Source: Amoeboaphelidium occidentale
Taxonomy: Eukaryota; Aphelidiomycota; Aphelidea
Assembly: GCA_023515795.1 (NCBI GenBank)
Contig: JALGPX010000012.1
Coordinates: 62,001 to 126,000 of the forward strand
Reading direction: 5' to 3'
DNA length: 64,000 nucleotides
Below are positions 1-64,000 of this stretch, piece by piece (position 1 is the stretch's first letter; every line of letters starts with the position of its first letter). The position numbers and the translations under genes are program-made. Under the pieces are notes generated by a model. The model did not search any database, was not told where the DNA came from, and saw nothing but the letters and a program-made list of their open reading frames with translations.

Positions 1-963
1 CCGCGTGGAATTACAGTTACCACAGATATTGATCACCAGTACAGCAGCGAAGATGTATTCAAAACATTCAAACGTAATTATTTCATGGGAGTATGCACAT
101 CTATTTTATCGGCATTATTTCTTGCTGTTACTGTTACAGTATCTTGCTCCTTCATAATCATTCGAACACATTACTACTTGCCTAATGGCGAAGACTCTTC
201 CTCTATTGATATCAAGCCGTACTTATGGAAAAGCATTTCTTTGTTTGCATTTGTTACTGGTGTTGTGTGCTTGTCATACTCTTTGTTGATTTTGGTTTAC
301 AGGTTTCTTTGGGTCATTCTAGCCAAAAGCGTACAGAATATTTGGTTTAGATGCTGCAATCCGCGTAGCATAGTTGGACATGGCACACCTATTGCCACGA
401 TATTTGATACACAAGGAACAGAATACAACAGGTACTCCATATTTGATTTGAATAACGACAATGGTTCTAATGCTTCATTATCATCAGACAATGTGCTATG
501 GGATACGTATTTGCGAAGGAGAAACAGAGGTTTACTACATTTCTACTTTGGTCGATTAGTAAAGAAGATAAAATATGCAGTCGGGCCTGGAATAATTACT
601 GGACTCCACCTATCTATGATTTGGTTTACTTTCATTTGGATAGTATTCTACACTACTAAAACTAATCCGCTGGATATTCACGACTTCGCCAAAGTTTTAG
701 CGGCAGGATCAGATAGTGTTACAGCGGGGGCGTATTATGCGTCATTTTTAGCACAATTAGGAATGATGCTTGCGAGTTTATGGTGGGGCTTATTGTACTT
801 TCAAGAGCTGCATGTAACTCAAGAACTGAATTTGAGTGAGTTCTCTGCTACGGCAACCGGAAGAATCATTGTTGGATGCACGCCATTTGGAGTGTCCTTA
901 GTGTACTTGGGACTCTTATTTTGTGTTACTATTGGGAATGTTACAGCGTCACAAAATAAATAA
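1..963 (+). CDS. Multi-pass membrane protein, 5' end outside window
   Basis: The reading frame is open from base 1 to a TAA at 961-963, so the start probably lies upstream; the first ATG in the window is at 85. From that Met the protein has about four hydrophobic segments: residues 5-30, 47-75, roughly 168-190 and 265-285. Between the second and third is a polar stretch rich in Asn, Asp and Ser. I do not recognise the family. The end is uncertain: a splice from a GTGTAC donor at 901 to the TACAG at 942-946 would keep phase and swap the last segment for a polar tail ending at 1168. Nothing in the neighbourhood suggests a function. Confidence 0.6.
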   Translation, partial: PRGITVTTDIDHQYSSEDVFKTFKRNYFMGVCTSILSALFLAVTVTVSCSFIIIRTHYYLPNGEDSSSIDIKPYLWKSISLFAFVTGVVCLSYSLLILVYRFLWVILAKSVQNIWFRCCNPRSIVGHGTPIATIFDTQGTEYNRYSIFDLNNDNGSNASLSSDNVLWDTYLRRRNRGLLHFYFGRLVKKIKYAVGPGIITGLHLSMIWFTFIWIVFYTTKTNPLDIHDFAKVLAAGSDSVTAGAYYASFLAQLGMMLASLWWGLLYFQELHVTQELNLSEFSATATGRIIVGCTPFGVSLVYLGLLFCVTIGNVTASQNK

Positions 964-1470
964 AGACATAAAGACAGATTTAAATAGGGCCGCAGTCCGG
1001 AGGTACTGCAATACCGGAGCAACCCAAGGAAAGCTCAGCGCAAGCACTTCGACAATCCCAAGTTATAAAAATTTGTTTAACAGCGAGGTGACCGTGGCCA
1101 CCATATCAGCTGTTAAGCTGATAAGAACAGATACTACACTTGATCTTAGCCAGATGGCACAAGAGTAAAGAAAAGAATTTGTTTGTCGTTGTTGTGTCGC
1201 TCAGCGCGTCGGTCAAATTGGAGTCTCCATCTCAGAGTTTTCCACAAAAATCGCAATAAATGAAAAAGACAACGCTGTGTTCATAATTGGAGGCACTCAA
1301 GACAACAGTTTATAACTTCATATATTTGATATTGCGTGTTTTGAAGGATTTAAAAGATGTTCGTAATAGCATTTCATTTCGGTGATATAGACACAGACCG
1401 AGATGCCACACAAAGCTCATTCGAAATAAGTGAAAATTGAATCTCATGTTTCAGGCTGAATAAAGCTGTG
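964..1470. other. Intergenic stretch, no recognised gene
   Basis: Apart from the possible alternative tail of the upstream gene (to 1168), I see no conserved coding potential, RNA gene or repeat here. It should contain the upstream gene's terminator and the promoter of the molybdenum cofactor sulfurase gene. Confidence 0.5.
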
Positions 1471-1762
1471 GGTTACGCCGAATCGTTTATTTTCCGAAAG
1501 TATGGTCGAGCTAAAACTCTCCGAGTTTGTATCGAGCGATGCAAAGAGCCTCTTCTTAAAGAAATACGGCAAAAGATACGGTTACGATGGCAAAATAGAC
1601 AGNNNNNNNNNNNNNNNNNNNNNTGTGGGTTACGCCGAATCGTTTATTTTCCGAAAGTATGGTCGAGCTAAAACTCTCCGAGCTTGTATCGAGCGATGCA
1701 AAGAGCCTCTTCTTAAAGAAATACGGCAAAAGATACGGTTACGATGGCAAAATAGACAGTAT
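1471..1762. repeat. Assembly gap flanked by the same sequence twice
   Basis: A run of N at 1603-1623 is preceded by 1471-1602 and followed by 1624-1762, which are the same sequence with very few differences. Both copies carry the 5' end of the molybdenum cofactor sulfurase gene (ATG at 1502 and at 1659). The simplest reading is two contig ends that overlap but were not merged, not a tandem duplication. Confidence 0.75.
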
Positions 1763-4004
1763 AAGAGCTGAAGAATATCCACATATGAATGGCCTTACTT
1801 ACTTGGACTTTGCAGCTTCCACAACGTATCCACAATCTCTGATTAAAGCTGTCGCAAACGATCTGATAAATCCACCAAAGTCTTTGATATACTCAAATCC
1901 TCATTCCGGCAACTCGTGTGGTGTGCTCACGCAGAAGAGAGTCGACAAAGTCAGGGCAAAGATATTGAAGCATTTTGAAACTGACTCAAGCGAATATTCA
2001 GTGATATTTACACAGAATGCGACAGCTTCACTTCAAATGGTCGCGGAAAGCTTTCCTTGGTATGAAAAATTTCATAGTGATACCTGGAATTCAGTGGTCA
2101 AGAGGCTCAATGCTGTTTACTATTCTGTCAAGTATTTCATGTTCAAACTTATCTTTGGCGACAAGAATGTTCCCCTTGACATAAGGATGGATTTTGAATT
2201 GCATAGTACCGCTGGAAAATTCATCATGTTGAATGATAATCATACTTCTGTTGTTGGAATTCGTGAGATTGCATCTGCAAATAACTTTATGACCCTGACA
2301 TACACAAACTGTGAAATGCAGCAATTCCTAGATAACTCGCATTTGAATGGTTCTGATTACTATAATTTGTTGGCTTTTCCTGCTCAAAGTAACTTTGACG
2401 GAACTCGATATCCTTTGCAGTGGACGAAACTAGCAAGTTCAAACAGTAATGGGAAAATCTTGACCGTCTTGGATGCAACGGCATTTGTCTCAAGCTCTAC
2501 GCTATCTTTGAAAGATTATCCGGTAGACTTTTTGTGCCTTTCGTTTTACAAAATGTTTGGTTATCCTTCGAATTTGGGTGCGTTGTTCGTGAAGAACAGC
2601 ACATTGAATTTGATGAAGAAAAGATACTTTGGTGGCGGTACTGTAAAAGTTGTAACTGTTGGTAATAATGAAAAATGGAAAATTTTCAAAGATCCTTCTC
2701 ATGAACTTTTTGAAAATGGGACACCTGGATATTTGGAGATCATGTCACTAGAGCACGCATTTGAATCATTTGAACGAATTTACGGTTCGTTTGATAACAT
2801 TTCAATACATACTGAATGTTTGCGGGAGTATTTGTTCACAGAGCTTGATTCTCTGTCACACTACAATGGAACCAAAGTTGTTCAGATTTATCAGAACGAC
2901 TCAGAGGTGTTTAGTCATGGTCCTGTAATTGCATTCAACTTGAAAGATTCTAAAGGATATTTTATTCCTTATACAGAGGTTGAACTATTGGCGTCCGGCT
3001 GTAATATATATTTGAGAGCTGGAGGTGTTTGTAATTCTGGAGCAATGCAGGCATCTTTGGATCTAAGCTCGGATTTCATTCAGTCGGCTTACACGAAAAA
3101 GAACAGGGTTTGCGGGGACAGGAATGCTATTTTCGAAGGTAAAGCTTTGGGTGTTGTAAGAGTCTCATTAGGATCCATGACTACTTTTGAAGATGTTCAA
3201 GCATTAATCGTATTTCTAAACAAAATTTTTGTTGAAACTCATGAACCTTATCAGCTGAAGGGAGAAGAGAATACTAATCCTCAAGCTGTTTACTTGAAAG
3301 AAATCATAATTTATCCTGTTAAATCGTGTCAAGGATACTACGTCTCTAGCTGGAACTTTGACAGCAGAGGTCTACTTTACGATCGTTTGTGGGCCTTGAA
3401 GGAGGATGATACTGGTAAAACAATGATTATTAAGGGTTATCCAAAGATGGCTCAGATCCAAACAAGAATTGATTTAGAACTGGGTCTGCTCGTTCTAAAT
3501 GCTCCTCAAATGCCACAGCTCACGATAAGTCTAGATAAGTTAGGAGAGGATTTAGAAGCAAATGCATGGTTCTCTAGATTTTTGGACAAGCCATGTAGAT
3601 TAATCAGAAAGGATACTGAAAAGTCTTTTGCTTATAAGTCTGCTTATTTGTTGATAAACAAAAGCAGCCTTGATGCGTTAGCTGGAGAAGACCAACAGTT
3701 TGAAATGGGATCCTTCAGACCAAACTTGGTAGTTGTCGGAGCATCTGCCTTTTCAGAAGATTCCTGGAAAGTTTTGAAAGTTGGCAAATACAGCTTCAGG
3801 GCTACACTTAATTGTGAGAGATGTGCTATGGTTTCATATCATCCTACAACTGGAGAACGTGTTCCACAAACCATCAAAGCCCTTAATCAAAAGCGTAAAA
3901 TTGGTGGAGCGTGGTTATTTGGAAAGCATGTTGAAACTGAAGACTCTGGCACACTAACATTGGGAGACAAAGTAGAAATTGTTGAGCTTGTTGAACCTGA
4001 ATGA
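1659..4004 (+). CDS. MOCOS: Molybdenum cofactor sulfurase
   Basis: A 781-residue two-domain protein. The N-terminal half is a NifS-like, PLP-dependent cysteine desulfurase fold with the Schiff-base lysine in LSFYKMFGYP (K298) and the persulfide-carrying cysteine in AGGVCNSGAM (C458). The C-terminal part, from about residue 545, is a MOSC_N beta-barrel (YPVKSCQG, DRLWAL) followed by a MOSC domain (FRPNLVV, CERCAM). The family transfers sulfur to Moco to activate xanthine dehydrogenase and aldehyde oxidase in the cytosol. The length fits full-length eukaryotic enzymes. I took the ATG after the gap, which matches the start of the duplicated copy at 1502. The TGA at 4002-4004 overlaps an in-frame ATG of the next gene. 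Confidence 0.92.
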   Translation: MVELKLSELVSSDAKSLFLKKYGKRYGYDGKIDSIRAEEYPHMNGLTYLDFAASTTYPQSLIKAVANDLINPPKSLIYSNPHSGNSCGVLTQKRVDKVRAKILKHFETDSSEYSVIFTQNATASLQMVAESFPWYEKFHSDTWNSVVKRLNAVYYSVKYFMFKLIFGDKNVPLDIRMDFELHSTAGKFIMLNDNHTSVVGIREIASANNFMTLTYTNCEMQQFLDNSHLNGSDYYNLLAFPAQSNFDGTRYPLQWTKLASSNSNGKILTVLDATAFVSSSTLSLKDYPVDFLCLSFYKMFGYPSNLGALFVKNSTLNLMKKRYFGGGTVKVVTVGNNEKWKIFKDPSHELFENGTPGYLEIMSLEHAFESFERIYGSFDNISIHTECLREYLFTELDSLSHYNGTKVVQIYQNDSEVFSHGPVIAFNLKDSKGYFIPYTEVELLASGCNIYLRAGGVCNSGAMQASLDLSSDFIQSAYTKKNRVCGDRNAIFEGKALGVVRVSLGSMTTFEDVQALIVFLNKIFVETHEPYQLKGEENTNPQAVYLKEIIIYPVKSCQGYYVSSWNFDSRGLLYDRLWALKEDDTGKTMIIKGYPKMAQIQTRIDLELGLLVLNAPQMPQLTISLDKLGEDLEANAWFSRFLDKPCRLIRKDTEKSFAYKSAYLLINKSSLDALAGEDQQFEMGSFRPNLVVVGASAFSEDSWKVLKVGKYSFRATLNCERCAMVSYHPTTGERVPQTIKALNQKRKIGGAWLFGKHVETEDSGTLTLGDKVEIVELVEPE

Positions 4005-6175
4005 ATACAATTTGCTTCAAGACTGTTTTGAGGGCTTTTCTGCTGATGAAAAACGGACATCATCAAATAAAAACCGTCAAATACCGTCTATTTGCACTTC
4101 TTATTATTTCACTCGGAATATATTTAACTTGGCTTCCTATGAACATACAAGAAAGGCTTCACATTGAGCAGAATCATGCAGGCGAACAGGCAGAAGATGC
4201 GTACAAGTAAATGCACAGATTGAGTAGCTTAACCTCCTTAGGCCATCGTTCCACTTCCGAACAGCGCGCAATTGGCTTAACGATCCTTGCGCTCCAGTTA
4301 TTATGGACGGCGTTCTTCACTTGTTTTATCAGTACTCCTTCCAGAGCATTTGGGCCACGCCAATCGTTTGGTCTTACGCTGTATCTAAAGATTTGATTAA
4401 TTTCGAAGACAAGGGCGTTATTTTAAAGGTACTTTACAGCAATTCACCTTCTTACGCTGTAGCCTGAACACGATTATGAGCACTTGTCGATCTTCTCTGG
4501 TTCAGGATTCATAATGGCTCCTCTCAGATTATTCAAAACTTGGCTTACAGACATTCCAGTGGAATTCAATGATGATTCCCTCGTCCCTGTAGTTTTTTAC
4601 ACGAGCGTAACAAAGTTGCCTTCATGGCAAGATTATTTCCGTGGCGCTGAATCGCAGAGTTTTGCGGTAAGTCTTGATAAGTTCCAAACTTGGCAGAAGT
4701 TTCCAGGAAATCCTGTGCTTGCCCTGCCTCCTATTGAGTGGAATGTCACTGGCTGGAGAGATCCTTTTATATTCCAAGACAAGTATTTGGACTCTTTCTT
4801 TGGGGATTCGTTGCCTCGCTCAAAGTATTACATGTTGCTTGGCTCAGGTATTCAGGGCTATGGAGGTGCTGTCGATATCTATCACAGCGATGATCTTGTT
4901 AACTGGGAACCATTCAAGTTGCCGCTGATTACCATCGCACACGATGATACAGAGCGTTTTCTTCCATACGGTTATAAAACATTTTCATGGGGTTCCAACT
5001 GGGAAGTTCCAAATTTATTGCGGTTGAATAATGACGATGATGGCGAAAATGGACCTCTTTATTTGATATTTTTTGGGACTGAGGGCAACGCGTCTTATTT
5101 ACCAGGCCATCATGTTGGTATGTATTTGGTCGGTCACTTGGAGAAACGAGAAAAACCTTCATTCGGATATAATCCAGATTTTGTTAAACAGCAAGGAAAC
5201 GCTTCTTTAGATTTTATGGTGGAGTTCAAACCTGTGTTTGGCGGATTCTTGGATCATGGACTTGCATACGCAGCGAATTCAGTGCGTAACTTGGACCATG
5301 AATCTAACGAAATTATGCTGTTAGCATGGGCAAACGAAGATCGATCAGTTGAAAAAATGATTTCAAGTGGTTATGCTGGATGTATTGTATTTCCTCGATT
5401 ATATAGTTTGGACCATGAAAACAATCAACCAATCCTGAAAGTGAAAGCGGCGCCAGAATCCTTGAATGTCCGTAAGGCAAGCAAAACAGTTTCTTTCTCG
5501 AGTATTCAAGATTCTGATAAAAGCCCTAGCGCAATTTTCTCTAGCAAAAACAAGGATGGTCCTTATATTCCTCCGCCATTGATTCCTTCAAAGCCAAACA
5601 CAGAGGGTCAAGAAGATATTTACGTGGAGTACTATCCGATTAATGGTGTAACGAATGGCAAGAAATTGGACTTGGATGTGACCATGAGTTTCATTTGTGA
5701 CTCGAATTGCACGAGTTCTGATGAATATTTATCCGGACTTGTTATTCACCATAGCGCACCATTCCGAAAAGGCCACAATAACGACGAAGCTTTCAAAGAA
5801 TACACATTGATTACGATTAAACCATCTCAAGAGAAGATTGATGTTTCCAGATGGAAGAGTTCCATCACTGAAGGTTCAAGCAGAAATGAATTGTACATGA
5901 TAACGCCAATGAAAGTTAATGAGACAGAAAGACTCGTTAAACTAAGAGTCGTTCTTGATGGCTCTTTGCTGGAGGTCTATGCTAATGACCGGTCAGTTTT
6001 GACCACGCGAATTTATCCTTCGACATGGGACAAGCTTGAACCTCAGACTAACGAAGGAACTTATCTAGGTTTCATATCCTCTAAACAGAAGGGCATGGTA
6101 GATAAATGGCGCACTAACATTGAGCAGTTAGACGTGTATATTAACATTTCTCCAACGTCAATAGACAAGATTTGA
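4001..6175 (+). CDS. Membrane-anchored GH32 beta-fructofuranosidase-like enzyme
   Basis: Three exons, 4001-4206, 4242-4428 and 4463-6175, give 701 residues once introns of 35 and 34 nt are removed. Without splicing the catalytic start of the enzyme is lost. Residues about 30-47 form one hydrophobic anchor, so it is probably a type II membrane protein facing the cell exterior or a lumen. GH32 signatures follow in order: nucleophile in NWLNDPCAP (D83), transition-state stabiliser in GWRDP (D231), and acid/base Glu in NWEVPNLL (E312, with Val where ECP is usual). A C-terminal beta-sandwich contains LEVYANDRSVLTTRIYP. Known members hydrolyse sucrose or fructans. Translation might instead begin at the ATG at 4046, since the ATG at 4001 overlaps the stop of the upstream gene. 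Confidence 0.85.
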
Positions 6176-6199
6176 ACCTGATACCTTGTTTTTGTCACC

Positions 6200-8272
6200 A
6201 TGATCACATCATCGCTCTCTTGCCGGAACCTTGTTAACTTTTATCTTTTAAAGAGGAGCAGTCCGCTATTGCGACTACAGACGCTACGCAGACTGAACTC
6301 TGTGTTTTCCAGAGCTGCTAGGGAGGCGGAATTGGAGCCCGGAAACGCAAGAAAACAGGCAGAGTATTTTAAGCAACTCTACGACAAACGGGATTATAGT
6401 AAAATCATTCAGCGCTTTGAGGAAAATGCGGACAAGCTTGCTTTGGATTCTAATTCCATTCGTATTTACGTTGAAGCTCTGAATAGAACAGGCCAGGGAA
6501 ATCGTGCGTTAGAACATGTCTTTAAAGGAGTGCAGGCGAGGCAAGACTTTATGCCGTCAGGGCACTACGGGGAACTTAAAGAAGGTAGAAATAATGAACA
6601 GCTTCTACAAAGGATTCTTAAAATTGCTGAACAGAATGGCCGCGATCGCAGCGTTATGTCAGAGCCACTTATCGAACCTCCACATGCTTCAAACCAGGGC
6701 ACAAAAGAGAATCCTGTTTATGTGGTATCAAGAAATCCTCCTTTGTCTAATAAGGATCGCTTTTGGTCTGCTATAAAACTTACTGCCGGAATATGGTTTG
6801 CTCTTGCAGTGTATGCGACGTTTTCAGAAGAGATTTCTCGCATGAATGGAGGTCGTAGTTTCTCTGTCATGAAAGAAAATGTTCCTGAAGCTCCAAGTCA
6901 TTTTACATTTGCTGATGTTCAAGGTGTTGACGAAGCTAAAGAGGAATTACTGGAAATTGTGGAATTCTTGAAAGATCCTCACAAATTTACAAAGTTAGGT
7001 GGCAAGCTTCCAAAGGGTGTTCTTCTTACTGGTCCACCTGGAACAGGTAAAACGCTTCTAGCTAGAGCTGTCGCCGGAGAAGCCAGTGTGCCTTTCTTTC
7101 TCTGTTCAGGTAGTGAGTTTGATGAAATGTTTGTGGGAGTAGGTGCAAAAAGAGTTCGTGAGTTATTTGCTGCAGCAAAGAAAAATAGTCCTTGCATTGT
7201 CTTTATTGATGAAATTGACGCTGTTGGTAGTATGAGAAATCCTCGTGATCAACAATATGCTAAAATGACACTCAATCAGTTGTTGGTAGAGATGGACGGA
7301 TTCTCTCAAACAGAAGGAATAATAGTTATTGGAGCAACAAATTTTCCTGAATCTTTGGATAAGGCTTTAGTCAGACCAGGTCGTTTTGATAGAAATGTTA
7401 CTGTATCTCTTCCAGATGTTAAGGGCCGCCAAGAAATACTGAAAGTTCATACCAAAAATGTACCCTTAGCGAAAGATGTGCGTCTTGGTTTGATAGCTAG
7501 GGCTACTCCCGGATTTAGTGGTGCTGACTTGTTTAATCTGATTAACTATGCTGCAGTTAGAGCTGCCTCATTCGATCAAAACAATGTTACGATGACGGAC
7601 TTGGAATGGGCCAGAGATAGAATTCTAATGGGTACGTGGTTTAAAATTCTTGATTAATGTTTAGGGGCGGAAAGAAAGAGTGCTGCTATATCCGAAAGAA
7701 GCAAAAGGCTTACGGCGTTCCATGAGTCTGGTCATGCTATAATGGCTGTATATACTCCTGGAGCTACGCCGATACACAAAGCTACTATAATGCCTCGAGG
7801 TCAAGCTTTGGGTATGGTCTCTCAAGTTCCGGATGATGATGAATTCGAATGGAACAAAAAACAGATGTTGGCAAGAATTGATGTTGCCATGGGAGGAAGA
7901 GTCGCAGAAGAATTAATTTTTGGCGAAGATGATATTACAAGTGGAGCCAGTAGTGATATCGAGCAAGCGACAAAGATAGCAAAGGCTATGATATCTAGGT
8001 TTGGTATGGGCAGTGATCAAGTCGGTAAAGTATTTTGGGAAAAAGATTACGAAGAGCTTTCCTCTGAAACGAGGCAAAAGATCGAAAACGAAGTTAGAAA
8101 GACAATTGAAGATTCTTATCTTCGAGCAAAGACATTGTTAACAAAGAAACGAAAGGAACTAGGCCTTTTAGCCAATGCATTGCTTGAATACGAAACTCTG
8201 TCCAAAGACGAAATCGAGAAGGTAATCAAAGGGTTGAAACTAGATAGACCCATTGTATCAGACAAAGAATAG
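6200..8272 (+). CDS. YME1: Mitochondrial i-AAA metalloprotease (YME1/FtsH family)
   Basis: Exons 6200-7631 and 7665-8272, joined over a 33-nt intron, give 679 residues. The basic, Arg-rich N-terminus looks like a mitochondrial targeting sequence. A transmembrane segment lies near residues 193-210. The AAA module has Walker A GPPGTGKT (278-285), Walker B IVFIDEID and the RPGRFDR second region of homology. The M41 zinc site HESGH (497-501) is encoded after the splice, which restores the family motif MGAERKS at the junction. The family removes unassembled or damaged inner-membrane proteins, acting from the intermembrane-space side. The gene lies 25 bp after the GH32 gene and converges on NMA111. 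Confidence 0.93.
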
Positions 8273-8300
8273 ATTAAAATTTTCTGCTATGCCTTTATTT

Positions 8301-11300
8301 TCAGATGTGTAGCTGAACAACCAAATCGTTCCCATCTACACCTGGAATCAGCAGCCAATTTGGCCACAACTGAGTCTTCGGTTTGATGGAATGAACTGAA
8401 CGAACTCCATTCCTGTCCATAGTCTTCAAGCGCAAGCAGTTTTCTTCCATGTTATTCTTCTTGCAGTACAGCTTGGATCCCATAATTCCAGTAACGAACT
8501 TCTTGACAAATATCGGTAGTTCACAATGATAAGCCATTTCAATTTCCTTGATTTTTCTAAGAATTCTGCTTTCGATTTCAATATTCTGCATAGCCTCCAT
8601 TTCGTAACCCATACTGAGGATGTACAAGCCTGATGTTAAGCCAACCATCTCACTTTCAGAACCTTTCAATATACCGCTAATGTAAGGCAATTCATTGAGA
8701 GTAATAGCATCAAACTCGGGAATGAACGTTTGCCTGACAGCTTCTTGATATGCACATTGCAAGCTCATTCCACACCAACCGATGAGAAAAGTTCCGTCGA
8801 CTTGAGGAACATTTCTTTTGAAACGAACATAACTCGCCGATAGAGGAGCAGTAACTTCAACTTCACGGGTTCCTCTCCACACAAGAACCTTGAAATTATC
8901 AATACCGTCATTGGCTTTCTCTTCAATGATATCAATATCAAAAGCCCTAGTAATCATGGTGCCTTCACAACCCAAGACAATATCACCGGTTAACAGGGCA
9001 TTAGGATCTGTGTGATTGTCGCTCTTGTCATAAACTGCCTTGATTGACAAACATTTGTTATTGTCAGAAGCGTTAGATAATCTTTTAATCCACGCATACG
9101 GAAGGCCAAGTTTAGCGGCTTCAGACAAAGTAATTGAATTAAACTCACATTCAATATGCTTTAAGACATTAGCTTTTGTGTAGCCCATAATCTTTTTAAT
9201 CAAGAAATTCAGGTTAACCAAGGATAAGCAATCGAATTTTTGGTTATTCAAACATACTCCAGTCCACAAACCAACAACAAATCCAGAGCCATTTATCAAT
9301 AAGCCCCCATCATTAGGCGGAACAGCATCATCAAACAGTAATCTATCACCTCTAATCGGTCTGAAACGAGGTGGTGATGTGTGGCAAACATCCAAAGTTC
9401 CGTATGCTGCGACTCTGACGTTCTTGACGCTCAAGGTATCATTATTGAAGAAGGCCAAAGAGTGAGTTTTACCAACAAGAACACCTGGATCAACATCTAA
9501 TATCGGAGCAGCAGTGAAAACGTCAGCCTTATCCAGAGGAAAACTAATGAAGGCAAAAGGTTTTGTTGGGTGCAAGAATGCCAAATTTCCTTCCACAGTA
9601 TTGTGATTTGAAAAGGTGATGTATAATCTTGATATTTCTGTAGGAACGCAAGTTCTATCACAAAGAACTAGGCCATAATTCGATGGATGATTTAGACCAA
9701 CAATAACCCCGATTCCTCTGAATAATGACGAATGGATTCCTTGGACCATGAACGGTACATGAGTTTCAACAACAACTGCAGCCTGTATTCTACACTGAAC
9801 ATGTTGTGGAGTTCCAGGAGGCGATTTCCACACAACGCTCTCAGAAGAATCTGATCTCATGCGAGTATTCAAACCTTCGTAATTCACAAAAGGCTCCAAG
9901 ATCGCGCCGTTAGAAGTCGCCGTTTCGATTTCTGTTTTCCACCAAGAGCCCGAATAATCGTTTCTTTGCCACAACAATATTCTGTAGAATCTCTTTTCCA
10001 TGATAAATGTGGCAGATGTCTCCTTACGTTTAAACTGGATCCTGTGGAATCTAATGTGCACTCTTTCTCCGTCACGAACAGTTTTCAAGTTGTTCACAAA
10101 CTCTTGCAAGCTTTTCACACGTACTCCATTCACACATGTAATTATTGACTTTGGCGGTACATTTGCGTTTGATAATGTGTATCCGTTACAAGCAACGTAA
10201 ACACCTTCAATACCTATTGGATAATGTCTAGCAACTTGATAAGACACATCCTGTAGTATTCCATCACCAAATTCGAGAAAGGCACTCGGGGTAAAATACT
10301 CCAAATCCAAGACATCAATATCAAACTCCAAAGTTTCTGTATTTCTTTGCACAGAAATCTAACCAGAATCAGTACTCCAAACAATCACATTTACCTTGAT
10401 TTTCTTGCCAATGTTATGATCAATAGCAGATTCAATACCAACGAATTCATTCACAAGTTTGTCCTCAACAAGAACAACAATGTCGCCATTTTCCAATTTC
10501 CCATCAGAAGGACCACCCTGAACCACTTTGTTCACAACCAATACACCCATGTTAACCAATTTTGCAGTTCTAATTAATTTTTCATGCTCAAATGATAATC
10601 CGAGCCTCTTGGCTTCATCAATTGCGATAAACTTGAACTCCGCCAATATCGTTCCTCTAGGAACACAAACAGGTTCATTTTGTTCAACGCCTTTGAATTA
10701 AGTTACAGCACTATCAAGATTACCTTGCTTAATGAGATTTAATGCTCTGACAACACGGTCAAGAGGCAAGTAATAGCTTTGACTTGAAACACGACTTGCT
10801 CCAGCATTCAGAGCAACAGCTTTGCCATCAATTGCAAGAACAGGCGAACCACTAGAACCCCCACTTGTACTTGACGCGGCCTGCATGTAAAATGTGTTGA
10901 AATCATTGTAACTGCCAACATCATAGCTCGGAGCAGGTCTATCCAATCTAGCTAATGTCCCTTGAGCAATAGACAGCTTTTCATTAGCATCATTACCTAC
11001 AACTCTAATTTCTGTACCAACTTTCGCCTTCTCGGGGGCCAACTCGATTTCTTCCGGCTTAAAGTATCTCAATTTTGAAGGGTCAAATTTGAAGAACCCA
11101 AAGTCATGAATAGGATCCCTGTACAACGGTTTCAATTCAATTTCTTCATAATCAGAAAATGTTCCCTATAAAATTAGGCAAAGGCATAATTAAAATTACT
11201 CTAGCTTCAACAGGACCAACGCCAACAACGTGTCTATTCGACAAGACCAAACCCAACTTTGAGTCAACAACAAATCCAGTCGCATTAAAAGAACCAGGAT

Positions 11301-11607
11301 GATCAGTATCAAAAGCTCTTGACTGAACAGTGGATATCGATACGACTGACTTGATCGCGTGCTCGAGTGTATGTTCCCATTGAACAGTTTTCTTCTTTGA
11401 TCTTGTAAACGTTATCACTGACTGCCTTGCCTGGCTGTAAGACGAAGAAGGCGGAGATAATGGCAAAGACTCGCCAATTTCTGAAAGGCTGCTTTCCAAT
11501 GGGGACTGTGGAATAGCGATAGCATTTAAGCTTCTCGAGCGAGTTCTGAACATGTTTTCTGTCGAGTCCTTCACCTGCTCTTCGCTGATCTCAGAGGAGC
11601 TTCCCAT
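8301..11607 (-). CDS. NMA111: Nma111-type HtrA serine protease
   Basis: Four exons on the minus strand, 11607-11200, 11165-10724, 10690-10395 and 10358-8301 (introns 34, 33 and 36 nt), give 1067 residues in one frame. The N-terminal HtrA domain keeps the triad: His in SNRHVV (H126), Asp in IHDFGFF (D157) and Ser in GGSSGSP (about S241). PDZ repeats and a second, degenerate protease half follow, the arrangement of yeast Nma111 (about 1000 residues). That protein is nuclear and is linked to stress response and apoptosis-like death. A Ser-rich N-terminal extension of about 80 residues precedes the protease. Splicing restores [14 protein letters not shown] and [12 protein letters not shown], which match the family. 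Confidence 0.9.
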
Positions 11608-11784
11608 AATGAATAGGTCTTCCTTTTAATTAGAGAAAATTTTCTGCGTAGCTGACCAGAGCTTTTAGTCCAGACCAGAGTCTAGAACCGTGATCATCTG
11701 CCGATCGGTTCCATTTTTCGAAAGAGAAAGCAAATATACAAAAGATGCACCAACATCCGTTTTTTACTTAAAATGACATAAAAT

Positions 11785-13708
11785 TTACTCCTCTTCGCTT
11801 TCTTCTTCCCCACTTGCACTCGAGGAACCACTATCTTCACCAACGTAATCTTCGTCCTCACTTTCATCTTCATCGTCAATATCCATAATTGTTCCAGATT
11901 TAGCTGGTCTAGCTTCTTCTTCGTCATCGGATACGCCATCGTCAGAACTTTCAGCGTAAATCTTTTCAGTTTCATCAGCCATTTCGTTCTTGCAGCGAAC
12001 TCCGCGAGCCTTGAGCCAATTTTCCAAGTTTGCGTGTTCTTCCTTCATGACACCATTAAATCCATAAGTTGTGTTGCCCTTCTTCATAGTAACACTGATT
12101 TCACATGTCCTTGAAGAAGCTGTTCCTCCAACACGGGAAAATGTAACAAGCTGGATTTCATTGTATGGCATTAATTGCACAGGCTTTGTTAGGAAAAGTA
12201 AACAGTCTTCCAAAGGATACAGTTGTCCTTCAAATGCCTTCAAAGAACAAGCAATAGCTACAAAATTGTTTGCACTCTTGTAGTTTGTACCAGCAACATT
12301 AATATTAGTTATAGCCTTGAATACTTGACTGACGACAGTTGACGTTTGCGCATGGTATTTATCCTTCAAACGACCGCCAAACTTCGAGCTAAGATCGCCT
12401 TCTTCCAATTGAACATCAATTTCTAATTCTTCATCCCTTGGTAACTGCATAACTAAGAATGAATAACTAGTTTGGCCCTGTCTAATAGGCGGATTCAAAC
12501 CAATCTATCAGAGTTAGTCTACATACATGTAAAAAAGAGTGTCTGTTTAGATCAGACTGTTCACAGTGTCAGTAAATTAAATAGCTCAGACCCTTTTTAG
12601 GTTCCCTACAGGCACAATGCGCAGTAGAAAAGGTATCCGAACCACTGATTAATGTGAACATCATCATCACGTCTTAACAGAACACCCTAAATTATAATTA
12701 ACTTACCACAAAGAGTTCATGAACATCATCAGACTTTGGCAATAAAAACAAGTTCTTAATATGCTTGTACATNNNNNNNNNNNNNNNNNNNNNCTGATTA
12801 ATGTGAACATTATCATCACGTCTTAACAGAACACCCTAAATTATGATTAACTTACCACAAAGAGTTCATGAACATCATCAGACTTTGGCAATAAAAACAA
12901 GTTCTTAATATGCTTGTACATGATCTTGTAATCATAAGACTTTCCGTGCATACGCATGAATTCTTCAAACATTTCCACTTCATATCTACCACGAGGAACA
13001 ATGAAGGGCAACTCATCAAAGGGCACGATAGTCTCGCCAGTCAAATTGTTAACAGCAGTCATTGATTTCACTTGCTCAAAGAACTGTCCAGCAGAAGTTT
13101 CTTCAGCCTGTTGAGCATCTTCCTGATCTGGAATATGAAAGCGCATTTCCACCAGCTGATCACCCCTCAGGGCGTCCTTATCATCATCATCCATCAATCG
13201 GAATTCCATCGTAACTTCTGTTTTGCTATTCAACGTGCTCTGCGACACTTCTTCCATCGGAATCTCAAACATTTTCTTATTAGCAACGTTGAACAATAAA
13301 GAATTCCCATTAAACTCAGTCTGGCCCCAATTCCAGCCACGCGAAGATAATTCCTTATGTTCCAGTGGAAGCGAATAGAAACGCTGCAGAACCAACTTCA
13401 ACTCATCAAAAGAGTCTTCGGAAAACCCGTCGAATCTCCGCTGTCCACCGTCGCCCAGCTGCAGACGCAATCCGTAATTCTTTGCAACACGTTGCCATTG
13501 CGCCCTCTTTAATTCCGAAGAAGTCACTGTAATAATGTTGCCCTTCTTTGATCCTTTCCAAGCGATACCTTGCGGAGTGAATTTAATCTTTCCAATTTCC
13601 TACGAGTTAATAGTTTTAGAAGATCCCCAACAGAAACGAAATTACCAGTAAAGGGCCCTGGTTGCAGTAAATGTTATCGAATCCAATTAATTGATTGTCC
13701 GTTGTCAT
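11785..13708 (-). CDS. POB3: FACT histone chaperone subunit Pob3/SSRP1
   Basis: Three exons, 13708-13646, 13599-12856 and 12504-11785, give 508 residues. The first intron is 46 nt. The second spans an assembly gap and is about 200 nt if only the lower copy is counted. Exon 1 encodes the family start FDNIY. Exon 2 carries SELKRAQWQRVA and RFDGF. Exon 3 opens with IGLNPPIRQGQT and ends in an Asp/Glu/Ser-rich tail. There is no HMG box, as in fungal Pob3 and unlike animal SSRP1. Pob3 pairs with Spt16 to reorganise nucleosomes during transcription and replication. It is divergent from the endosulfine gene, with only 82 bp between the two ATGs. Confidence 0.92.
12645..12921. repeat. Assembly gap inside a POB3 intron, flanked by duplicate sequence
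   Basis: N run 12773-12793. The 128 bp before it (12645-12772) and after it (12794-12921) are nearly identical and include the 3' end of POB3 exon 2 and the donor site. This is probably an unmerged contig overlap. The true second intron therefore likely runs from the donor to the acceptor at 12505-12506, about 200 nt, still far longer than the other introns in the window. A TACTAAC-like branch site (ACTAAC) sits just ahead of the acceptor. Confidence 0.7.
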
Positions 13709-13790
13709 CTTTCCGTAGTACTTCGAAAAGCCGAAAGATTTGCCGTAAAACTTTGAGCGGATCAAGCGAACCAAAGTTTTGTAGCAATAG

Positions 13791-14216
13791 ATGTCTTCAC
13801 AGGAACCAAAAGAGAAAATCGATTTGAGTGTAACTTTTCTTTATTTCAATTGAAGAGGCTGACTTACTTTTTCTTGTCAGAAACTTACACCGGAAGAAAG
13901 GCAGATTTATGAAAAGTATGGGAAACTTCCATCAAAGAAGCCAGTTGGACATGCTAAGCTTAAGGAAAGGAAGTACTTTGATTCTGGAGACTATGCGCTT
14001 TACAAGGCAGGCAAGGGCAGCGCACCTGTAGGAATGCAGCATCCTTCCCCTGACTCAATTCCTCATTCTGTACCATCAAAGGATCATCAGCCGATCCATG
14101 CTCATCATTTCCAGTCGATCAAGCCTGCTTCTGGCACAGGGGACAAAGACAAAAACACTACAGCCTCAGTCGCAACCACAAAAACGGCTGTGAAGGAAGT
14201 CAGCGAACAAAGTTAA
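13791..14216 (+). CDS. IGO1: Endosulfine (ENSA/ARPP19/Igo1) family protein
   Basis: Exons 13791-13829 and 13881-14216 (51-nt intron) give 124 residues. The family core runs from LTPEERQIYEKYG to the strictly conserved FDSGDY, whose Ser (S48) is the Greatwall/Rim15 phosphosite. In yeasts and animals the phosphorylated form inhibits PP2A-B55, controlling mitotic entry or quiescence. The remaining C-terminal half is low-complexity, rich in His, Ser, Thr and Lys. The start ATG is chosen because it gives a 13-residue exon that splices in phase into the conserved block. It shares an 82-bp divergent promoter region with POB3. Confidence 0.9.
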
Positions 14217-14271
14217 GAGGACAGCTGACATTTCAGAATGTTTTTTTATAAATTGAGTGTTCAAAAGTCTT

Positions 14272-14973
14272 TTACTTGGTTGATAGATTCTGGCGGTCAC
14301 TCTTTGACAGATATAACACACCGTCCTTGTACTTTCCTACGCCAGACTTCATACCTCTTTCGCTCCATTGTCGCTTGTCTTGTCCGAATGATTTTCGTAC
14401 CTTTTCCTTGTGCAGTCGCTTCTTAATTCCTGGCAGTAGAGGATGGCTCATTGAAGTTAAAGATAATTCTTCTTCCTTGCCATTCGCTGTTTTGACTCGC
14501 TGTATCAGGCTGCGGTTCGAACTGTCATAAACGACGGCATCTCCGGTTTCGATGATCTGTTGCTTTTCCTTCTTTGCTCGTTCTCGAGATTTCTTCAGCA
14601 TTCCAGCGGCTATCCTCCATGGGACGCGTGGTTTTACTGTTTTGTTTGTGTTATTGGGATTAGTTTCTCTTTTGTAAACGCCAAGGGATTCAAGCTTTTG
14701 TGCCAGGTATCGCCTTCTCTCATTTCCTTTTAATTCTGAAGCGGCTAATTGTTCCAGTTCGTGCATTGTAGATCTATGTAGGGCCTTATTGTCTGTTATA
14801 ATTGTGCTTGATTCTGATATAGATTCACTATTAGACTTTGCAGCGCGTTTAGCTTGAAGTTTCTGGGTGATAAAATCTTTTGATGGGTCTATAAACTTTA
14901 CGACTTCTGGTCGATTTGCGGGAGGGGCTGTTCTTAAAGGAATACCCGAAAGATCCGTTTGCGGTGTTTTCAT
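14272..14973 (-). CDS. DUF4602 / Faf1-like small-subunit ribosome assembly protein
   Basis: A basic 233-residue single-exon protein. The C-terminus has GVGKYKDGVLYLSKSD, which resembles the C-terminal signature of C1orf131 and the yeast 40S assembly factor Faf1. The middle is Lys/Arg-rich (KKSRERAKKEK) and probably nucleolar. There is no enzyme domain. The assignment rests on the C-terminal motif and overall character, so it is moderate. The ATG at 14973 lies about 20 bp from the ATG of the divergent M28 peptidase gene, leaving almost no room for separate promoters. Confidence 0.6.
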   Translation of the reverse strand: MKTPQTDLSGIPLRTAPPANRPEVVKFIDPSKDFITQKLQAKRAAKSNSESISESSTIITDNKALHRSTMHELEQLAASELKGNERRRYLAQKLESLGVYKRETNPNNTNKTVKPRVPWRIAAGMLKKSRERAKKEKQQIIETGDAVVYDSSNRSLIQRVKTANGKEEELSLTSMSHPLLPGIKKRLHKEKVRKSFGQDKRQWSERGMKSGVGKYKDGVLYLSKSDRQNLSTK

Positions 14974-14993
14974 TTCTTGAACAGAATCTTTTG

Positions 14994-17687
14994 ATGCACA
15001 GAGTCAAGATGCGCAAAAGGCCTTCAGTGCCTGGTGAAAAGGAAAGCCAGGCATTTAATGAAAAATTGTCTGCATTGGAACAGAATGAATTGAAGTCTAA
15101 AAGGTTGCCAAATATACTGGTTCTGGCCTATTTGATTATTGTTGCAGTTTGTGTATTTACGTCATGGTTGAGAACGCAATTGCCTAGCGCCTTGACAGCT
15201 GATACGGAATCTTCAGACTTCAGGTCATACAACGCATTAAAGCATTTGGAAAACTGTACACGTGACTATCATCCATGGAGTTCAAAGTACAATATTGAGG
15301 TTGGCAAGTATATTGTGAATCAATTGATCGAATACAAAGATGTCGCTGAAGCAAATGGGTTTGTGTTGGACATTGAAGTTCAAGATAAGCAAATGGATCC
15401 AAGTGAAGGCGCGAAGTACTTTAAAGAGTCTGGTGTTGTTGCTGCAGAGGTTTTTAGAAGAGTTGAAGAATATCATGTTTTCAAGTTTTTCCTGGAGCCA
15501 AGAAACATAATTGCTCGTTTAAGTAAGAAGGCTGATGAAACGTCAAAGAAGGAGAAGAAGCCAGCTTTGTTGATTACAGCGCATTTTGATTCTGGTTCAA
15601 CTTCATATGGTGCTTTTGATGATGGTATTGGGTTTGTGTCAATGTTGGAAACTTTGCGCGCAATGATGTACTCTGGTAAAGAGCAGCAATGGAATGGTGA
15701 TATTATCTTCATGTTTGGAGATGGAGAAGAGGCTGGTTTACTTGATGCGCACGGTTACTTGGAGCATCCATCCATTAATGATGTTTTTGCATTCTTGAAC
15801 TTGGAGGCCGGTGGGAATGGTAAAAGAGCAATGTTGTTTAGATTCTCAGATGTTCGTCTGAAGAAGATGTATGCTGATGCTGCTCCTTATCCTCACATGG
15901 ATGTTATTGGTTCTGACATGTTTAAATTAGGACTAATTCCATCTGATACAAATTTCAGATTACTAGCTGATAACTACAAAAAGAACTTGTCTGGTATCGA
16001 CGTTGCGTTTTACGAAGGAAGATACAAGTATCACACTCCAAGAGATGCCTTTGTTGATGTGGATCCAAAATCTGTACAAGGTCTAGGTTCAAATGTTTTA
16101 GCGTTTACTAAGGCAGTTCTAAACTCTGACTATTTGGAGAAAAGATCAAAAGAATCAGACGCAGAATATTTTGAACTAGCCAAGAAATTCTACATAATCT
16201 TTGATATCGCTAGCAAAGGCGTGGTAAGCGTTGGTTTCGGTGCATATGTCGCTCTTAGTGTTGGGAGTCTTGTTGCAACTCTATTTATCATTTCTAGAAA
16301 ACTATTGTCTTCACAAAAGAGCTTTAAGTTGGCTGTAATGAGAGAGTATGCTTGTTTGGTTTCATGGGTCTTGATAACAATTGGTTCATCGATCGTTGTT
16401 GGTATAGTTTCAAGAAAATACAATGGGTCATTTGTTGGAACATTTCCTTCATCTGTCGGACTATTTACCGTTATGAGCGCACATTTCATACTGTTTTTCT
16501 TGCAGGATTTGTTTCCGGTTAACAAGAATTTATCAACTGGCGATAAAATGCTTGCCAGAAAATTGTCCCTTCTTTTCTTTCATGTTCCATTCTTGGCTTT
16601 GAATTTGTTCCTGCTATTCAATTACTCTTTTGGAACAATGTATTTGTTTGTGGTGTGGAACTTGTTCCTATTGGCTGACATCTTATTGCCTGGTGTGGTT
16701 TCCTTTGTCGGGAATGAAGAAATTATGTTGCTGCAGTTTTTGGTGAGAACAGTTGTTCCTCTGGTTTTGACATACGAATTTTATGACTCGTTGTTGAAAG
16801 CATTGGCTCCATCTGTTTTGGATGGTGTCAATCCTGTTATTGTATTCGGGTTCATTGCATTTGCTTTGCTTGTTATGATTGTATCTTTGTACCCAGAATT
16901 GGCCACGATGAAAGAATTCAAATTGCCTCTTCGCGTGAGCGGCTTCCTCATTGCATTATTGATGCTCCAAATGTTGTTGTCGTTCCCATACTCTTTGGAT
17001 AAATCTATTAGGCTGAGACCTTATTTTGAAGCCAATTACACAAATCCAAACTCAGCTATCGTTACAGGAACCTTCAACAGTGGACAAGATGTGGAGTTCG
17101 CTCTAAAGACTTCGACATTGTTTTCTGATAATGCAGCAGACAAGAATGATGTATATTTTGACGGCATTGAATGTGGAAAAATGACTCTCAAAATTGGTCC
17201 TGATGAAGGCAGAGAGACTCCGCTCGAAAAATGCAGCGTTAAATTGTATAATTTAGACTTATTGCCAAATTTGGACATTTCTACAATGACTGTGAAAGTA
17301 ACTCGAAATGAGGGATATATTGAGGGACAAGTTCAAGCTCCTAAAGGCATTTATTCTTGCGAAGTAATACAGAATTTCGGTGGAGACTTTTCTGGCTCTT
17401 TTACATCAAAAATTACAGAATACAACAAGGGAATCGAAGTGAAGAATGCAAAAGTCGGCGAGCTTTTATTGTTGAGAAGAGACGCTCACGAATATTGGAA
17501 TTTCGGTTTCGAGACGAAAGTTGAAGGAGATTTCGATAAAGTAGAAGTCACATTCAGATGTTTTGTTGATGATTTTGCGACACATGTTCCGTTCATGGCC
17601 AAGATGTTGAAATCTTTGCCTAATTGGGCTACTTTCTTTACAGCTGGCGAGAGAGCAATTGGCTTTTTCAAAACAGTAACTGCGTAA
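14994..17687 (+). CDS. Multi-pass membrane M28 metallopeptidase (ERMP1/Pff1-like)
   Basis: About 897 residues from the ATG at 14994 (15009 is also possible); the frame is open further 5' but would overlap the divergent gene. One transmembrane helix near residues 36-55 precedes the lumenal M28 domain, with zinc-ligand motifs AHFDS, GAFDDG, FGDGEEAGL, LEAGGNG and YHTPRD. A long C-terminal region contains about eight hydrophobic helices and then a beta-rich lumenal tail. This order (TM, peptidase, polytopic part) is that of ER ERMP1/Fxna and the fungal vacuolar Pff1. The physiological substrate is unknown. All metal-ligand positions appear intact, so it should be active. Confidence 0.85.
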   Translation: MHRVKMRKRPSVPGEKESQAFNEKLSALEQNELKSKRLPNILVLAYLIIVAVCVFTSWLRTQLPSALTADTESSDFRSYNALKHLENCTRDYHPWSSKYNIEVGKYIVNQLIEYKDVAEANGFVLDIEVQDKQMDPSEGAKYFKESGVVAAEVFRRVEEYHVFKFFLEPRNIIARLSKKADETSKKEKKPALLITAHFDSGSTSYGAFDDGIGFVSMLETLRAMMYSGKEQQWNGDIIFMFGDGEEAGLLDAHGYLEHPSINDVFAFLNLEAGGNGKRAMLFRFSDVRLKKMYADAAPYPHMDVIGSDMFKLGLIPSDTNFRLLADNYKKNLSGIDVAFYEGRYKYHTPRDAFVDVDPKSVQGLGSNVLAFTKAVLNSDYLEKRSKESDAEYFELAKKFYIIFDIASKGVVSVGFGAYVALSVGSLVATLFIISRKLLSSQKSFKLAVMREYACLVSWVLITIGSSIVVGIVSRKYNGSFVGTFPSSVGLFTVMSAHFILFFLQDLFPVNKNLSTGDKMLARKLSLLFFHVPFLALNLFLLFNYSFGTMYLFVVWNLFLLADILLPGVVSFVGNEEIMLLQFLVRTVVPLVLTYEFYDSLLKALAPSVLDGVNPVIVFGFIAFALLVMIVSLYPELATMKEFKLPLRVSGFLIALLMLQMLLSFPYSLDKSIRLRPYFEANYTNPNSAIVTGTFNSGQDVEFALKTSTLFSDNAADKNDVYFDGIECGKMTLKIGPDEGRETPLEKCSVKLYNLDLLPNLDISTMTVKVTRNEGYIEGQVQAPKGIYSCEVIQNFGGDFSGSFTSKITEYNKGIEVKNAKVGELLLLRRDAHEYWNFGFETKVEGDFDKVEVTFRCFVDDFATHVPFMAKMLKSLPNWATFFTAGERAIGFFKTVTA

Positions 17688-17766
17688 AAGGTTAACGTTG
17701 AGGAGTCTGTTGCGTTAGCGTGCAAACAAACCGAATAGAAATCGCGGTTTCATTTTTGTTGCACCA

Positions 17767-18722
17767 ATGACAATTTCCTTTGTGAATGCGCTAACTGTTA
17801 GAGATGCTGTAAGAACCGCAAAGCAAAAGTCTCTTGTATCCCTGGATCAGAATGAGACAGTAGAGAATGCCTTGAGGATCTTGAAGCAGAATTGCATTCA
17901 GTCCGCCCCTGTTTACCAGAAAGATGAAACTCGACAGGAATTCGTTGCCATTGTCAGTATTTTTGGTAAGACTGTACTCATATGATAGCTGGCTGAACTT
18001 TAGACTTGTTGGGTTATGTTTGCTTCAAGAAATCTGTCACTGATGAAGTTCCGAGGTTGGTACAGGACTCTGACGCACTCAACAAGACAATACGTCAAGC
18101 TTTGGACGATTCTTTAATTACATCGGAATTGCACATGTTCAAAGAATCAGATCCTTTAATGTTAATGATCGAAGCGTTTCAGGGTCAAGTTCATCGTGGC
18201 TTGGTTTGGACGGAATCGGGCCATGAAGCAATGGTTTCGCATATTGATTTGGTTCGCGCATTGTATGAAAACATTTCAAGATGGGATGATCAGTTGCTAA
18301 AGATGTCGGTTGATGATATTTTGAGTAGAGAACCATTCGCTTCAGCTGAAAATCAAAGAGTTCTTGTTGTGCACGATCAAACTCATGCAATAACTGCTTT
18401 CAAGAAGATGTTTATTCATCAAGCGGATGGTATGTGTGTTGTAGACAGCAACGGCAAAATTATTGCTGATTTGAATGCTTCCGATTTGGAAGGTTTGGCT
18501 GACCATGATTTGAATATTCTTGAGAAGCCTGTCTTGGAGTTTTTGTCCATCGTTCATGATGGTAAAATCCCTGAAGTTGTTTTATGCTACAGATCAACTC
18601 CATTGAAACACTTGGTTGAGAGGTGTGTTAAATATTCAACGCATCGTGTTTTGGTTCAGAATGCAGAGGGCAAGCTGGAAGGAGTAGTATCTTTGTCGGA
18701 TGTAATTAAAATCTTTGTCTAA
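17767..18722 (+). CDS. Four-CBS-domain protein, AMPK-gamma-like
   Basis: Exons 17767-17965 and 18004-18722 (38-nt intron) give 305 residues. The whole length looks like tandem CBS motifs, with strands such as VSIFDLLGYV, AMVSHIDLVRAL and GVVSLSDVIKIF at the ends of successive units. Length and four-repeat layout resemble Snf4/AMPK gamma, which senses adenine nucleotides, but I cannot confirm the nucleotide-binding residues. Sds23 or plant CBSX-type proteins remain possible. The stop TAA (18720-18722) overlaps the stop of the convergent delta-tubulin gene by three bases. Confidence 0.65.
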
Positions 18723-20146
18723 CTTGGAGTGTAATTTCTTATTAGCTGCTTAATATACACAAAACAGTCGTCAAAGTCTTGTTTTTTTAAGCCATACTTC
18801 TCATACCAGTGAACATAAGCATTTTTGTTTAAAAGCAATTCAGCTTTCCGGAGAACTTCTTCAATAGCCGTAACATGACAAGAAGTATTGGAAAGATACA
18901 AAAGAACCTTTTCAAAGCCATCCAATTTTCTACTTGAAGCACAAAGTTCGACAAAATTATTAATATCGTCCCCTCTCCAAGAAATTGATTCCCATCCTGC
19001 TTTCTTGGCTCTTTCTTTGACATTCTTAATTCTCAGAGCATCAGAACTGCCTTCATATCCACGCAGAAATAACAATGACGACCCATAATTTCTTGTGACA
19101 GTCTCAGAATTACTGCGAGCTTTCGCCGAGTTGTCTAATGTCTGACTCCAGTTGATTTTTTCATCAGTCTTGGAATCTGTGTACGCCATTTGCGCCAATG
19201 TTCTTAGTAAGCTTTCCCACTTGAAACTAGAGAACTCGGCTGCTTGTTTCGAAATCATTGGAGTAAACGATGACGTGAGAAGCTTTCGCCGATGATCAAA
19301 GCATAAATTGTCATTTATCATCTTTAATACATCAATGCGCCTCTTTGAACCATCTAAAGCCATCAAAGACGATGGGAGAAATATTCCACACAAAACAAAT
19401 GCAACTAAATTATTCAAATCTTTGAACGAAACATTTTTCTGCATGTTGTATCGTTCTCTGCAGATGGCATGAAGAGTCTCATTCTTTAACAATAGAACAG
19501 CGTCACTGTATTTCTCAACCTTTGAAAGTGTCAATAGAATGTTATAGTTTTGAACAATCACTTCACCACCATCAAAAGGCCACACAGAAGCGCTCATGAT
19601 CACAACATCAGGATACTCTTTTTTAAGTCTTTCCGTGAAATATGCGCTTAAACCTGATCCTGTTCCTCCAGCCAGACCGTGAATTATTAAAAACCCTTGA
19701 AGCCCATCAGTACCACAATGTTCAACTTCCATGAATATTCTGCGCCTTGCTTCTTCGTATAATTTAGGGGCTAGCCTTTTGTAAGCAAAAGCCCAATTGT
19801 TTCCGGCACCACTTTGAAGATTTACGCCGTTTCGAGGATGATATATCCATGATCTACATGCTGTATTAGATAGAAGACCTCTAACAACTTTCGGCTCAGT
19901 ATCAACGCAGATGGCTCTCGCAATCCAAGTCTTTTGGTCCGTACCACTGAGTCTAAACAGTGTAGAAGAGGGAACTTTAGCAACAACATCATCTCCGGAA
20001 CTGTTTCGCGGTTTCAGCACAGCTTTCGCTAATGAATTTTCATAATACTTTTGAAGAAAAGCTTCACCAATTTGATTTCCAGCTTGGCCTATTTGAATTA
20101 CGATAATTTTCCCTGTTGCCTTGTCCTTGCTCGCTGTCGAAATCAT
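18719..20146 (-). CDS. TUBD1: Delta-tubulin
   Basis: A 475-residue single-exon tubulin-superfamily protein starting at the ATG at 20146. It has the N-terminal VIQIGQAGNQIG nucleotide loop and the G-box GGTGSGLSAY, followed by a block (GEVIVQNYNILLTLS) that fits delta-tubulin better than alpha, beta or gamma. Delta-tubulin is needed for triplet microtubules in basal bodies and is found in organisms that build centrioles. Its presence points to a flagellated stage. It overlaps the CBS gene tail-to-tail by 3 bp and diverges from SMC5, with 68 bp between ATGs. Confidence 0.85.
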   Translation of the reverse strand: MISTASKDKATGKIIVIQIGQAGNQIGEAFLQKYYENSLAKAVLKPRNSSGDDVVAKVPSSTLFRLSGTDQKTWIARAICVDTEPKVVRGLLSNTACRSWIYHPRNGVNLQSGAGNNWAFAYKRLAPKLYEEARRRIFMEVEHCGTDGLQGFLIIHGLAGGTGSGLSAYFTERLKKEYPDVVIMSASVWPFDGGEVIVQNYNILLTLSKVEKYSDAVLLLKNETLHAICRERYNMQKNVSFKDLNNLVAFVLCGIFLPSSLMALDGSKRRIDVLKMINDNLCFDHRRKLLTSSFTPMISKQAAEFSSFKWESLLRTLAQMAYTDSKTDEKINWSQTLDNSAKARSNSETVTRNYGSSLLFLRGYEGSSDALRIKNVKERAKKAGWESISWRGDDINNFVELCASSRKLDGFEKVLLYLSNTSCHVTAIEEVLRKAELLLNKNAYVHWYEKYGLKKQDFDDCFVYIKQLIRNYTPS

Positions 20147-20214
20147 GCGCCAAACAGAGCAAGTTTCCTTCACAAAACAAACACAGCAGCAAAACTTGTG
20201 CAGTTAGGTACATA

Positions 20215-23200
20215 ATGGTCAATTTGGAGTAAGTTTCTATTGTTTCAACCGTTAATCTAACTTCGTTAGAGAGTACAAGGCTGGAAGTATCGTGCGCATT
20301 AGATTGCAGAACTTCCTTACGTATCGATTCCTGGACTTTGAATGCGGACCGGTAAATCTTTAGCCTGCCTCAACTTATTTCCTATAAAGCATCTCAACTT
20401 TGTACTTGGGCCTAATGGAGGCGGAAAGAGCAGTCTCGTCTGCGCGATGTTGCTTGGTCTTTGTGGGAAGCCAGAGTATTTACAGCGTAGCCCGAAGCTT
20501 TCTGGGTTTGTTCAGACAGGGCAGAAGGGCGCATCTATTGAAATTTCTTTGAAAGATGATGACGACTCGTTGGTGGTAATTCAGAGAATATTCAGCGCAG
20601 ATGATGATCGTTCCAGCTGGAAAATTAATGGTGAGAGAGCGACAAAGGAATCTGTACAGGCTATCGTGAAGAAACTGAAAATCGAAGTTGAAAGTTTATG
20701 TAATTTCTTGCCACAGGAACGTGTGCATTCATTGGCTCGTCTCAGTCAGAATCAGCTGCTGCTTGAAACAATGCAAACAACTGGCGGGGAAGAGATGCTG
20801 CAACAATATGACGAGCTGGTCAGATATCGTGACGAAGATAATCAATTTGAGAAGAGCTGCGAAGAAGAGAGAAAAGAAATTGAAGCGCTGACTAAAAGGA
20901 ATGCTGCAATTGAGGTTGAGGTCAAAAGGCATGAGCAAGTAGAAGGCATCAGGGACAAGATCCGCTTGCTTAAACTGAAGTTGCCCTTTATTAAATACCG
21001 TGAAAAGGCTGATGAATACAATTTAAAGGTCGAGGAAAAGAAGGCCATTAAAAAGAAACTCGACGAGGCCAAAGAACTGTCTGCACCCACTCACAATGAG
21101 ATTAAGAGGGCCCACGAGGAGGCAGAGCGAGCAAGAAAAGCGGTGCATGAGCTTAGTAATGAATTAGAAACCAAGCAGAAGGCAATTAAAGAAATCTTAA
21201 ACAGGCTTAAGGGCGAACAGGAGAAAATTGGTAAATGTGCGAAGGATCTGGATAGACAAGAAGAAATGAAAAAGGATAAGACAAAGGAGTGCAAGAACCT
21301 GAAAGCTACTATTCGCAAGCTAACTACCGAGATTGAAAACCGCATAGACCCTACAGAAAGAATAGAAGAGCTCAAGGAACAGAGAAGACAGTTGCAGAGA
21401 GAGTCTCGTGAGGTCAAAGGAGATAAGGCTGCAGTCGATAAAAATTTACAAGATGCAAAAACGGATTTTGTGCGTTTAGAGCATAAATACGCAAGCATCG
21501 ATCAAGAGCTTCGAGCCTTGACTGATGCTAGGCAGAAGAAGCTGCGATCCTTACAGAACTGGGATATGAACACTTACTCAATATCTCATTGGATAAGTCA
21601 AAGCAGAAACTTGTTTTCGGCCAAGATTTCGGATCCTTTGTTTATGGAGGTGACTGTTAGAAATTTAAACTATGCGAACATGATAGAGAGTATGGTAGGT
21701 AGGAACTTAAAACTAGCTTTTGTATGTAAAACTAAGAATGATTACGATAAGTTGCTCTATCATGCGAATGATCAAATGAAAAAGAGTATTAATGTACTTC
21801 ACTTCGAGGGATGTGATCTCCAAAGCTACGAACCACCTATGCCAAGAGAAGCACTTCGAAAACTTGGTTTTGATGGGTATGCTATCGATTTTATAGATGC
21901 AGAGGATTCCATTAAGATTGCACTTTGTGATCAGGCTAACTTTCACAGAATTCCAATTGCTATGAGACCGGTTAATCACGATCTAGTTGTAAGAGCTGGC
22001 ATATACAATTATCTAGCCGATAATCGACACGTGGCCGTTATTAAGTCGAAGTATGGCGCCCAACTTGCAACCACAAAAACTAGCGTATGTGATAAGGCTA
22101 GAAATTGGGGCGGTGAGCAAGTGGATCAGTCGAAAGTCGCTTCGTTAAATCAAGAACTTGCTGATATTGCTGTAAAAATGAATGAGAAAAAAGCGGCACA
22201 AGCTGATTTACTCAAAGTCGCAACTGCATTTGAGCAAAAAGGGAAGGAAGCAGTCGAAGCTTTAACACAATTGAGCGAGGAATTTCGCAGACTAACTGAA
22301 AAAGAAAAGGAAATCAGACAAAAGCAAGCGAACCTTAAAATCAAGGAGGAGAATCTTGTGAAATTGCAGAAAGAAATATCTGAAATGACTACAGAACACA
22401 TTGAGCAAAGGATGGTGAATGCCGTTGAAAGAAAAGTTGAACTTACTCTTAAACTCAAGGTAATCATAGGAGAAGAATCTTTCTTATGTTTTTGTAGAAA
22501 TTTATTTCAGATTGTACAGAAATCCTAGCTGACAAAATAGCAACAGAATGTACGTTAGTGGAGTCAAAGCTGTTCGAAATGGCTTTGGAAGAGAAATGCA
22601 AGATTATTGAAAGACAAAATACTGAAATTACGGAGGAATATGAACGCATCAAAAGCGTAATCAACGAGTTGAAGGCTGAAGCCAAAGCATTAGTTGCAGA
22701 ATGTGGAGAATTGACCGAAGAAGAGAATGCGTTGTTGGAGCAGTTACCAAGCGACCAAGCTCAAATTGAAAATATGATCCAAGATGAAGAAACCAAGCTT
22801 AGTCTCTCCAACGATGTTGACCTTGAAATGGTTAATCGTTACAGAGAGAGGGAGAATATTATTGCTGAGATTAAAGCCAAGCTGGCTAAAAAACTCGAGA
22901 GGAGAGAAAGGTTGAATTCTAGGTTTAATGATATGAAGGCTCAATGGGAGACTAAATTGCTTGATATTGTGAACGGTGTCAGCCAGAGATTCTCCTCTTA
23001 TTTTAAGAAGGTCAGCGAAGATTGTGAAGGTGCTGTCAGATTGAAACAGGATGATCACGATTACCGCCAATGGGGAATTCAGATTATGGTTCGATACCGC
23101 AAGAATGAGGAGCTTGTCGTGCTTGATGCAAGTAGACAGTCCGGTGGAGAGAAATCTGTTGCAACTATGTTGTATTTAATGTCGCTTCAATCCTTTTCCA

Positions 23201-23490
23201 CATGTCCTTTCCGTGTTGTAGATGAGATTAATCAAGGAATGGATCCTAGAAATGAACGTCTTATTCACAGGCAGATCGTGGAAACAGTTTGTGTGGACCA
23301 AAGCCAACAAAGTCAATACTTTTTGCTTACACCAAAACTTCTCCCAGATTTGGTGTATCATCCCAAAATGAGAATCTTGGTTGTTTACAACGGTGTTGAT
23401 CTACCGAAAGATAAGAGTTGGAAATCGTGCACATCTGATAAGTGGCTCAAAACAAAAGAAGAAGAAAACGTTGAGGTTATTGAATTGTAA
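20215..23490 (+). CDS. SMC5: SMC5, core subunit of the SMC5/6 complex
   Basis: Four exons, 20215-20228 (14 nt), 20270-20351, 20390-22459 and 22498-23490, give 1052 residues; introns are 41, 38 and 38 nt. Exon 2 encodes the SMC5 start SIVRIRLQNFLTY. Walker A is GPNGGGKSS (K45). Two long coiled-coil arms flank a hinge near residues 400-600. The C-terminal signature and Walker B region read SGGEKSVATMLYLMSLQS and FRVVDEINQGMD. The SMC5/6 complex acts in homologous recombination and in restraint of foreign circular DNA. A minus-strand Fanzor fragment begins about 27 bp beyond the stop codon. Confidence 0.94.
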
Positions 23491-23611
23491 GTTTTTGAAT
23501 ATTGTCGATTAAAATGTCTACTAGTACGAAACCCGTCTAAATAGCCGGAAATTCGCTGTATTTTTGTGCGACTTGACTTTTGATACCATACCCATTGCTG
23601 CCCAGGCCATC

Positions 23612-24257
23612 TTACCTCAAGGTATCCGTGTTCATCGCTTCGGGCGTCGTTGAATCTTGAATTTCAGCTGCAGAATTTTTTTCGTCTTCCTTCTTCTTTC
23701 TCTTAAACTCTTCAGGCGATTCATTGTTATGGTCATTCCTGTACAAAAAAACCTGACGAATATTCAACGCAGCGTTAACATCACGATCCCAAAGGGTCAA
23801 ACAGAAGGAACGTCCATTGACATTCGCTGAGCGATTTGTACACTTCTTGAGACCCCAACACAACTTTCTTCTCCCTGACCTATTCAATTTCATTTTACCA
23901 TTCTTTCCTAATCTTTCGTGCTTACCAGACATCATTACAGCACCATACACTTTTTCTAGCTGACTGTGGCAATTGAAACAAACTTGACTCGTTCTATACT
24001 CAGAAACCAACCGAACTCTACACCTTTTCTTTAGTTCTTTGAACAAATGACGGTTAGGAGTAGGAGCGTGGCCTTTTGACGAACAATCAAACTTTCCAGC
24101 ACCATAAGCAATGATCGTGTTCGGATCACCTTTTGTCAACTCCTTTGCCAACTGATCATATGCTTTCTGTCTGGTTATTCTTGTCTTGAACTTCAGCCTG
24201 TGCCATTTGAGCTGCCAAAAGAAATCGAAAATATCATCACGGATTGAGAAGAAATGT
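23612..24257 (-). pseudogene. Fanzor A copy 1, C-terminal fragment
   Basis: About 215 residues read without a stop from the N at 24258 to TAA at 23612. The sequence starts before the RuvC-II region, contains AYGAGKFDCSSKG, then SEYRTSQVCFNCHSQL (first CxxC of the zinc ribbon with the adjacent Glu), a second Cys pair in LCWGLKKC, and RuvC-III DRDVNAALNIRQ with its catalytic Asp. The tail is Lys/Glu-rich and ends in DSTTPEAMNTDTLR. The RuvC-I part is missing because of the gap. A GTAAGA donor follows the last codons, so a short terminal exon is possible. Confidence 0.7.
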
Positions 24258-24258
24258 N

Positions 24259-24694
24259 TTTTTTTAAAGAATTGAAGAAAAGGTGTAGAGTTCGGTTGGT
24301 TTCTGAGTATAGAACGAGTCAAGTTTGTTTCAATTGCCACAGTCAGTTAGAAAAAGTGTATGGTGCTGTAATGATGTCTGGTAAGCACGAAAGATTAGGA
24401 AAGAATGGTAAAATGAAATTGAATAGGTCAGGGAGAAGAAAGTTGTGTTGGGGTCTCAAGAAGTGTATAAATCACTTAGCGAATGTCAATGGACGTTCCT
24501 TCTGCTTGACCCTTTGGGATCGTGATGTTAACGCTGCGTTGAATATTCGTCAGGTTTTTTTGTACAGGAATGACCATAACAATGAATCGCCTGAAGAGTT
24601 TAAGAGAAAGAAGAAGGAAGACGAAAAAAATTCTGCAGCTGAAATTCAAGATTCAACGACGCCCGAAGCGATGAACACGGATACCTTGAGGTAA
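24259..24694 (+). pseudogene. Fanzor A copy 2, C-terminal fragment
   Basis: This fragment begins directly at an N with a run of T and reads FKELKKRCRVRLVSEYRTS, the zinc ribbon and RuvC-III DRDVNAALNIRQ to a TAA at 24692-24694. It is nearly identical to copy 1 in the opposite orientation, differing for example at KCINHLANV versus KCTNRSANV. It cannot be functional as assembled, because the first half of the nuclease is absent. Confidence 0.7.
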
Positions 24695-24751
24695 GATGGC
24701 CTGGGCAGCAATGGGTATGGTATCAAAAGTCAAGTCGCACAAAAATACAGN

Positions 24752-25201
24752 TGGAAAGTTTGATTGTTCGTCAAAAGGCCACGCTCCTGCTCCTAACCGT
24801 CATTTTTTTTAAAGAATTGAAGAAAAGGTGTAGAGTTCGGTTGGTTTCTGAGTATAGAACGAGTCAAGTTTGTTTCAATTGCCACAGTCAGTTAGAAAAA
24901 GTGTATGGTGCTGTAATGATGTCTGGTAAGCACGAAAGATTAGGAAAGAATGGTAAAATGAAATTGAATAGGTCAGGGAGAAGAAAGTTGTGTTGGGGTC
25001 TCAAGAAGTGTATAAATCACTCAGCGAATGTCAATGGACGTTCCTTCTGCTTGACCCTTTGGGATCGTGATGTTAACGCTGCGTTGAATATTCGTCAGGT
25101 TTTTTTGTACAGGAATGACCATAACAATGAATCGCCTGAAGAGTTTAAGAGAAAGAAGAAGGAAGGCGAAAAAGTTTGTGCAGCTGAAATTCAAGATTCA
25201 A
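24752..25201 (+). pseudogene. Fanzor A copy 3, frameshifted fragment
   Basis: It starts within KFDCSSKGHAP, upstream of the zinc ribbon, then hits a run of eight T at about 24803-24810. Copy 1 has six mixed bases (TTGTTC) between the same flanking codons; here there are seven, so the reading frame shifts by one. Downstream the family sequence continues through RuvC-III to AAEIQDS, where an N at 25202 ends it. The shift may be real or a homopolymer sequencing error. Confidence 0.65.
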
Positions 25202-25202
25202 N

Positions 25203-25497
25203 TAAAATGAAATTGAATAGGTCAGGGAGAAGAAAGTTGTGTTGGGGTCTCAAGAAGTGTACAAATCGCTCAGCGAATGTCAATGGACGTTCCTTTTGCT
25301 TGACCCTTTGGGATCGTGATGTAAATGCTGCGTTGAATATTCGTCAAGTTTTCTTATATAGGAATGCTTACAATGATAAAGCACCTATCGAGTTCAAAAG
25401 AGAGAAAAAGGAAGACGAAGAAGTTCCGGTAGCTGATAATCAAGATTCTACGACGCCTAACGCGATGGACATGGATACTTTGGTGAGTTCGGCTTAG
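25203..25497 (+). pseudogene. Fanzor A copy 4, C-terminal fragment
   Basis: Starts at KMKLNRSGRRKLCWG, inside the zinc ribbon, and keeps DRDVNAALNIRQVFLYRNAY. It then shows a divergent tail (DKAPIEFKREKKEDEEVPV) ending in DMDTLVSSA and TAG at 25495-25497. The tail differences from copies 1-3 show that at least two subtypes of family A exist. A GTGAGT donor overlaps the last codons. Confidence 0.6.
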
Positions 25498-25516
25498 GCA
25501 GCCACGGTTGATTCAN

Positions 25517-25781
25517 AAAGTTGTGTTGGGGTCTCAAGAAGTGTATAAATCACTCAGCGAATGTCAATGGACGTTCCTTCTGCTTGACCCTTTGGGATCG
25601 TGATGTTAACGCTGCGTTGAATATTCGTCAGGTTTTTTTGTACAGGAATGACCATAACAATGAATCGCCTGAAGAGTTTAAGAGAAAGAAAAAGGAAGAC
25701 AAAGAAGTTCCGGTAGCTGATAATCAAGATTCTACGACGCCTAACGCGATGGACATGGATACTTTGGTGAGTTCGGCTTAG
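25517..25781 (+). pseudogene. Fanzor A copy 5, C-terminal fragment with intact 3' tail
   Basis: Begins in LCWGLKKCINHSANV and ends at TAG 25779-25781. The first part matches copies 1-3 (RNDHNNESPEEFKRKKK), while the end matches copy 4 (EVPVADNQDSTTPNAMDMDT), so it looks like a hybrid of the two subtypes, by conversion or misassembly. It runs directly into the conserved non-coding tail with the hairpin at 25839-25854. Confidence 0.65.
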
Positions 25782-25838
25782 GCAGCCACGGTTGATTCAA
25801 GTATCAAAAGTCAAGTCGCACAAGCATACAGCGAATTT

Positions 25839-25854
25839 CCGTCTATTTAGACGG
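25839..25854 (+). other. Perfect hairpin in Fanzor A 3' tail (candidate guide-RNA or terminal structure)
   Basis: CCGTCT-ATTT-AGACGG forms a 6-bp stem with a 4-nt loop, about 60 bp after the last stop of copy 5 and about 15 bp before the shared ACTAGTA border. The inverted copy 1 has the same element at about 23533-23548 with one uncompensated mismatch in the stem. In TnpB and Fanzor systems the guide RNA covers the 3' non-coding end of the element, so this tail is the place to look. Function here is inferred only. Confidence 0.45.
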
Positions 25855-25870
25855 GTTTCGAACTAGTATG

Positions 25871-27080
25871 TACCAAAACGACATAGTAGAATCCGTAAAT
25901 TTCATGGAACTCTATTTTTCACTTAAGAAGCGTTACAGAAGAATGAAATCTTGTTAGTAATCAATATATATGTTTCTTAGTAAAATTTCTTTTGCAAGTA
26001 AATAGGGTTGGTTTCAGCGTAATCACACTAGGCAAGAATTTCTTCTGCAAGCATGTGGAAGTAGAGAGCGGGATAGGACTTTGCAAGAAACAACAAGGCT
26101 TATAATATAGAAGGAGTTCCATTACAAGAACAATCACGCCAAGGGCCTAGTATGTATTAATTCATATCAAGATGAACGACCAGCATGTTTCCACTGTGGC
26201 GTGTACCATGAACATCAACCGCGAAGCGAAACTAAATCCAAGAGCCGATACTGAACCAAAAATTAAGACCGCAAGTCCGGTTGTTTCTACTCCAACAAAC
26301 CTAGTCCTATAATTTGTAGGAAGCATAATATCAACTTGTCTTAAATCAAAAGCCAAGCCCTAGTTTGCTTGCAGCTGAACCCGCTGTTAATGTTCCGGGC
26401 GTTTACCAACTCATCTTTGCTTTTAGTGGATTAAGCAGCGACCAGTACAGTAAAGAACTTGGCTAAATTTCAATAGTGCTGTTTAAAGCGCTCATGTTAC
26501 AAAAACAAACGCTCAATGCTGCGATAGACAATGACGCTAATGGTCTTTGATACTTTCAAAGTACAAGTGCTGAAGAACAGCCGCGCGTAACCACTGCTGA
26601 TGTCTCCTGTTGGAACTCAACACAATATTGAGACACGAGAAGCTTATAATCAGTAGGAATCAACTGTTGTTTCATCAATTAGTAAATAAAGTATATCCTT
26701 GAGAAACCCTGTGATCACAGCGTCGAGAAAGAAAAAGAGGAGAAACAAAGCAATAGAAACGAGTTTAACGAGTGACTATAGAATAAACAAACGAGTGAGG
26801 TACGAACGAGTGTTAAGCAATAAAATTTTCCGTTGCGTGCCATTTGGTTAGATTACCAGGGGGTAACCTAACGGTGCTTAATTGAGAAAACCCAATTATC
26901 GACATCCGTTCNNNNNNNNATTTTCCGTTGCGTGCCATTTGGTTAGATTACCAGGGGTAACCTAACGGTGCTTAATTGAGAAAACCCAATTATCGACATC
27001 CGTTCAAGCTTGCTCTACTTCCCTTGTCCCTACCGTGTGGGCATCACGCCAAATAGTTCTTAAACCACTTGAAACAATCT
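25871..27080. other. Gene-poor stretch between Fanzor A and B
   Basis: No convincing gene. One short plus-strand frame near 26100-26240 encodes a cysteine/histidine-rich piece (DERPACFHCGVYHEH) that could be a decayed zinc-ribbon remnant, but it is not long enough to assign. From 26825 the sequence is the gap-flanking duplicate described separately. Confidence 0.4.
26825..27005. repeat. Duplicated 87-bp structured block around a gap
   Basis: N run 26912-26919. The 87 bp before it (26825-26911) recur after it (26920-27005) with one G fewer. Each copy contains two inverted-repeat hairpins: GTTAG with CTAAC enclosing TTACC with GGTAA, and TAATTG with CAATTA. The duplication is probably an unmerged contig overlap. 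The hairpins lie about 80-250 bp upstream of the Fanzor B coding region and might belong to its left end. Confidence 0.55.
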
Positions 27081-28127
27081 ATGAAGCTTCTGATCTGCGC
27101 GATAACCAGAAGTTTGTTACGCATCGATATTTTTTCAGAGATGAACGGGTTAAGAAGATCTAGGAGGCGCATGAATATGGCATCTTCTATGGATGATGTT
27201 GAAGAAGATGATGAAGATGATGATGAGATTGTTATTGATGTTGATGTTGATGATGAGAGTATTGAGGATCGCAATAATAATGTGGATGATGATTATGTTG
27301 AAGATAATGAGAGCGAAGGAGCTCAAGAGCCGGCAGTTTTTGTTCAGCGAGAGTATGAGAAGATTTCAACTGTCTCCTGTGGCTTACGTGGCCTGGTCAA
27401 GAATAAGAAGTTGCTCCCAGTCGTTCAAGAGGTAGTTGAAAGAATCAGCACAATTCTATTTCCTGGATCAAGGCTCCTCAACTTCTACTTAATTAGGCAG
27501 CTCTCTGAAGGAAGAGACCTTGTGCTGATGACTACTGGGTTGAATGGAAAGTTGAGACATTTCTTTACTGCTTTATTGACTTCTCGCCAAATTAATTATG
27601 ATCAAGATGTTCTTACAGCTGCCGAGGAGTATCGTGCAATGGCAGATGCTCATAATATTGATTTTGGTTCTACTACTGGTATTAATTCTTTGTTAAACAA
27701 TGCTGTTCAAACTTATGAGGTTGAATTAATGAATGGTGTAACAACTACGATTCACGGGTGGATTATCCGCTGGTTAAGTCACATGCTAGAAGTTCACTGT
27801 TCAGTTTGTTTCCGAAATAAGAAAAGAGCGAAAGCTGGAGCAAAGTATATTATGAGTTATCTGGCGTGGCAAGCCAACGAGCGGGCAGACAAACCAGAGT
27901 TTCCATTGTTGCTGGATACGTTTTTGGCAAAGAAAGATGATTTGCGTGCCGTGGTTTTGGCTACTCTACTAACTGCTCGAGTTGAACTCTTTTCCATTTC
28001 ATAAGCTTCTGAGTATTCGCTCTCAAAGGATTACATTAAAGAGAATTGGTATAAGTACTTTCCTCTATTATTTCACATATTGAGTTATTTTAACGAATAT
28101 TCTATTGCTGATGCTCAAGGCAGATCA
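27081..28127 (+). pseudogene. Fanzor B N-terminal part
   Basis: Open from the ATG at 27081 to TAA at 28002-28004, about 307 residues, then open again in the same frame to the N. Residues about 34-75 are a nearly pure Asp/Glu run, then comes a mixed helical domain (YLIRQLSEGRDLVLM; HGWIIRWLSHMLEVH) and a basic patch (RNKKRAKAG). Coding resumes as SEYSLSKDYIKENWYKYFP, so the TAA is either a nonsense change or lies in an intron. A perfect TACTAAC branch motif about 30 nt upstream favours the intron, though the only suitable donor (GTGCCG) is poor. No enzymatic motif lies in this part. Confidence 0.55.
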
Positions 28128-28128
28128 N

Positions 28129-28620
28129 GCGTGCCGTGGTTTTGGCTACTCTACTAACTGCTCTAGTTGAACTCTTTTCCATTTCATAAGCTTCTGAGTA
28201 TTCGCTCTCAAAGGATTACATTAAAGAGAATTGTTATAAGTACTTTCCTCTATTATTTCACATATTGAGTTATTTTAACGAACATTCTATTGCTGATGCT
28301 CAAGGCAGATCACTCGAGAGACGTTGTGGAAGAGGTTGGAGGAGGTTCACCTTGGCTCCCTTGAAAAAGATGAGAAATGGATTCATTTTAGTTGATACAA
28401 CGTCTTTGGGAGAAATTTTGGCTTTTGCTTACGCTCGTGGAAGAAACCGGGTTCCTAAGTCATTTCCAGCAAAATTGGGTATCATTCAGAGGAATCTGAC
28501 AATGTTACGAAACCCAGGAAAGCATTGGAAAGATTTCTTGAAGATTGACAAATTATCAAATTCGTCTAAAACTTTTGGCTTTTCAATTAAGACAGATGGA
28601 GTATCTGCGAGAGTTCATTT
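28129..28620 (+). pseudogene. Fanzor B middle-domain fragment
   Basis: Repeats the end of the previous piece, including the in-frame TAA, then continues through FTLAPLKKMRNGFILVD and AYARGRNRVPKSF to FGFSIKTDGVSARVH. The pattern of a hydrophobic ThrAspGlyValSer strand ahead of RuvC-I is typical of Fanzor proteins. It ends at the N at 28621 just before the RuvC-I region. Confidence 0.55.
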
Positions 28621-28621
28621 N

Positions 28622-29209
28622 TCGAGAGACGTTGTGGAAGAGGTTTGAGGAGGTTCACCTTGGCTCCCTTGAAAAAGATGAGAAATGGATTCATTTTAGT
28701 TGATACAAAGTCTCTGAGACATTTTGGCTTTTGCTTACGCTCGTGGAAGAAACCGGGTTCCTAAGTCATTTCGAGCAAAATTGGGTATCACTCAGAGGAA
28801 TCAGACAATGTTACGAAACCCAGGAAAGTATTGGAAAGATGTATTGAAGATTGACAGGTTATCGAATTCGTCGAAGAAGTTTGGCTTTTCGATTAAGACT
28901 GATGGGGTATCAGTAAGAGTTCATTTTAAGAAAACTTGTTTTACTACTGATTTGGGCAAGGATGGTTTCAAGACTTTTGGAGATAAGGAATACGTGCAAC
29001 TTGATGTTGAGAACAAGAGGGTCGTTGGGCTTGATCCCGGCAGGAAAGACATCTTCTCTTGTTTTGATGGAACAAAAGCGGTTCATTGTTCAAATAAGGA
29101 GTGGCAAGAAATCTCAGGTAACAATTATCAGAAGAAAAAACAGCTTTTTTGGTTAAAGAAGAATCAGTCCGTTAAGAATATAATAGCTGGAATGCCGTCA
29201 TCTAAAGTT
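28622..29209 (+). pseudogene. Fanzor B fragment with RuvC-I, frameshifted
   Basis: Overlaps the previous piece but has a Trp-to-Leu change (GRGLRRF) and, at about 28713, a 2-nt shortening that shifts the frame. After that it reads through FKKTCFTTDLGKDGFKTFG to the RuvC-I motif VVGLDPGRKD with the first catalytic Asp, then NKEWQEISGNNYQKKK and ends at MPSSKV before the N. Confidence 0.6.
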
Positions 29210-29210
29210 N

Positions 29211-30276
29211 AAGAAAACTTGTTATACTACTGATGTGGGGAAAGATGGTTTCAAGACTTTTGGAGATAAGGAATACGTGCAACTTGATGTTGAGAACAAG
29301 AGGGTCGTTGGGCTTGATCCCGGAAGAAAAGACATGTTTTGCTGCCACGACGGCTCCAAAAAGTCTTATCATTGTTCTGGAAAGGTGTTGGAGGTTGGGC
29401 TTTATATGCGCAGTCATATACAGGAACTTGAAGATGTAAGTGGGATTTTATTATTTTTATTGGTAATCTCATTATCCTTAATAGATTGGAGGACGTGATT
29501 GAATGATTGTAACCGTGAATACTCAACAGAAGGAATGGAGAGTTATTTCGGGAGCTAAAAGCTCAAAGAAACAAAGAGATTTGTGGATTTCAAAAAGGGA
29601 CGATATCCAGACTTTAAATTCTGGTATGCCTTCAGCCAAGGTTTGCACTGTCAGAAATTCTCACAATATCTCGGAGTTGTATTGGAAAATCATTCACATT
29701 TGTTTCACTTTTATGGTTCATTGAAGTGGCGTCAACTGAGAAGGAAAACTGACATAAGAAGACAGAAGGCCTACGATGTTTTGTGCAAAAGAATCGCTGG
29801 GGAGAAATTGGATTCCATTGTTGCTTATGGTTCTGCAAAGTTTTCTGCTTCAAGTCGTGGAAGCCCGCCCATCCCAACTACTCGCCTTTACAAGAAGTTA
29901 TTACAGAGGAATGTTTGTGTTCGTTTGGTTTGGGAACATAGGACAAGTGTGGTTTGTTCTGTTTGTCACAACGATTTGCCGAAAGGAAAGAAATGGAGAG
30001 TGAAAATATGCCCTACTTGCAAGATCTACTTGAACAGAGATGTTAATGCAGCGTCAAACATCAGACAGATATTTCTTTTCATGAATGGCAATAATGGACA
30101 AAGACCAATGCAATTTAAAACGTTCAAACAACGAATGTTGGCCAGCAGCGCATCGAATCCTGCAGTACCAAATGACGGTCAGCAAGCTGATGATAGGGGT
30201 GAAGAGAATACGTTATCGGTAAGTCTCGTGTGTATGGATTGATCTTTAGGATATTCCTGCTCAAATTCCTCTATAG
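29211..30276 (+). pseudogene. Fanzor B C-terminal half, frameshifted copy
   Basis: Restarts ahead of RuvC-I (VVGLDPGRKDMFCC), then becomes unreadable over about 29370-29510, where a GTAAGT donor and stop codons occur. The family sequence returns at KEWRVISGAKSSKKQ. At about 29650 one T is missing relative to the second locus (GCACTGTCAG versus GCACTGTTCAG), shifting the frame. The rest reads AYGSAKFSASSRGSP, VWEHRTSVVCSVCHNDL, CPTCKIYLNRDVNAASN and, after a 31-nt intron (30219-30249), a last exon DIPAQIPL with TAG at 30274-30276. Confidence 0.65.
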
Positions 30277-30334
30277 TGCTATCGCTAATACTCATGTTTT
30301 GGAACAAACTTGTAACGAATCAAGGAGGAGATAA
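30250..30334 (+). other. Conserved Fanzor B terminal exon and 3' tail
   Basis: About 85 bp conserved between this copy and those at 48049-48134 and 48277-48362, including the short last exon and about 58 bp after its stop. Conservation between this copy and the other two ends after GGAGATAA. The stretch is a candidate for the element right end and guide-RNA region by analogy with TnpB and Fanzor systems. I found no long perfect hairpin in it. Confidence 0.45.
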
Positions 30335-31647
30335 CTCATTTCCTATCCGTAACTTCACATTAATTCGATTGTAGTTGCAGTTTGGAGAATTTGTGGCAAT
30401 GAAATGTCTACAAATATAGTCATATAATCTCCATGCATCTCCGCCAAGATCGTACTCAGGGGCGTTCTTAGTTGGACAGATGGGATCGTGATCACCAAAA
30501 GACTTACCACCTTCATTCCGATTGAAACCATTCTGCGCCAACTCTTTTGCATAAGTTCCCCACAGCGGATTAACACTAAGCATTTCCAAAGTTGCTTTTA
30601 TGTCGTAAGATTCTGGGTATTTGCTTGTTTCAGTTCTTGGATATGATACGTAACCTTGCATGTACAATCTTTCAGCAACTTGCATTGTATGCTGTGGACT
30701 GTAACCAAGCATTTTGGATCCGATCTTCAACATTTCGACCGTATTTAATGCATTAGGGCGCTGATGAGACTTTTTTCTACAGTTATACTATCTACTGAAG
30801 CACTAGTTATATTCTTTAGCTGCTCTCTGATATCAGCCGCCTTTTTCTTTTCCCATATCCTGCCTCTTTCGGAAGTCAAATTCAGTTGCCCTCCAGCTTT
30901 AATTTCAACAGAAGCTCTAATAGTCCAGAATTTTTTTGGTTCAAAAGAAAGTATTTCATCGTGCCTTCGTACACAAAGCGCGAGAGTCGGAGTTTGGCAT
31001 GGTCCAAACGATAATATGCTACTGTCCATGTTTCCGTATTTACCCTGAAAGTACTTTGTCTGAAATCTAGTGAAAGCACGCCCAATTTTCAAATCCAATT
31101 CCTGCCTAATGTCTACTGCTTTTGCCTCATTCGCATTAGGTGCACCAAGTTTCTGCATTGCGGCATTTATCTCAACGCTCGTAACAGCACTGAACTTTGC
31201 CCTGTAAATATTCTTATTCTTTCCCTTATTTCCTTCTGGCTTGTTCATGTACGGCTTTACAACACTGATAACTTCGAAGCAAATGTTCTCTCCTTCCCTG
31301 TCTGCGTCTAACCAAAGAACAAGATAATCGATTCCCTTACCCTCAACTTGCAGGTGCTTAACAATATGCTGTTTCGGGTTAGATTCTGATTTAAGTATAG
31401 GCGCACTGAATAGGTCCTCAGGATTAACAGCGTTCCAGTTATTATACTCAGCAGGAAAGTCCACAGAAAAGACATGGCCCATTACAGAGGTCACTTTAAA
31501 TTTCGCAGGCTTTCCAAAGAACTTCCCCTCATATTCATGTACATTGCATGCCACAGATCTTCTCGTATTTATTTTTCCCTTAGCGAGGAACTTTGCGATA
31601 CTCTCAGCGAGACTCGGTTTCTCAGCGACCAAAAGCACCGTGATCAT
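30320..31647 (-). CDS. TOP3B: DNA/RNA topoisomerase III-beta, truncated at the 3' end
   Basis: Exons 31647-30796 and 30760-30320 (35-nt intron) give 430 residues, against about 860 in typical TOP3B. The Toprim domain is complete (LLVAEKPSLAESIAKFL; LWLDADREGENICFEV), as are the family blocks HEYEGKFFG and RFQTKYFQGKYG and the active-site tyrosine in GYVSYPRTET. After LRIGNE the homology stops abruptly at 30335 and only a few codons, read from the Fanzor B tail, precede a TGA. The type-specific C-terminal half is missing. The start is taken at MITVLLVAEK; an earlier in-frame TTG is unlikely. Confidence 0.88.
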
Positions 31648-31811
31648 CGTGTAAAGAAGATATGATGCCAACGAGATTAATCAGGCATTTCGTAATTATC
31701 CTCACATGTACAAATTTAACTCATTTGCATCTTAATTGTTGTTCCGGAACTTGGTGATCTGAAGTCTGGCCCTGGTTTGCAAATCACAATATTTTCGACA
31801 GCGACAAGCAG

Positions 31812-32057
31812 ATGGTGTTCTTCAGAAAGATCCTCCCATTTATCAACTTCTCTATTGCCACTTCGGCACTCGCTTTCCAAACGATGGTCTTGTATCCATG
31901 GCACGAACAATTAGAGGAAGACTTCAAGGCGCTGGAGAAATTGCAGCAAGGCACTCTATCGGAATTCCATCAAATGAAACTGAAACGTATGGATGATATT
32001 GATCAGAAAGTTACGGAGTTATTGGAACTTGAAAAGAAGAAGCTCAAAGAGGTGTGA
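31812..32057 (+). CDS. Small single-span membrane protein, unrecognised
   Basis: 81 residues: a short basic start, one hydrophobic segment at about residues 7-27, then LYPWHEQLEEDF and a charged, predicted coiled-coil C-terminus. The YPWH motif after a single N-terminal helix recalls small mitochondrial inner-membrane proteins, but I cannot name the family. It fills the gap between TOP3B and the methyltransferase and ends 28 bp before the convergent gene, so it fits local gene spacing. Confidence 0.5.
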   Translation: MVFFRKILPFINFSIATSALAFQTMVLYPWHEQLEEDFKALEKLQQGTLSEFHQMKLKRMDDIDQKVTELLELEKKKLKEV

Positions 32058-32085
32058 AGTATCACAGAATAGAACATTTATAATC

Positions 32086-32799
32086 TCACTTTCTTCTCCA
32101 AATCGCCAACTGTTCTCTGCCTTTTCTAATTGAAACAGTGCACGAGACTGTTCTTGGTTCCAAGACACATTCAAAATCTTTGCTTAGTAACTCATTATAT
32201 GCTTCTTTTGATACTGCATATGGAGGTCCACCCTCATAATCACCAATAGGAAATACCAACACGATCAGATAACCACCTGGACCCATTAAGTCAGAATACT
32301 TCTCAGCCCATGAGCGACGCAATTCTGGATGAATAGCACAGAAGAATGTGTAATCAAAACACAAATCAAAGGGCTGAGATGTTTTAAATGTGAAGAAATC
32401 CTGTAACAGAAACTCAGCATTTGGGGAAGACTGTCCGTGAATATCTTGACATTTTTTAACAGCCAACTCGCTGATCTCTAATCCAACTGCCTTCTCAGAG
32501 CGCCCTGCTAAGTAAGAAACATCAAATCCTTCACCACATCCCGGAACCAATGAACTTTTGAACTTTAAGCTTCTGATATTTTTAATGACTTCTGCTTCCT
32601 TCTCAGTAAAATCAGACTCTAAAGGAAACGTGGGATCTGTGACAAGTCTTAAAGGTGGTGCAGGTTGGCGCAAGTTCCACGGTGTTAAACCTTCCTCGTA
32701 CAATTTGTTCCACTCCTGTTTATTGGTGTTCTTTGGATCTGCTTTGGCCAGGACCGAGTGGATGGTTTTCGTAGTTGCTGAAACTTCGTTTGTGCTCAT
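32086..32799 (-). CDS. TPMT-family S-adenosylmethionine methyltransferase
   Basis: 237 residues with a class I Rossmann methyltransferase core. Motif I is SSLVPGCGEGFDVSYLA, followed by KAVGLEISELAVKKC and the motif IV region FDLCFDYTFFCAI. The upstream TPWNLRQPAPPL patch is characteristic of the TPMT/halide and thiol methyltransferase (HOL-like) group, which methylates small thiols or halide ions. The substrate cannot be told from sequence. Single exon, 48 bp from the divergent ALG10 start. Confidence 0.8.
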   Translation of the reverse strand: MSTNEVSATTKTIHSVLAKADPKNTNKQEWNKLYEEGLTPWNLRQPAPPLRLVTDPTFPLESDFTEKEAEVIKNIRSLKFKSSLVPGCGEGFDVSYLAGRSEKAVGLEISELAVKKCQDIHGQSSPNAEFLLQDFFTFKTSQPFDLCFDYTFFCAIHPELRRSWAEKYSDLMGPGGYLIVLVFPIGDYEGGPPYAVSKEAYNELLSKDFECVLEPRTVSCTVSIRKGREQLAIWRRK

Positions 32800-32847
32800 T
32801 CACGTTCACTTCTCTAAAATAAGGATTTCTAAGCAGTGTCGATCAGA

Positions 32848-34176
32848 ATGCTTAGCGATCACATCCCGTTAGCGTTGGCCGTTTGTGTTCTTTGCGCTCT
32901 AGTTCGAAATGTTTCATCGGAAATAAATTCGGCTGTTACTGAGCCGTATATGGATGAGCCATTTCATATTGATCAGGCTGAAGCTTATTGCAGAGGGGAT
33001 TTTACATATTGGAACGATAAGATCACTACACCGCCTGGCCTTTACTTTTTCAGTATCGGTTTGAAGTATCTATTTGGGCTTGGATGTGGTCTTGCGGAAT
33101 TGAGGTTTACGAATATTATGTTCCTATTTGGTATAGTTCTGTTGGTCTATTTGATTGTTATAAAGAAGACCAAAGAGAATCACTTAACAGCTGCTCTTCA
33201 TAGTTTCAGTGTGGCATTATTTCCTTTTGTTTTCTTCTTTAGCTTTCTTTATTACACTGATGTGGGTTCTCTGTTCTTTGTGCTGTTGTCGTATTATCTG
33301 AGTTTAGAACGTTGTTTTACACTGGCGGCCTTATCAAGCTCTGTCGCTTGCACTTTCAGGCAGACAAACATTATTTGGGCTTTTTTCGTAGCTGCTTTAT
33401 CTGCAAGGGACTTATTGGAGTCTAAGCTGAAGAAGAAGATAAGTTTCGTGGATCTTGTGCTTGAAGCATTGCAGAATCTTTTTGTGTTGTTGCGGAATCT
33501 CTACGGGTTTATTCTACTTGGTGTGGGATTTTTAATATTTGTGCATGATAATGGTGGAATAGTTCTTGGAGATAAGAGTAACCATCAAGCTGCTGTGCAT
33601 TTGGCGCAATTATTGTATTTCAGTTGCTTCTCTGCATTCTTCTTGCTGCTTGTCACAAACCCTTTAAAATTCCTGACTTCATTGACAAAGTTCAGGAGGA
33701 AAAAAGGGTTTATCAATTTGATAATCGCCTTCATTCTATTGAATTCAATTGCTCTATATATTGCTCACAATTACACAATTGAGCATCCTTTTCTTTTGAG
33801 CGACAACAGGCACTATACGTTTTACATTTGGAAGAACATTTACCGCAGATTCGATCACGCCAAATACTTTCTCGCTCCTGTGTACGCTTCTTGCATCGCT
33901 TATATGGCTGGAGTACTGATTAATTTAGAAGATTCCGTTTTTACCGTAATGTACAGTATCTGTGTTGCTGCAACTTTGATTCCTTCACCTCTATTGGAGT
34001 TCAGATACTTCTTGATGCCTTACATTCTTCTCAGGTTACAACTGGTGAGAGTGAGAAACATACGGCTGATAACAGAAATATTAGCCATGTTTCTCATAAA
34101 CGGCATCACTTTATATGTGTTTATTCATAAACCATTTGTTGACAAGAGTGGTGTTACCCAGAGGTTCATGTGGTAG
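32848..34176 (+). CDS. ALG10: ALG10 alpha-1,2-glucosyltransferase
   Basis: 442 residues, about ten to twelve hydrophobic segments. The signature right after the first helix, EPYMDEPFHIDQAEAYCRG, and then ITTPPGLY match ALG10/Die2. This ER enzyme adds the last glucose to the dolichol-linked oligosaccharide before N-glycan transfer. The C-terminal part keeps LLSDNRHYTFYIWK. Start at the ATG at 32848. Having ALG10 implies that the full glucosylated N-glycan precursor is made. Confidence 0.92.
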   Translation: MLSDHIPLALAVCVLCALVRNVSSEINSAVTEPYMDEPFHIDQAEAYCRGDFTYWNDKITTPPGLYFFSIGLKYLFGLGCGLAELRFTNIMFLFGIVLLVYLIVIKKTKENHLTAALHSFSVALFPFVFFFSFLYYTDVGSLFFVLLSYYLSLERCFTLAALSSSVACTFRQTNIIWAFFVAALSARDLLESKLKKKISFVDLVLEALQNLFVLLRNLYGFILLGVGFLIFVHDNGGIVLGDKSNHQAAVHLAQLLYFSCFSAFFLLLVTNPLKFLTSLTKFRRKKGFINLIIAFILLNSIALYIAHNYTIEHPFLLSDNRHYTFYIWKNIYRRFDHAKYFLAPVYASCIAYMAGVLINLEDSVFTVMYSICVAATLIPSPLLEFRYFLMPYILLRLQLVRVRNIRLITEILAMFLINGITLYVFIHKPFVDKSGVTQRFMW

Positions 34177-34192
34177 TAATGGTTTAAATATA

Positions 34193-37100
34193 TCATTTAT
34201 CTGAAACTTTCAGTTTCATCTGAATGTTCATCGCCATCAACTCGGATGCCAGATATCTGAATACGTAAGGAATAGCTACAACATCAATCATGTCATTCTT
34301 CTTACAGCTATGACAAGTGACGGCAGTTTGTTTTCTGCTAGAAGAAAGAGACGATGTGTCCGCCATCGTACTCAGTATCGACCGGCATCTTGTACAAACA
34401 TGAGCAATAGAGTAATCAGAGCAATTCATCAAACGATCTTGTAAACAGAACGAAGCACCGTGGGCAAGTAAAGAATCACGCTCCATTTCTCCGAAACGGA
34501 TACCACCAGCCCTCTTTCTTCCTTTCACTGGTTGTCTAGTAAGATTATCGACAGGACCAGTTGTTCTGACTTGGTACTTATCAGAAACCATATGTCTCAA
34601 ACGTTGATAAAAGACAACTCCAATGTAAATATCGACTTTCATTTCACATCCATCAATTCCACTGTACATCACTTCGTTTCCATAATAATTGTATCCGGCC
34701 TTCTTTAACTGCCTTCCGAAAAAATCAACAGCAGTGTGTTCTTCCGAAAATTGAAATGGTGTTGCATCTGCACAAATACCATGTAGAGCACCAGCTTTAC
34801 CAGCCATACTCTCAACAAACATACCAATTGTCATACGAGACGGGAAAGCGTGAGGATTAATGATGACATCAGGTACAACTCCTGTCTCCGTAAAAGGCAG
34901 ATCAACAACAGGATACTTTTGAGAACAAACACCTTTCTGGCCGTGTCTAGAAGAGAATTTGTCACCAATAATTGGATTACGAGGAATTCTGAGTTTGATA
35001 CTGATCTTTTGAACAGGCTGGTCTCCGCCATCAGCGCCAATAACTCCGACGTGTTCTACATAAGCATCTTCTAGCCCTTTATACTTAACAACCGTGCATT
35101 CTCCAGTTGTTTCATTAACATAACTGTAATATGGAGTTCCGGTAGTCAAAAGCACTCCAATTTTAGGGAAGCCGTCACGATCTAGAACTCCTTTTCCATG
35201 CTTTTCAACATCAGGACATCCAAAGAAATCTGACACAGGTTCACCTCTTTTCCGTTTCTCCGACAAGTCTATGAACTCGCATTTGTAAATAAGACCGTGA
35301 CCAAACCCCCTTTCATACGCTGACTTGTTAATTATCATGGCGTCTTCCATGTCGTAACCAGTGTAAGAGATAACAGCAACAACAGCGTTCATTCCATTCG
35401 GATAGTTATCAACACCATAATCATCGTTCAAATAAGGACGAACAACAGGAGTTTGAGGTGTCATTAAACGGTACATTTTGTTGTCCGTTCTGTAAGGATA
35501 TGCATGAGCTGGAGAACCCATGGATTGTTTACCCATCTGACACTGGTACATGTTACGAGGAGACTGGTTGAAATCGGAGAACGGTGTCAAGTTTGCAATA
35601 ACGGAAAGCATGTTTGTAGGATAGAATTCCTGATGCGTTGTTACACCAATTTGAATATCTTCTTCTAAACATGCAATATCAAGGTAGATCTGTTCAAATG
35701 AGCCTACCATATCTTTCTTTCCCAGTGCCAAATGCTTGACAGGACGAACAAATCTTGATGGCTGCGAAAACAAATACAACCCAGGAAACTGACCACCATG
35801 TGACAAAGGAACATAACCAATTTCCAATTCAAGTGGAACTTCTTTCGAGCCCATAACTTTAAGTTCTCTCAATTGAAGTGATAACTGATAAGCCAAGTGA
35901 GGAGAACAATATCCAATAATTGTTCCATCCAACAGGACTCTGACCATATTTTTACCGAGGACGCCATTGGATGCACCAGGAATCATCGGCTGCATACCAT
36001 AAGAAACAAGCACTTTGGGAACAGCAGACACATCTAGAGGGTGTGTCATGATTTTGCAGTGATGTGACAAGTGATTCAGCAAACCACACGGAGAACCATC
36101 AGGAGTGTGAACAGGACATAAGAACCCCCAAGATTCTGGAAGCAACTTACGGACAGCAGTTGTTTTTAATTCCGCAAAGAAGGAACCACGATGGATGCTT
36201 CTGAAATGGGAAATGTATCTGTAAAAGTTCAGCTTCTCTGCCACAATTGTATAACCACTAGCTTGTTGTAAATCTAATCCTGTGTTTGATACGATATTTC
36301 CTGTTGCCATAAAATACTCTAGAGCGCGACCTACATTTGAGCCGGCGCTTCTGACTGCTTTCATGAAATTCTTCTTGTCGGTGAAATCTAAGTCCTTATT
36401 CTTTCGCATGTCAATGTTAAGAGCCAAGGCAATTGTATCCAAAAAGTCTTCAAGTTTCTCTTTGATTATCGCTCCTATAAGGAAGCCTCCTAGTAAAACT
36501 TCATGATTTTGTGGAGAATCAGGATTATCAGGAGCGCAACTTCCTGATACTAAAGCATATAATTTCTGCAGCATGAAAATCAACAGATCAAATTTTTCGC
36601 GATTAGTCTTCAAATGAACTAATACGATCTTCTTTAACAAATACTCTCCTACTTCAACATCAGTTTTTGCTGGCGACTGTCTCAAAGCTGGCCTAAACTT
36701 TGATCCCAAGAATGCCAAACACTCTTCTCTGGTGTACAATGCAAAATTCTTGAATTCTCTCAACATAAGTTCAACACGATCTGTAACGAAAGTATTTGAT
36801 TTGTCTTCCAAAACGATAGATTCATAAATTTCCTTGTCTGTTGTCGGTATCAACGCTTTCAAAACCATCACCAAAGGAATCATATACTCTTGTTTGCGAT
36901 GCGAGAAACGGAATGTCACGTTTCCATCTGTAAGATAATGGATCGAGATAGTTTGGGAAGTCTGATCATCCCTAACTGATCTAATGGTAACACCATAAGG
37001 CGAATAAGTTGGTCCACGCTTTTGGAACGAAGGACGTACAATAGCCAAAGGATGATTTCTTCTGGTGACAATCAGCAATCTTATTAGACGTTCAATACCA

Positions 37101-37621
37101 TTGATAATGAAATAGCCACCCCATTCTTCAGCTTCTTCGTGCTTTTTGACCATTTCAGCAGGTGAAAGTGTTTCCAAGTGACAGAGATTCGATTTGATCA
37201 TAATAGGAACGTTGCCTAGCGCCTTATTTTCAATTGTTCCTTCAACACCGTTGATGCTGTACTTAATTTGGCACTTCATCGCACCATCATACGTAATACC
37301 TCTTTCTCTGCATTCTGAAGGAAATACGCGTCGCTCCAAAGCCATAGATGATGTGCTTTGCAGTGATGGCTTTGCAATCTGAACAGATTCTATGCCAAAT
37401 GACAATTTGTTTCCGTGAGAGTCAACCATCTCGACGGGGTCTAAGTGTGCCAAAGCCATGTCTAGAATACCTTTGCCACCATTCATGAAAAGCAACGAAT
37501 TGAATGATTCCAAGTGAGGTGCAATTAGTCGATGCAGTTCAGGATACGCCGTTCCAGCCTTGGACGGTTGTATGGCGCGTTTTCTGAACGCAACGCTATC
37601 AAATTCCGATTCTTTTGCCAT
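34193..37621 (-). CDS. RPA135: RNA polymerase I second-largest subunit
   Basis: 1142 residues, single exon, from the ATG at 37621 (an in-frame TTG three codons upstream is not needed). All RNA polymerase beta-type blocks are present, including RSAGSNVGRALEY, SWGFLCPVHTPDGSPCGLLNHL, YTGYDMEDAMIINKSAYERG, KFSSRHGQKG and, near the end, GGIRFGEMERDSLLAHG. The C-terminal zinc site has Cys pairs CTRC and CHSC, with the Pol I-type ending IPYVFRYLASELMAMNI. The length fits yeast Rpa135 (1203). It transcribes the large rRNA precursor in the nucleolus. Confidence 0.95.
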   Translation of the reverse strand: MAKESEFDSVAFRKRAIQPSKAGTAYPELHRLIAPHLESFNSLLFMNGGKGILDMALAHLDPVEMVDSHGNKLSFGIESVQIAKPSLQSTSSMALERRVFPSECRERGITYDGAMKCQIKYSINGVEGTIENKALGNVPIMIKSNLCHLETLSPAEMVKKHEEAEEWGGYFIINGIERLIRLLIVTRRNHPLAIVRPSFQKRGPTYSPYGVTIRSVRDDQTSQTISIHYLTDGNVTFRFSHRKQEYMIPLVMVLKALIPTTDKEIYESIVLEDKSNTFVTDRVELMLREFKNFALYTREECLAFLGSKFRPALRQSPAKTDVEVGEYLLKKIVLVHLKTNREKFDLLIFMLQKLYALVSGSCAPDNPDSPQNHEVLLGGFLIGAIIKEKLEDFLDTIALALNIDMRKNKDLDFTDKKNFMKAVRSAGSNVGRALEYFMATGNIVSNTGLDLQQASGYTIVAEKLNFYRYISHFRSIHRGSFFAELKTTAVRKLLPESWGFLCPVHTPDGSPCGLLNHLSHHCKIMTHPLDVSAVPKVLVSYGMQPMIPGASNGVLGKNMVRVLLDGTIIGYCSPHLAYQLSLQLRELKVMGSKEVPLELEIGYVPLSHGGQFPGLYLFSQPSRFVRPVKHLALGKKDMVGSFEQIYLDIACLEEDIQIGVTTHQEFYPTNMLSVIANLTPFSDFNQSPRNMYQCQMGKQSMGSPAHAYPYRTDNKMYRLMTPQTPVVRPYLNDDYGVDNYPNGMNAVVAVISYTGYDMEDAMIINKSAYERGFGHGLIYKCEFIDLSEKRKRGEPVSDFFGCPDVEKHGKGVLDRDGFPKIGVLLTTGTPYYSYVNETTGECTVVKYKGLEDAYVEHVGVIGADGGDQPVQKISIKLRIPRNPIIGDKFSSRHGQKGVCSQKYPVVDLPFTETGVVPDVIINPHAFPSRMTIGMFVESMAGKAGALHGICADATPFQFSEEHTAVDFFGRQLKKAGYNYYGNEVMYSGIDGCEMKVDIYIGVVFYQRLRHMVSDKYQVRTTGPVDNLTRQPVKGRKRAGGIRFGEMERDSLLAHGASFCLQDRLMNCSDYSIAHVCTRCRSILSTMADTSSLSSSRKQTAVTCHSCKKNDMIDVVAIPYVFRYLASELMAMNIQMKLKVSDK

Positions 37622-37698
37622 TATGCTCAAAAAATTTGATGCTTGATTCTTTGAGAGATTGCAACCCCTGATAAATCGAAGTCTCTATTCTCTAAAAT

Positions 37699-39204
37699 CT
37701 AGTATTGTGCACGATCTTCTCTAATTACTGAAGTCGGTACAGTGTACTCCTGATAAATAGCCTCGGGACCCAGATCATAGCCTATTCCACTATGCTTCAT
37801 TCCTCCAAACGGCATTGTTGGTGTTGTCAAGTTGTAACAGTTTAACCAAATAGTGCCTACTCGCAGGTTGTTTTCAAATCGGCTAATGTGACTTTGAGAA
37901 TTCGTCCAAATGCCAGCAGCTAAACCATATTCCAGAGAATTAGCTCTGTTAATGGCTTCATCAATGGAACTAAATGGCTTTTGTATAGAAAGAACAGGAC
38001 CAAATATTTCTTCGCACGCAATCTCATGGCTGTCTTCCACGTTGTAAAATATCGTCGGCATAACGTAATACCCAGCTCCTTCTACCTTGCTACCTCCAGT
38101 TAACAATTTAAGGCCATTGGATTTAGCTCTTTCAATATAACCAAGTGTCTTTTCTAACTGTGCCTTGTTTACTAAAGAATTACATCAAATGCCGCTAGAC
38201 TTACTTAGTGGCCCAATTTGTTCATTAGAGTTAAAAGGGTCCTTGAGTACTTTTGTCTGTTCAACAAGTGTCTTGAGTGACTGGATAAACTTATCGTGAA
38301 TGGATTTATGAACCAGTAAACGAGAGCCAGCACAACAGTTTTGACCAGAATTAGTGAAAGCTGCTTGATAAACATCATTTACTGCTTTGGATAAGTCCGC
38401 GTCTGCACAAACAATTATTGCGTTCTTTCCTCCAAGTTCCAGTGTAACTTTCTTGAAGTTTGACGACGCAGATCCCATCAAGACACTTCTTCCTACAGAT
38501 CCAGAACCAGTAAAACTTATCTTATAAATATCATTGTGTTCTACAATAGATTTTCCTACTTCTTTTCCCCCTAATACGACACTGATTACTCCACTGGGAA
38601 GCGAAGTGTTATCTCTAATCAACTGAACCAGTTTCAACACAGATAAAGGCGTATTCTCATGAGGTTTGATCACAGCAGTGTTACCACACGCAAGCAAAGG
38701 TGCAAGCTTCCACGCAGTAAGGAGAAGAGGATAATTATAACTCGTTATTATACCACATACACCTATTGGTTTTCTTATTGAATGACCATAGAAGTTGTCA
38801 CCCATGCTGATAGTCCTCCCATAAATCTTGTCAGCGTAACCTGCGTAGAATCTAAATACCTCCGCAATGTCTGTCATCTCACTTAAAGAGTCAGTAATTG
38901 GTTTTCCAACCTGAATTGTTTCCAGTGCTGCCAATTCTTCTTTGGAATCCTTAATCGCATCTGCAATTCTCAAGAGAATATCTCGTCTCTCTGATCCTTT
39001 CGATTTTAAGCCCCAGACATCTTCTTGTGCTTTCCTGGCTTCTTTGACTGCTTGATCAACTAAATTATTGTCTGCTTCAAAGACTTCAGCGTAAAGCTGC
39101 TCAGTTGCAGGGTTGATCAGTCTCCGAGACGTTCCTGAAGTCACAAACTTATTGCTAACGAAAGAGGATGTGTATTTTATTGCAGTCTCAATGCTTTTCT
39201 TCAT
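37699..39204 (-). CDS. NAD(P)-dependent aldehyde dehydrogenase
   Basis: Exons 39204-38205 and 38171-37699 (33-nt intron) give 490 residues, the usual length. Key motifs: [20 protein letters not shown], the Rossmann [12 protein letters not shown], catalytic Glu in [10 protein letters not shown], nucleophile Cys in GQNCCAGSR and EEIFGPVLS near the end. It resembles ALDH1/ALDH9-type enzymes; the specific aldehyde cannot be assigned. The chosen ATG (39204) lies inside the last codons of QTRT1, giving a 17-bp same-strand overlap; a later start would remove little. Confidence 0.88.
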
Positions 39205-40512
39205 TCTTTGCCTCGATCTCTGAAGTTGTAACAAGACCTTCAGGAAAAACTCCATCAAGCGAAACACCAACTTTGTTCAAAGCGTTCACAGCCCAGACTG
39301 GCACCACTCCGTCAGGGTGCATTCCTTTAACAAAATATCTAATAAATTCCGGAAACTGATCTTTTTTGATGGAGTCTCGAACACGCTTCATCAGTTGCAT
39401 TTGAAACGTGATATTGTGTATAGAAATAAGCGAAGACGAAACAGCTTCTTTTGTGGCAACAGTATGCAGATACGCCCTGGAGTAGGTTTTGCATGTTATA
39501 CAAGGGCAATTACTGTCAATAGGTTTTGTATCATTCTCAAAGCATTTCCGTCTAAGATTTAACGATCCTTCGAAAGTCAAAGCGTTTCCAAACCTAGCTG
39601 TCCTTGTTGGAAATACACAATCAAACATATCAACACCTAATGCAGCGCAAACCACTAAATCTAAAGCGTAACCGACTCCCATACAATATCGCGGCTTGTT
39701 TTTGGGCAAATGATCTGTTGAAACGTCTACCATTCTCCAAAACTGGTCCTTTTCCTCGCCACCAGATAATCCACCTATAGCGTAACCAGGAGTATCCCGT
39801 TTAATCATTTCTTCCAGGCACCTCTTCCTCAGATTTACATCTAAACCTCCTTGAATAATCGCAAACAGGTTCTGATCGTGAGGTCTTTTATGAGCAGCAA
39901 TGCATCTGTCTAACCATCTTACTGATCTTTCCATCGCTTCCTCGACACGTGGCCCTGTAGTTAGAGAAGAAACGACATCATCCAATTGCATAATTATGTC
40001 AGCGCCAATAGTATTTTGCAAGTCTATGGACTTTTCTGGTGTTAACAACATGAGACTTCCGTCATGAGGAGACTGAAACTGAACACCTTCCTCTTTAACT
40101 TCAGATAATTTCACGAGAGAAACCATTTGGAATCCACCACTGTCAGTGAGCAAACCGTGTTTCCAGTTTGAGAATTTATGCAGTCCACCAATTTGATCAA
40201 GTATCTGTTGCCCTGGCCGTAAACCCTTCATGTAAATAAAATATCCAGTGATCATGTATAATTACCAAGTGATAAGTGTTTCCTAGTATCATATTACATC
40301 CCGTGGCTTCCATTTGAGAAGTTGTCATGCCTTTCATTGTTCCTTGTGTCCCAACTGGCATGAACACTGGAGTATCTAAACCAATTAGTTGATTCTAAAT
40401 GATATAAATGGCGCGCTTTACCGACTGTGGCATGCGGTAAATGCAAACGACTAACGCGTGCCTTTGTGGTGGAGCACTGCGCAACAATCTCAAACTGCAA
40501 AGCTGGTTTCAT
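39188..40512 (-). CDS. QTRT1: Queuine tRNA-ribosyltransferase catalytic subunit
   Basis: Exons 40512-40422, 40375-40266 and 40225-39188 (introns 46 and 40 nt) give 412 residues, close to human QTRT1 (403). Exon 2 supplies [17 protein letters not shown] and [11 protein letters not shown]. Exon 3 carries [13 protein letters not shown] with the first catalytic Asp, [19 protein letters not shown] and the [12 protein letters not shown] block. The zinc site is CPCITC and a downstream His. The enzyme swaps guanine-34 for queuine in tRNAs with GUN anticodons. A QTRT2 partner is not in this window. Confidence 0.93.
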
Positions 40513-40629
40513 GTTTTAAGGACAAAGTATCAAAAGAAAAATATTTCCGAGATCTTCTTATTGTGAGCAATTTATTAAACCCGTATTGAGCAGCATCAGA
40601 GGTTTGTTGTTGCTGTTATAGACTCTGAT

Positions 40630-41243
40630 TTACTCTTCATCAGCTTCTTCCTCGCCTTCACCGCCAGCTGCAGCTTTCTCCCTTCTTCTCTTAACACGAC
40701 CTGGCCTTCCACCTCCTAAACAATAATAAGCAAAACAACGCTAATATCAAACTTACCATATGGAGAGGTCAAAGCGAAATCAATATGCTTTTGTGAATCC
40801 AGACGGACAACAAATGAAGGAATATCAACGACTTGTTTGCCAACTCTGATGTGTCTCTGTCTGATTAACACACGAGCGTGGTGGATGGACTTTGCTAATC
40901 CCAACTTGAAGACCAAAGTCTGAAGACGACGCTCCAAGAAATCTTCAATGCGCAAAGCCAACACGTAATCGAGCTTTGCCTTAGTCTCGTCCAATACGCC
41001 AATACGGATAAGTCTTCTAATTAACGCATTTCCTTCGAAAAGACGACGGCTGTCCTTCTCGTCCAAAGTAAGCAACTCACGAGCAGCACGTCTGATCTTT
41101 GAAAGAGTGAAGCCGATACGCCAGATCTCACGCTTGTTACGCAAACCATATTCACCAGCCAACTTAAGTTCTTGATCCAAACGTTCTGCTTCGAACGGTC
41201 TACGTGGGACCTTTGAAGTCTTGGAGTGGTTCCTTTCAGGCAT
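40630..41243 (-). CDS. RPS9: 40S ribosomal protein S9 (uS4)
   Basis: Exons 41243-40757 and 40715-40630 (41-nt intron) give 190 residues, the normal length. The S4 domain includes [19 protein letters not shown] and [17 protein letters not shown]. Exon 2 restores the eukaryotic C-terminus [19 protein letters not shown] and a short acidic tail. Divergent from RPL21, with 168 bp between the two ATGs, probably sharing promoter sequence. Confidence 0.96.
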
Positions 41244-41365
41244 TTACAAAAAACTTTTTTATTGTATCGCAAATTTTTTCTTGTGCTTCGGTTTGCTGAT
41301 CCCCGAGCCTTTCGGTTCTACAAAAGAAAAAATTTTTGATTGTAATTTTCTTTGGAACTTAAAAG

Positions 41366-41411
41366 GTAAATGCCTGAAGGAGTCCTGTGGTGTTAATCTT
41401 TTTGTTTTTAG
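41366..41411 (+). other. Probable 5'-UTR intron of RPL21
   Basis: A GTAAAT donor at 41366 and a TTTTTAG acceptor at 41410-41411 lie exactly before the RPL21 ATG. The 46-nt size matches other introns here, and an upstream ATG in the segment (ATGCCTGAAG) would be removed by splicing. Introns close to the start codon are common in ribosomal protein genes. Confidence 0.55.
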
Positions 41412-41894
41412 ATGCCTCACTCATACGGTCTAAGAGCACGTACCCGTTACTTGTTTGCTAGAGAATTCCGCAAACACGGTCCAGTCAAGCTTTCTACATA
41501 CTTGAAGACTTATAAGGTTGGAGATATCGTGGACATTAAGGCTAACGGTGCAATCCACAAGGGTATGCCACACAAGTTTTACCATGGAAGAACTGGAATT
41601 GTTTATAATGTTACCAAGTCAGCTGTTGGTGTCATTGTTAACAAGAAGGTTGGAAATCGCTACATGGAAAAGCGCATTAATTTGAGAATTGAACACGTGA
41701 AGCACTCAAAGTGCCGTGATGATTTCTTAAAGCGTGTTAAAGAGAACACCAAGTTGAAGCAGGAAGCAAAGGCAAAGGGAGAAACTGTCAACGTTAAGCG
41801 TCAGCCTATTTTCCCTCGTGCAGCACACGTCGTCAGCGCAAAGAGCAATGTGCCAGAAACTCTAAGACCAGTTGCTTATGAAGCTTTGGTATAA
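41412..41894 (+). CDS. RPL21: 60S ribosomal protein L21 (eL21)
   Basis: 160 residues starting [13 protein letters not shown], matching the fungal eL21 start, with [33 protein letters not shown] and [19 protein letters not shown]. No coding intron. The ATG is the first codon after a likely 5'-UTR intron. Confidence 0.96.
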
Positions 41895-41979
41895 ATAAAA
41901 CTATGGCCTAAAGTTATTGAACTGATTTTGGAAGGTATCCTCGAAAAGAACGGTAACAGTCTAGAAATCTGTATTGTTA

Positions 41980-43106
41980 TTATGATATGAGATCCCAGTC
42001 TCGTAAGTAGTTCATTGTTAGTTGCCAGGTTGTTAAAATTGCTACGTTCGTTGGAAATGCTCGAACAACTGTTGCAAACAAACCTCTGAAAAGTGATGAT
42101 ATGCCATTTTTCTTGTAAAGGTCATTCAAAGTTCCATAAAGAGTTAAAGGTTTAGATCCTGGCTTGTATATACTGGTATCAGCTTGTATGATTGTCTTTG
42201 CGACATCTATAGGATAAGAAGATGCCCAACCAACAATTCCACCTAAACCACCAGCAAGCATTAGGCGCCACCCACTAATGTCTTTTGGATCTGCTCCTTC
42301 TGGAGTTAACATGCGGCAGAACACTTCGTATGAAACAAAATATGCACCATAGCTTGGTGTTTCTCTGAGAGCTGTTGTTGGGAATCCACGAAACAGACCT
42401 CTGATACCATTGGCCTCGTATATTTTTCTAGTGACTGAAAAGAGATTATACTTCTTAACAGGTCCAGGTTTTGTAGAATCTACATGAGACTGAAGTTGTA
42501 TTTTCACTAGTTCCATAGGAGCACTTATAATGCTATTAATCAGACCAGATCCGCTGCCTGCAATAAAGATTTGAGTAAGTGTTGTTTCATCTGTAACATC
42601 CTTCTTCTGGGCATTTATCAGGGCACCGTAAACTCCAAACAGCAATGAATTTACAACCGCGACACCGATAAGTGGACTACTCATGCCTTCACAAAATCAT
42701 CAATCATCATGATCTTTGAGGTATACCTTTAAAGAGACCAAACATCTAAAGTGTTACAAACAGCAAAATAGATAAATTACTCCTTCGTATTTGATAATTG
42801 ATTTGAAGCAGTGTAGGGTACCATTATATTTCGGACCTCCAACAGGAGGACTTTGCAGTCGAACTTTAATCGTGTCAACTAATCAGTTATAACCCATTAC
42901 GACACATAGCAATTACATGGATGACCAGCAATAACTCCAGCGATTCCTGTTACAATTAATTGTCTGAAGAGTGCAAATAACCTCCGAAGGTACCAGCCAA
43001 GAAACCAGCTGATACCGATGATATCCTCCATCGCTTATCTACAACATCAGAGGTGATATCACACATCGTTCCAATTACCATCTGATACTTCAATGTGCTC
43101 ACTCAT
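41980..43106 (-). CDS. Mitochondrial carrier (SLC25), carnitine/amino-acid carrier-like
   Basis: Six exons, 43106-43079, 43038-42982, 42946-42917, 42878-42781, 42745-42727 (19 nt) and 42686-41980, with introns of 40, 35, 38, 35 and 40 nt, give 312 residues in one frame. All three carrier repeats are then present: HPFDTIKVRLQ, APMELVKIQLQ and YPIDVAKTIIQ. The middle EGMFGLFKGMSSPL is assembled from three exons. The sequence resembles the SLC25A20/A29/A45 branch (carnitine or basic amino acids), but the substrate is not certain. Six transmembrane helices, inner membrane. Confidence 0.9.
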
Positions 43107-43189
43107 AACTTTGTCTGTGGGTGTCAAGACGTGAAAACGTAGAGTACAAAAATAGACCATATCGTCGGCCAGTTGCTTTATTTCTGCTT

Positions 43190-43957
43190 TCAGATACTGT
43201 CAGTCAAAGCCTTGTTCAACTTTGCAACACGTGATGATATAGACAAATCAATAGACTTGTCTCCCACTTCTACAATCATTCCACCAAGTATGCTTTCATT
43301 AACCTACATGATCAGTTCCATTTTTAAAACATTACAGCTTACTTTGCTGACAATCTTCAAGTTCTTGCTGTTCTTTAATGCCTTGCTTCTGCTCAAGACT
43401 GTTTTTAATTGACTCTCCAACTTAGAATCCAAAGCCTTAGCAGTAGTAACAGTAACGGTAACTTCTCCACGCTGAGCAGCTGTCAGTTGAAGGAATGAGT
43501 TGATGATCGCATTAGTCTCATTCAAACGACGGTTATCGGCCAACAAAAGGAAAAAGTTCTTTGTCAAAGGAGAATACTTTTCCATTAATTGGTTGACGCC
43601 TGAACTCTTTTGGTCACGGCTGAGAACAGGATTCTCCAAGAAAGCTTTGATCTTATCGTCCTTCTTGACAACACTCGCAATGCGCTTAACTTCGCTTTCG
43701 ACGGTATCCAATTGGTTGGCCTTTGCGGCAGCTGTGAATAGAGCAGTTGCGTAACGCCCTTCAATTCCATGTAAAGCTAACGGAACCTAAAATATTGAAA
43801 TTTAATCTTGCACAAAAGCTGGAAAAGCATTACTTGAACATTTCCGCTGGAAGCTGCAGCAGCAGATGCGAATCCTCTACGAGCGACACTCTTATGAAAA
43901 TTAATGGAAATTATTTAATTGGAAATTTACCTGTAAAGCGGTCTTAAAGCTGAACAT
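43190..43957 (-). CDS. ATP5: ATP synthase OSCP subunit
   Basis: Four exons, 43957-43931, 43890-43834, 43786-43343 and 43303-43190 (introns 40, 47 and 39 nt), give 213 residues. The first two exons encode an Arg/Ala/Ser-rich mitochondrial presequence. The mature part starts near VPLALHGIEGRYATALF and ends in LGGMIVEVGDKSIDLSI, both OSCP/delta signatures. OSCP links the peripheral stalk to the F1 head. It diverges from the DHHC gene, with ATGs 33 bp apart. Confidence 0.95.
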
Positions 43958-43990
43958 TCTTTGTCGAGAAAAACTTGGATTCGATTTGCG

Positions 43991-44959
43991 ATGAGGCCAT
44001 GCGATGGTTTTCCTTTTTGGTTACGGCGGAGGGATAATCTGGTCAGTCTATTAACTGCAGTTCTCATTAACGTACCATGCGGCATATTTCTTGGTTATCA
44101 ATGGAAGTTTGTATTGAATATCTCATGGTTTCTCTTCTTAATATTCGCATATCTTTACGGAATGAGCATGTCATCTTTTCTATGTACAGTATTCACAGAT
44201 CCTGGATTCTTGCCACCTGGTTTAGATTCTGTCGCAGCTGCAGGTGGTCGGAATGAAGGTGGTGGTGGTGGCAATGGTACTTTTGAGACGCATGATCAAA
44301 GGAACTTGCTTGATGCATCATATCCATTCTCATCGGAATTGCCCCAGATCCAGAATAAGGATGTCTTAATACATGGTTTCAGCTTAAGACTAAAGTATTG
44401 CGAGACATGTAAGATATTTCGGCCGCCTAGATGTAGTCACTGCAGCGTATGCGACCGTTGCGTTGATAATCATGATCATCATTGTCCTTGGATGGGTAAT
44501 TGTATCGGCAAGCGGAATTATCGATTCTTTGTCTCTTTTTTGTTTTGGGTTGTTCTTTTATGTGCATTTGTCTTTGGTCTGTCGCTAGCTTATCTCGTCA
44601 CAACAGCTACGTCAAAAGGCCTTACGGTTGCAGAAATCTTGTCCAACTTTGGGCCCAGTATATTCTTGGTGGTGTTTACATTTTTGATCATGTGGCTGGT
44701 TGGTGGACTATTGGTTATGCATTTATACTTGATCGCAAAGAATCTTACAACTCACGAGCATGTAAGCTTTATCTTAACCATTACTGATTCTTTTAGATAC
44801 GATTATCGTTCGTATTGGAGCCTGCTGATAGTCTTTTTCATCTTGGTAGCTGGTACAATAATTGTAAGTTTTTGAGTTTGTTACTAATTCCAAGGCAAAT
44901 GGTTCATAAGTCGACCATTTTACGATCAATATCCTGCATCATATCAAAACATTGTTTAA
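43991..44959 (+). CDS. DHHC palmitoyltransferase
   Basis: Exons 43991-44761, 44797-44863 and 44895-44959 (introns 35 and 31 nt) give 300 residues. Four transmembrane helices flank a cytosolic DHHC cysteine-rich domain: YCETCKIFRPPRCSHCSVC, then CVDNHDHHCPWMGNCIG with catalytic DHHC. After the fourth helix comes the TTHEH motif (TTxE family position), and the spliced tail ends SWYNNCKWFISRP. The protein attaches palmitate to cysteines of membrane-associated proteins. A Gly-rich loop separates helices 2 and the DHHC domain. The stop lies 8 bp from the convergent POT1 stop. Confidence 0.92.
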
Positions 44960-44967
44960 AGAAGAAT

Positions 44968-46583
44968 TTAATTAACAACATCCAAAAAGCGGTATTTAAT
45001 CTTGCCGTTATCCTGAAACGAGCAGTAAGTTATTAGCTTTGACTGCTCTTTCAAAGTCTCCGCCTGCCTAATAAAATTGATTCTTTCTTCATACTTCTGA
45101 AAGTTCTTTAGTTCTATCCCAAAGAACCGTCTCAATTCATCTCCTACTAGCAAAATGGGAATATGGCCCGTTTGATCTTTTACAACAACATAAACCGCGT
45201 AAACAGTTTCGTTTGGTGAAATTTCTCCTGGTGGAAATCTAAAGAGGTAAGTCTTACAAATAAATAACCCTACTGCTTCAAATCTTTCGGTAGATAGTCC
45301 ACCAATTTGACTTCAGTGCAAAATCTAGCAGGAACGGTTTCACATGCTTTTGCGCTTGAAACATTGATCAACTTTCTTTCAACAGCTTCAACTGTAATTT
45401 CGATGCTCTCTGGTTTCTCTTCTTCAGGAATCCCTTCTATGGCCCGTTTTCGTCTGGATATTAGTAAAAGAGACTAGAATTACTTTAACAAATCTTCAAG
45501 CCTATCGTCGTCATCCTTCAAAACAAATACTTTCTGTGATCCAGTCTTGTCCCCTCTTAAGTGCAACTCAAAGACATTTCCAAAGATTTTAGCTTTGAGG
45601 TTCTGTATCAAGACATAAGTTTCAGGTTCAACATTTGCAATTTGATCTTTAAAATTATCCCACAAATAGCAATGAGCAATCATTTGAGACAAAGGCGACA
45701 TTGTAGGCCTAAAAATAAGCAACACAGAAGCCATAATGATTACAAAATAAGATCATTTTTAGAATAATCTGTAACTTCTACTCTCAGATTAGATGGACAT
45801 GTTCCTGCTGAAACAGAAATAACTTCACAAACCAAATCAAAATATATCGATGTATCCTTCACGGATGATATCGCTAACAAAGGCCTGGAGCCTCCAGATC
45901 TGTTGTAATCAGAATTTTGTCTAGATAGTTGCTTCTTTCCAAGATGTGGTTCGTCCGCGCTAAGTTTTCGTTTCATAGGCATGTTTAGATCGTTTGCATA
46001 AGAAGCATCAGGAAATAACTTCAATGCCAACTCATTTGCCTTAGAATAGAGATCATATGGAGGCTGAAGTGATCCTTTTGATGCATTAACTTTTACAGCC
46101 GCAGAAACGTAGAATGGTTCCGGGAGCCCTTTGATTTCATTTACCGGCTTATACAAAGCGAAGCCAGTCTCCTTGTAGCCACAGCCTTGAATCTTTCCAT
46201 CAAATTGCTTGGTTTTCATGTAAGTCAAGACGCAAATGCATCCCTCCACTACCTCAGGGAATTCCGAAAAGTTTTTCCTGAAGATATTGACAGGAATAAG
46301 CTCGTCGATGTCCAAAGTGTCATCAGTAATCCCGATATGCACCACAGAATCTTGATAAAAGATCAGCTTCTTCTATATCACTACCATAATAATACCTGTT
46401 CCTCCTGAAAGCTTCGGTGGTCTACTTGAAACTACTCACATTAGGTCGAGCTTGATAAAAAACCTACCAACCACGCCCACAACATTAAACGTACTGCCCA
46501 AATGCAAATTTCTTAATTGAACCCACTTGAAACATGAAACTTCGACAAGATCATTCAACTACCTTTCCGTCTGTTTGTTTCAT
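44968..46583 (-). CDS. POT1: Protection of telomeres 1 (single-stranded telomere-end binding)
   Basis: Seven exons, 46583-46563, 46525-46468, 46431-46396, 46350-45744, 45708-45484, 45453-45274 and 45238-44968 (introns 37, 36, 45, 35, 30 and 35 nt), give 465 residues in one frame. The first OB fold is rebuilt across exons 2-4: FNVVGVVVSSRPPKLSGGTD, HIGITDDTL, then EGCICVLTYMKTKQFDGKIQ. The second OB fold begins YFDLVCEVISVSAGTCP. A further C-terminal domain without clear signature follows. POT1 binds the telomeric G-strand overhang. No single reading frame shows the gene, which makes it easy to miss. Confidence 0.85.
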
Positions 46584-46642
46584 CGCTTTGGACTGAGAAA
46601 CAAAAAGCGGTAACGAAAGGCAAACTCTTATTAAATGAATAA

Positions 46643-46921
46643 ATGAACATATTGCGCGCGCAGAAACAAATTGGAATTCGCGGAAAACAATTCCGCCGCA
46701 CCTCGTTTCAACGCTCGAACTGCGTAAACCCTTTTATATCAATAAATTCAGTATATATGGACTCCATTCCAACAGATAGTGTTAATACTGAGAATAATGA
46801 ACCTAATACTCCATCCCCTTCACTTGTAGAGCTACATTTGGAAGAAGTGCTTGTAAGAGAGTTCAAGAATCAACGCAAGATCAGCAGTGTTGTTCTGCCA
46901 GGATGTACCATAACTTGTTCT
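46643..46921 (+). CDS. Open 5' gene fragment cut by an N, unrecognised
   Basis: 93 residues from an ATG to the N at 46922: a basic start (RGKQFRRTSFQR) followed by a Ser/Thr/Pro/Glu/Asn-rich stretch and a short helix (LHLEEVLVREFKNQRK). It diverges from POT1. It may be the first exon of a Fanzor B copy, since Fanzor sequence follows the N, or of an unrelated gene whose remainder is lost. No domain seen. Confidence 0.4.
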
Positions 46922-46922
46922 N

Positions 46923-47584
46923 TTATTGGTAATCTCATTATCCTTAATAGATTGGAGGACGTGATTGAATGATTGTAACCGTGAATACTCAACAAAAGGA
47001 ATGGAGAGTTATTTCGGGAGCTAAAAGCTCAAAGAAACAAAGAGATTTGTGGATTTCAAAAAGGGACGATATCCAGACTTTAAATTCTGGTATGCCTTCA
47101 GCCAAGGTTTGCACTGTTCAGAAATTCTCACAATATCTCGGAGTTGTATTGGAAAATCATTCACGTTTGTTTCACTTTTATGGTTCATTGAAGTGGCGTC
47201 AACTGAGAAGGAAAACTGACATAAGAAGACAGAAGGCCTACGATGTTTTGTGCAAAAGAATCGCTGGGGAGAAATTGGATTCCATTGTTGCTTATGGTTC
47301 TGCAAAGTTTTCTGCTTCAAGTCGTGGAAGCCCGCCCATCCCAACTACTCGCCTTTACAAGAAGTTATTACAGAGGAAGGTTTGTGTTCGTTTGGTTTGG
47401 GAGCATAGAACTAGTGTGGTTTGTTCTGTTTGTCACAACGATTTGCCGAAAGGAAAGAAATGGAGAGTGAAAATATGCCCTACTTGCAAGATCTACTTGA
47501 ACAGAGATGTTAATGCAGCGTCAAACATCAGACAGATATTTCTTTTCATGAATGGCAATAATGGACAAAGACCAATGCAATTTA
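46923..47584 (+). pseudogene. Fanzor B copy 2, longest intact C-terminal half
   Basis: From ATG 46969 the frame is open through KEWRVISGAKSSKKQ, SQYLGVVLENHSRLFHFYG, IVAYGSAKFSASSRGSP, VWEHRTSVVCSVCHNDL and CPTCKIYLNRDVNAASN to the N at 47585. It shows that the frame break in the first locus near 29650 is a one-base loss. RuvC-I is not included, so this is still a fragment. The bases before 46969 match the non-coding stretch at 29459-29503. Confidence 0.65.
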
Positions 47585-47585
47585 N

Positions 47586-48165
47586 AAAAGAATCGCCGGT
47601 GAGAAATTGGATTCCATTGTTGCTTATGGTTCTGCAAAGTTTTCTGCTTCAAGTCGTGGAAACCCGCCCATCCCAACTACTCGCCTTTACAAGAAACTAT
47701 TAGAGAAGAAGGTTTGCGTTCGTTTGGTTTGGGAACATAGGACAAGTGTGGTTTGTTCTGTTTGTCGCAACGATTTGCCTAACGGAAAGAAATGGAGAGT
47801 GAAAATATGCCCTAGTTGCAAGATCTATTGGAACAGAGATGTTAATGCAGCGTCGAACATCAGGCAGATATTTCTTTTCATGAATGGCAATAATGGACAA
47901 AGACCAATGCAATTTAAAACGTTCAAACAACGAATGTTGGCCAGCAGCGCATCGAATCCTGCAATACCAAATGACGGTCAATAAGCTGAGGATATGGGTG
48001 AAAAGAATACGTTCTCGGTAAGTCTCGTGTTTATGGATTGATCTTTAGGATATTCCTGCTCAAATTCCTCTTTAGTGCTATCGCTAATGCTCATGTTTTG
48101 GAACAAATTTGTATCGAATCAAGGGAGGAGATAAGAAAATAGATCTAACGCGACAGGAATTTTAG
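47586..48165 (+). pseudogene. Fanzor B copy 3, C-terminal fragment with premature stop
   Basis: Starts in KRIAGEKLDSIVAYG and keeps zinc ribbon (VCSVCRNDL, CPSCKIYW) and RuvC-III (NRDVNAASNIRQ). A CAA-to-TAA change at 47982-47984 stops translation before the terminal exon; the other copies have CAA. The 31-nt intron (48018-48048), last exon and tail are otherwise conserved up to the N at 48166. Confidence 0.65.
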
Positions 48166-48166
48166 N

Positions 48167-48398
48167 GGCCAGCAGCGCATCGAATCCTGCAATACCAAAT
48201 GACGGTCAACAAGCTGAGGATAGGGGTGAAGAGAATACATTCTCGGTAAGTCTCGTGTGTATGGATTGACCTTTAGGATATTCCTGCTCAAATTCCTCTG
48301 TAGTGCTATCGCTAATACTCATGTTTTGGAACAAATTTGTATCGAATCAAGGGAGGAGATAAGAAAATAGATCTAACGCGACAGGAATTTTAGAAACC
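48167..48398 (+). pseudogene. Fanzor B copy 4, 3' end only
   Basis: Begins in ASSASNPAIPNDGQQ, with the CAA codon intact. It contains the 31-nt intron 48246-48276, the last exon ending TAG at 48301-48303, and the conserved tail to about 48362. Its end and the next 36 bp match copy 3 to the latter's N, so copies 3 and 4 could be alleles or divergent reads of one locus. Confidence 0.6.
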
Positions 48399-48484
48399 CC
48401 ATATTCGTCACTACCAGGTTGGCCAACTTGATATAAACGATTCTTATAAAGAAATCCACAAATGCGATCACAAGGGACCTTAGA

Positions 48485-49500
48485 CTACTTTACCAACAAG
48501 GTACATAACGCAGGGACCAAATATTTGTGATTACAAGGGTACACTCTGCTTTTCATAATTTTGTACTTTCCTGGTATAACAGCATCACCAGGAGGAGACT
48601 CTTTACACAACTTTTTCAATTTTTCTAAAGAATTACACATCATTGTGTCGTTACTATCTTCAAGCCTAAAGAAGCGCCATTTTGCGTAAGTTGTTAGTAT
48701 CTCAGATACAAATCGGACCCCAAAATTAGATCGTAAATCTGCCATGTAATGCACCAGTTTTTGAGCCTTGTCCATTCAAAACTCGATACCATGGCGCAAT
48801 TGTGCTTCATTCGGAGGCTTTCTGACTTCAATCGCACCAACAATACCGGAATCAATACCCTTTTTAAGTAGAGCCAAATCAGTGAGATCACGCTTTTCGG
48901 TATTAATGCTTGAAAAGAGTACTTCATGAAATTCAAGTAGTTCTTGTCTCAAATCAGCGGCATTAAAGCAGTCTTCAAGAACCCTTTCTACAATGTTCCT
49001 AGCAGCAGTTTCGCAGTTCCAATCTTTCGGCAAGAGCCAAACTAAAGAAGCCTTCTCATTAATTTTCAACGGTTCAAATACAGGAAGCGAGATTTTCTCT
49101 GGTGAAAGATCAAAGTCAATAGTCATGTGCTTTGAAACCGACAATCTGGAATCTAAGGGACCTACACCCAAAGGACGCAATCCGTCGCTTACCAATTTTC
49201 CGTAGCAAGTTTTCTCTCTTAATTCTTTAGCTTCCTGTTCTGCCATCTCAGCCCTTTGTCTCTCTATCTCTAGCATTTGTCTAGCCAACGCCAAATCTTG
49301 AAACTGTTTTCTGCTATCCTCAGTTGATAGGCCTTCCACAAAATCATGAGAATCTTCAGCAGGAACGATAATGATGGTTTAGCAATGAAAATAGAGAATG
49401 TTTCAGTTTGCTGCGTCAGCCAATGACGAATGGTACGTTTTAAGGATCTTGCGTCCTGTAAGAGACCAGAAGGGGAGTCTTTAAACCAACAATAGATCAA
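48485..49500 (-). pseudogene. PD-(D/E)XK-like (Crinkler-type) protein, broken
   Basis: A minus-strand frame of about 280 codons is interrupted by one in-frame TGA (48776-48778) between LRHGIEF and MDKAQKLVHYMADLRSNFG. The downstream part (FVSEILTTYAKWRFFRLED) and upstream GAIEVRKPP resemble the restriction-nuclease-like domain found in Crinkler-type and related proteins. The 5' part near 49340-49500 continues only in another frame (QDARSLKRTIRHWLTQQ). Trp would fit at the TGA. It is most likely a pseudogene next to the Fanzor fragments; the family call is tentative. Confidence 0.4.
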
Positions 49501-49557
49501 ATTCTATTGCTTCTCGATAAATGTTACGGCCCTCTTGCCTTAAACTCAACAATCATT

Positions 49558-50168
49558 CTATTGTGACTGCCGCGACCTTATCCGTTTCACACTTTGTGCA
49601 AACTTAACTTCCATTCGAGAGAGCTGCCTTCCCACTTTAACTTGTTCGATTTTCCTCTGCTTGTTAATTTGATTAATTTCTGCCTTTATACTTTCAGTCT
49701 TGCTTTTGTAAAGTCTAATTCATAAGGCACCCTATCATGTAACTAAACTTACTTTATCATCCCTTCCAGCTCCTCGATATACCGACTCCAAATGCCCTCA
49801 TTATCATTCAATAATGTCAAGTTCAAAAGCCTATTGGCGATATGCGCGTATTTCATATCCATTTCCGCAAGCGACTTTTCCAAAGCAGCCAATGTTGTAG
49901 GAGTCTCCTTCGGGACAGCGTACTTGGAGAAATCAAGCTTTTCTTTGCATGGCTCTGTGCTGAAAGTCAAATCGATCTCTGGGTATTTATCTAAAACCGA
50001 AGGATGCAGCTCCTTGTGCTCCTGCTTTACGATCAATTGTTCTACTTCAGCCTTATCATAGTCTTCGTCAATGTACGGCAGCGAATCTAGTACGACATTT
50101 ATCTCTTCCTCCTCTTTGGTCTCCACAACTTGTTCCTCCTTAGCTTTTCTTTTTCCTCGTGGTGGCAT
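49558..50168 (-). CDS. BCAS2: BCAS2/SPF27 (Cwf7), Prp19 spliceosome complex subunit
   Basis: Exons 50168-49753 and 49714-49558 (38-nt intron) give 190 residues. After a basic, Lys/Glu-rich start the family block VVLDSLPYIDEDYDKAEVEQLI appears in two parts. The second half is coiled coil, completed by exon 2 with INQINKQRKIEQVKVGRQL, as in BCAS2. SPF27 is a core scaffold of the NineTeen complex that activates the spliceosome, fitting a genome with many introns. Confidence 0.82.
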
Positions 50169-50264
50169 GCGAAAGATCGTTTGTAAGAATCAAGAAGGGA
50201 GAAAAGCGCTTTACAGTTTAAGAATCTATTGAGCCATGCATTCCGTATATACCAACTGAAATGA

Positions 50265-52736
50265 TCATAGCTTGGTGACCTTGAGCATTTTTGATATAAG
50301 AATCGCCAGAGAAAATTGGTCACCATGTTTTATGGCCACAGAGGGAGTTGATGTGACTTGATTACGGATCGCACTAAACACTTCTGGGGCAACGTAATTT
50401 GCCGCTTTAGCATCGATGCGATACAATGGGAATGCCTTGAGAGCCGTCTGATCATCTGTTCCAACATTTTGCAATCCTCCAAAACCACTCAACACACCTC
50501 TCAGTCTCTTTTCCTTCTCAACGAAAATGTTGCGCGGTTTGACGTTTCTGTGAGGGTAACCTAGTCCATGTAAGGCTTTTAACGCAGCAGCGACATCTAA
50601 AACAATCTGAAATACATCTGCTGGTGTTATTGATGCATTTTGATTCATGTAAGATTCCAAGTTTCCCAAAGGATAGGCAGGAAACAACAAGGCAACTGGT
50701 TCCATGCTTAATGCAACCAAAGATGTTACTTTGATGTCGAAGGAAGAAAGTTTAAGGAGCAAAGAAGCTTCCTCCCAGAAAGCATCTTCAACTCCTGATG
50801 CCAAAGACTCCAAGTCCTTTCCAAACACTTTGACAGTAAGCCTGTCTATTCGAAGTTTGTTGAGATCGACTGTAATCGCATTATAGAGAGCTGCGCCGTT
50901 TTGGGTGCCAGTTTGAAGAACACAGTCAAAATTGCTTCCTGAAACAGTTGGAACATCTGAGACGGATTTCTTCGCAGAAGTCACAGATTCAACTGAGTAC
51001 TTTACAATCGGTGAAGGCATCTTGACGACAGAAAGATCCAATGTTGATGATCCTGAGTTTACCTTTCGTGATCTGTTAGCAGTTACACCAGACGCTCTTA
51101 ATTCGGTGCTCTCATCTATAGTAGAATCTCCTTTGGTTTTCGATTCAGCAAGTAAAGCATTCTTATAACTTTGGCGACGAATGAAAAACATAATAATGAG
51201 CGTCATGACAACTAATACAAACGCAGTTCCTCCAGATATGCCGATTATTGCTTCCGTAGACAGACTTGTGGCAACGGGTTGAGGTTCTTCATTAGAAAAT
51301 CTTGTTCGATCTCTGACCTCAAGGCTGGTTTGTGTAGTGCTTGTTGCCACCGCCTCTGCTGTAGTAGAAGATAGAACGCTTGCTGCAGGAAGGTCATCAT
51401 TGAATTCCCAAACTTCTCCCATAAAGCCAGAAGAAACTGATATACCGCCATGCAAAACCAAAACACTTCTTGAACTATCCCACGCATATGCGTTACCTGA
51501 TTTACCAGGCGGTTGATTTGTTTGAGATGCTACACCTTTTGTCCCAAAACTTCCAGCAAGATTAGGAGATAATGATCCAGCGAGATGACACCACATATTC
51601 AAGTCAAAAGAATATCTCCATAAGTCGTTATAATTTTGCGTTGAGCTGATCCTAATCGATGCTCCACCAAACATGTACAGCACATTTTTTAGAGGATCGA
51701 AAGCTATCGACGCAGAAAATCTTGATCTTGGAATGAAGCTAGGAGAATATATGTTTCTTAAGTCCGCTCTACCGTTACTATCTGGCGCTATATCTCCTGC
51801 CATGAAAGTCCAGGTGTTTGAGTTTGTTCTGTATGTCCAAAGATCATTCAAAGAACCTTCAACTTGAATCGATATGCCGAGACCACCAAACATGAATAAA
51901 GTTTTCGTTGTTAAATCATAGTACGAGCTGCATTTGTAACGGGCGCCAGGAATTGTCAATGATGTACCAACGGTTCGGTTTCCATAAGTTGCTCTCACGT
52001 CAAACTCCGACGGCCCATGTACCCATGTCCAGTTGAGCGATCTTGTGCTAAATGTCCAAGTAGCAGATGATTTCTTTAGAATAGAAGTATCTCGAGCAAC
52101 ATGACCGCCTCCAAAGACATACAGCATTTTTTCAGATGGATCGTAACCATGCGCAAATCCATAGAGTGCTGGTGGCTCATTAGAAGAAGATTCAATTCCT
52201 TTTGTACCAAAGATACCTTCAAATCCTGTTTCAATTCTCCCAGACACCCATTGCCAGCGTTCTCCTGCCAGATCAAACCTGAACACACTGTTGGTAACAA
52301 TAACATCATCAAGCAGACCACCAAAGGTCCACAAGAACCCATCATCAACAAAGCAAGTAGTAAAAGTCCTTCCGCCTGGCTGGTTCAGAAAGTCACTCCT
52401 TAGTTTTGTTCTTATGGAGCTTATCGGTGAAGGGTATGAGTTACCAGATCCGTAGAGCCAAGTCCATGCAGGAATATCAGCTCTGTAATACCAAATATTG
52501 TCGCTAAACCCAGATCCTGTTTCCCCACCGAACATCCAGAATCTTTTGCTATCCATATCGTAAAACATGGTGTGATCAGTTGTACCAGGAGTGTATGAGT
52601 TAACGGACGTAACATTCCTGATTCCATTATCACCCCAGCCTATGGCAGAACTACTTCCAAAGGTCCACTTCCATGCACATTGAGCATATCCCGACAAGAT
52701 TATTAATGTTATAAGAGCCCTGTAACTTTCGATCAT
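50265..52736 (-). CDS. Kelch-repeat receptor with cytoplasmic pseudokinase
   Basis: 823 residues, single exon. A signal peptide (residues 1-20) precedes six kelch-like blades marked by FGG or HGG turns (MFGGETG, TFGGLLDD, VFGGGHVA, MFGGLGIS, MFGGASIR, LHGGISVS) and WTW motifs. One transmembrane helix lies near 488-512, followed by a kinase-like domain. The catalytic loop reads HRNVKPRNIF, with Asn in place of the HRD Asp. The DFG position reads GFG, without Asp. APE is kept (YVAPEV). The chain ends at LAILISKMLKVTKL, before the last kinase subdomains. It should not phosphorylate; it is probably a surface sensor or adhesion protein. Confidence 0.8.
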   Translation of the reverse strand: MIESYRALITLIILSGYAQCAWKWTFGSSSAIGWGDNGIRNVTSVNSYTPGTTDHTMFYDMDSKRFWMFGGETGSGFSDNIWYYRADIPAWTWLYGSGNSYPSPISSIRTKLRSDFLNQPGGRTFTTCFVDDGFLWTFGGLLDDVIVTNSVFRFDLAGERWQWVSGRIETGFEGIFGTKGIESSSNEPPALYGFAHGYDPSEKMLYVFGGGHVARDTSILKKSSATWTFSTRSLNWTWVHGPSEFDVRATYGNRTVGTSLTIPGARYKCSSYYDLTTKTLFMFGGLGISIQVEGSLNDLWTYRTNSNTWTFMAGDIAPDSNGRADLRNIYSPSFIPRSRFSASIAFDPLKNVLYMFGGASIRISSTQNYNDLWRYSFDLNMWCHLAGSLSPNLAGSFGTKGVASQTNQPPGKSGNAYAWDSSRSVLVLHGGISVSSGFMGEVWEFNDDLPAASVLSSTTAEAVATSTTQTSLEVRDRTRFSNEEPQPVATSLSTEAIIGISGGTAFVLVVMTLIIMFFIRRQSYKNALLAESKTKGDSTIDESTELRASGVTANRSRKVNSGSSTLDLSVVKMPSPIVKYSVESVTSAKKSVSDVPTVSGSNFDCVLQTGTQNGAALYNAITVDLNKLRIDRLTVKVFGKDLESLASGVEDAFWEEASLLLKLSSFDIKVTSLVALSMEPVALLFPAYPLGNLESYMNQNASITPADVFQIVLDVAAALKALHGLGYPHRNVKPRNIFVEKEKRLRGVLSGFGGLQNVGTDDQTALKAFPLYRIDAKAANYVAPEVFSAIRNQVTSTPSVAIKHGDQFSLAILISKMLKVTKL

Positions 52737-52908
52737 GTCAGAAAGTCGTCACGATTGATTTCTCGTTAAGTTAAAACAATTAGATAGAAGACGTAGAGCA
52801 TCACAAAGCATCATGTGCATCACATTCTGAGCTTATGACGAAGAAGAGTCTGATCTGTTCAAGTTTAAAATCTCGTTTTCCTGTAACGACCAATATTTCA
52901 AAGTCCCA

Positions 52909-54627
52909 ATGCTTCACGAGGAAATTCAATATCTAAGCCAGTCTCTGGAAAGTGCTAAAGACCTGACAATTGTTAAAGCTATTTTATCTAGAATGCTCGC
53001 TTTGGTGTCTTTGAGCGGGGAACCATTTCGTCTTGAGGTGGCTTCAAACTCGCTTCTTTGTCGTGCTTGTGCTGCAGACGACAAAGTATTGGAACTCGTG
53101 GCGCGAATACATCAGAAGTGGAATCCATCACAAAATGAAGAGGTTTCCGTTAAAGAGCCTTTCAAGAAGATAGCTGAAAGTTGCATAATCGCATTGAAGC
53201 CTCAAGACAGGATAAATGCTATACGTTCTTTATTAAGAGAGATAATTTCAAACGATATAACTGACAAGGGACTATTGCAGCAGCTATTGGTCAAGAAAGA
53301 CGCATCTTCTAATTGTGAGATTTGGTTTGGGGCTGTTTTGCATGGACTAGAAGATGAGTTTCATTCGGTGCGACTCGCGGCATGCAAAGTTTTAGTTGAG
53401 ATAATTACGCGTGCTGATGTAGGCCTTCAGCTACTTTTAGACATGGTCCACGATGAAGAGTATTCTGTTCGGTTGTATGCGCTTAAATCTTTACTGTCAC
53501 TCAAAAAGGAAATCTCTGACAAGAATCTTGTAACAACGCAAATGACAGATAGCAGCGCTGAAGTTCGATCAATAATTCTGGATATTCTACAGTATTGCTC
53601 CGATGAAATATCATTTGGTTTATTTGGTCCCATTCTTGAAAAGTATCCTCAAGATTACCCGGAAATCTTATCAGCGCTATTTAAGCTGAAACCCAAATCA
53701 AAATCCGAGTATTTACTCAAGAACTTTGAAGGACGAAAGTTTATATTGAATCGAGAGTATGCTCTTCGTCTGGCATACATTAGCAACGCTAGCGAGCAAG
53801 TTTCAGATGATTTAATACAGGAACAAACCAAGATCAACAAATTGATGCAGGCCAAGCAGAATAGTGCTGTAGATTTTGAATCATTGTTATCCAGCGTTGA
53901 TTTATTTGTCAAGAACGGCGTGTTTAATTTTTATTACGAAAAGATGCTAGTCAAAGATTTGCAAAGACCTGATCAATGCTTTCTATCTGACCTGTTAAAA
54001 TTGCTCTTTGATAACAACCGGCTGAGCATATTCAAAGTTCTTTACAAACCCTATTTGGCTTATGTGCCTGAGCTGATGGCTTATCTTGAAAGAAGGGATG
54101 AGGTTGAGTTGGCTCTTGCTTTGTGGTTTCAAGATGAGGATTCAAAAGCAATTCTGAAAGCGAAGCCTGTTCAATGTGAACTGTCCTTTTTAGTTAAGGG
54201 CTTCAACGAATCTACCAACTATGAGTTTTCTTTCAGTATTGTCTCTATTCTGTATGTGGAAATTTTCTGTACGTTTAAATACAGCAACATTCAGGAGGAA
54301 GAGGATTTGGCAGAGCTGGATGATGTTTTGATGGAATCCGTACAAGTCAAAGTAAGTAGGAAGGTTTATGGAGAAGATTTACTATCATACGAAGAAATCA
54401 CTGCTGTGTCCATCACAGGGCTATCACGAAAAGGCGACAGTATTACTGGCAGCTTCAACCTCAGACTTGACTTGAGGAATCTAGCTGCTTGCAGAAAAGC
54501 TGAATTCTTATTTGATGTTTGTAGTGACGGGAATGGGACGGATGGCTGTGTCGTTAGCTACTCAGATCCTAGTGGGGCCGTTGGGTCATCGTCAAGACCT
54601 AAACTCATTCTGGCAAATAAAACGTGA
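52909..54627 (+). CDS. INTS4: Integrator subunit 4-like HEAT-repeat protein
   Basis: 572 residues, almost wholly helical HEAT-type repeats. The block VLHGLEDEFHSVRLAACKVLVE, then LLLDMVHDEEYSVRLYALKSL, matches the INTS4 HEAT signature (GLEDEFxxVR then DMxxDExxxVRxxA). The C-terminal 130 residues are beta-rich and end without a known motif. INTS4 joins the INTS9-INTS11 cleavage module of Integrator, which processes snRNA 3' ends. The protein is shorter than animal INTS4 (about 960). The stop is 4 bp from the convergent coiled-coil gene. Confidence 0.6.
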   Translation: MLHEEIQYLSQSLESAKDLTIVKAILSRMLALVSLSGEPFRLEVASNSLLCRACAADDKVLELVARIHQKWNPSQNEEVSVKEPFKKIAESCIIALKPQDRINAIRSLLREIISNDITDKGLLQQLLVKKDASSNCEIWFGAVLHGLEDEFHSVRLAACKVLVEIITRADVGLQLLLDMVHDEEYSVRLYALKSLLSLKKEISDKNLVTTQMTDSSAEVRSIILDILQYCSDEISFGLFGPILEKYPQDYPEILSALFKLKPKSKSEYLLKNFEGRKFILNREYALRLAYISNASEQVSDDLIQEQTKINKLMQAKQNSAVDFESLLSSVDLFVKNGVFNFYYEKMLVKDLQRPDQCFLSDLLKLLFDNNRLSIFKVLYKPYLAYVPELMAYLERRDEVELALALWFQDEDSKAILKAKPVQCELSFLVKGFNESTNYEFSFSIVSILYVEIFCTFKYSNIQEEEDLAELDDVLMESVQVKVSRKVYGEDLLSYEEITAVSITGLSRKGDSITGSFNLRLDLRNLAACRKAEFLFDVCSDGNGTDGCVVSYSDPSGAVGSSSRPKLILANKT

Positions 54628-54631
54628 ACAT

Positions 54632-56569
54632 CTATTTCTGTATCTTGTGATTCTCTCTTTGAGTAATCATATCTTGTACAAGGCGTTGTATTTTTCTTAA
54701 TTCTGTCCGATTGTTCTCAAATTGTTTCAAATCAGCAGCTAACTCTAAGTTATCCCGTCTCAAACCCTGTACTTCTTTTTCAAGTTGTTCGTATTTTTCT
54801 CTGTAATTAGAGCTAGATTCTTTTTCATCTTCAAGAATTCTATGGATCTCTTGGATCTTAGCGACGAGCAATTTTGTATCGCCTTTCTTTCCGGCTATTT
54901 CTTGAAGAATAGAAACTTCAGATTTCAAGCGGCTTATTTCTCGTCTCAGAGAATCATTGTTCTCTTTAGCCGAGTTACGAGACGCAGGGAATTTCTCCAG
55001 AAACATACTATCCGGCTCAATCCCGAGTGTTTTCAACTTGTGCTTGTTCAAACCATTTTCGATCTGTATTTCTCCAATTTTTAGATCCATTTGATTCTGT
55101 AGCGCATGAAACTCTCTTGTAAGAACATCAATTTTAGCGGCGAGCTTTTCATTTTCTAGCTGACTCTGTTTTAGTTTACCAAGTGCCTCTTCATAAATCA
55201 ATTTAAAACGATCAACTTCAAATGTTTTCGTCTTCACCATCTGTGACTTCAGCATGACTTCTTGTTCCAATTCATTTCTCATTTTTCCATGCTCTTGCTG
55301 AAGATTTGTGAAACTGACCATAAGCTTGCCAAACTCAGAATCTCTTCTTCGAACTTCTTCTTTTGCAGATTCTAGATTATGGCGAGCTGCTGAAAGTTCT
55401 CTGTCATAAAGATCTCTGGTACTTCTTCTGATTTCCTCCAAATCATTAGCACTTTGTCTTTTAATAAGCATCAACTCTTCGCGTAATCTTTCTTCGTAAG
55501 CTGCGCGCTGTTTCTCAGCATCTTCTAGAATCCTGTTGTATTGCTCCAACTGACCTTCTTTTGCGCATTCAAGATCTAAGGTTTTCTTATTTAGCTTCTC
55601 TTCCAAGGTTAAAATTCTGGAATTCATAATGACAGCCTCTTTCTCTAGATATGATTTGTCCAGCTTCAATAAATCAATCTGTTTCACTAGATCCAGCTTC
55701 TCTGCACGCAAAGAATTAACCAAAGCATCCTTAGATTCCATATCAAAGCTGATGGTAGATAGCTTTTCTTTGCTCTTAGCACAATCTTGTTCCAACGACT
55801 TTATGGTTGCCTCATAATGATCAAGTTTCTGAACACGATCCTGAAAGACACCAAATCTCTCCTTTTCAATTCCAAGATCATGTTCAAGTATTTGGATTCT
55901 GTTCAGCTGATCTTGTATAATGCCATTCTTATTCAAGATTTCCTGTGAACTGATTTTCACTTGCTGTTTCAAAGCATCACATTCTTCTTTGATCTGACCA
56001 AGAGCATCCCTTTCTCGTCTAACTTTAGATAGATCAGATTTAATCATGTGAACTTGCTCATAGATTGAAATCCTTATTTCATCCAATAGTGATCTCGTAG
56101 TTGAAGGTCGATTGCTTAATTCCACATATTGTAAATCGCTAATGATCAACTTATTAATGTTGAGTTTCAGCTCTTCATACTCCTTAATCTCTTTTGATCT
56201 AACAGCCAATTCTTTGATCACTGTATTATTTTCTCTGATTTGTTTCAGCTGTATATTTTCCTTCTGAGTCTGAGCCAACTGATCATGAACCACATTCAAC
56301 TTACTCAACAAGTCCATGTTTTCCAGCTGCAACTTCTTATCATCACCATAGCTATTACTTGACTTATATCCTCCTGTGACATTAGGGATTTTGCCTGATC
56401 GTTTCTTTGGCAGTGGCACTTCGACAGATATTGTAGTGGTAAGTAGAGAGCAATCTGTCTCTGTCTTGCTGTTTGAAGTCAAATCTTCAGCATCCATAAG
56501 CAAATTGAGATCATCTTGGCTTAAGCTTAGCCCTAATTTATTGATATCTATGTGTTGACTTGTGGCCAT
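54632..56569 (-). CDS. Coiled-coil protein, probably PIBF1/CEP90
   Basis: 645 residues, coiled coil from about residue 75 to the end. A segment LREELMLIKRQSANDLEEIRR then TRDLYDRELSAARHNLESAKEE resembles the middle of PIBF1/CEP90, as does FEVDRFKLIYEEALGKL and TREFHALQNQM further on. CEP90 sits at centriolar satellites and distal appendages and is needed for cilium formation. Coiled-coil similarity is easily misleading, so this is a tentative call supported by the ciliary genes nearby. Head-on to INTS4-like and 11 bp from the CDK7 stop. Confidence 0.45.
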   Translation of the reverse strand: MATSQHIDINKLGLSLSQDDLNLLMDAEDLTSNSKTETDCSLLTTTISVEVPLPKKRSGKIPNVTGGYKSSNSYGDDKKLQLENMDLLSKLNVVHDQLAQTQKENIQLKQIRENNTVIKELAVRSKEIKEYEELKLNINKLIISDLQYVELSNRPSTTRSLLDEIRISIYEQVHMIKSDLSKVRRERDALGQIKEECDALKQQVKISSQEILNKNGIIQDQLNRIQILEHDLGIEKERFGVFQDRVQKLDHYEATIKSLEQDCAKSKEKLSTISFDMESKDALVNSLRAEKLDLVKQIDLLKLDKSYLEKEAVIMNSRILTLEEKLNKKTLDLECAKEGQLEQYNRILEDAEKQRAAYEERLREELMLIKRQSANDLEEIRRSTRDLYDRELSAARHNLESAKEEVRRRDSEFGKLMVSFTNLQQEHGKMRNELEQEVMLKSQMVKTKTFEVDRFKLIYEEALGKLKQSQLENEKLAAKIDVLTREFHALQNQMDLKIGEIQIENGLNKHKLKTLGIEPDSMFLEKFPASRNSAKENNDSLRREISRLKSEVSILQEIAGKKGDTKLLVAKIQEIHRILEDEKESSSNYREKYEQLEKEVQGLRRDNLELAADLKQFENNRTELRKIQRLVQDMITQRENHKIQK

Positions 56570-56580
56570 TGCGTTTCAAA

Positions 56581-57653
56581 TCAATCGTCAAACTTTAACA
56601 ATTTCTTTGAGCCTGCAATTTCTTCTTCATCCCGTGGCCTTTTAGCATCTCGTTTCAACTGTTCTTCTTTACCTTCCTTTGTGACTTTGGGCAACTTTTC
56701 AGGCGGAGTAGCGTATGGTTCTTCCTTAAAATAATGATGCAGCAATGCTTGTTTTGCAGTGATACGTTTGAGGGGATCGAAAGTAAGCATTTTGGCCAAG
56801 AGATCTAATGCAGAGTCTGAAGCTGCCGAGAATATACTTTTTAAATTTGTTTTAGGATACATTTCATAAGGAACATAGTCCTTTAACTGTTTCATTCCAG
56901 GCCACTCTTCATCGGTCGGCGTGCCTAGAGCGTGGAATATAGTTTTCAATTGCCCAATATCGGAGTCGCCTGCCATGAAAGGTGTCCGTAACATTAACTC
57001 TGCAAAAATGCACCCAACAGCCCAAATATCAACGCCAGCGCCGTATGATCTTGCTTTGAATAATAGTTCAGGTGCTCGATACCACCTTGTAACAACCTGA
57101 GCCGTCATTCTGTTGTCAGGCATTCCATAAAAACGAGCTAAACCAAAATCCGCTAGCTTCAGCTGACCATCGGCAGCGATAAGCAAATTGTTCGGTTTGA
57201 TATCCCTGTGAAGCACCCAACACCTGTGGCAATGCTCAACGCCTCTTAAAGTCATCAACATCCAGCTCTTTATATCTCCGTGAACGAATTGAATATTCTT
57301 GTCTTTTATAATTGCTTCCATGTCAGTTTCCAGATATTCCAGAACAAGACAAATGTTCTGCTTGTGCGAATACACGTCGTGTAATTTTATGATATTAGGA
57401 TGGTGTAGCTCCTGCAGGAACTTAACTTCTCTAATAGCAGACATGTCCATTCCCTCTTTGTATTGCCCAAGCTTGATCTTCTTGATCGCAATCTTCTCGT
57501 TGGTTATCTTATTGAGTCCCGCATATACGACAGCGTAAGTTCCTTATCAAATTAATGCACACTGAGTAAAATCATACCCTCTCCCAGTTTAGCGTCCCTC
57601 GTGTACTTTGCAGCTATTTCGGCAGAGGTCTGATGGATCGTGGAGGCCGTCAT
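56581..57653 (-). CDS. CDK7: Cyclin-dependent kinase 7 (TFIIH/CAK kinase)
   Basis: Exons 57653-57578 and 57542-56581 (35-nt intron) give 345 residues; human CDK7 has 346. The glycine loop GEGTYAVVYAG and AIKKIKLG are formed at the splice. Then come DMSAIREVKFLQEL (the NRTALRE-type cyclin-contact helix), HRDIKPNNLL, DFGLARF and the activation loop MTAQVVTRWYRAPE. IFAELMLRTPFMAGDSDI fits CDK7. It phosphorylates the Pol II C-terminal domain and other CDKs. It is divergent from the MET22-like gene with 45 bp between ATGs. Confidence 0.93.
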
Positions 57654-57698
57654 TTTTTGCTTTCGAATTGTGACAGACAGAAAACGATAATAACGCAA

Positions 57699-58721
57699 AT
57701 GAAGTACGAAAGAGAATTAAAAGTTGCCCTGGACGCCGTGAAGAAGGCCAGCCTCGTAACGCAGCATGTTCACAAGACATTTAAAAGCTCCAGCGCCAAT
57801 ACTTTAACAAAAGAAGACAAGTCGCCAGTAACTGTTGCAGATTTTAGCGCTCAAGCTATTGTCAATTCCTGTCTATCTCTGGAATTTCCAAATGATCAGA
57901 TTGTTGGAGAAGAGGATTCTGAGGATTTGAAGCACACGGAGACTGGGCCTGCGCTTAGACAGAAAGTAATGGAATGCGTCAAGGGCGCCGGATTGAAATT
58001 TAACATGGAAGAGCTGCTCTATATGATAGACAAGGGTAAATCAAGTGGTGGGGCAAAAGGTAGATTTTGGGCTCTTGATCCCGTGGATGGAACCAAAGGA
58101 TTTATAAGAGGTGAACAGTACGCAGTTTGTTTGGCTTTGATCGAAGACGGCGTTGTTCAAGTTGCTGCTTTAGGCTGTCCTAATTTACCTCAGAATCTTG
58201 AAAGAAACAATTATCAGGAAACTTTATCTAATGTTAATGTCGGACGCGGTCTGATATTTGGTGCAGTTAAAGGTCAAGGTGCATTCTATCAGAAGTTAAA
58301 TGACGAAACAAGACATTCTCTGTCAGTTTCAAAGCTTCAAGAATTATCTCAGGCATGCTTTTGTGAGTCTGTAGAAAGTGGTCACTCAAATCATAGTCAA
58401 TCTGCCGAAATCGCTTCAGAATTAGGAATCACAAAGGCACCTGTTCGCATGGACAGCCAATGCAAATACGGCATGATTGCGGCTGGGACCGCTGATATTT
58501 ATCTTCGTTTGCCTGTTAAAAAGGACTACCAAGAAAAAATATGGGATCATGCAGCAGGAGACTTAATTGTTCGTGAAGCTGGAGGAACTGTTACTGATAT
58601 CGATGGGAAACCTTTGGATTTTTCATGCGGAAGATTCTTGTCCAACAATAGGGGAGTTGTAGCTTCTAATCCATTCACTCATGAAAAAGTTCTTGCAGCA
58701 TTGAAGAAAGTTTTGGGTTAA
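57699..58721 (+). CDS. MET22: 3'(2'),5'-bisphosphate nucleotidase (HAL2/MET22)
   Basis: 340 residues from the ATG at 57699; an earlier frame start would overlap the CDK7 gene. Inositol monophosphatase-fold metal sites are present in order: SPVTVADFSAQ, GEED, LDPVDGTKGFIRGEQYAV and WDHAAGDLIVREAGG. The enzyme removes the 3' phosphate of PAP, a by-product of sulfate assimilation and sulfotransfer, and is sensitive to sodium and lithium in yeast. Single exon. Confidence 0.92.
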   Translation: MKYERELKVALDAVKKASLVTQHVHKTFKSSSANTLTKEDKSPVTVADFSAQAIVNSCLSLEFPNDQIVGEEDSEDLKHTETGPALRQKVMECVKGAGLKFNMEELLYMIDKGKSSGGAKGRFWALDPVDGTKGFIRGEQYAVCLALIEDGVVQVAALGCPNLPQNLERNNYQETLSNVNVGRGLIFGAVKGQGAFYQKLNDETRHSLSVSKLQELSQACFCESVESGHSNHSQSAEIASELGITKAPVRMDSQCKYGMIAAGTADIYLRLPVKKDYQEKIWDHAAGDLIVREAGGTVTDIDGKPLDFSCGRFLSNNRGVVASNPFTHEKVLAALKKVLG

Positions 58722-58748
58722 ATAGACGAGGCAGTATGTTTCAAGATT

Positions 58749-60056
58749 TTATTCTTGCGGGAAATTTGGAACAGAACAGTGTTCCGTTACTAATTCATTA
58801 ACATCAAAACTTGCAATTTGATGCGATCCGTTGCTTACTCGATAAGCCCGTTTCACTGTTCTGCCCGTATTCTGCAAATCCATGGCACTCGGTGGCCGCA
58901 GGCAGCCACTTGAAATCATGCAAAGTGAAACCGCATCAATTACGATTCCATTGCAGATAGTTTCGGTACTGCTAAAAATTCTTTTGACCGATGATACTTC
59001 TCTCGAATCTGAAAAATAGGAGTCAAAATACTCCACATCCAGCAACAGCTTCTCGGGTCCAAAATTAACTCTGCACGGACGATTACTCAAATCTGTAGTA
59101 TTTCCACAATCCAGACATCTAATCGATTGACCTGGAATAGTGTAATGGTTGATTCTGTAAATGCTCATACTTATCATTCGAGCTTTAAGCCCAATTAATC
59201 CATAAGAGACGCCGAGTAGTATTGAAATGACAAAAGCAATCGAAACTAATAATCGATACTTGATCACAAGTGCCACAACCACGTTACTTTCAAATTTGTG
59301 CCTTGATATAATGAGTGACAGCTTTGAAGGCCAAGGAACAGATATCAGACAAAGCCATCTCCCGATTGTTATTGAGGCTATGAGGCACGATGTGAAAACT
59401 TTTAGTAGCAATACACCAGCAACACCAAAAGTCTGATATCCAGCGATCAGAATCACTCCCAATGATAATAAGTCACCCAAGAACACATCTACAGACTCTA
59501 ACAAGTGAGTAACATTAACAGAACACTTCTTCCTTTCATCGTTTAGAAGCTGTGTTGAGTAATCTAGTGCTTGATAAATCTTCTCGCGAATATCAACTTT
59601 AGAATCAATATCCTTGGCCTTCTCATAACACTTCAGCATCAAAAATCCGTATAACCATAATGTGCATATCAATGTTGCTACTAAAGCGAGTACTGATCCT
59701 GAACTTGCAAGACTTGAAACATCTGGCTTGGTCTGAACTAAAGCTTTGATCATACAACTGTTATTGTAGTAGAGAACAAGAGAGAAGGATCCATATATAT
59801 TGATCACTCTGAAACATATATCATTAAGAAAGAACCAAAATACTCCATTGCTGATCAAAGAGTAGCGGCCCTCAATCTTTACATTAGTCTCAGACTTGAC
59901 TTGATCTTGTTTGGAAATCATGACCCGGAATGATTCAAAATTCCGATTGAAGAACACTAATCTGCTAAACAAGCCAGGGACGATGCATTCTATTGCTTTA
60001 AGAATATATGCTGCGATCATGCATGGCGAAGTGACGCTGAGACATGAACAAACCAT
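58749..60056 (-). CDS. Multi-pass membrane protein, unrecognised
   Basis: 435 residues, single exon, with about five to six hydrophobic segments (for example SVLALVATLICTLWLYGFLM, LLSLGVILIAGYQTFGVAGV and LLVSIAFVISILLGVSYGLI). The C-terminal 150 residues are non-hydrophobic and contain several cysteines (RCLDCGNTTDLSNRPC), suggesting a disulfide-bonded domain outside the cytosol. I do not recognise the family, and it is not obviously related to the membrane protein at the left edge. Confidence 0.6.
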   Translation of the reverse strand: MVCSCLSVTSPCMIAAYILKAIECIVPGLFSRLVFFNRNFESFRVMISKQDQVKSETNVKIEGRYSLISNGVFWFFLNDICFRVINIYGSFSLVLYYNNSCMIKALVQTKPDVSSLASSGSVLALVATLICTLWLYGFLMLKCYEKAKDIDSKVDIREKIYQALDYSTQLLNDERKKCSVNVTHLLESVDVFLGDLLSLGVILIAGYQTFGVAGVLLLKVFTSCLIASITIGRWLCLISVPWPSKLSLIISRHKFESNVVVALVIKYRLLVSIAFVISILLGVSYGLIGLKARMISMSIYRINHYTIPGQSIRCLDCGNTTDLSNRPCRVNFGPEKLLLDVEYFDSYFSDSREVSSVKRIFSSTETICNGIVIDAVSLCMISSGCLRPPSAMDLQNTGRTVKRAYRVSNGSHQIASFDVNELVTEHCSVPNFPQE

Positions 60057-60214
60057 AACTGTGAAGATTTTTAAAGTAAGATCTATCTATTTGATAAGTG
60101 ACACCTGTTAAGCCCTTAATTTTTAAAATTAAAGCTGTGTGGACCATTCCTTAAATTCAGTAATCAACCTCAGTACGCTATCCCCACCCTTTTCAATTCT
60201 GATCGCGACTTGAA

Positions 60215-61859
60215 ATGAGTGGCAATGAGTTCAACAATGTCGCCAGCCCTAGAGACTCGCTGCGGAGGAATATTGCGTCATCTTTCTTATCTAATATATC
60301 ATTGACTCCATTGGGAACGGACTCGCCGTCTACTCAGAAGCCTTCTAACGATCTGATTTTGGAACAGACAGAATCTGTGAATGCTGAGCAAGAGAATATT
60401 CAAAGTAGACCTGGAGCAAATAACATTCAGGTCGATGTTCATAATTTAAATACTCCTGGAGAGGCATCAAATTTGGATTCTGCTATGCCGTCATCTGCTA
60501 GCGAGACGAAGAGGGAGAAAAGCATGAGACTCAAGAAAATTGCAGCAGCTGCGTTCTTAAGTTCCATAGAAATGGATTCGCCTTCGCAGCGCAGGATGAA
60601 TTCTCCAGGTACGGATGCAACTTCGGCAACTATGTCTATGTCAGAAGAAGCTTCGCCTATAAATGCGATGGGGAAAGCGTCTCAAATCGAGTTTGCGTCT
60701 GGGACAGGATCTCCAGCTTTGGGCCAGAAATCGTTAGAAAGAACAGAAACAAGATCGCCTTCGAATGATAAGGGAACCCCGAATTTACGAGGGGAAGAAT
60801 TTAATGCTGTTCAAGATGGTACTGGAACTAACGCTACAACTTTCTCCAATGCGCCAAGAAGAAAGACAAATAGCAATGTTATTTATGCTGAGCTATCTGG
60901 AAAACACCCTGAAACGTCCTTTATTTTTGAGGCTGCTCAAAGGTTCAGACTATATTTTGTTACTTCACAATCTAATCAACCTGTTTTGGTATCTTCAGTG
61001 TTGAAGTATTCCGCTGAAAAGAAGCGTCGAAAACAAGGGCTTAAGTCCAAGGCTTATCCTGGAAAGCTAAGCGCTACTACAAGCTCATCCAATGTGGCTG
61101 CAACGATTCCGCAATCTGGTCCATCAACTCAATTAAGCATGACAATGACTCCAGATGACGCTCGTCGAAAGCTTGATGCCGAATCTTATGGGCATTTATT
61201 AATGCCTGGAGACTCGATTGTCTACAACGCGGATATGCTTGATGACCCTGATTTAAATGCTGGAATCAACAAAAGTATTATTGCGTTGCCTTCGTATATT
61301 GTTTCCGTTATTCCTTATTCCAAGCCTTCAGAATTAAGAAAGGAACTTAATGATCAGTTTAGACAAGAGCATCCATATCTTGATTCTTCCATTAGCCTGA
61401 GCAAAATAAGGAACCTCAAGACAGATATGCTGAATGTTGGAATACTCGCTGACTTGGAAATGTCAACTGTTGCTAAAGCATATACCTTTTTTGAGAAACT
61501 GACTTTAAAGGTTTATGTAGTTTAAATTGTTCTTATATGTTTAGAATTGTGTTACAAAGCAGAATCGAAAGAAAATGGGAGCAGTCTGCTTATTGCTTGC
61601 TACAAAAATCAACGACCGTAAAGACGCAAAATACGGTCACATACTGGCGACCATCGAAAAGCAGCTCTTAGTTAGCCCAGAAGAAGTTAGAGACGAAGAA
61701 TTTAAAGTTTTTGTCAAGTTGGAATTCCGACTTCATGTTCCGCGAGAAGAATACATACCCCATCTGGAGAGGATCATGGATGTGCTTGGTTATAACTCTA
61801 TTCAGGAGTACATTGCTGGAAAGCCTATTCCTCTCGTTCGGAAATTGCCATATCTTTAA
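60215..61859 (+). CDS. CABLES1: CABLES-like cyclin-box protein
   Basis: Exons 60215-61510 and 61545-61859 (34-nt intron, GTTTAT donor) give 536 residues. The first 230 residues are low-complexity with many Ser-Pro sites. From about residue 330 the protein follows animal CABLES1/2: SYIVSVIPYSKPSELRKELN, LSKIRNLKTDML and VAKAYTFFEKL, then after the splice TKQNRKKMGAVCLLLATKI, the cyclin box. CABLES proteins bridge CDKs and tyrosine kinases in animals; the role here is unknown, but CDK7 and many Ser-Pro sites are nearby or in the protein. Confidence 0.78.
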
Positions 61860-61911
61860 TAGAGCCTATTTGTTAATCATCCACATTGAGATTGTTTCCG
61901 TTCCATCAAAC

Positions 61912-64000
61912 ATGAACACATCCCTTGATGCTGTGGATTTGATCAAGTCAGAGAACTTTACATTAAAGAAGCGGCTAAATGAGGAAGACAACACTATTAA
62001 AAAGTTGAATACTCGTATACAAAAGTTGACACATGATCTGAAACAGGCGAAGTTGCAACAAGGAGTTCCTCTGAAAGGTTCTGATTACTGTTTCAGCCTT
62101 TAATATCTAGTAACGGCCGAAAGTATTAAGCAAGAAGAGTTGATCTATGAGTATGAAGAACAGATCAAGCATCTATCCAAGCTGAACACTTCATTGAAGG
62201 CACAGCTTTTGCAACAGAATTACACAAATCTTGGCTTGCCTAGAAGTAATATGACACCATATGAAAGAGCATTGCAGAATCAAATGGTTAAGTCTTCACC
62301 AAAGAATGCTACAAGTAGCTATTCAAAAACTAAAGCGAAGGGTGGAAATGAGATACGCTTTGGCAATCCTGATAAGTTAAATGATGATGCAGATCGAGAG
62401 GAAGTAGCTAAATTGTAATCGCTCTATGATTACGTGTAGATCTTATGATTATAGGCAAGATCTTGTCAATTTGTTGCGTCAGAAGTTGAATGAGGCTGAA
62501 GCAGAAAAGGACATATTTAAGACCGAACTTGAACAGTTCAAAACGACGAAACTGGCTGATCTAGAGTCATTGCTGCTAAAGTCTGATGTTGATAAGATTG
62601 CATTACAGAAACTTTTACACGAAAAGCAAAAGTTGTTGGATGATTTGGAGAAGAATTATCCTCAAGCAAAGAATCAAGCCCAGAACTTAACTGATACAAA
62701 TCAAAAGCTACGAGCAGACCTAGAATCAACAAGGTCGGAGTTAAAAAAAGAATTAGACTTGCGTTTGCAGCTAGAGGAGAGAATTATTATGTTGAATAAT
62801 GGACAGGAAAAGGTTCGAAGTTTGGAGTCTATTATACAAGAACTTAGAAAGGAAAATGAGTTTTTAAAACAGGAACAAGCACGTTTCTTTTCATCTTCCA
62901 AATCTGGTCAAGCTCATATAGAACGGGAAGAGCAAATTAAAAAATTGCAAGAAAAAGTTAATGACTTGGAGTCTTCTCTGTCTGCGTTGAAAGAGCATGA
63001 GAAGAATCTAAAAGATCATATCAAAAGTTTGGAGGAGAGTTTAAAAGAAAAGGAAAAACAAGCTAGACATGATGAAGCAAGAACAATTGGTAACATTTCA
63101 TCTCTCGACAAGATCCTAGGGAAACTATTAAAAACATTTCTTGGGGAGGACTTCTCTGACCTCGATGATGTTCTGGAATTAATTAAGCTTCTAAGGCGTG
63201 GAAAGTTAAATGCGGGCTATGAGAATGATCATCACGTAGAAAGGATGAGAGCTGACTATATCCGCACCATGGAGGAATTAGGAAAGATGAAGAAGCAATT
63301 TCCAAGCCAGAATGCTTTGAACAAAAAAGAAAAGAATGAAATCGCGACAGCAACACAGGCCGACCAGTTGAAGCTGGATAGCCCTAAAAAGGATTCTGAA
63401 GAGAAATCGAGAGTGAATAACCAACACAGTAGGTTACAGATGTTACAAGATAAACTCTCAAGGTCTGCGGCTAAAGACACAAAATTCATGTTAGAAACTA
63501 TCCCTGAAATGCATCCTTACGATTCTAATCTGGATAAACTCACTCCTGGACAAAATATCATAGAGATACAAATCCTAGAAGCAAAGATCAATCCCACGAA
63601 CTTCAAAACACCAACTAGACGACCGCAAGTCTTTTCATCAAGACTTGACGATTACCTTATAACATTTGTGACCTTTGATTTCTTGGATTTTGCACCGCAA
63701 GTGTCATGTTTTGCGTCTGGCCCGAATCCTCAGTACAAGTTTACATCCAAATTCAAGATCACTTGCGATGACTTTTTCTTGGAATACTGCTCTACTGCAA
63801 GAATTAAATTCGAACTTTATCGTTGTATTGGCACAGAGTATGACTTGATAGGTTTCTGTGAGACCAAATTGAAAGACGTTCTTACTAGTCCTGTTTCAAA
63901 TAGTTTCGAGAAAAATATTAGAGCTGGAGACATAAGAAGTGCTTATGACCACCGCCAGACCATTGGACAGTTATCATTTGCTTTCAAGGCTCAACATCCT
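61912..64000 (+). CDS. RPGRIP1L: RPGRIP1L-like ciliary transition-zone protein, 3' end outside window
   Basis: Exons 61912-62077, 62111-62414 and 62455 to beyond the window (introns 33 and 40 nt). The first 560 residues are mostly coiled coil. A C2 domain follows: DDYLITFVTFDFLDF, NPQYKFTSKFKITCDDFFLEY and RIKFELYRCIGTEYDLIGF match the first C2 domain of RPGRIP1/RPGRIP1L (fantom). That family is built into the ciliary transition zone and gates entry of proteins to the cilium. The frame is open at base 64000. With delta-tubulin it supports a flagellated life stage. Confidence 0.75.

Follow-up and report, generated by a model that had tools for sequence, protein, structure and literature searches.

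Fanzor RNA comes from the right end of the element with the flanking sequence as guide, and the element may be helped to copy itself when the uninterrupted site is cut, according to the available parts of two sources (PMC10432273, PMC10711439). The Spu-1/SpuFz1 system of Spizellomyces punctatus has a Fanzor gene and a conserved right end, and the accessible text of PMC10432273 mentions it with inverted repeats and describes ghost loci. Fanzor1 genes carried in DNA transposons (CRe, DFa-2 and others) stand beside transposase-type ends in the available part of PMC3627910, where piggyBac receives one mention in another context. The Fanzor1 transposon of ascovirus SfAV is a Fanzor-only element, for which the accessible portion of PMC10711439 reports a duplicated target and clear inverted repeats. 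The target of piggyBac is given as TTAA in the part of PMC7351741 at hand.

The locus described here belongs to Amoeboaphelidium occidentale, an aphelid that is a parasitoid of algae and a relative of fungi. The window, the whole stretch of 64,000 nucleotides that was analysed, is C96:62001-126000 (contigs are designated by C and a number; positions without a contig are those of the window), and genome-wide counts refer to 204 contigs with 11.31 Mb. A literature search found no paper covering both Fanzor and Amoeboaphelidium. The Fanzor B element of the window resembles Spu-1/SpuFz1 in the combination of a Fanzor gene with a conserved right end, and copies reduced to the right end resemble the ghost loci of PMC10432273 as far as its available text describes them; unlike Spu-1, the ends in A. 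occidentale share a dyad that is, by eye, direct. Compared with the available descriptions of CRe, DFa-2 and others (PMC3627910), the likeness lies in a Fanzor beside transposase-type ends and in a surplus of right ends (10) over left ends (4 hits of a pattern differing in length from that used for right ends), whereas no transposase is shown inside Fanzor B and the likeness to a piggyBac-like end is one-sided. As in SfAV, the element appears to be Fanzor-only and its right-end terminal repeat would contribute to the RNA scaffold, the guide lying farther out, but neither the inverted repeats nor the target duplication reported in the available part of PMC10711439 was seen for Fanzor B. A neighbouring element on C84 shares with piggyBac-like transposons (PF13843) the transposase domain and matching ends; in contrast to the target given in the accessible part of PMC7351741, there is no TTAA at its flank facing the TOP3B piece on C84, and the left end of Fanzor B is without such a repeat. 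Coordinates are collected in Table 1.

Table 1. Features of the interrupted TOP3B locus and of the Fanzor B copies beside it
Feature	Position	Strand	Remarks
Fanzor B right terminus (R)	30297..30334	+	dyad plus ...GAATCAAGGAGGAGATAA
Predicted guide segment (TOP3B sequence)	30335..30354	+	predicted from its position next to R, by analogy with the available parts of PMC10432273 and PMC10711439
Fanzor B coding sequence, 3' part	29583..30242	+	Cas12f1-like TNB zinc ribbon PF07282, E 2.3e-10
Fanzor B part in one N-free stretch with TOP3B	29211..30334	+	
Rest of Fanzor B in the scaffold	25857..29210	+	pieced over joins at 26912-26919, 28128, 28621 and 29210
Fanzor B left-end sequence	~25857-25886	+	
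Second Fanzor B copy	46923..48362	+	98.8% identical over 665 bases; part of the LTR-like piece plus right end
143-bp TGTTG...CAACA repeat, solo-LTR-like	29386..29528	+	nested in the Fanzor B copy
TOP3B N-terminal part	30335..31647	-	Toprim and first part of Topoisom_bac, including the SYPRTET stretch; cut at 30335
TOP3B reading-frame change	30768..30780	-	profile positions continuous across it while the frame shifts
TOP3B C-half	C190:11855-13129	-	rest of Topoisom_bac and TOP3B zinc ribbon; at scaffold end
Candidate TOP3B middle piece	C84:5881-6003, 123 bp		between Fanzor B left end (C84:5880) and piggyBac-like end (C84:6004)

A reading made earlier from the letters of the window (the sequence-only reading) had held that TOP3B is cut exactly at the right end of a Fanzor B copy and lacks about half of the protein, by an insertion in the opposite orientation or by contigs joined through the repeat. 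The cut is exact: homology ends at 30335 directly at the right end, with 30334 the last base of the terminus ...TTTGTACCGAATCAAGGAGGAGATAA, and this junction sits 1.1 kb inside an N-free stretch (29211-46921). The N-terminal part has its first Met at 31647 and matches the human TOP3B chain 9c9w_A up to residue 439. The gene was identified as TOP3B by the presence of Toprim and Topoisom_bac domains and by a best match to TOP3B rather than TOP3A, a 133-residue piece scoring 153 bits against the TOP3B chain and 86 bits against that of TOP3A. The frame of the N-terminal part changes once, near 30772, either through a lesion or perhaps through an error of sequencing; an intron was judged unlikely because the profile positions continue there without a gap.

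The right end at 30334 is a true element terminus. A 23-base right-end pattern matched 9 places in the searched genome with at most 3 mismatches, 8 of them with 0-1, and the reversed control pattern matched none. Two further right ends with a one-base insertion, at 48134 and 48362 of the window, have one common flank. Altogether 10 good right ends, that at 30334 included, have 9 distinct flanks, and a diverged one lies on C125; one of the 10, at C78:7969, ends in GATAT instead of GATAA. The left-end pattern gave 4 matches in the genome, of which 2 follow an end of Fanzor family A, and apart from C84 there is one other clean left flank only, on C78. The left and right ends of Fanzor B share, by eye, a direct and not an inverted dyad motif; since the left end matches directly, the idea that the right end forms half of a terminal inverted repeat was rejected. 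Inspection by eye showed no target-site duplication, neither for the C78 copy nor for the two gaps in TOP3B.

The zinc ribbon PF07282 was found in the window copy (Table 1) and in the copies on C190 (E 1.4e-9) and C177 (E 7.2e-10). The C177 copy matched SpuFz1 (8gkh) with E 3.5e-6 over 153 residues, a relation to Fanzor1, and this was its only match to a solved structure at E ≤1; the window fragment alone gave only weak TnpB-like matches, the best with E 0.0022. A. occidentale is a rich Fanzor source: PF07282 had 90 matches at E ≤0.001 in 11.3 Mb (about 8 per Mb; 84 over the curated cut-off), a lower bound in which split or twice-assembled copies are also counted. A search for Fanzor found only two proteins, both of A. 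occidentale.

The 143-bp repeat nested in the Fanzor B copy, intron-like inside, looks like a solo LTR. Near-full matches occur at 9 other places; the flanks on C169 (two) and C124 are common, those on C99 and C177 have the left flank in common, and the others differ. By eye, 5-bp duplications are present at C99 (AACAT) and C40 (ATGCG) and were not seen at C78, C145 and C189. A second Fanzor family (A) occupies 23519-25868 of the window as an inverted, tails-out pair with the right end ...TTTCGTACTAGT. The copy ending at 25868 continues into the left end of element B, and a similar A-to-B junction is present at C64:7722.

The missing half of TOP3B, for which the sequence-only reading had proposed a search of the assembly, was located on C190, where homology resumes at residue 485; about half of the protein is absent from the window, as that reading had claimed. 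The C-half is open over 425 codons from the element terminus, contains the TOP3B-type C-terminal zinc ribbon PF23546 (E 6.4e-21), and is 100% identical to A. occidentale MP638_000777 over 81% of the query. It starts directly after a Fanzor right end whose last base is C190:13132. Upstream of this terminus is the end of the coding sequence of another, diverged Fanzor (D), 71% identical to the window copy over 210 coding bases and 92% identical over the last 62 bases of the tail; the scaffold terminates within Fanzor D. With a full TOP3B profile the N-part ends at position 378 and the C-part begins at 416, and approximately 45 residues (439 to 485) are unaccounted for between them.

A candidate for these residues was discovered by reading the flanks of element left ends. 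This piece on C84 reads NEQGISAGFTEI...SEVQVLN (40 codons), and its match in a local TOP3B profile covers positions 34-69, the N-part ending at 27 and the C-part beginning at 63. The match is weak: in a search of 7603 peptides from the examined loci it had E 0.37, or 0.94 as part of a shorter locus that overlaps, and a topoisomerase on C149, both TOP3B parts and one slightly better, unrelated C120 peptide precede it. It was likewise weak with another set of homologues (E 0.67), and the full-length TOP3B profile did not list it at E 1. The overlap of 7 local-profile positions with the C-part also counts against the assignment. The stretch is nevertheless accepted as the TOP3B middle, well supported if not proved, because of its position at a left end, its fit to the gap and the in-frame closure described below. 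Each of the three pieces, N, middle and C, was found a single time in the 11.3 Mb searched. Topoisom_bac had 6 matches in this sequence, of which the remaining 3 are on C149.

Every inner edge of the TOP3B pieces falls on an element end (30334, C84:5880, C84:6004 and C190:13132), and all four junctions lie within N-free stretches. The first gap, between N-part and middle, has the right end (R) on the N side and the left end (L) on the middle side, ends of one element family. An antisense insertion of Fanzor B is supported, since one insertion would give just this arrangement, a right end against the N-half and a left end against the piece that begins at C84:5881. By our own comparison with homologues, roughly 10-15 bp of coding sequence would be missing here (for example, 12 residues precede GF in P0122 versus 7 here), and no duplication was seen. 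The second gap, between middle and C-half, is bounded by TTATCTCTTACTTGATT at C84:6004 and the Fanzor D right end GAGATAA on C190. With the ends taken as TTATCTC/GAGATAA it rejoins in frame (VQVLN-A-KEGETSPPDYL) with nothing lost or duplicated, whereas stops or a wrong frame result when the ends are displaced (-1, 1 or 2 bases). The target site, of which the sequence-only reading had expected a direct view, is clean at the second gap and not at the first, with its unaccounted bases. The insertion in the opposite orientation proposed by that reading is supported by the ends flanking the first gap, but the missing half lies behind another Fanzor, with the middle on C84.

The ends bordering the TOP3B pieces, two right ends, a left end and a piggyBac-like end, call for at least two insertions. 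We consider it probable, at roughly two in three, that TOP3B was broken not once but by two or more insertions, some 100 bp from each other, with the pieces on three scaffolds. The first interruption would follow the codon equivalent to E439 and consist of an antisense Fanzor B with R toward the N-half and L toward the middle. The second would lie 35-40 codons further and consist of mobile DNA extending from the piggyBac-like end to Fanzor D, the right end of which would face the C-half. Repeats that could not be assembled would have left the pieces of TOP3B on C96 (the window), C84 and C190, with everything to the left of 29211 joined on within repeats. The gene is presumably non-functional. 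Several observations count against this reading: the middle piece is weak by sequence and overlaps the C-part in the profile, the Fanzor copies on the two sides of the first gap differ, bases of TOP3B seem to be missing there, neither gap is spanned by one sequence among the loci examined, and the pieces are little decayed, as seen in the long open frame of the C-half.

The little-decayed pieces are also compatible with real insertions in a species where an uninterrupted allele or strain type exists. This reading overlaps with that of at least two insertions, the odds of the two not being exclusive, and we regard it as possible, if on the doubtful side. At four joins in the window the divergence of the overlapping ends is only 0.7-1.6%, which would suit two alleles, compared with 5-13% at other joins; against it, no second version of any TOP3B piece was present in the sequence searched, which is an incomplete genome. 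In the accessible part of PMC10608142, A. protococcarum is described as distant and the genus Amoeboaphelidium as polyphyletic, and therefore no empty site from a near strain is at hand. The sequence-only reading had proposed to look for an empty site in other strains; a search for one in a close relative with an 843-residue query yielded none, there being no other aphelid among the named ones of the best 120 of 3940 matches (7980 candidates scored).

An intact TOP3B with contigs misjoined through Fanzor repeats is unlikely. Between 24258 and 29210 there are 8 N joins (7 of a single N and one of 8), all within Fanzor A or B sequence, as a misjoin would have it. The sides of 6 of the 8 are direct duplicates, 87-99% alike, and those of the other 2 are related to further copies, one in inverted orientation. 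The mosaic identity between Fanzor copies and the low decay of the TOP3B pieces point in the same direction, as do 747 of 951 published scaffolds (about 2.2 Mb) outside the sequence searched, if the assembly is the same as that of 13.56 Mb in the table of PMC10608142, as given in its available part. On the other hand, the four junctions are N-free and on element ends, and a misjoin would hardly be expected to break a single gene on four edges, each time at an element end. The right end moreover has 9 distinct flanks (for the left end there is just one further clean flank, and for the piggyBac-like end a single occurrence), and no uninterrupted TOP3B was found in the 11.3 Mb searched. The joining of contigs through the repeat, the other alternative of the sequence-only reading, is partly right: the sequence left of 29211 is a chain of such joins, and its link to TOP3B is doubtful. 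In addition, the C84 Fanzor copy does not carry the 143-bp LTR-like repeat, shares 85.6% identity with the window copy across 29530-30132, and has no recognisable right end; since the two copies cover the same part of the element and differ, the first gap is not spanned by one assembled element. That the insertions recombined with dispersed copies, so that the N, middle and C pieces truly lie on different chromosomes beside chimeric elements, is quite improbable: the copies on the two sides of the first gap are different and mosaic and many related copies are available (the 90 zinc-ribbon matches at E ≤0.001), but a single insertion would leave only one right and one left end, so that at least two are required anyway by the ends present at TOP3B, and repeats that fail to assemble give the same picture.

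Contig ends duplicated around short runs of N were observed in the window at 1467-1759, 12645-12921, 27944-28312 and other places, 98-99% alike at the three named, which looks like the scaffolding of overlapping contigs that were not merged.

The element bounding the middle piece on C84 contains a piggyBac-like transposase, DDE_Tnp_1_7 (PF13843), with one stop in the match, and has matching ends across a join. The end beside the middle piece is identical to the Fanzor right end at 15 of 17 positions. It was the only non-Fanzor match at ≤2 mismatches among 365,700 positions on both strands of the examined loci, a scan in which L047 and L051 were left out as contained in others and some overlap remains. 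A longer form of this end was found once in the searched genome. No TTAA target duplication was found for the C84 element, the flank at C84:6003 being ...TTTTGAATG (one copy only). Fanzor B itself does not have the inverted repeats at both ends of a piggyBac-like element, only the right end showing the resemblance. At about position 2927 of C84 two contigs are joined through the piggyBac-like element, the parts differing by 2%, and the first part continues into transposase-like sequence with an HTH domain. A second piggyBac-like transposase fragment lies at a contig end (C32:14132-14416) and has no DNA match to the C84 element.

By analogy with described Fanzor systems, both right ends would take TOP3B sequence as guide: in the window the segment listed next to R (30335-30354, plus strand), and on C190 the bases with which the C-part begins. 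Any TOP3B allele without an interruption would then be cut and converted. The predicted folds of the right ends are only slightly better than those of shuffled sequences (z -0.6 to -1.8 for 5 copies folded). No Rfam match reached the gathering score between 29400 and 30500, and a sub-gathering hit to a plastid intron was dismissed. A joint reading, in which the Fanzors move with piggyBac-like ends, the second interruption is composite, the guides come from the broken gene and two sites home on TOP3B, is speculative and improbable as a whole. If true, the Fanzor right end and the piggyBac-like end would be versions of one terminal repeat, and the second interruption would carry a piggyBac-like transposase on one side and Fanzor D on the other. 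Both insertions would have spread by cutting uninterrupted TOP3B, a natural case of two-site homing in a housekeeping gene.

Mobile elements in genes and Fanzor-bearing elements are already known; what is unusual here is the well-defined target gene. Insertion sites of Fanzors are useful in that what lies past the right end is the presumed guide, and here the target is an identified gene with a known protein structure, both edges of which can be read against the protein family. The proposed homing, with a guide matching the uninterrupted allele, becomes testable at TOP3B. The survey of right-end flanks comprised 11 ends (10 good and 1 diverged), and an open frame of at least 150 codons touches the right end in 4 of the 9 distinct flanks (TOP3B N-part, TOP3B C-part, C177 and C99). 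Neither of the frames on C177 and C99 had a Pfam match. That on C177 (~6888-7489) runs for 200 codons into the right end in the orientation seen for TOP3B, is by eye of a multi-spanning membrane type, and is possibly a second broken gene. That on C99 (3790-6786), also of membrane type by eye, extends over at least 999 codons up to a Fanzor right end. In the copies at C99 (~3730-3788) and C110 (1-74) the dyad of the right end is present as a tandem duplicate.
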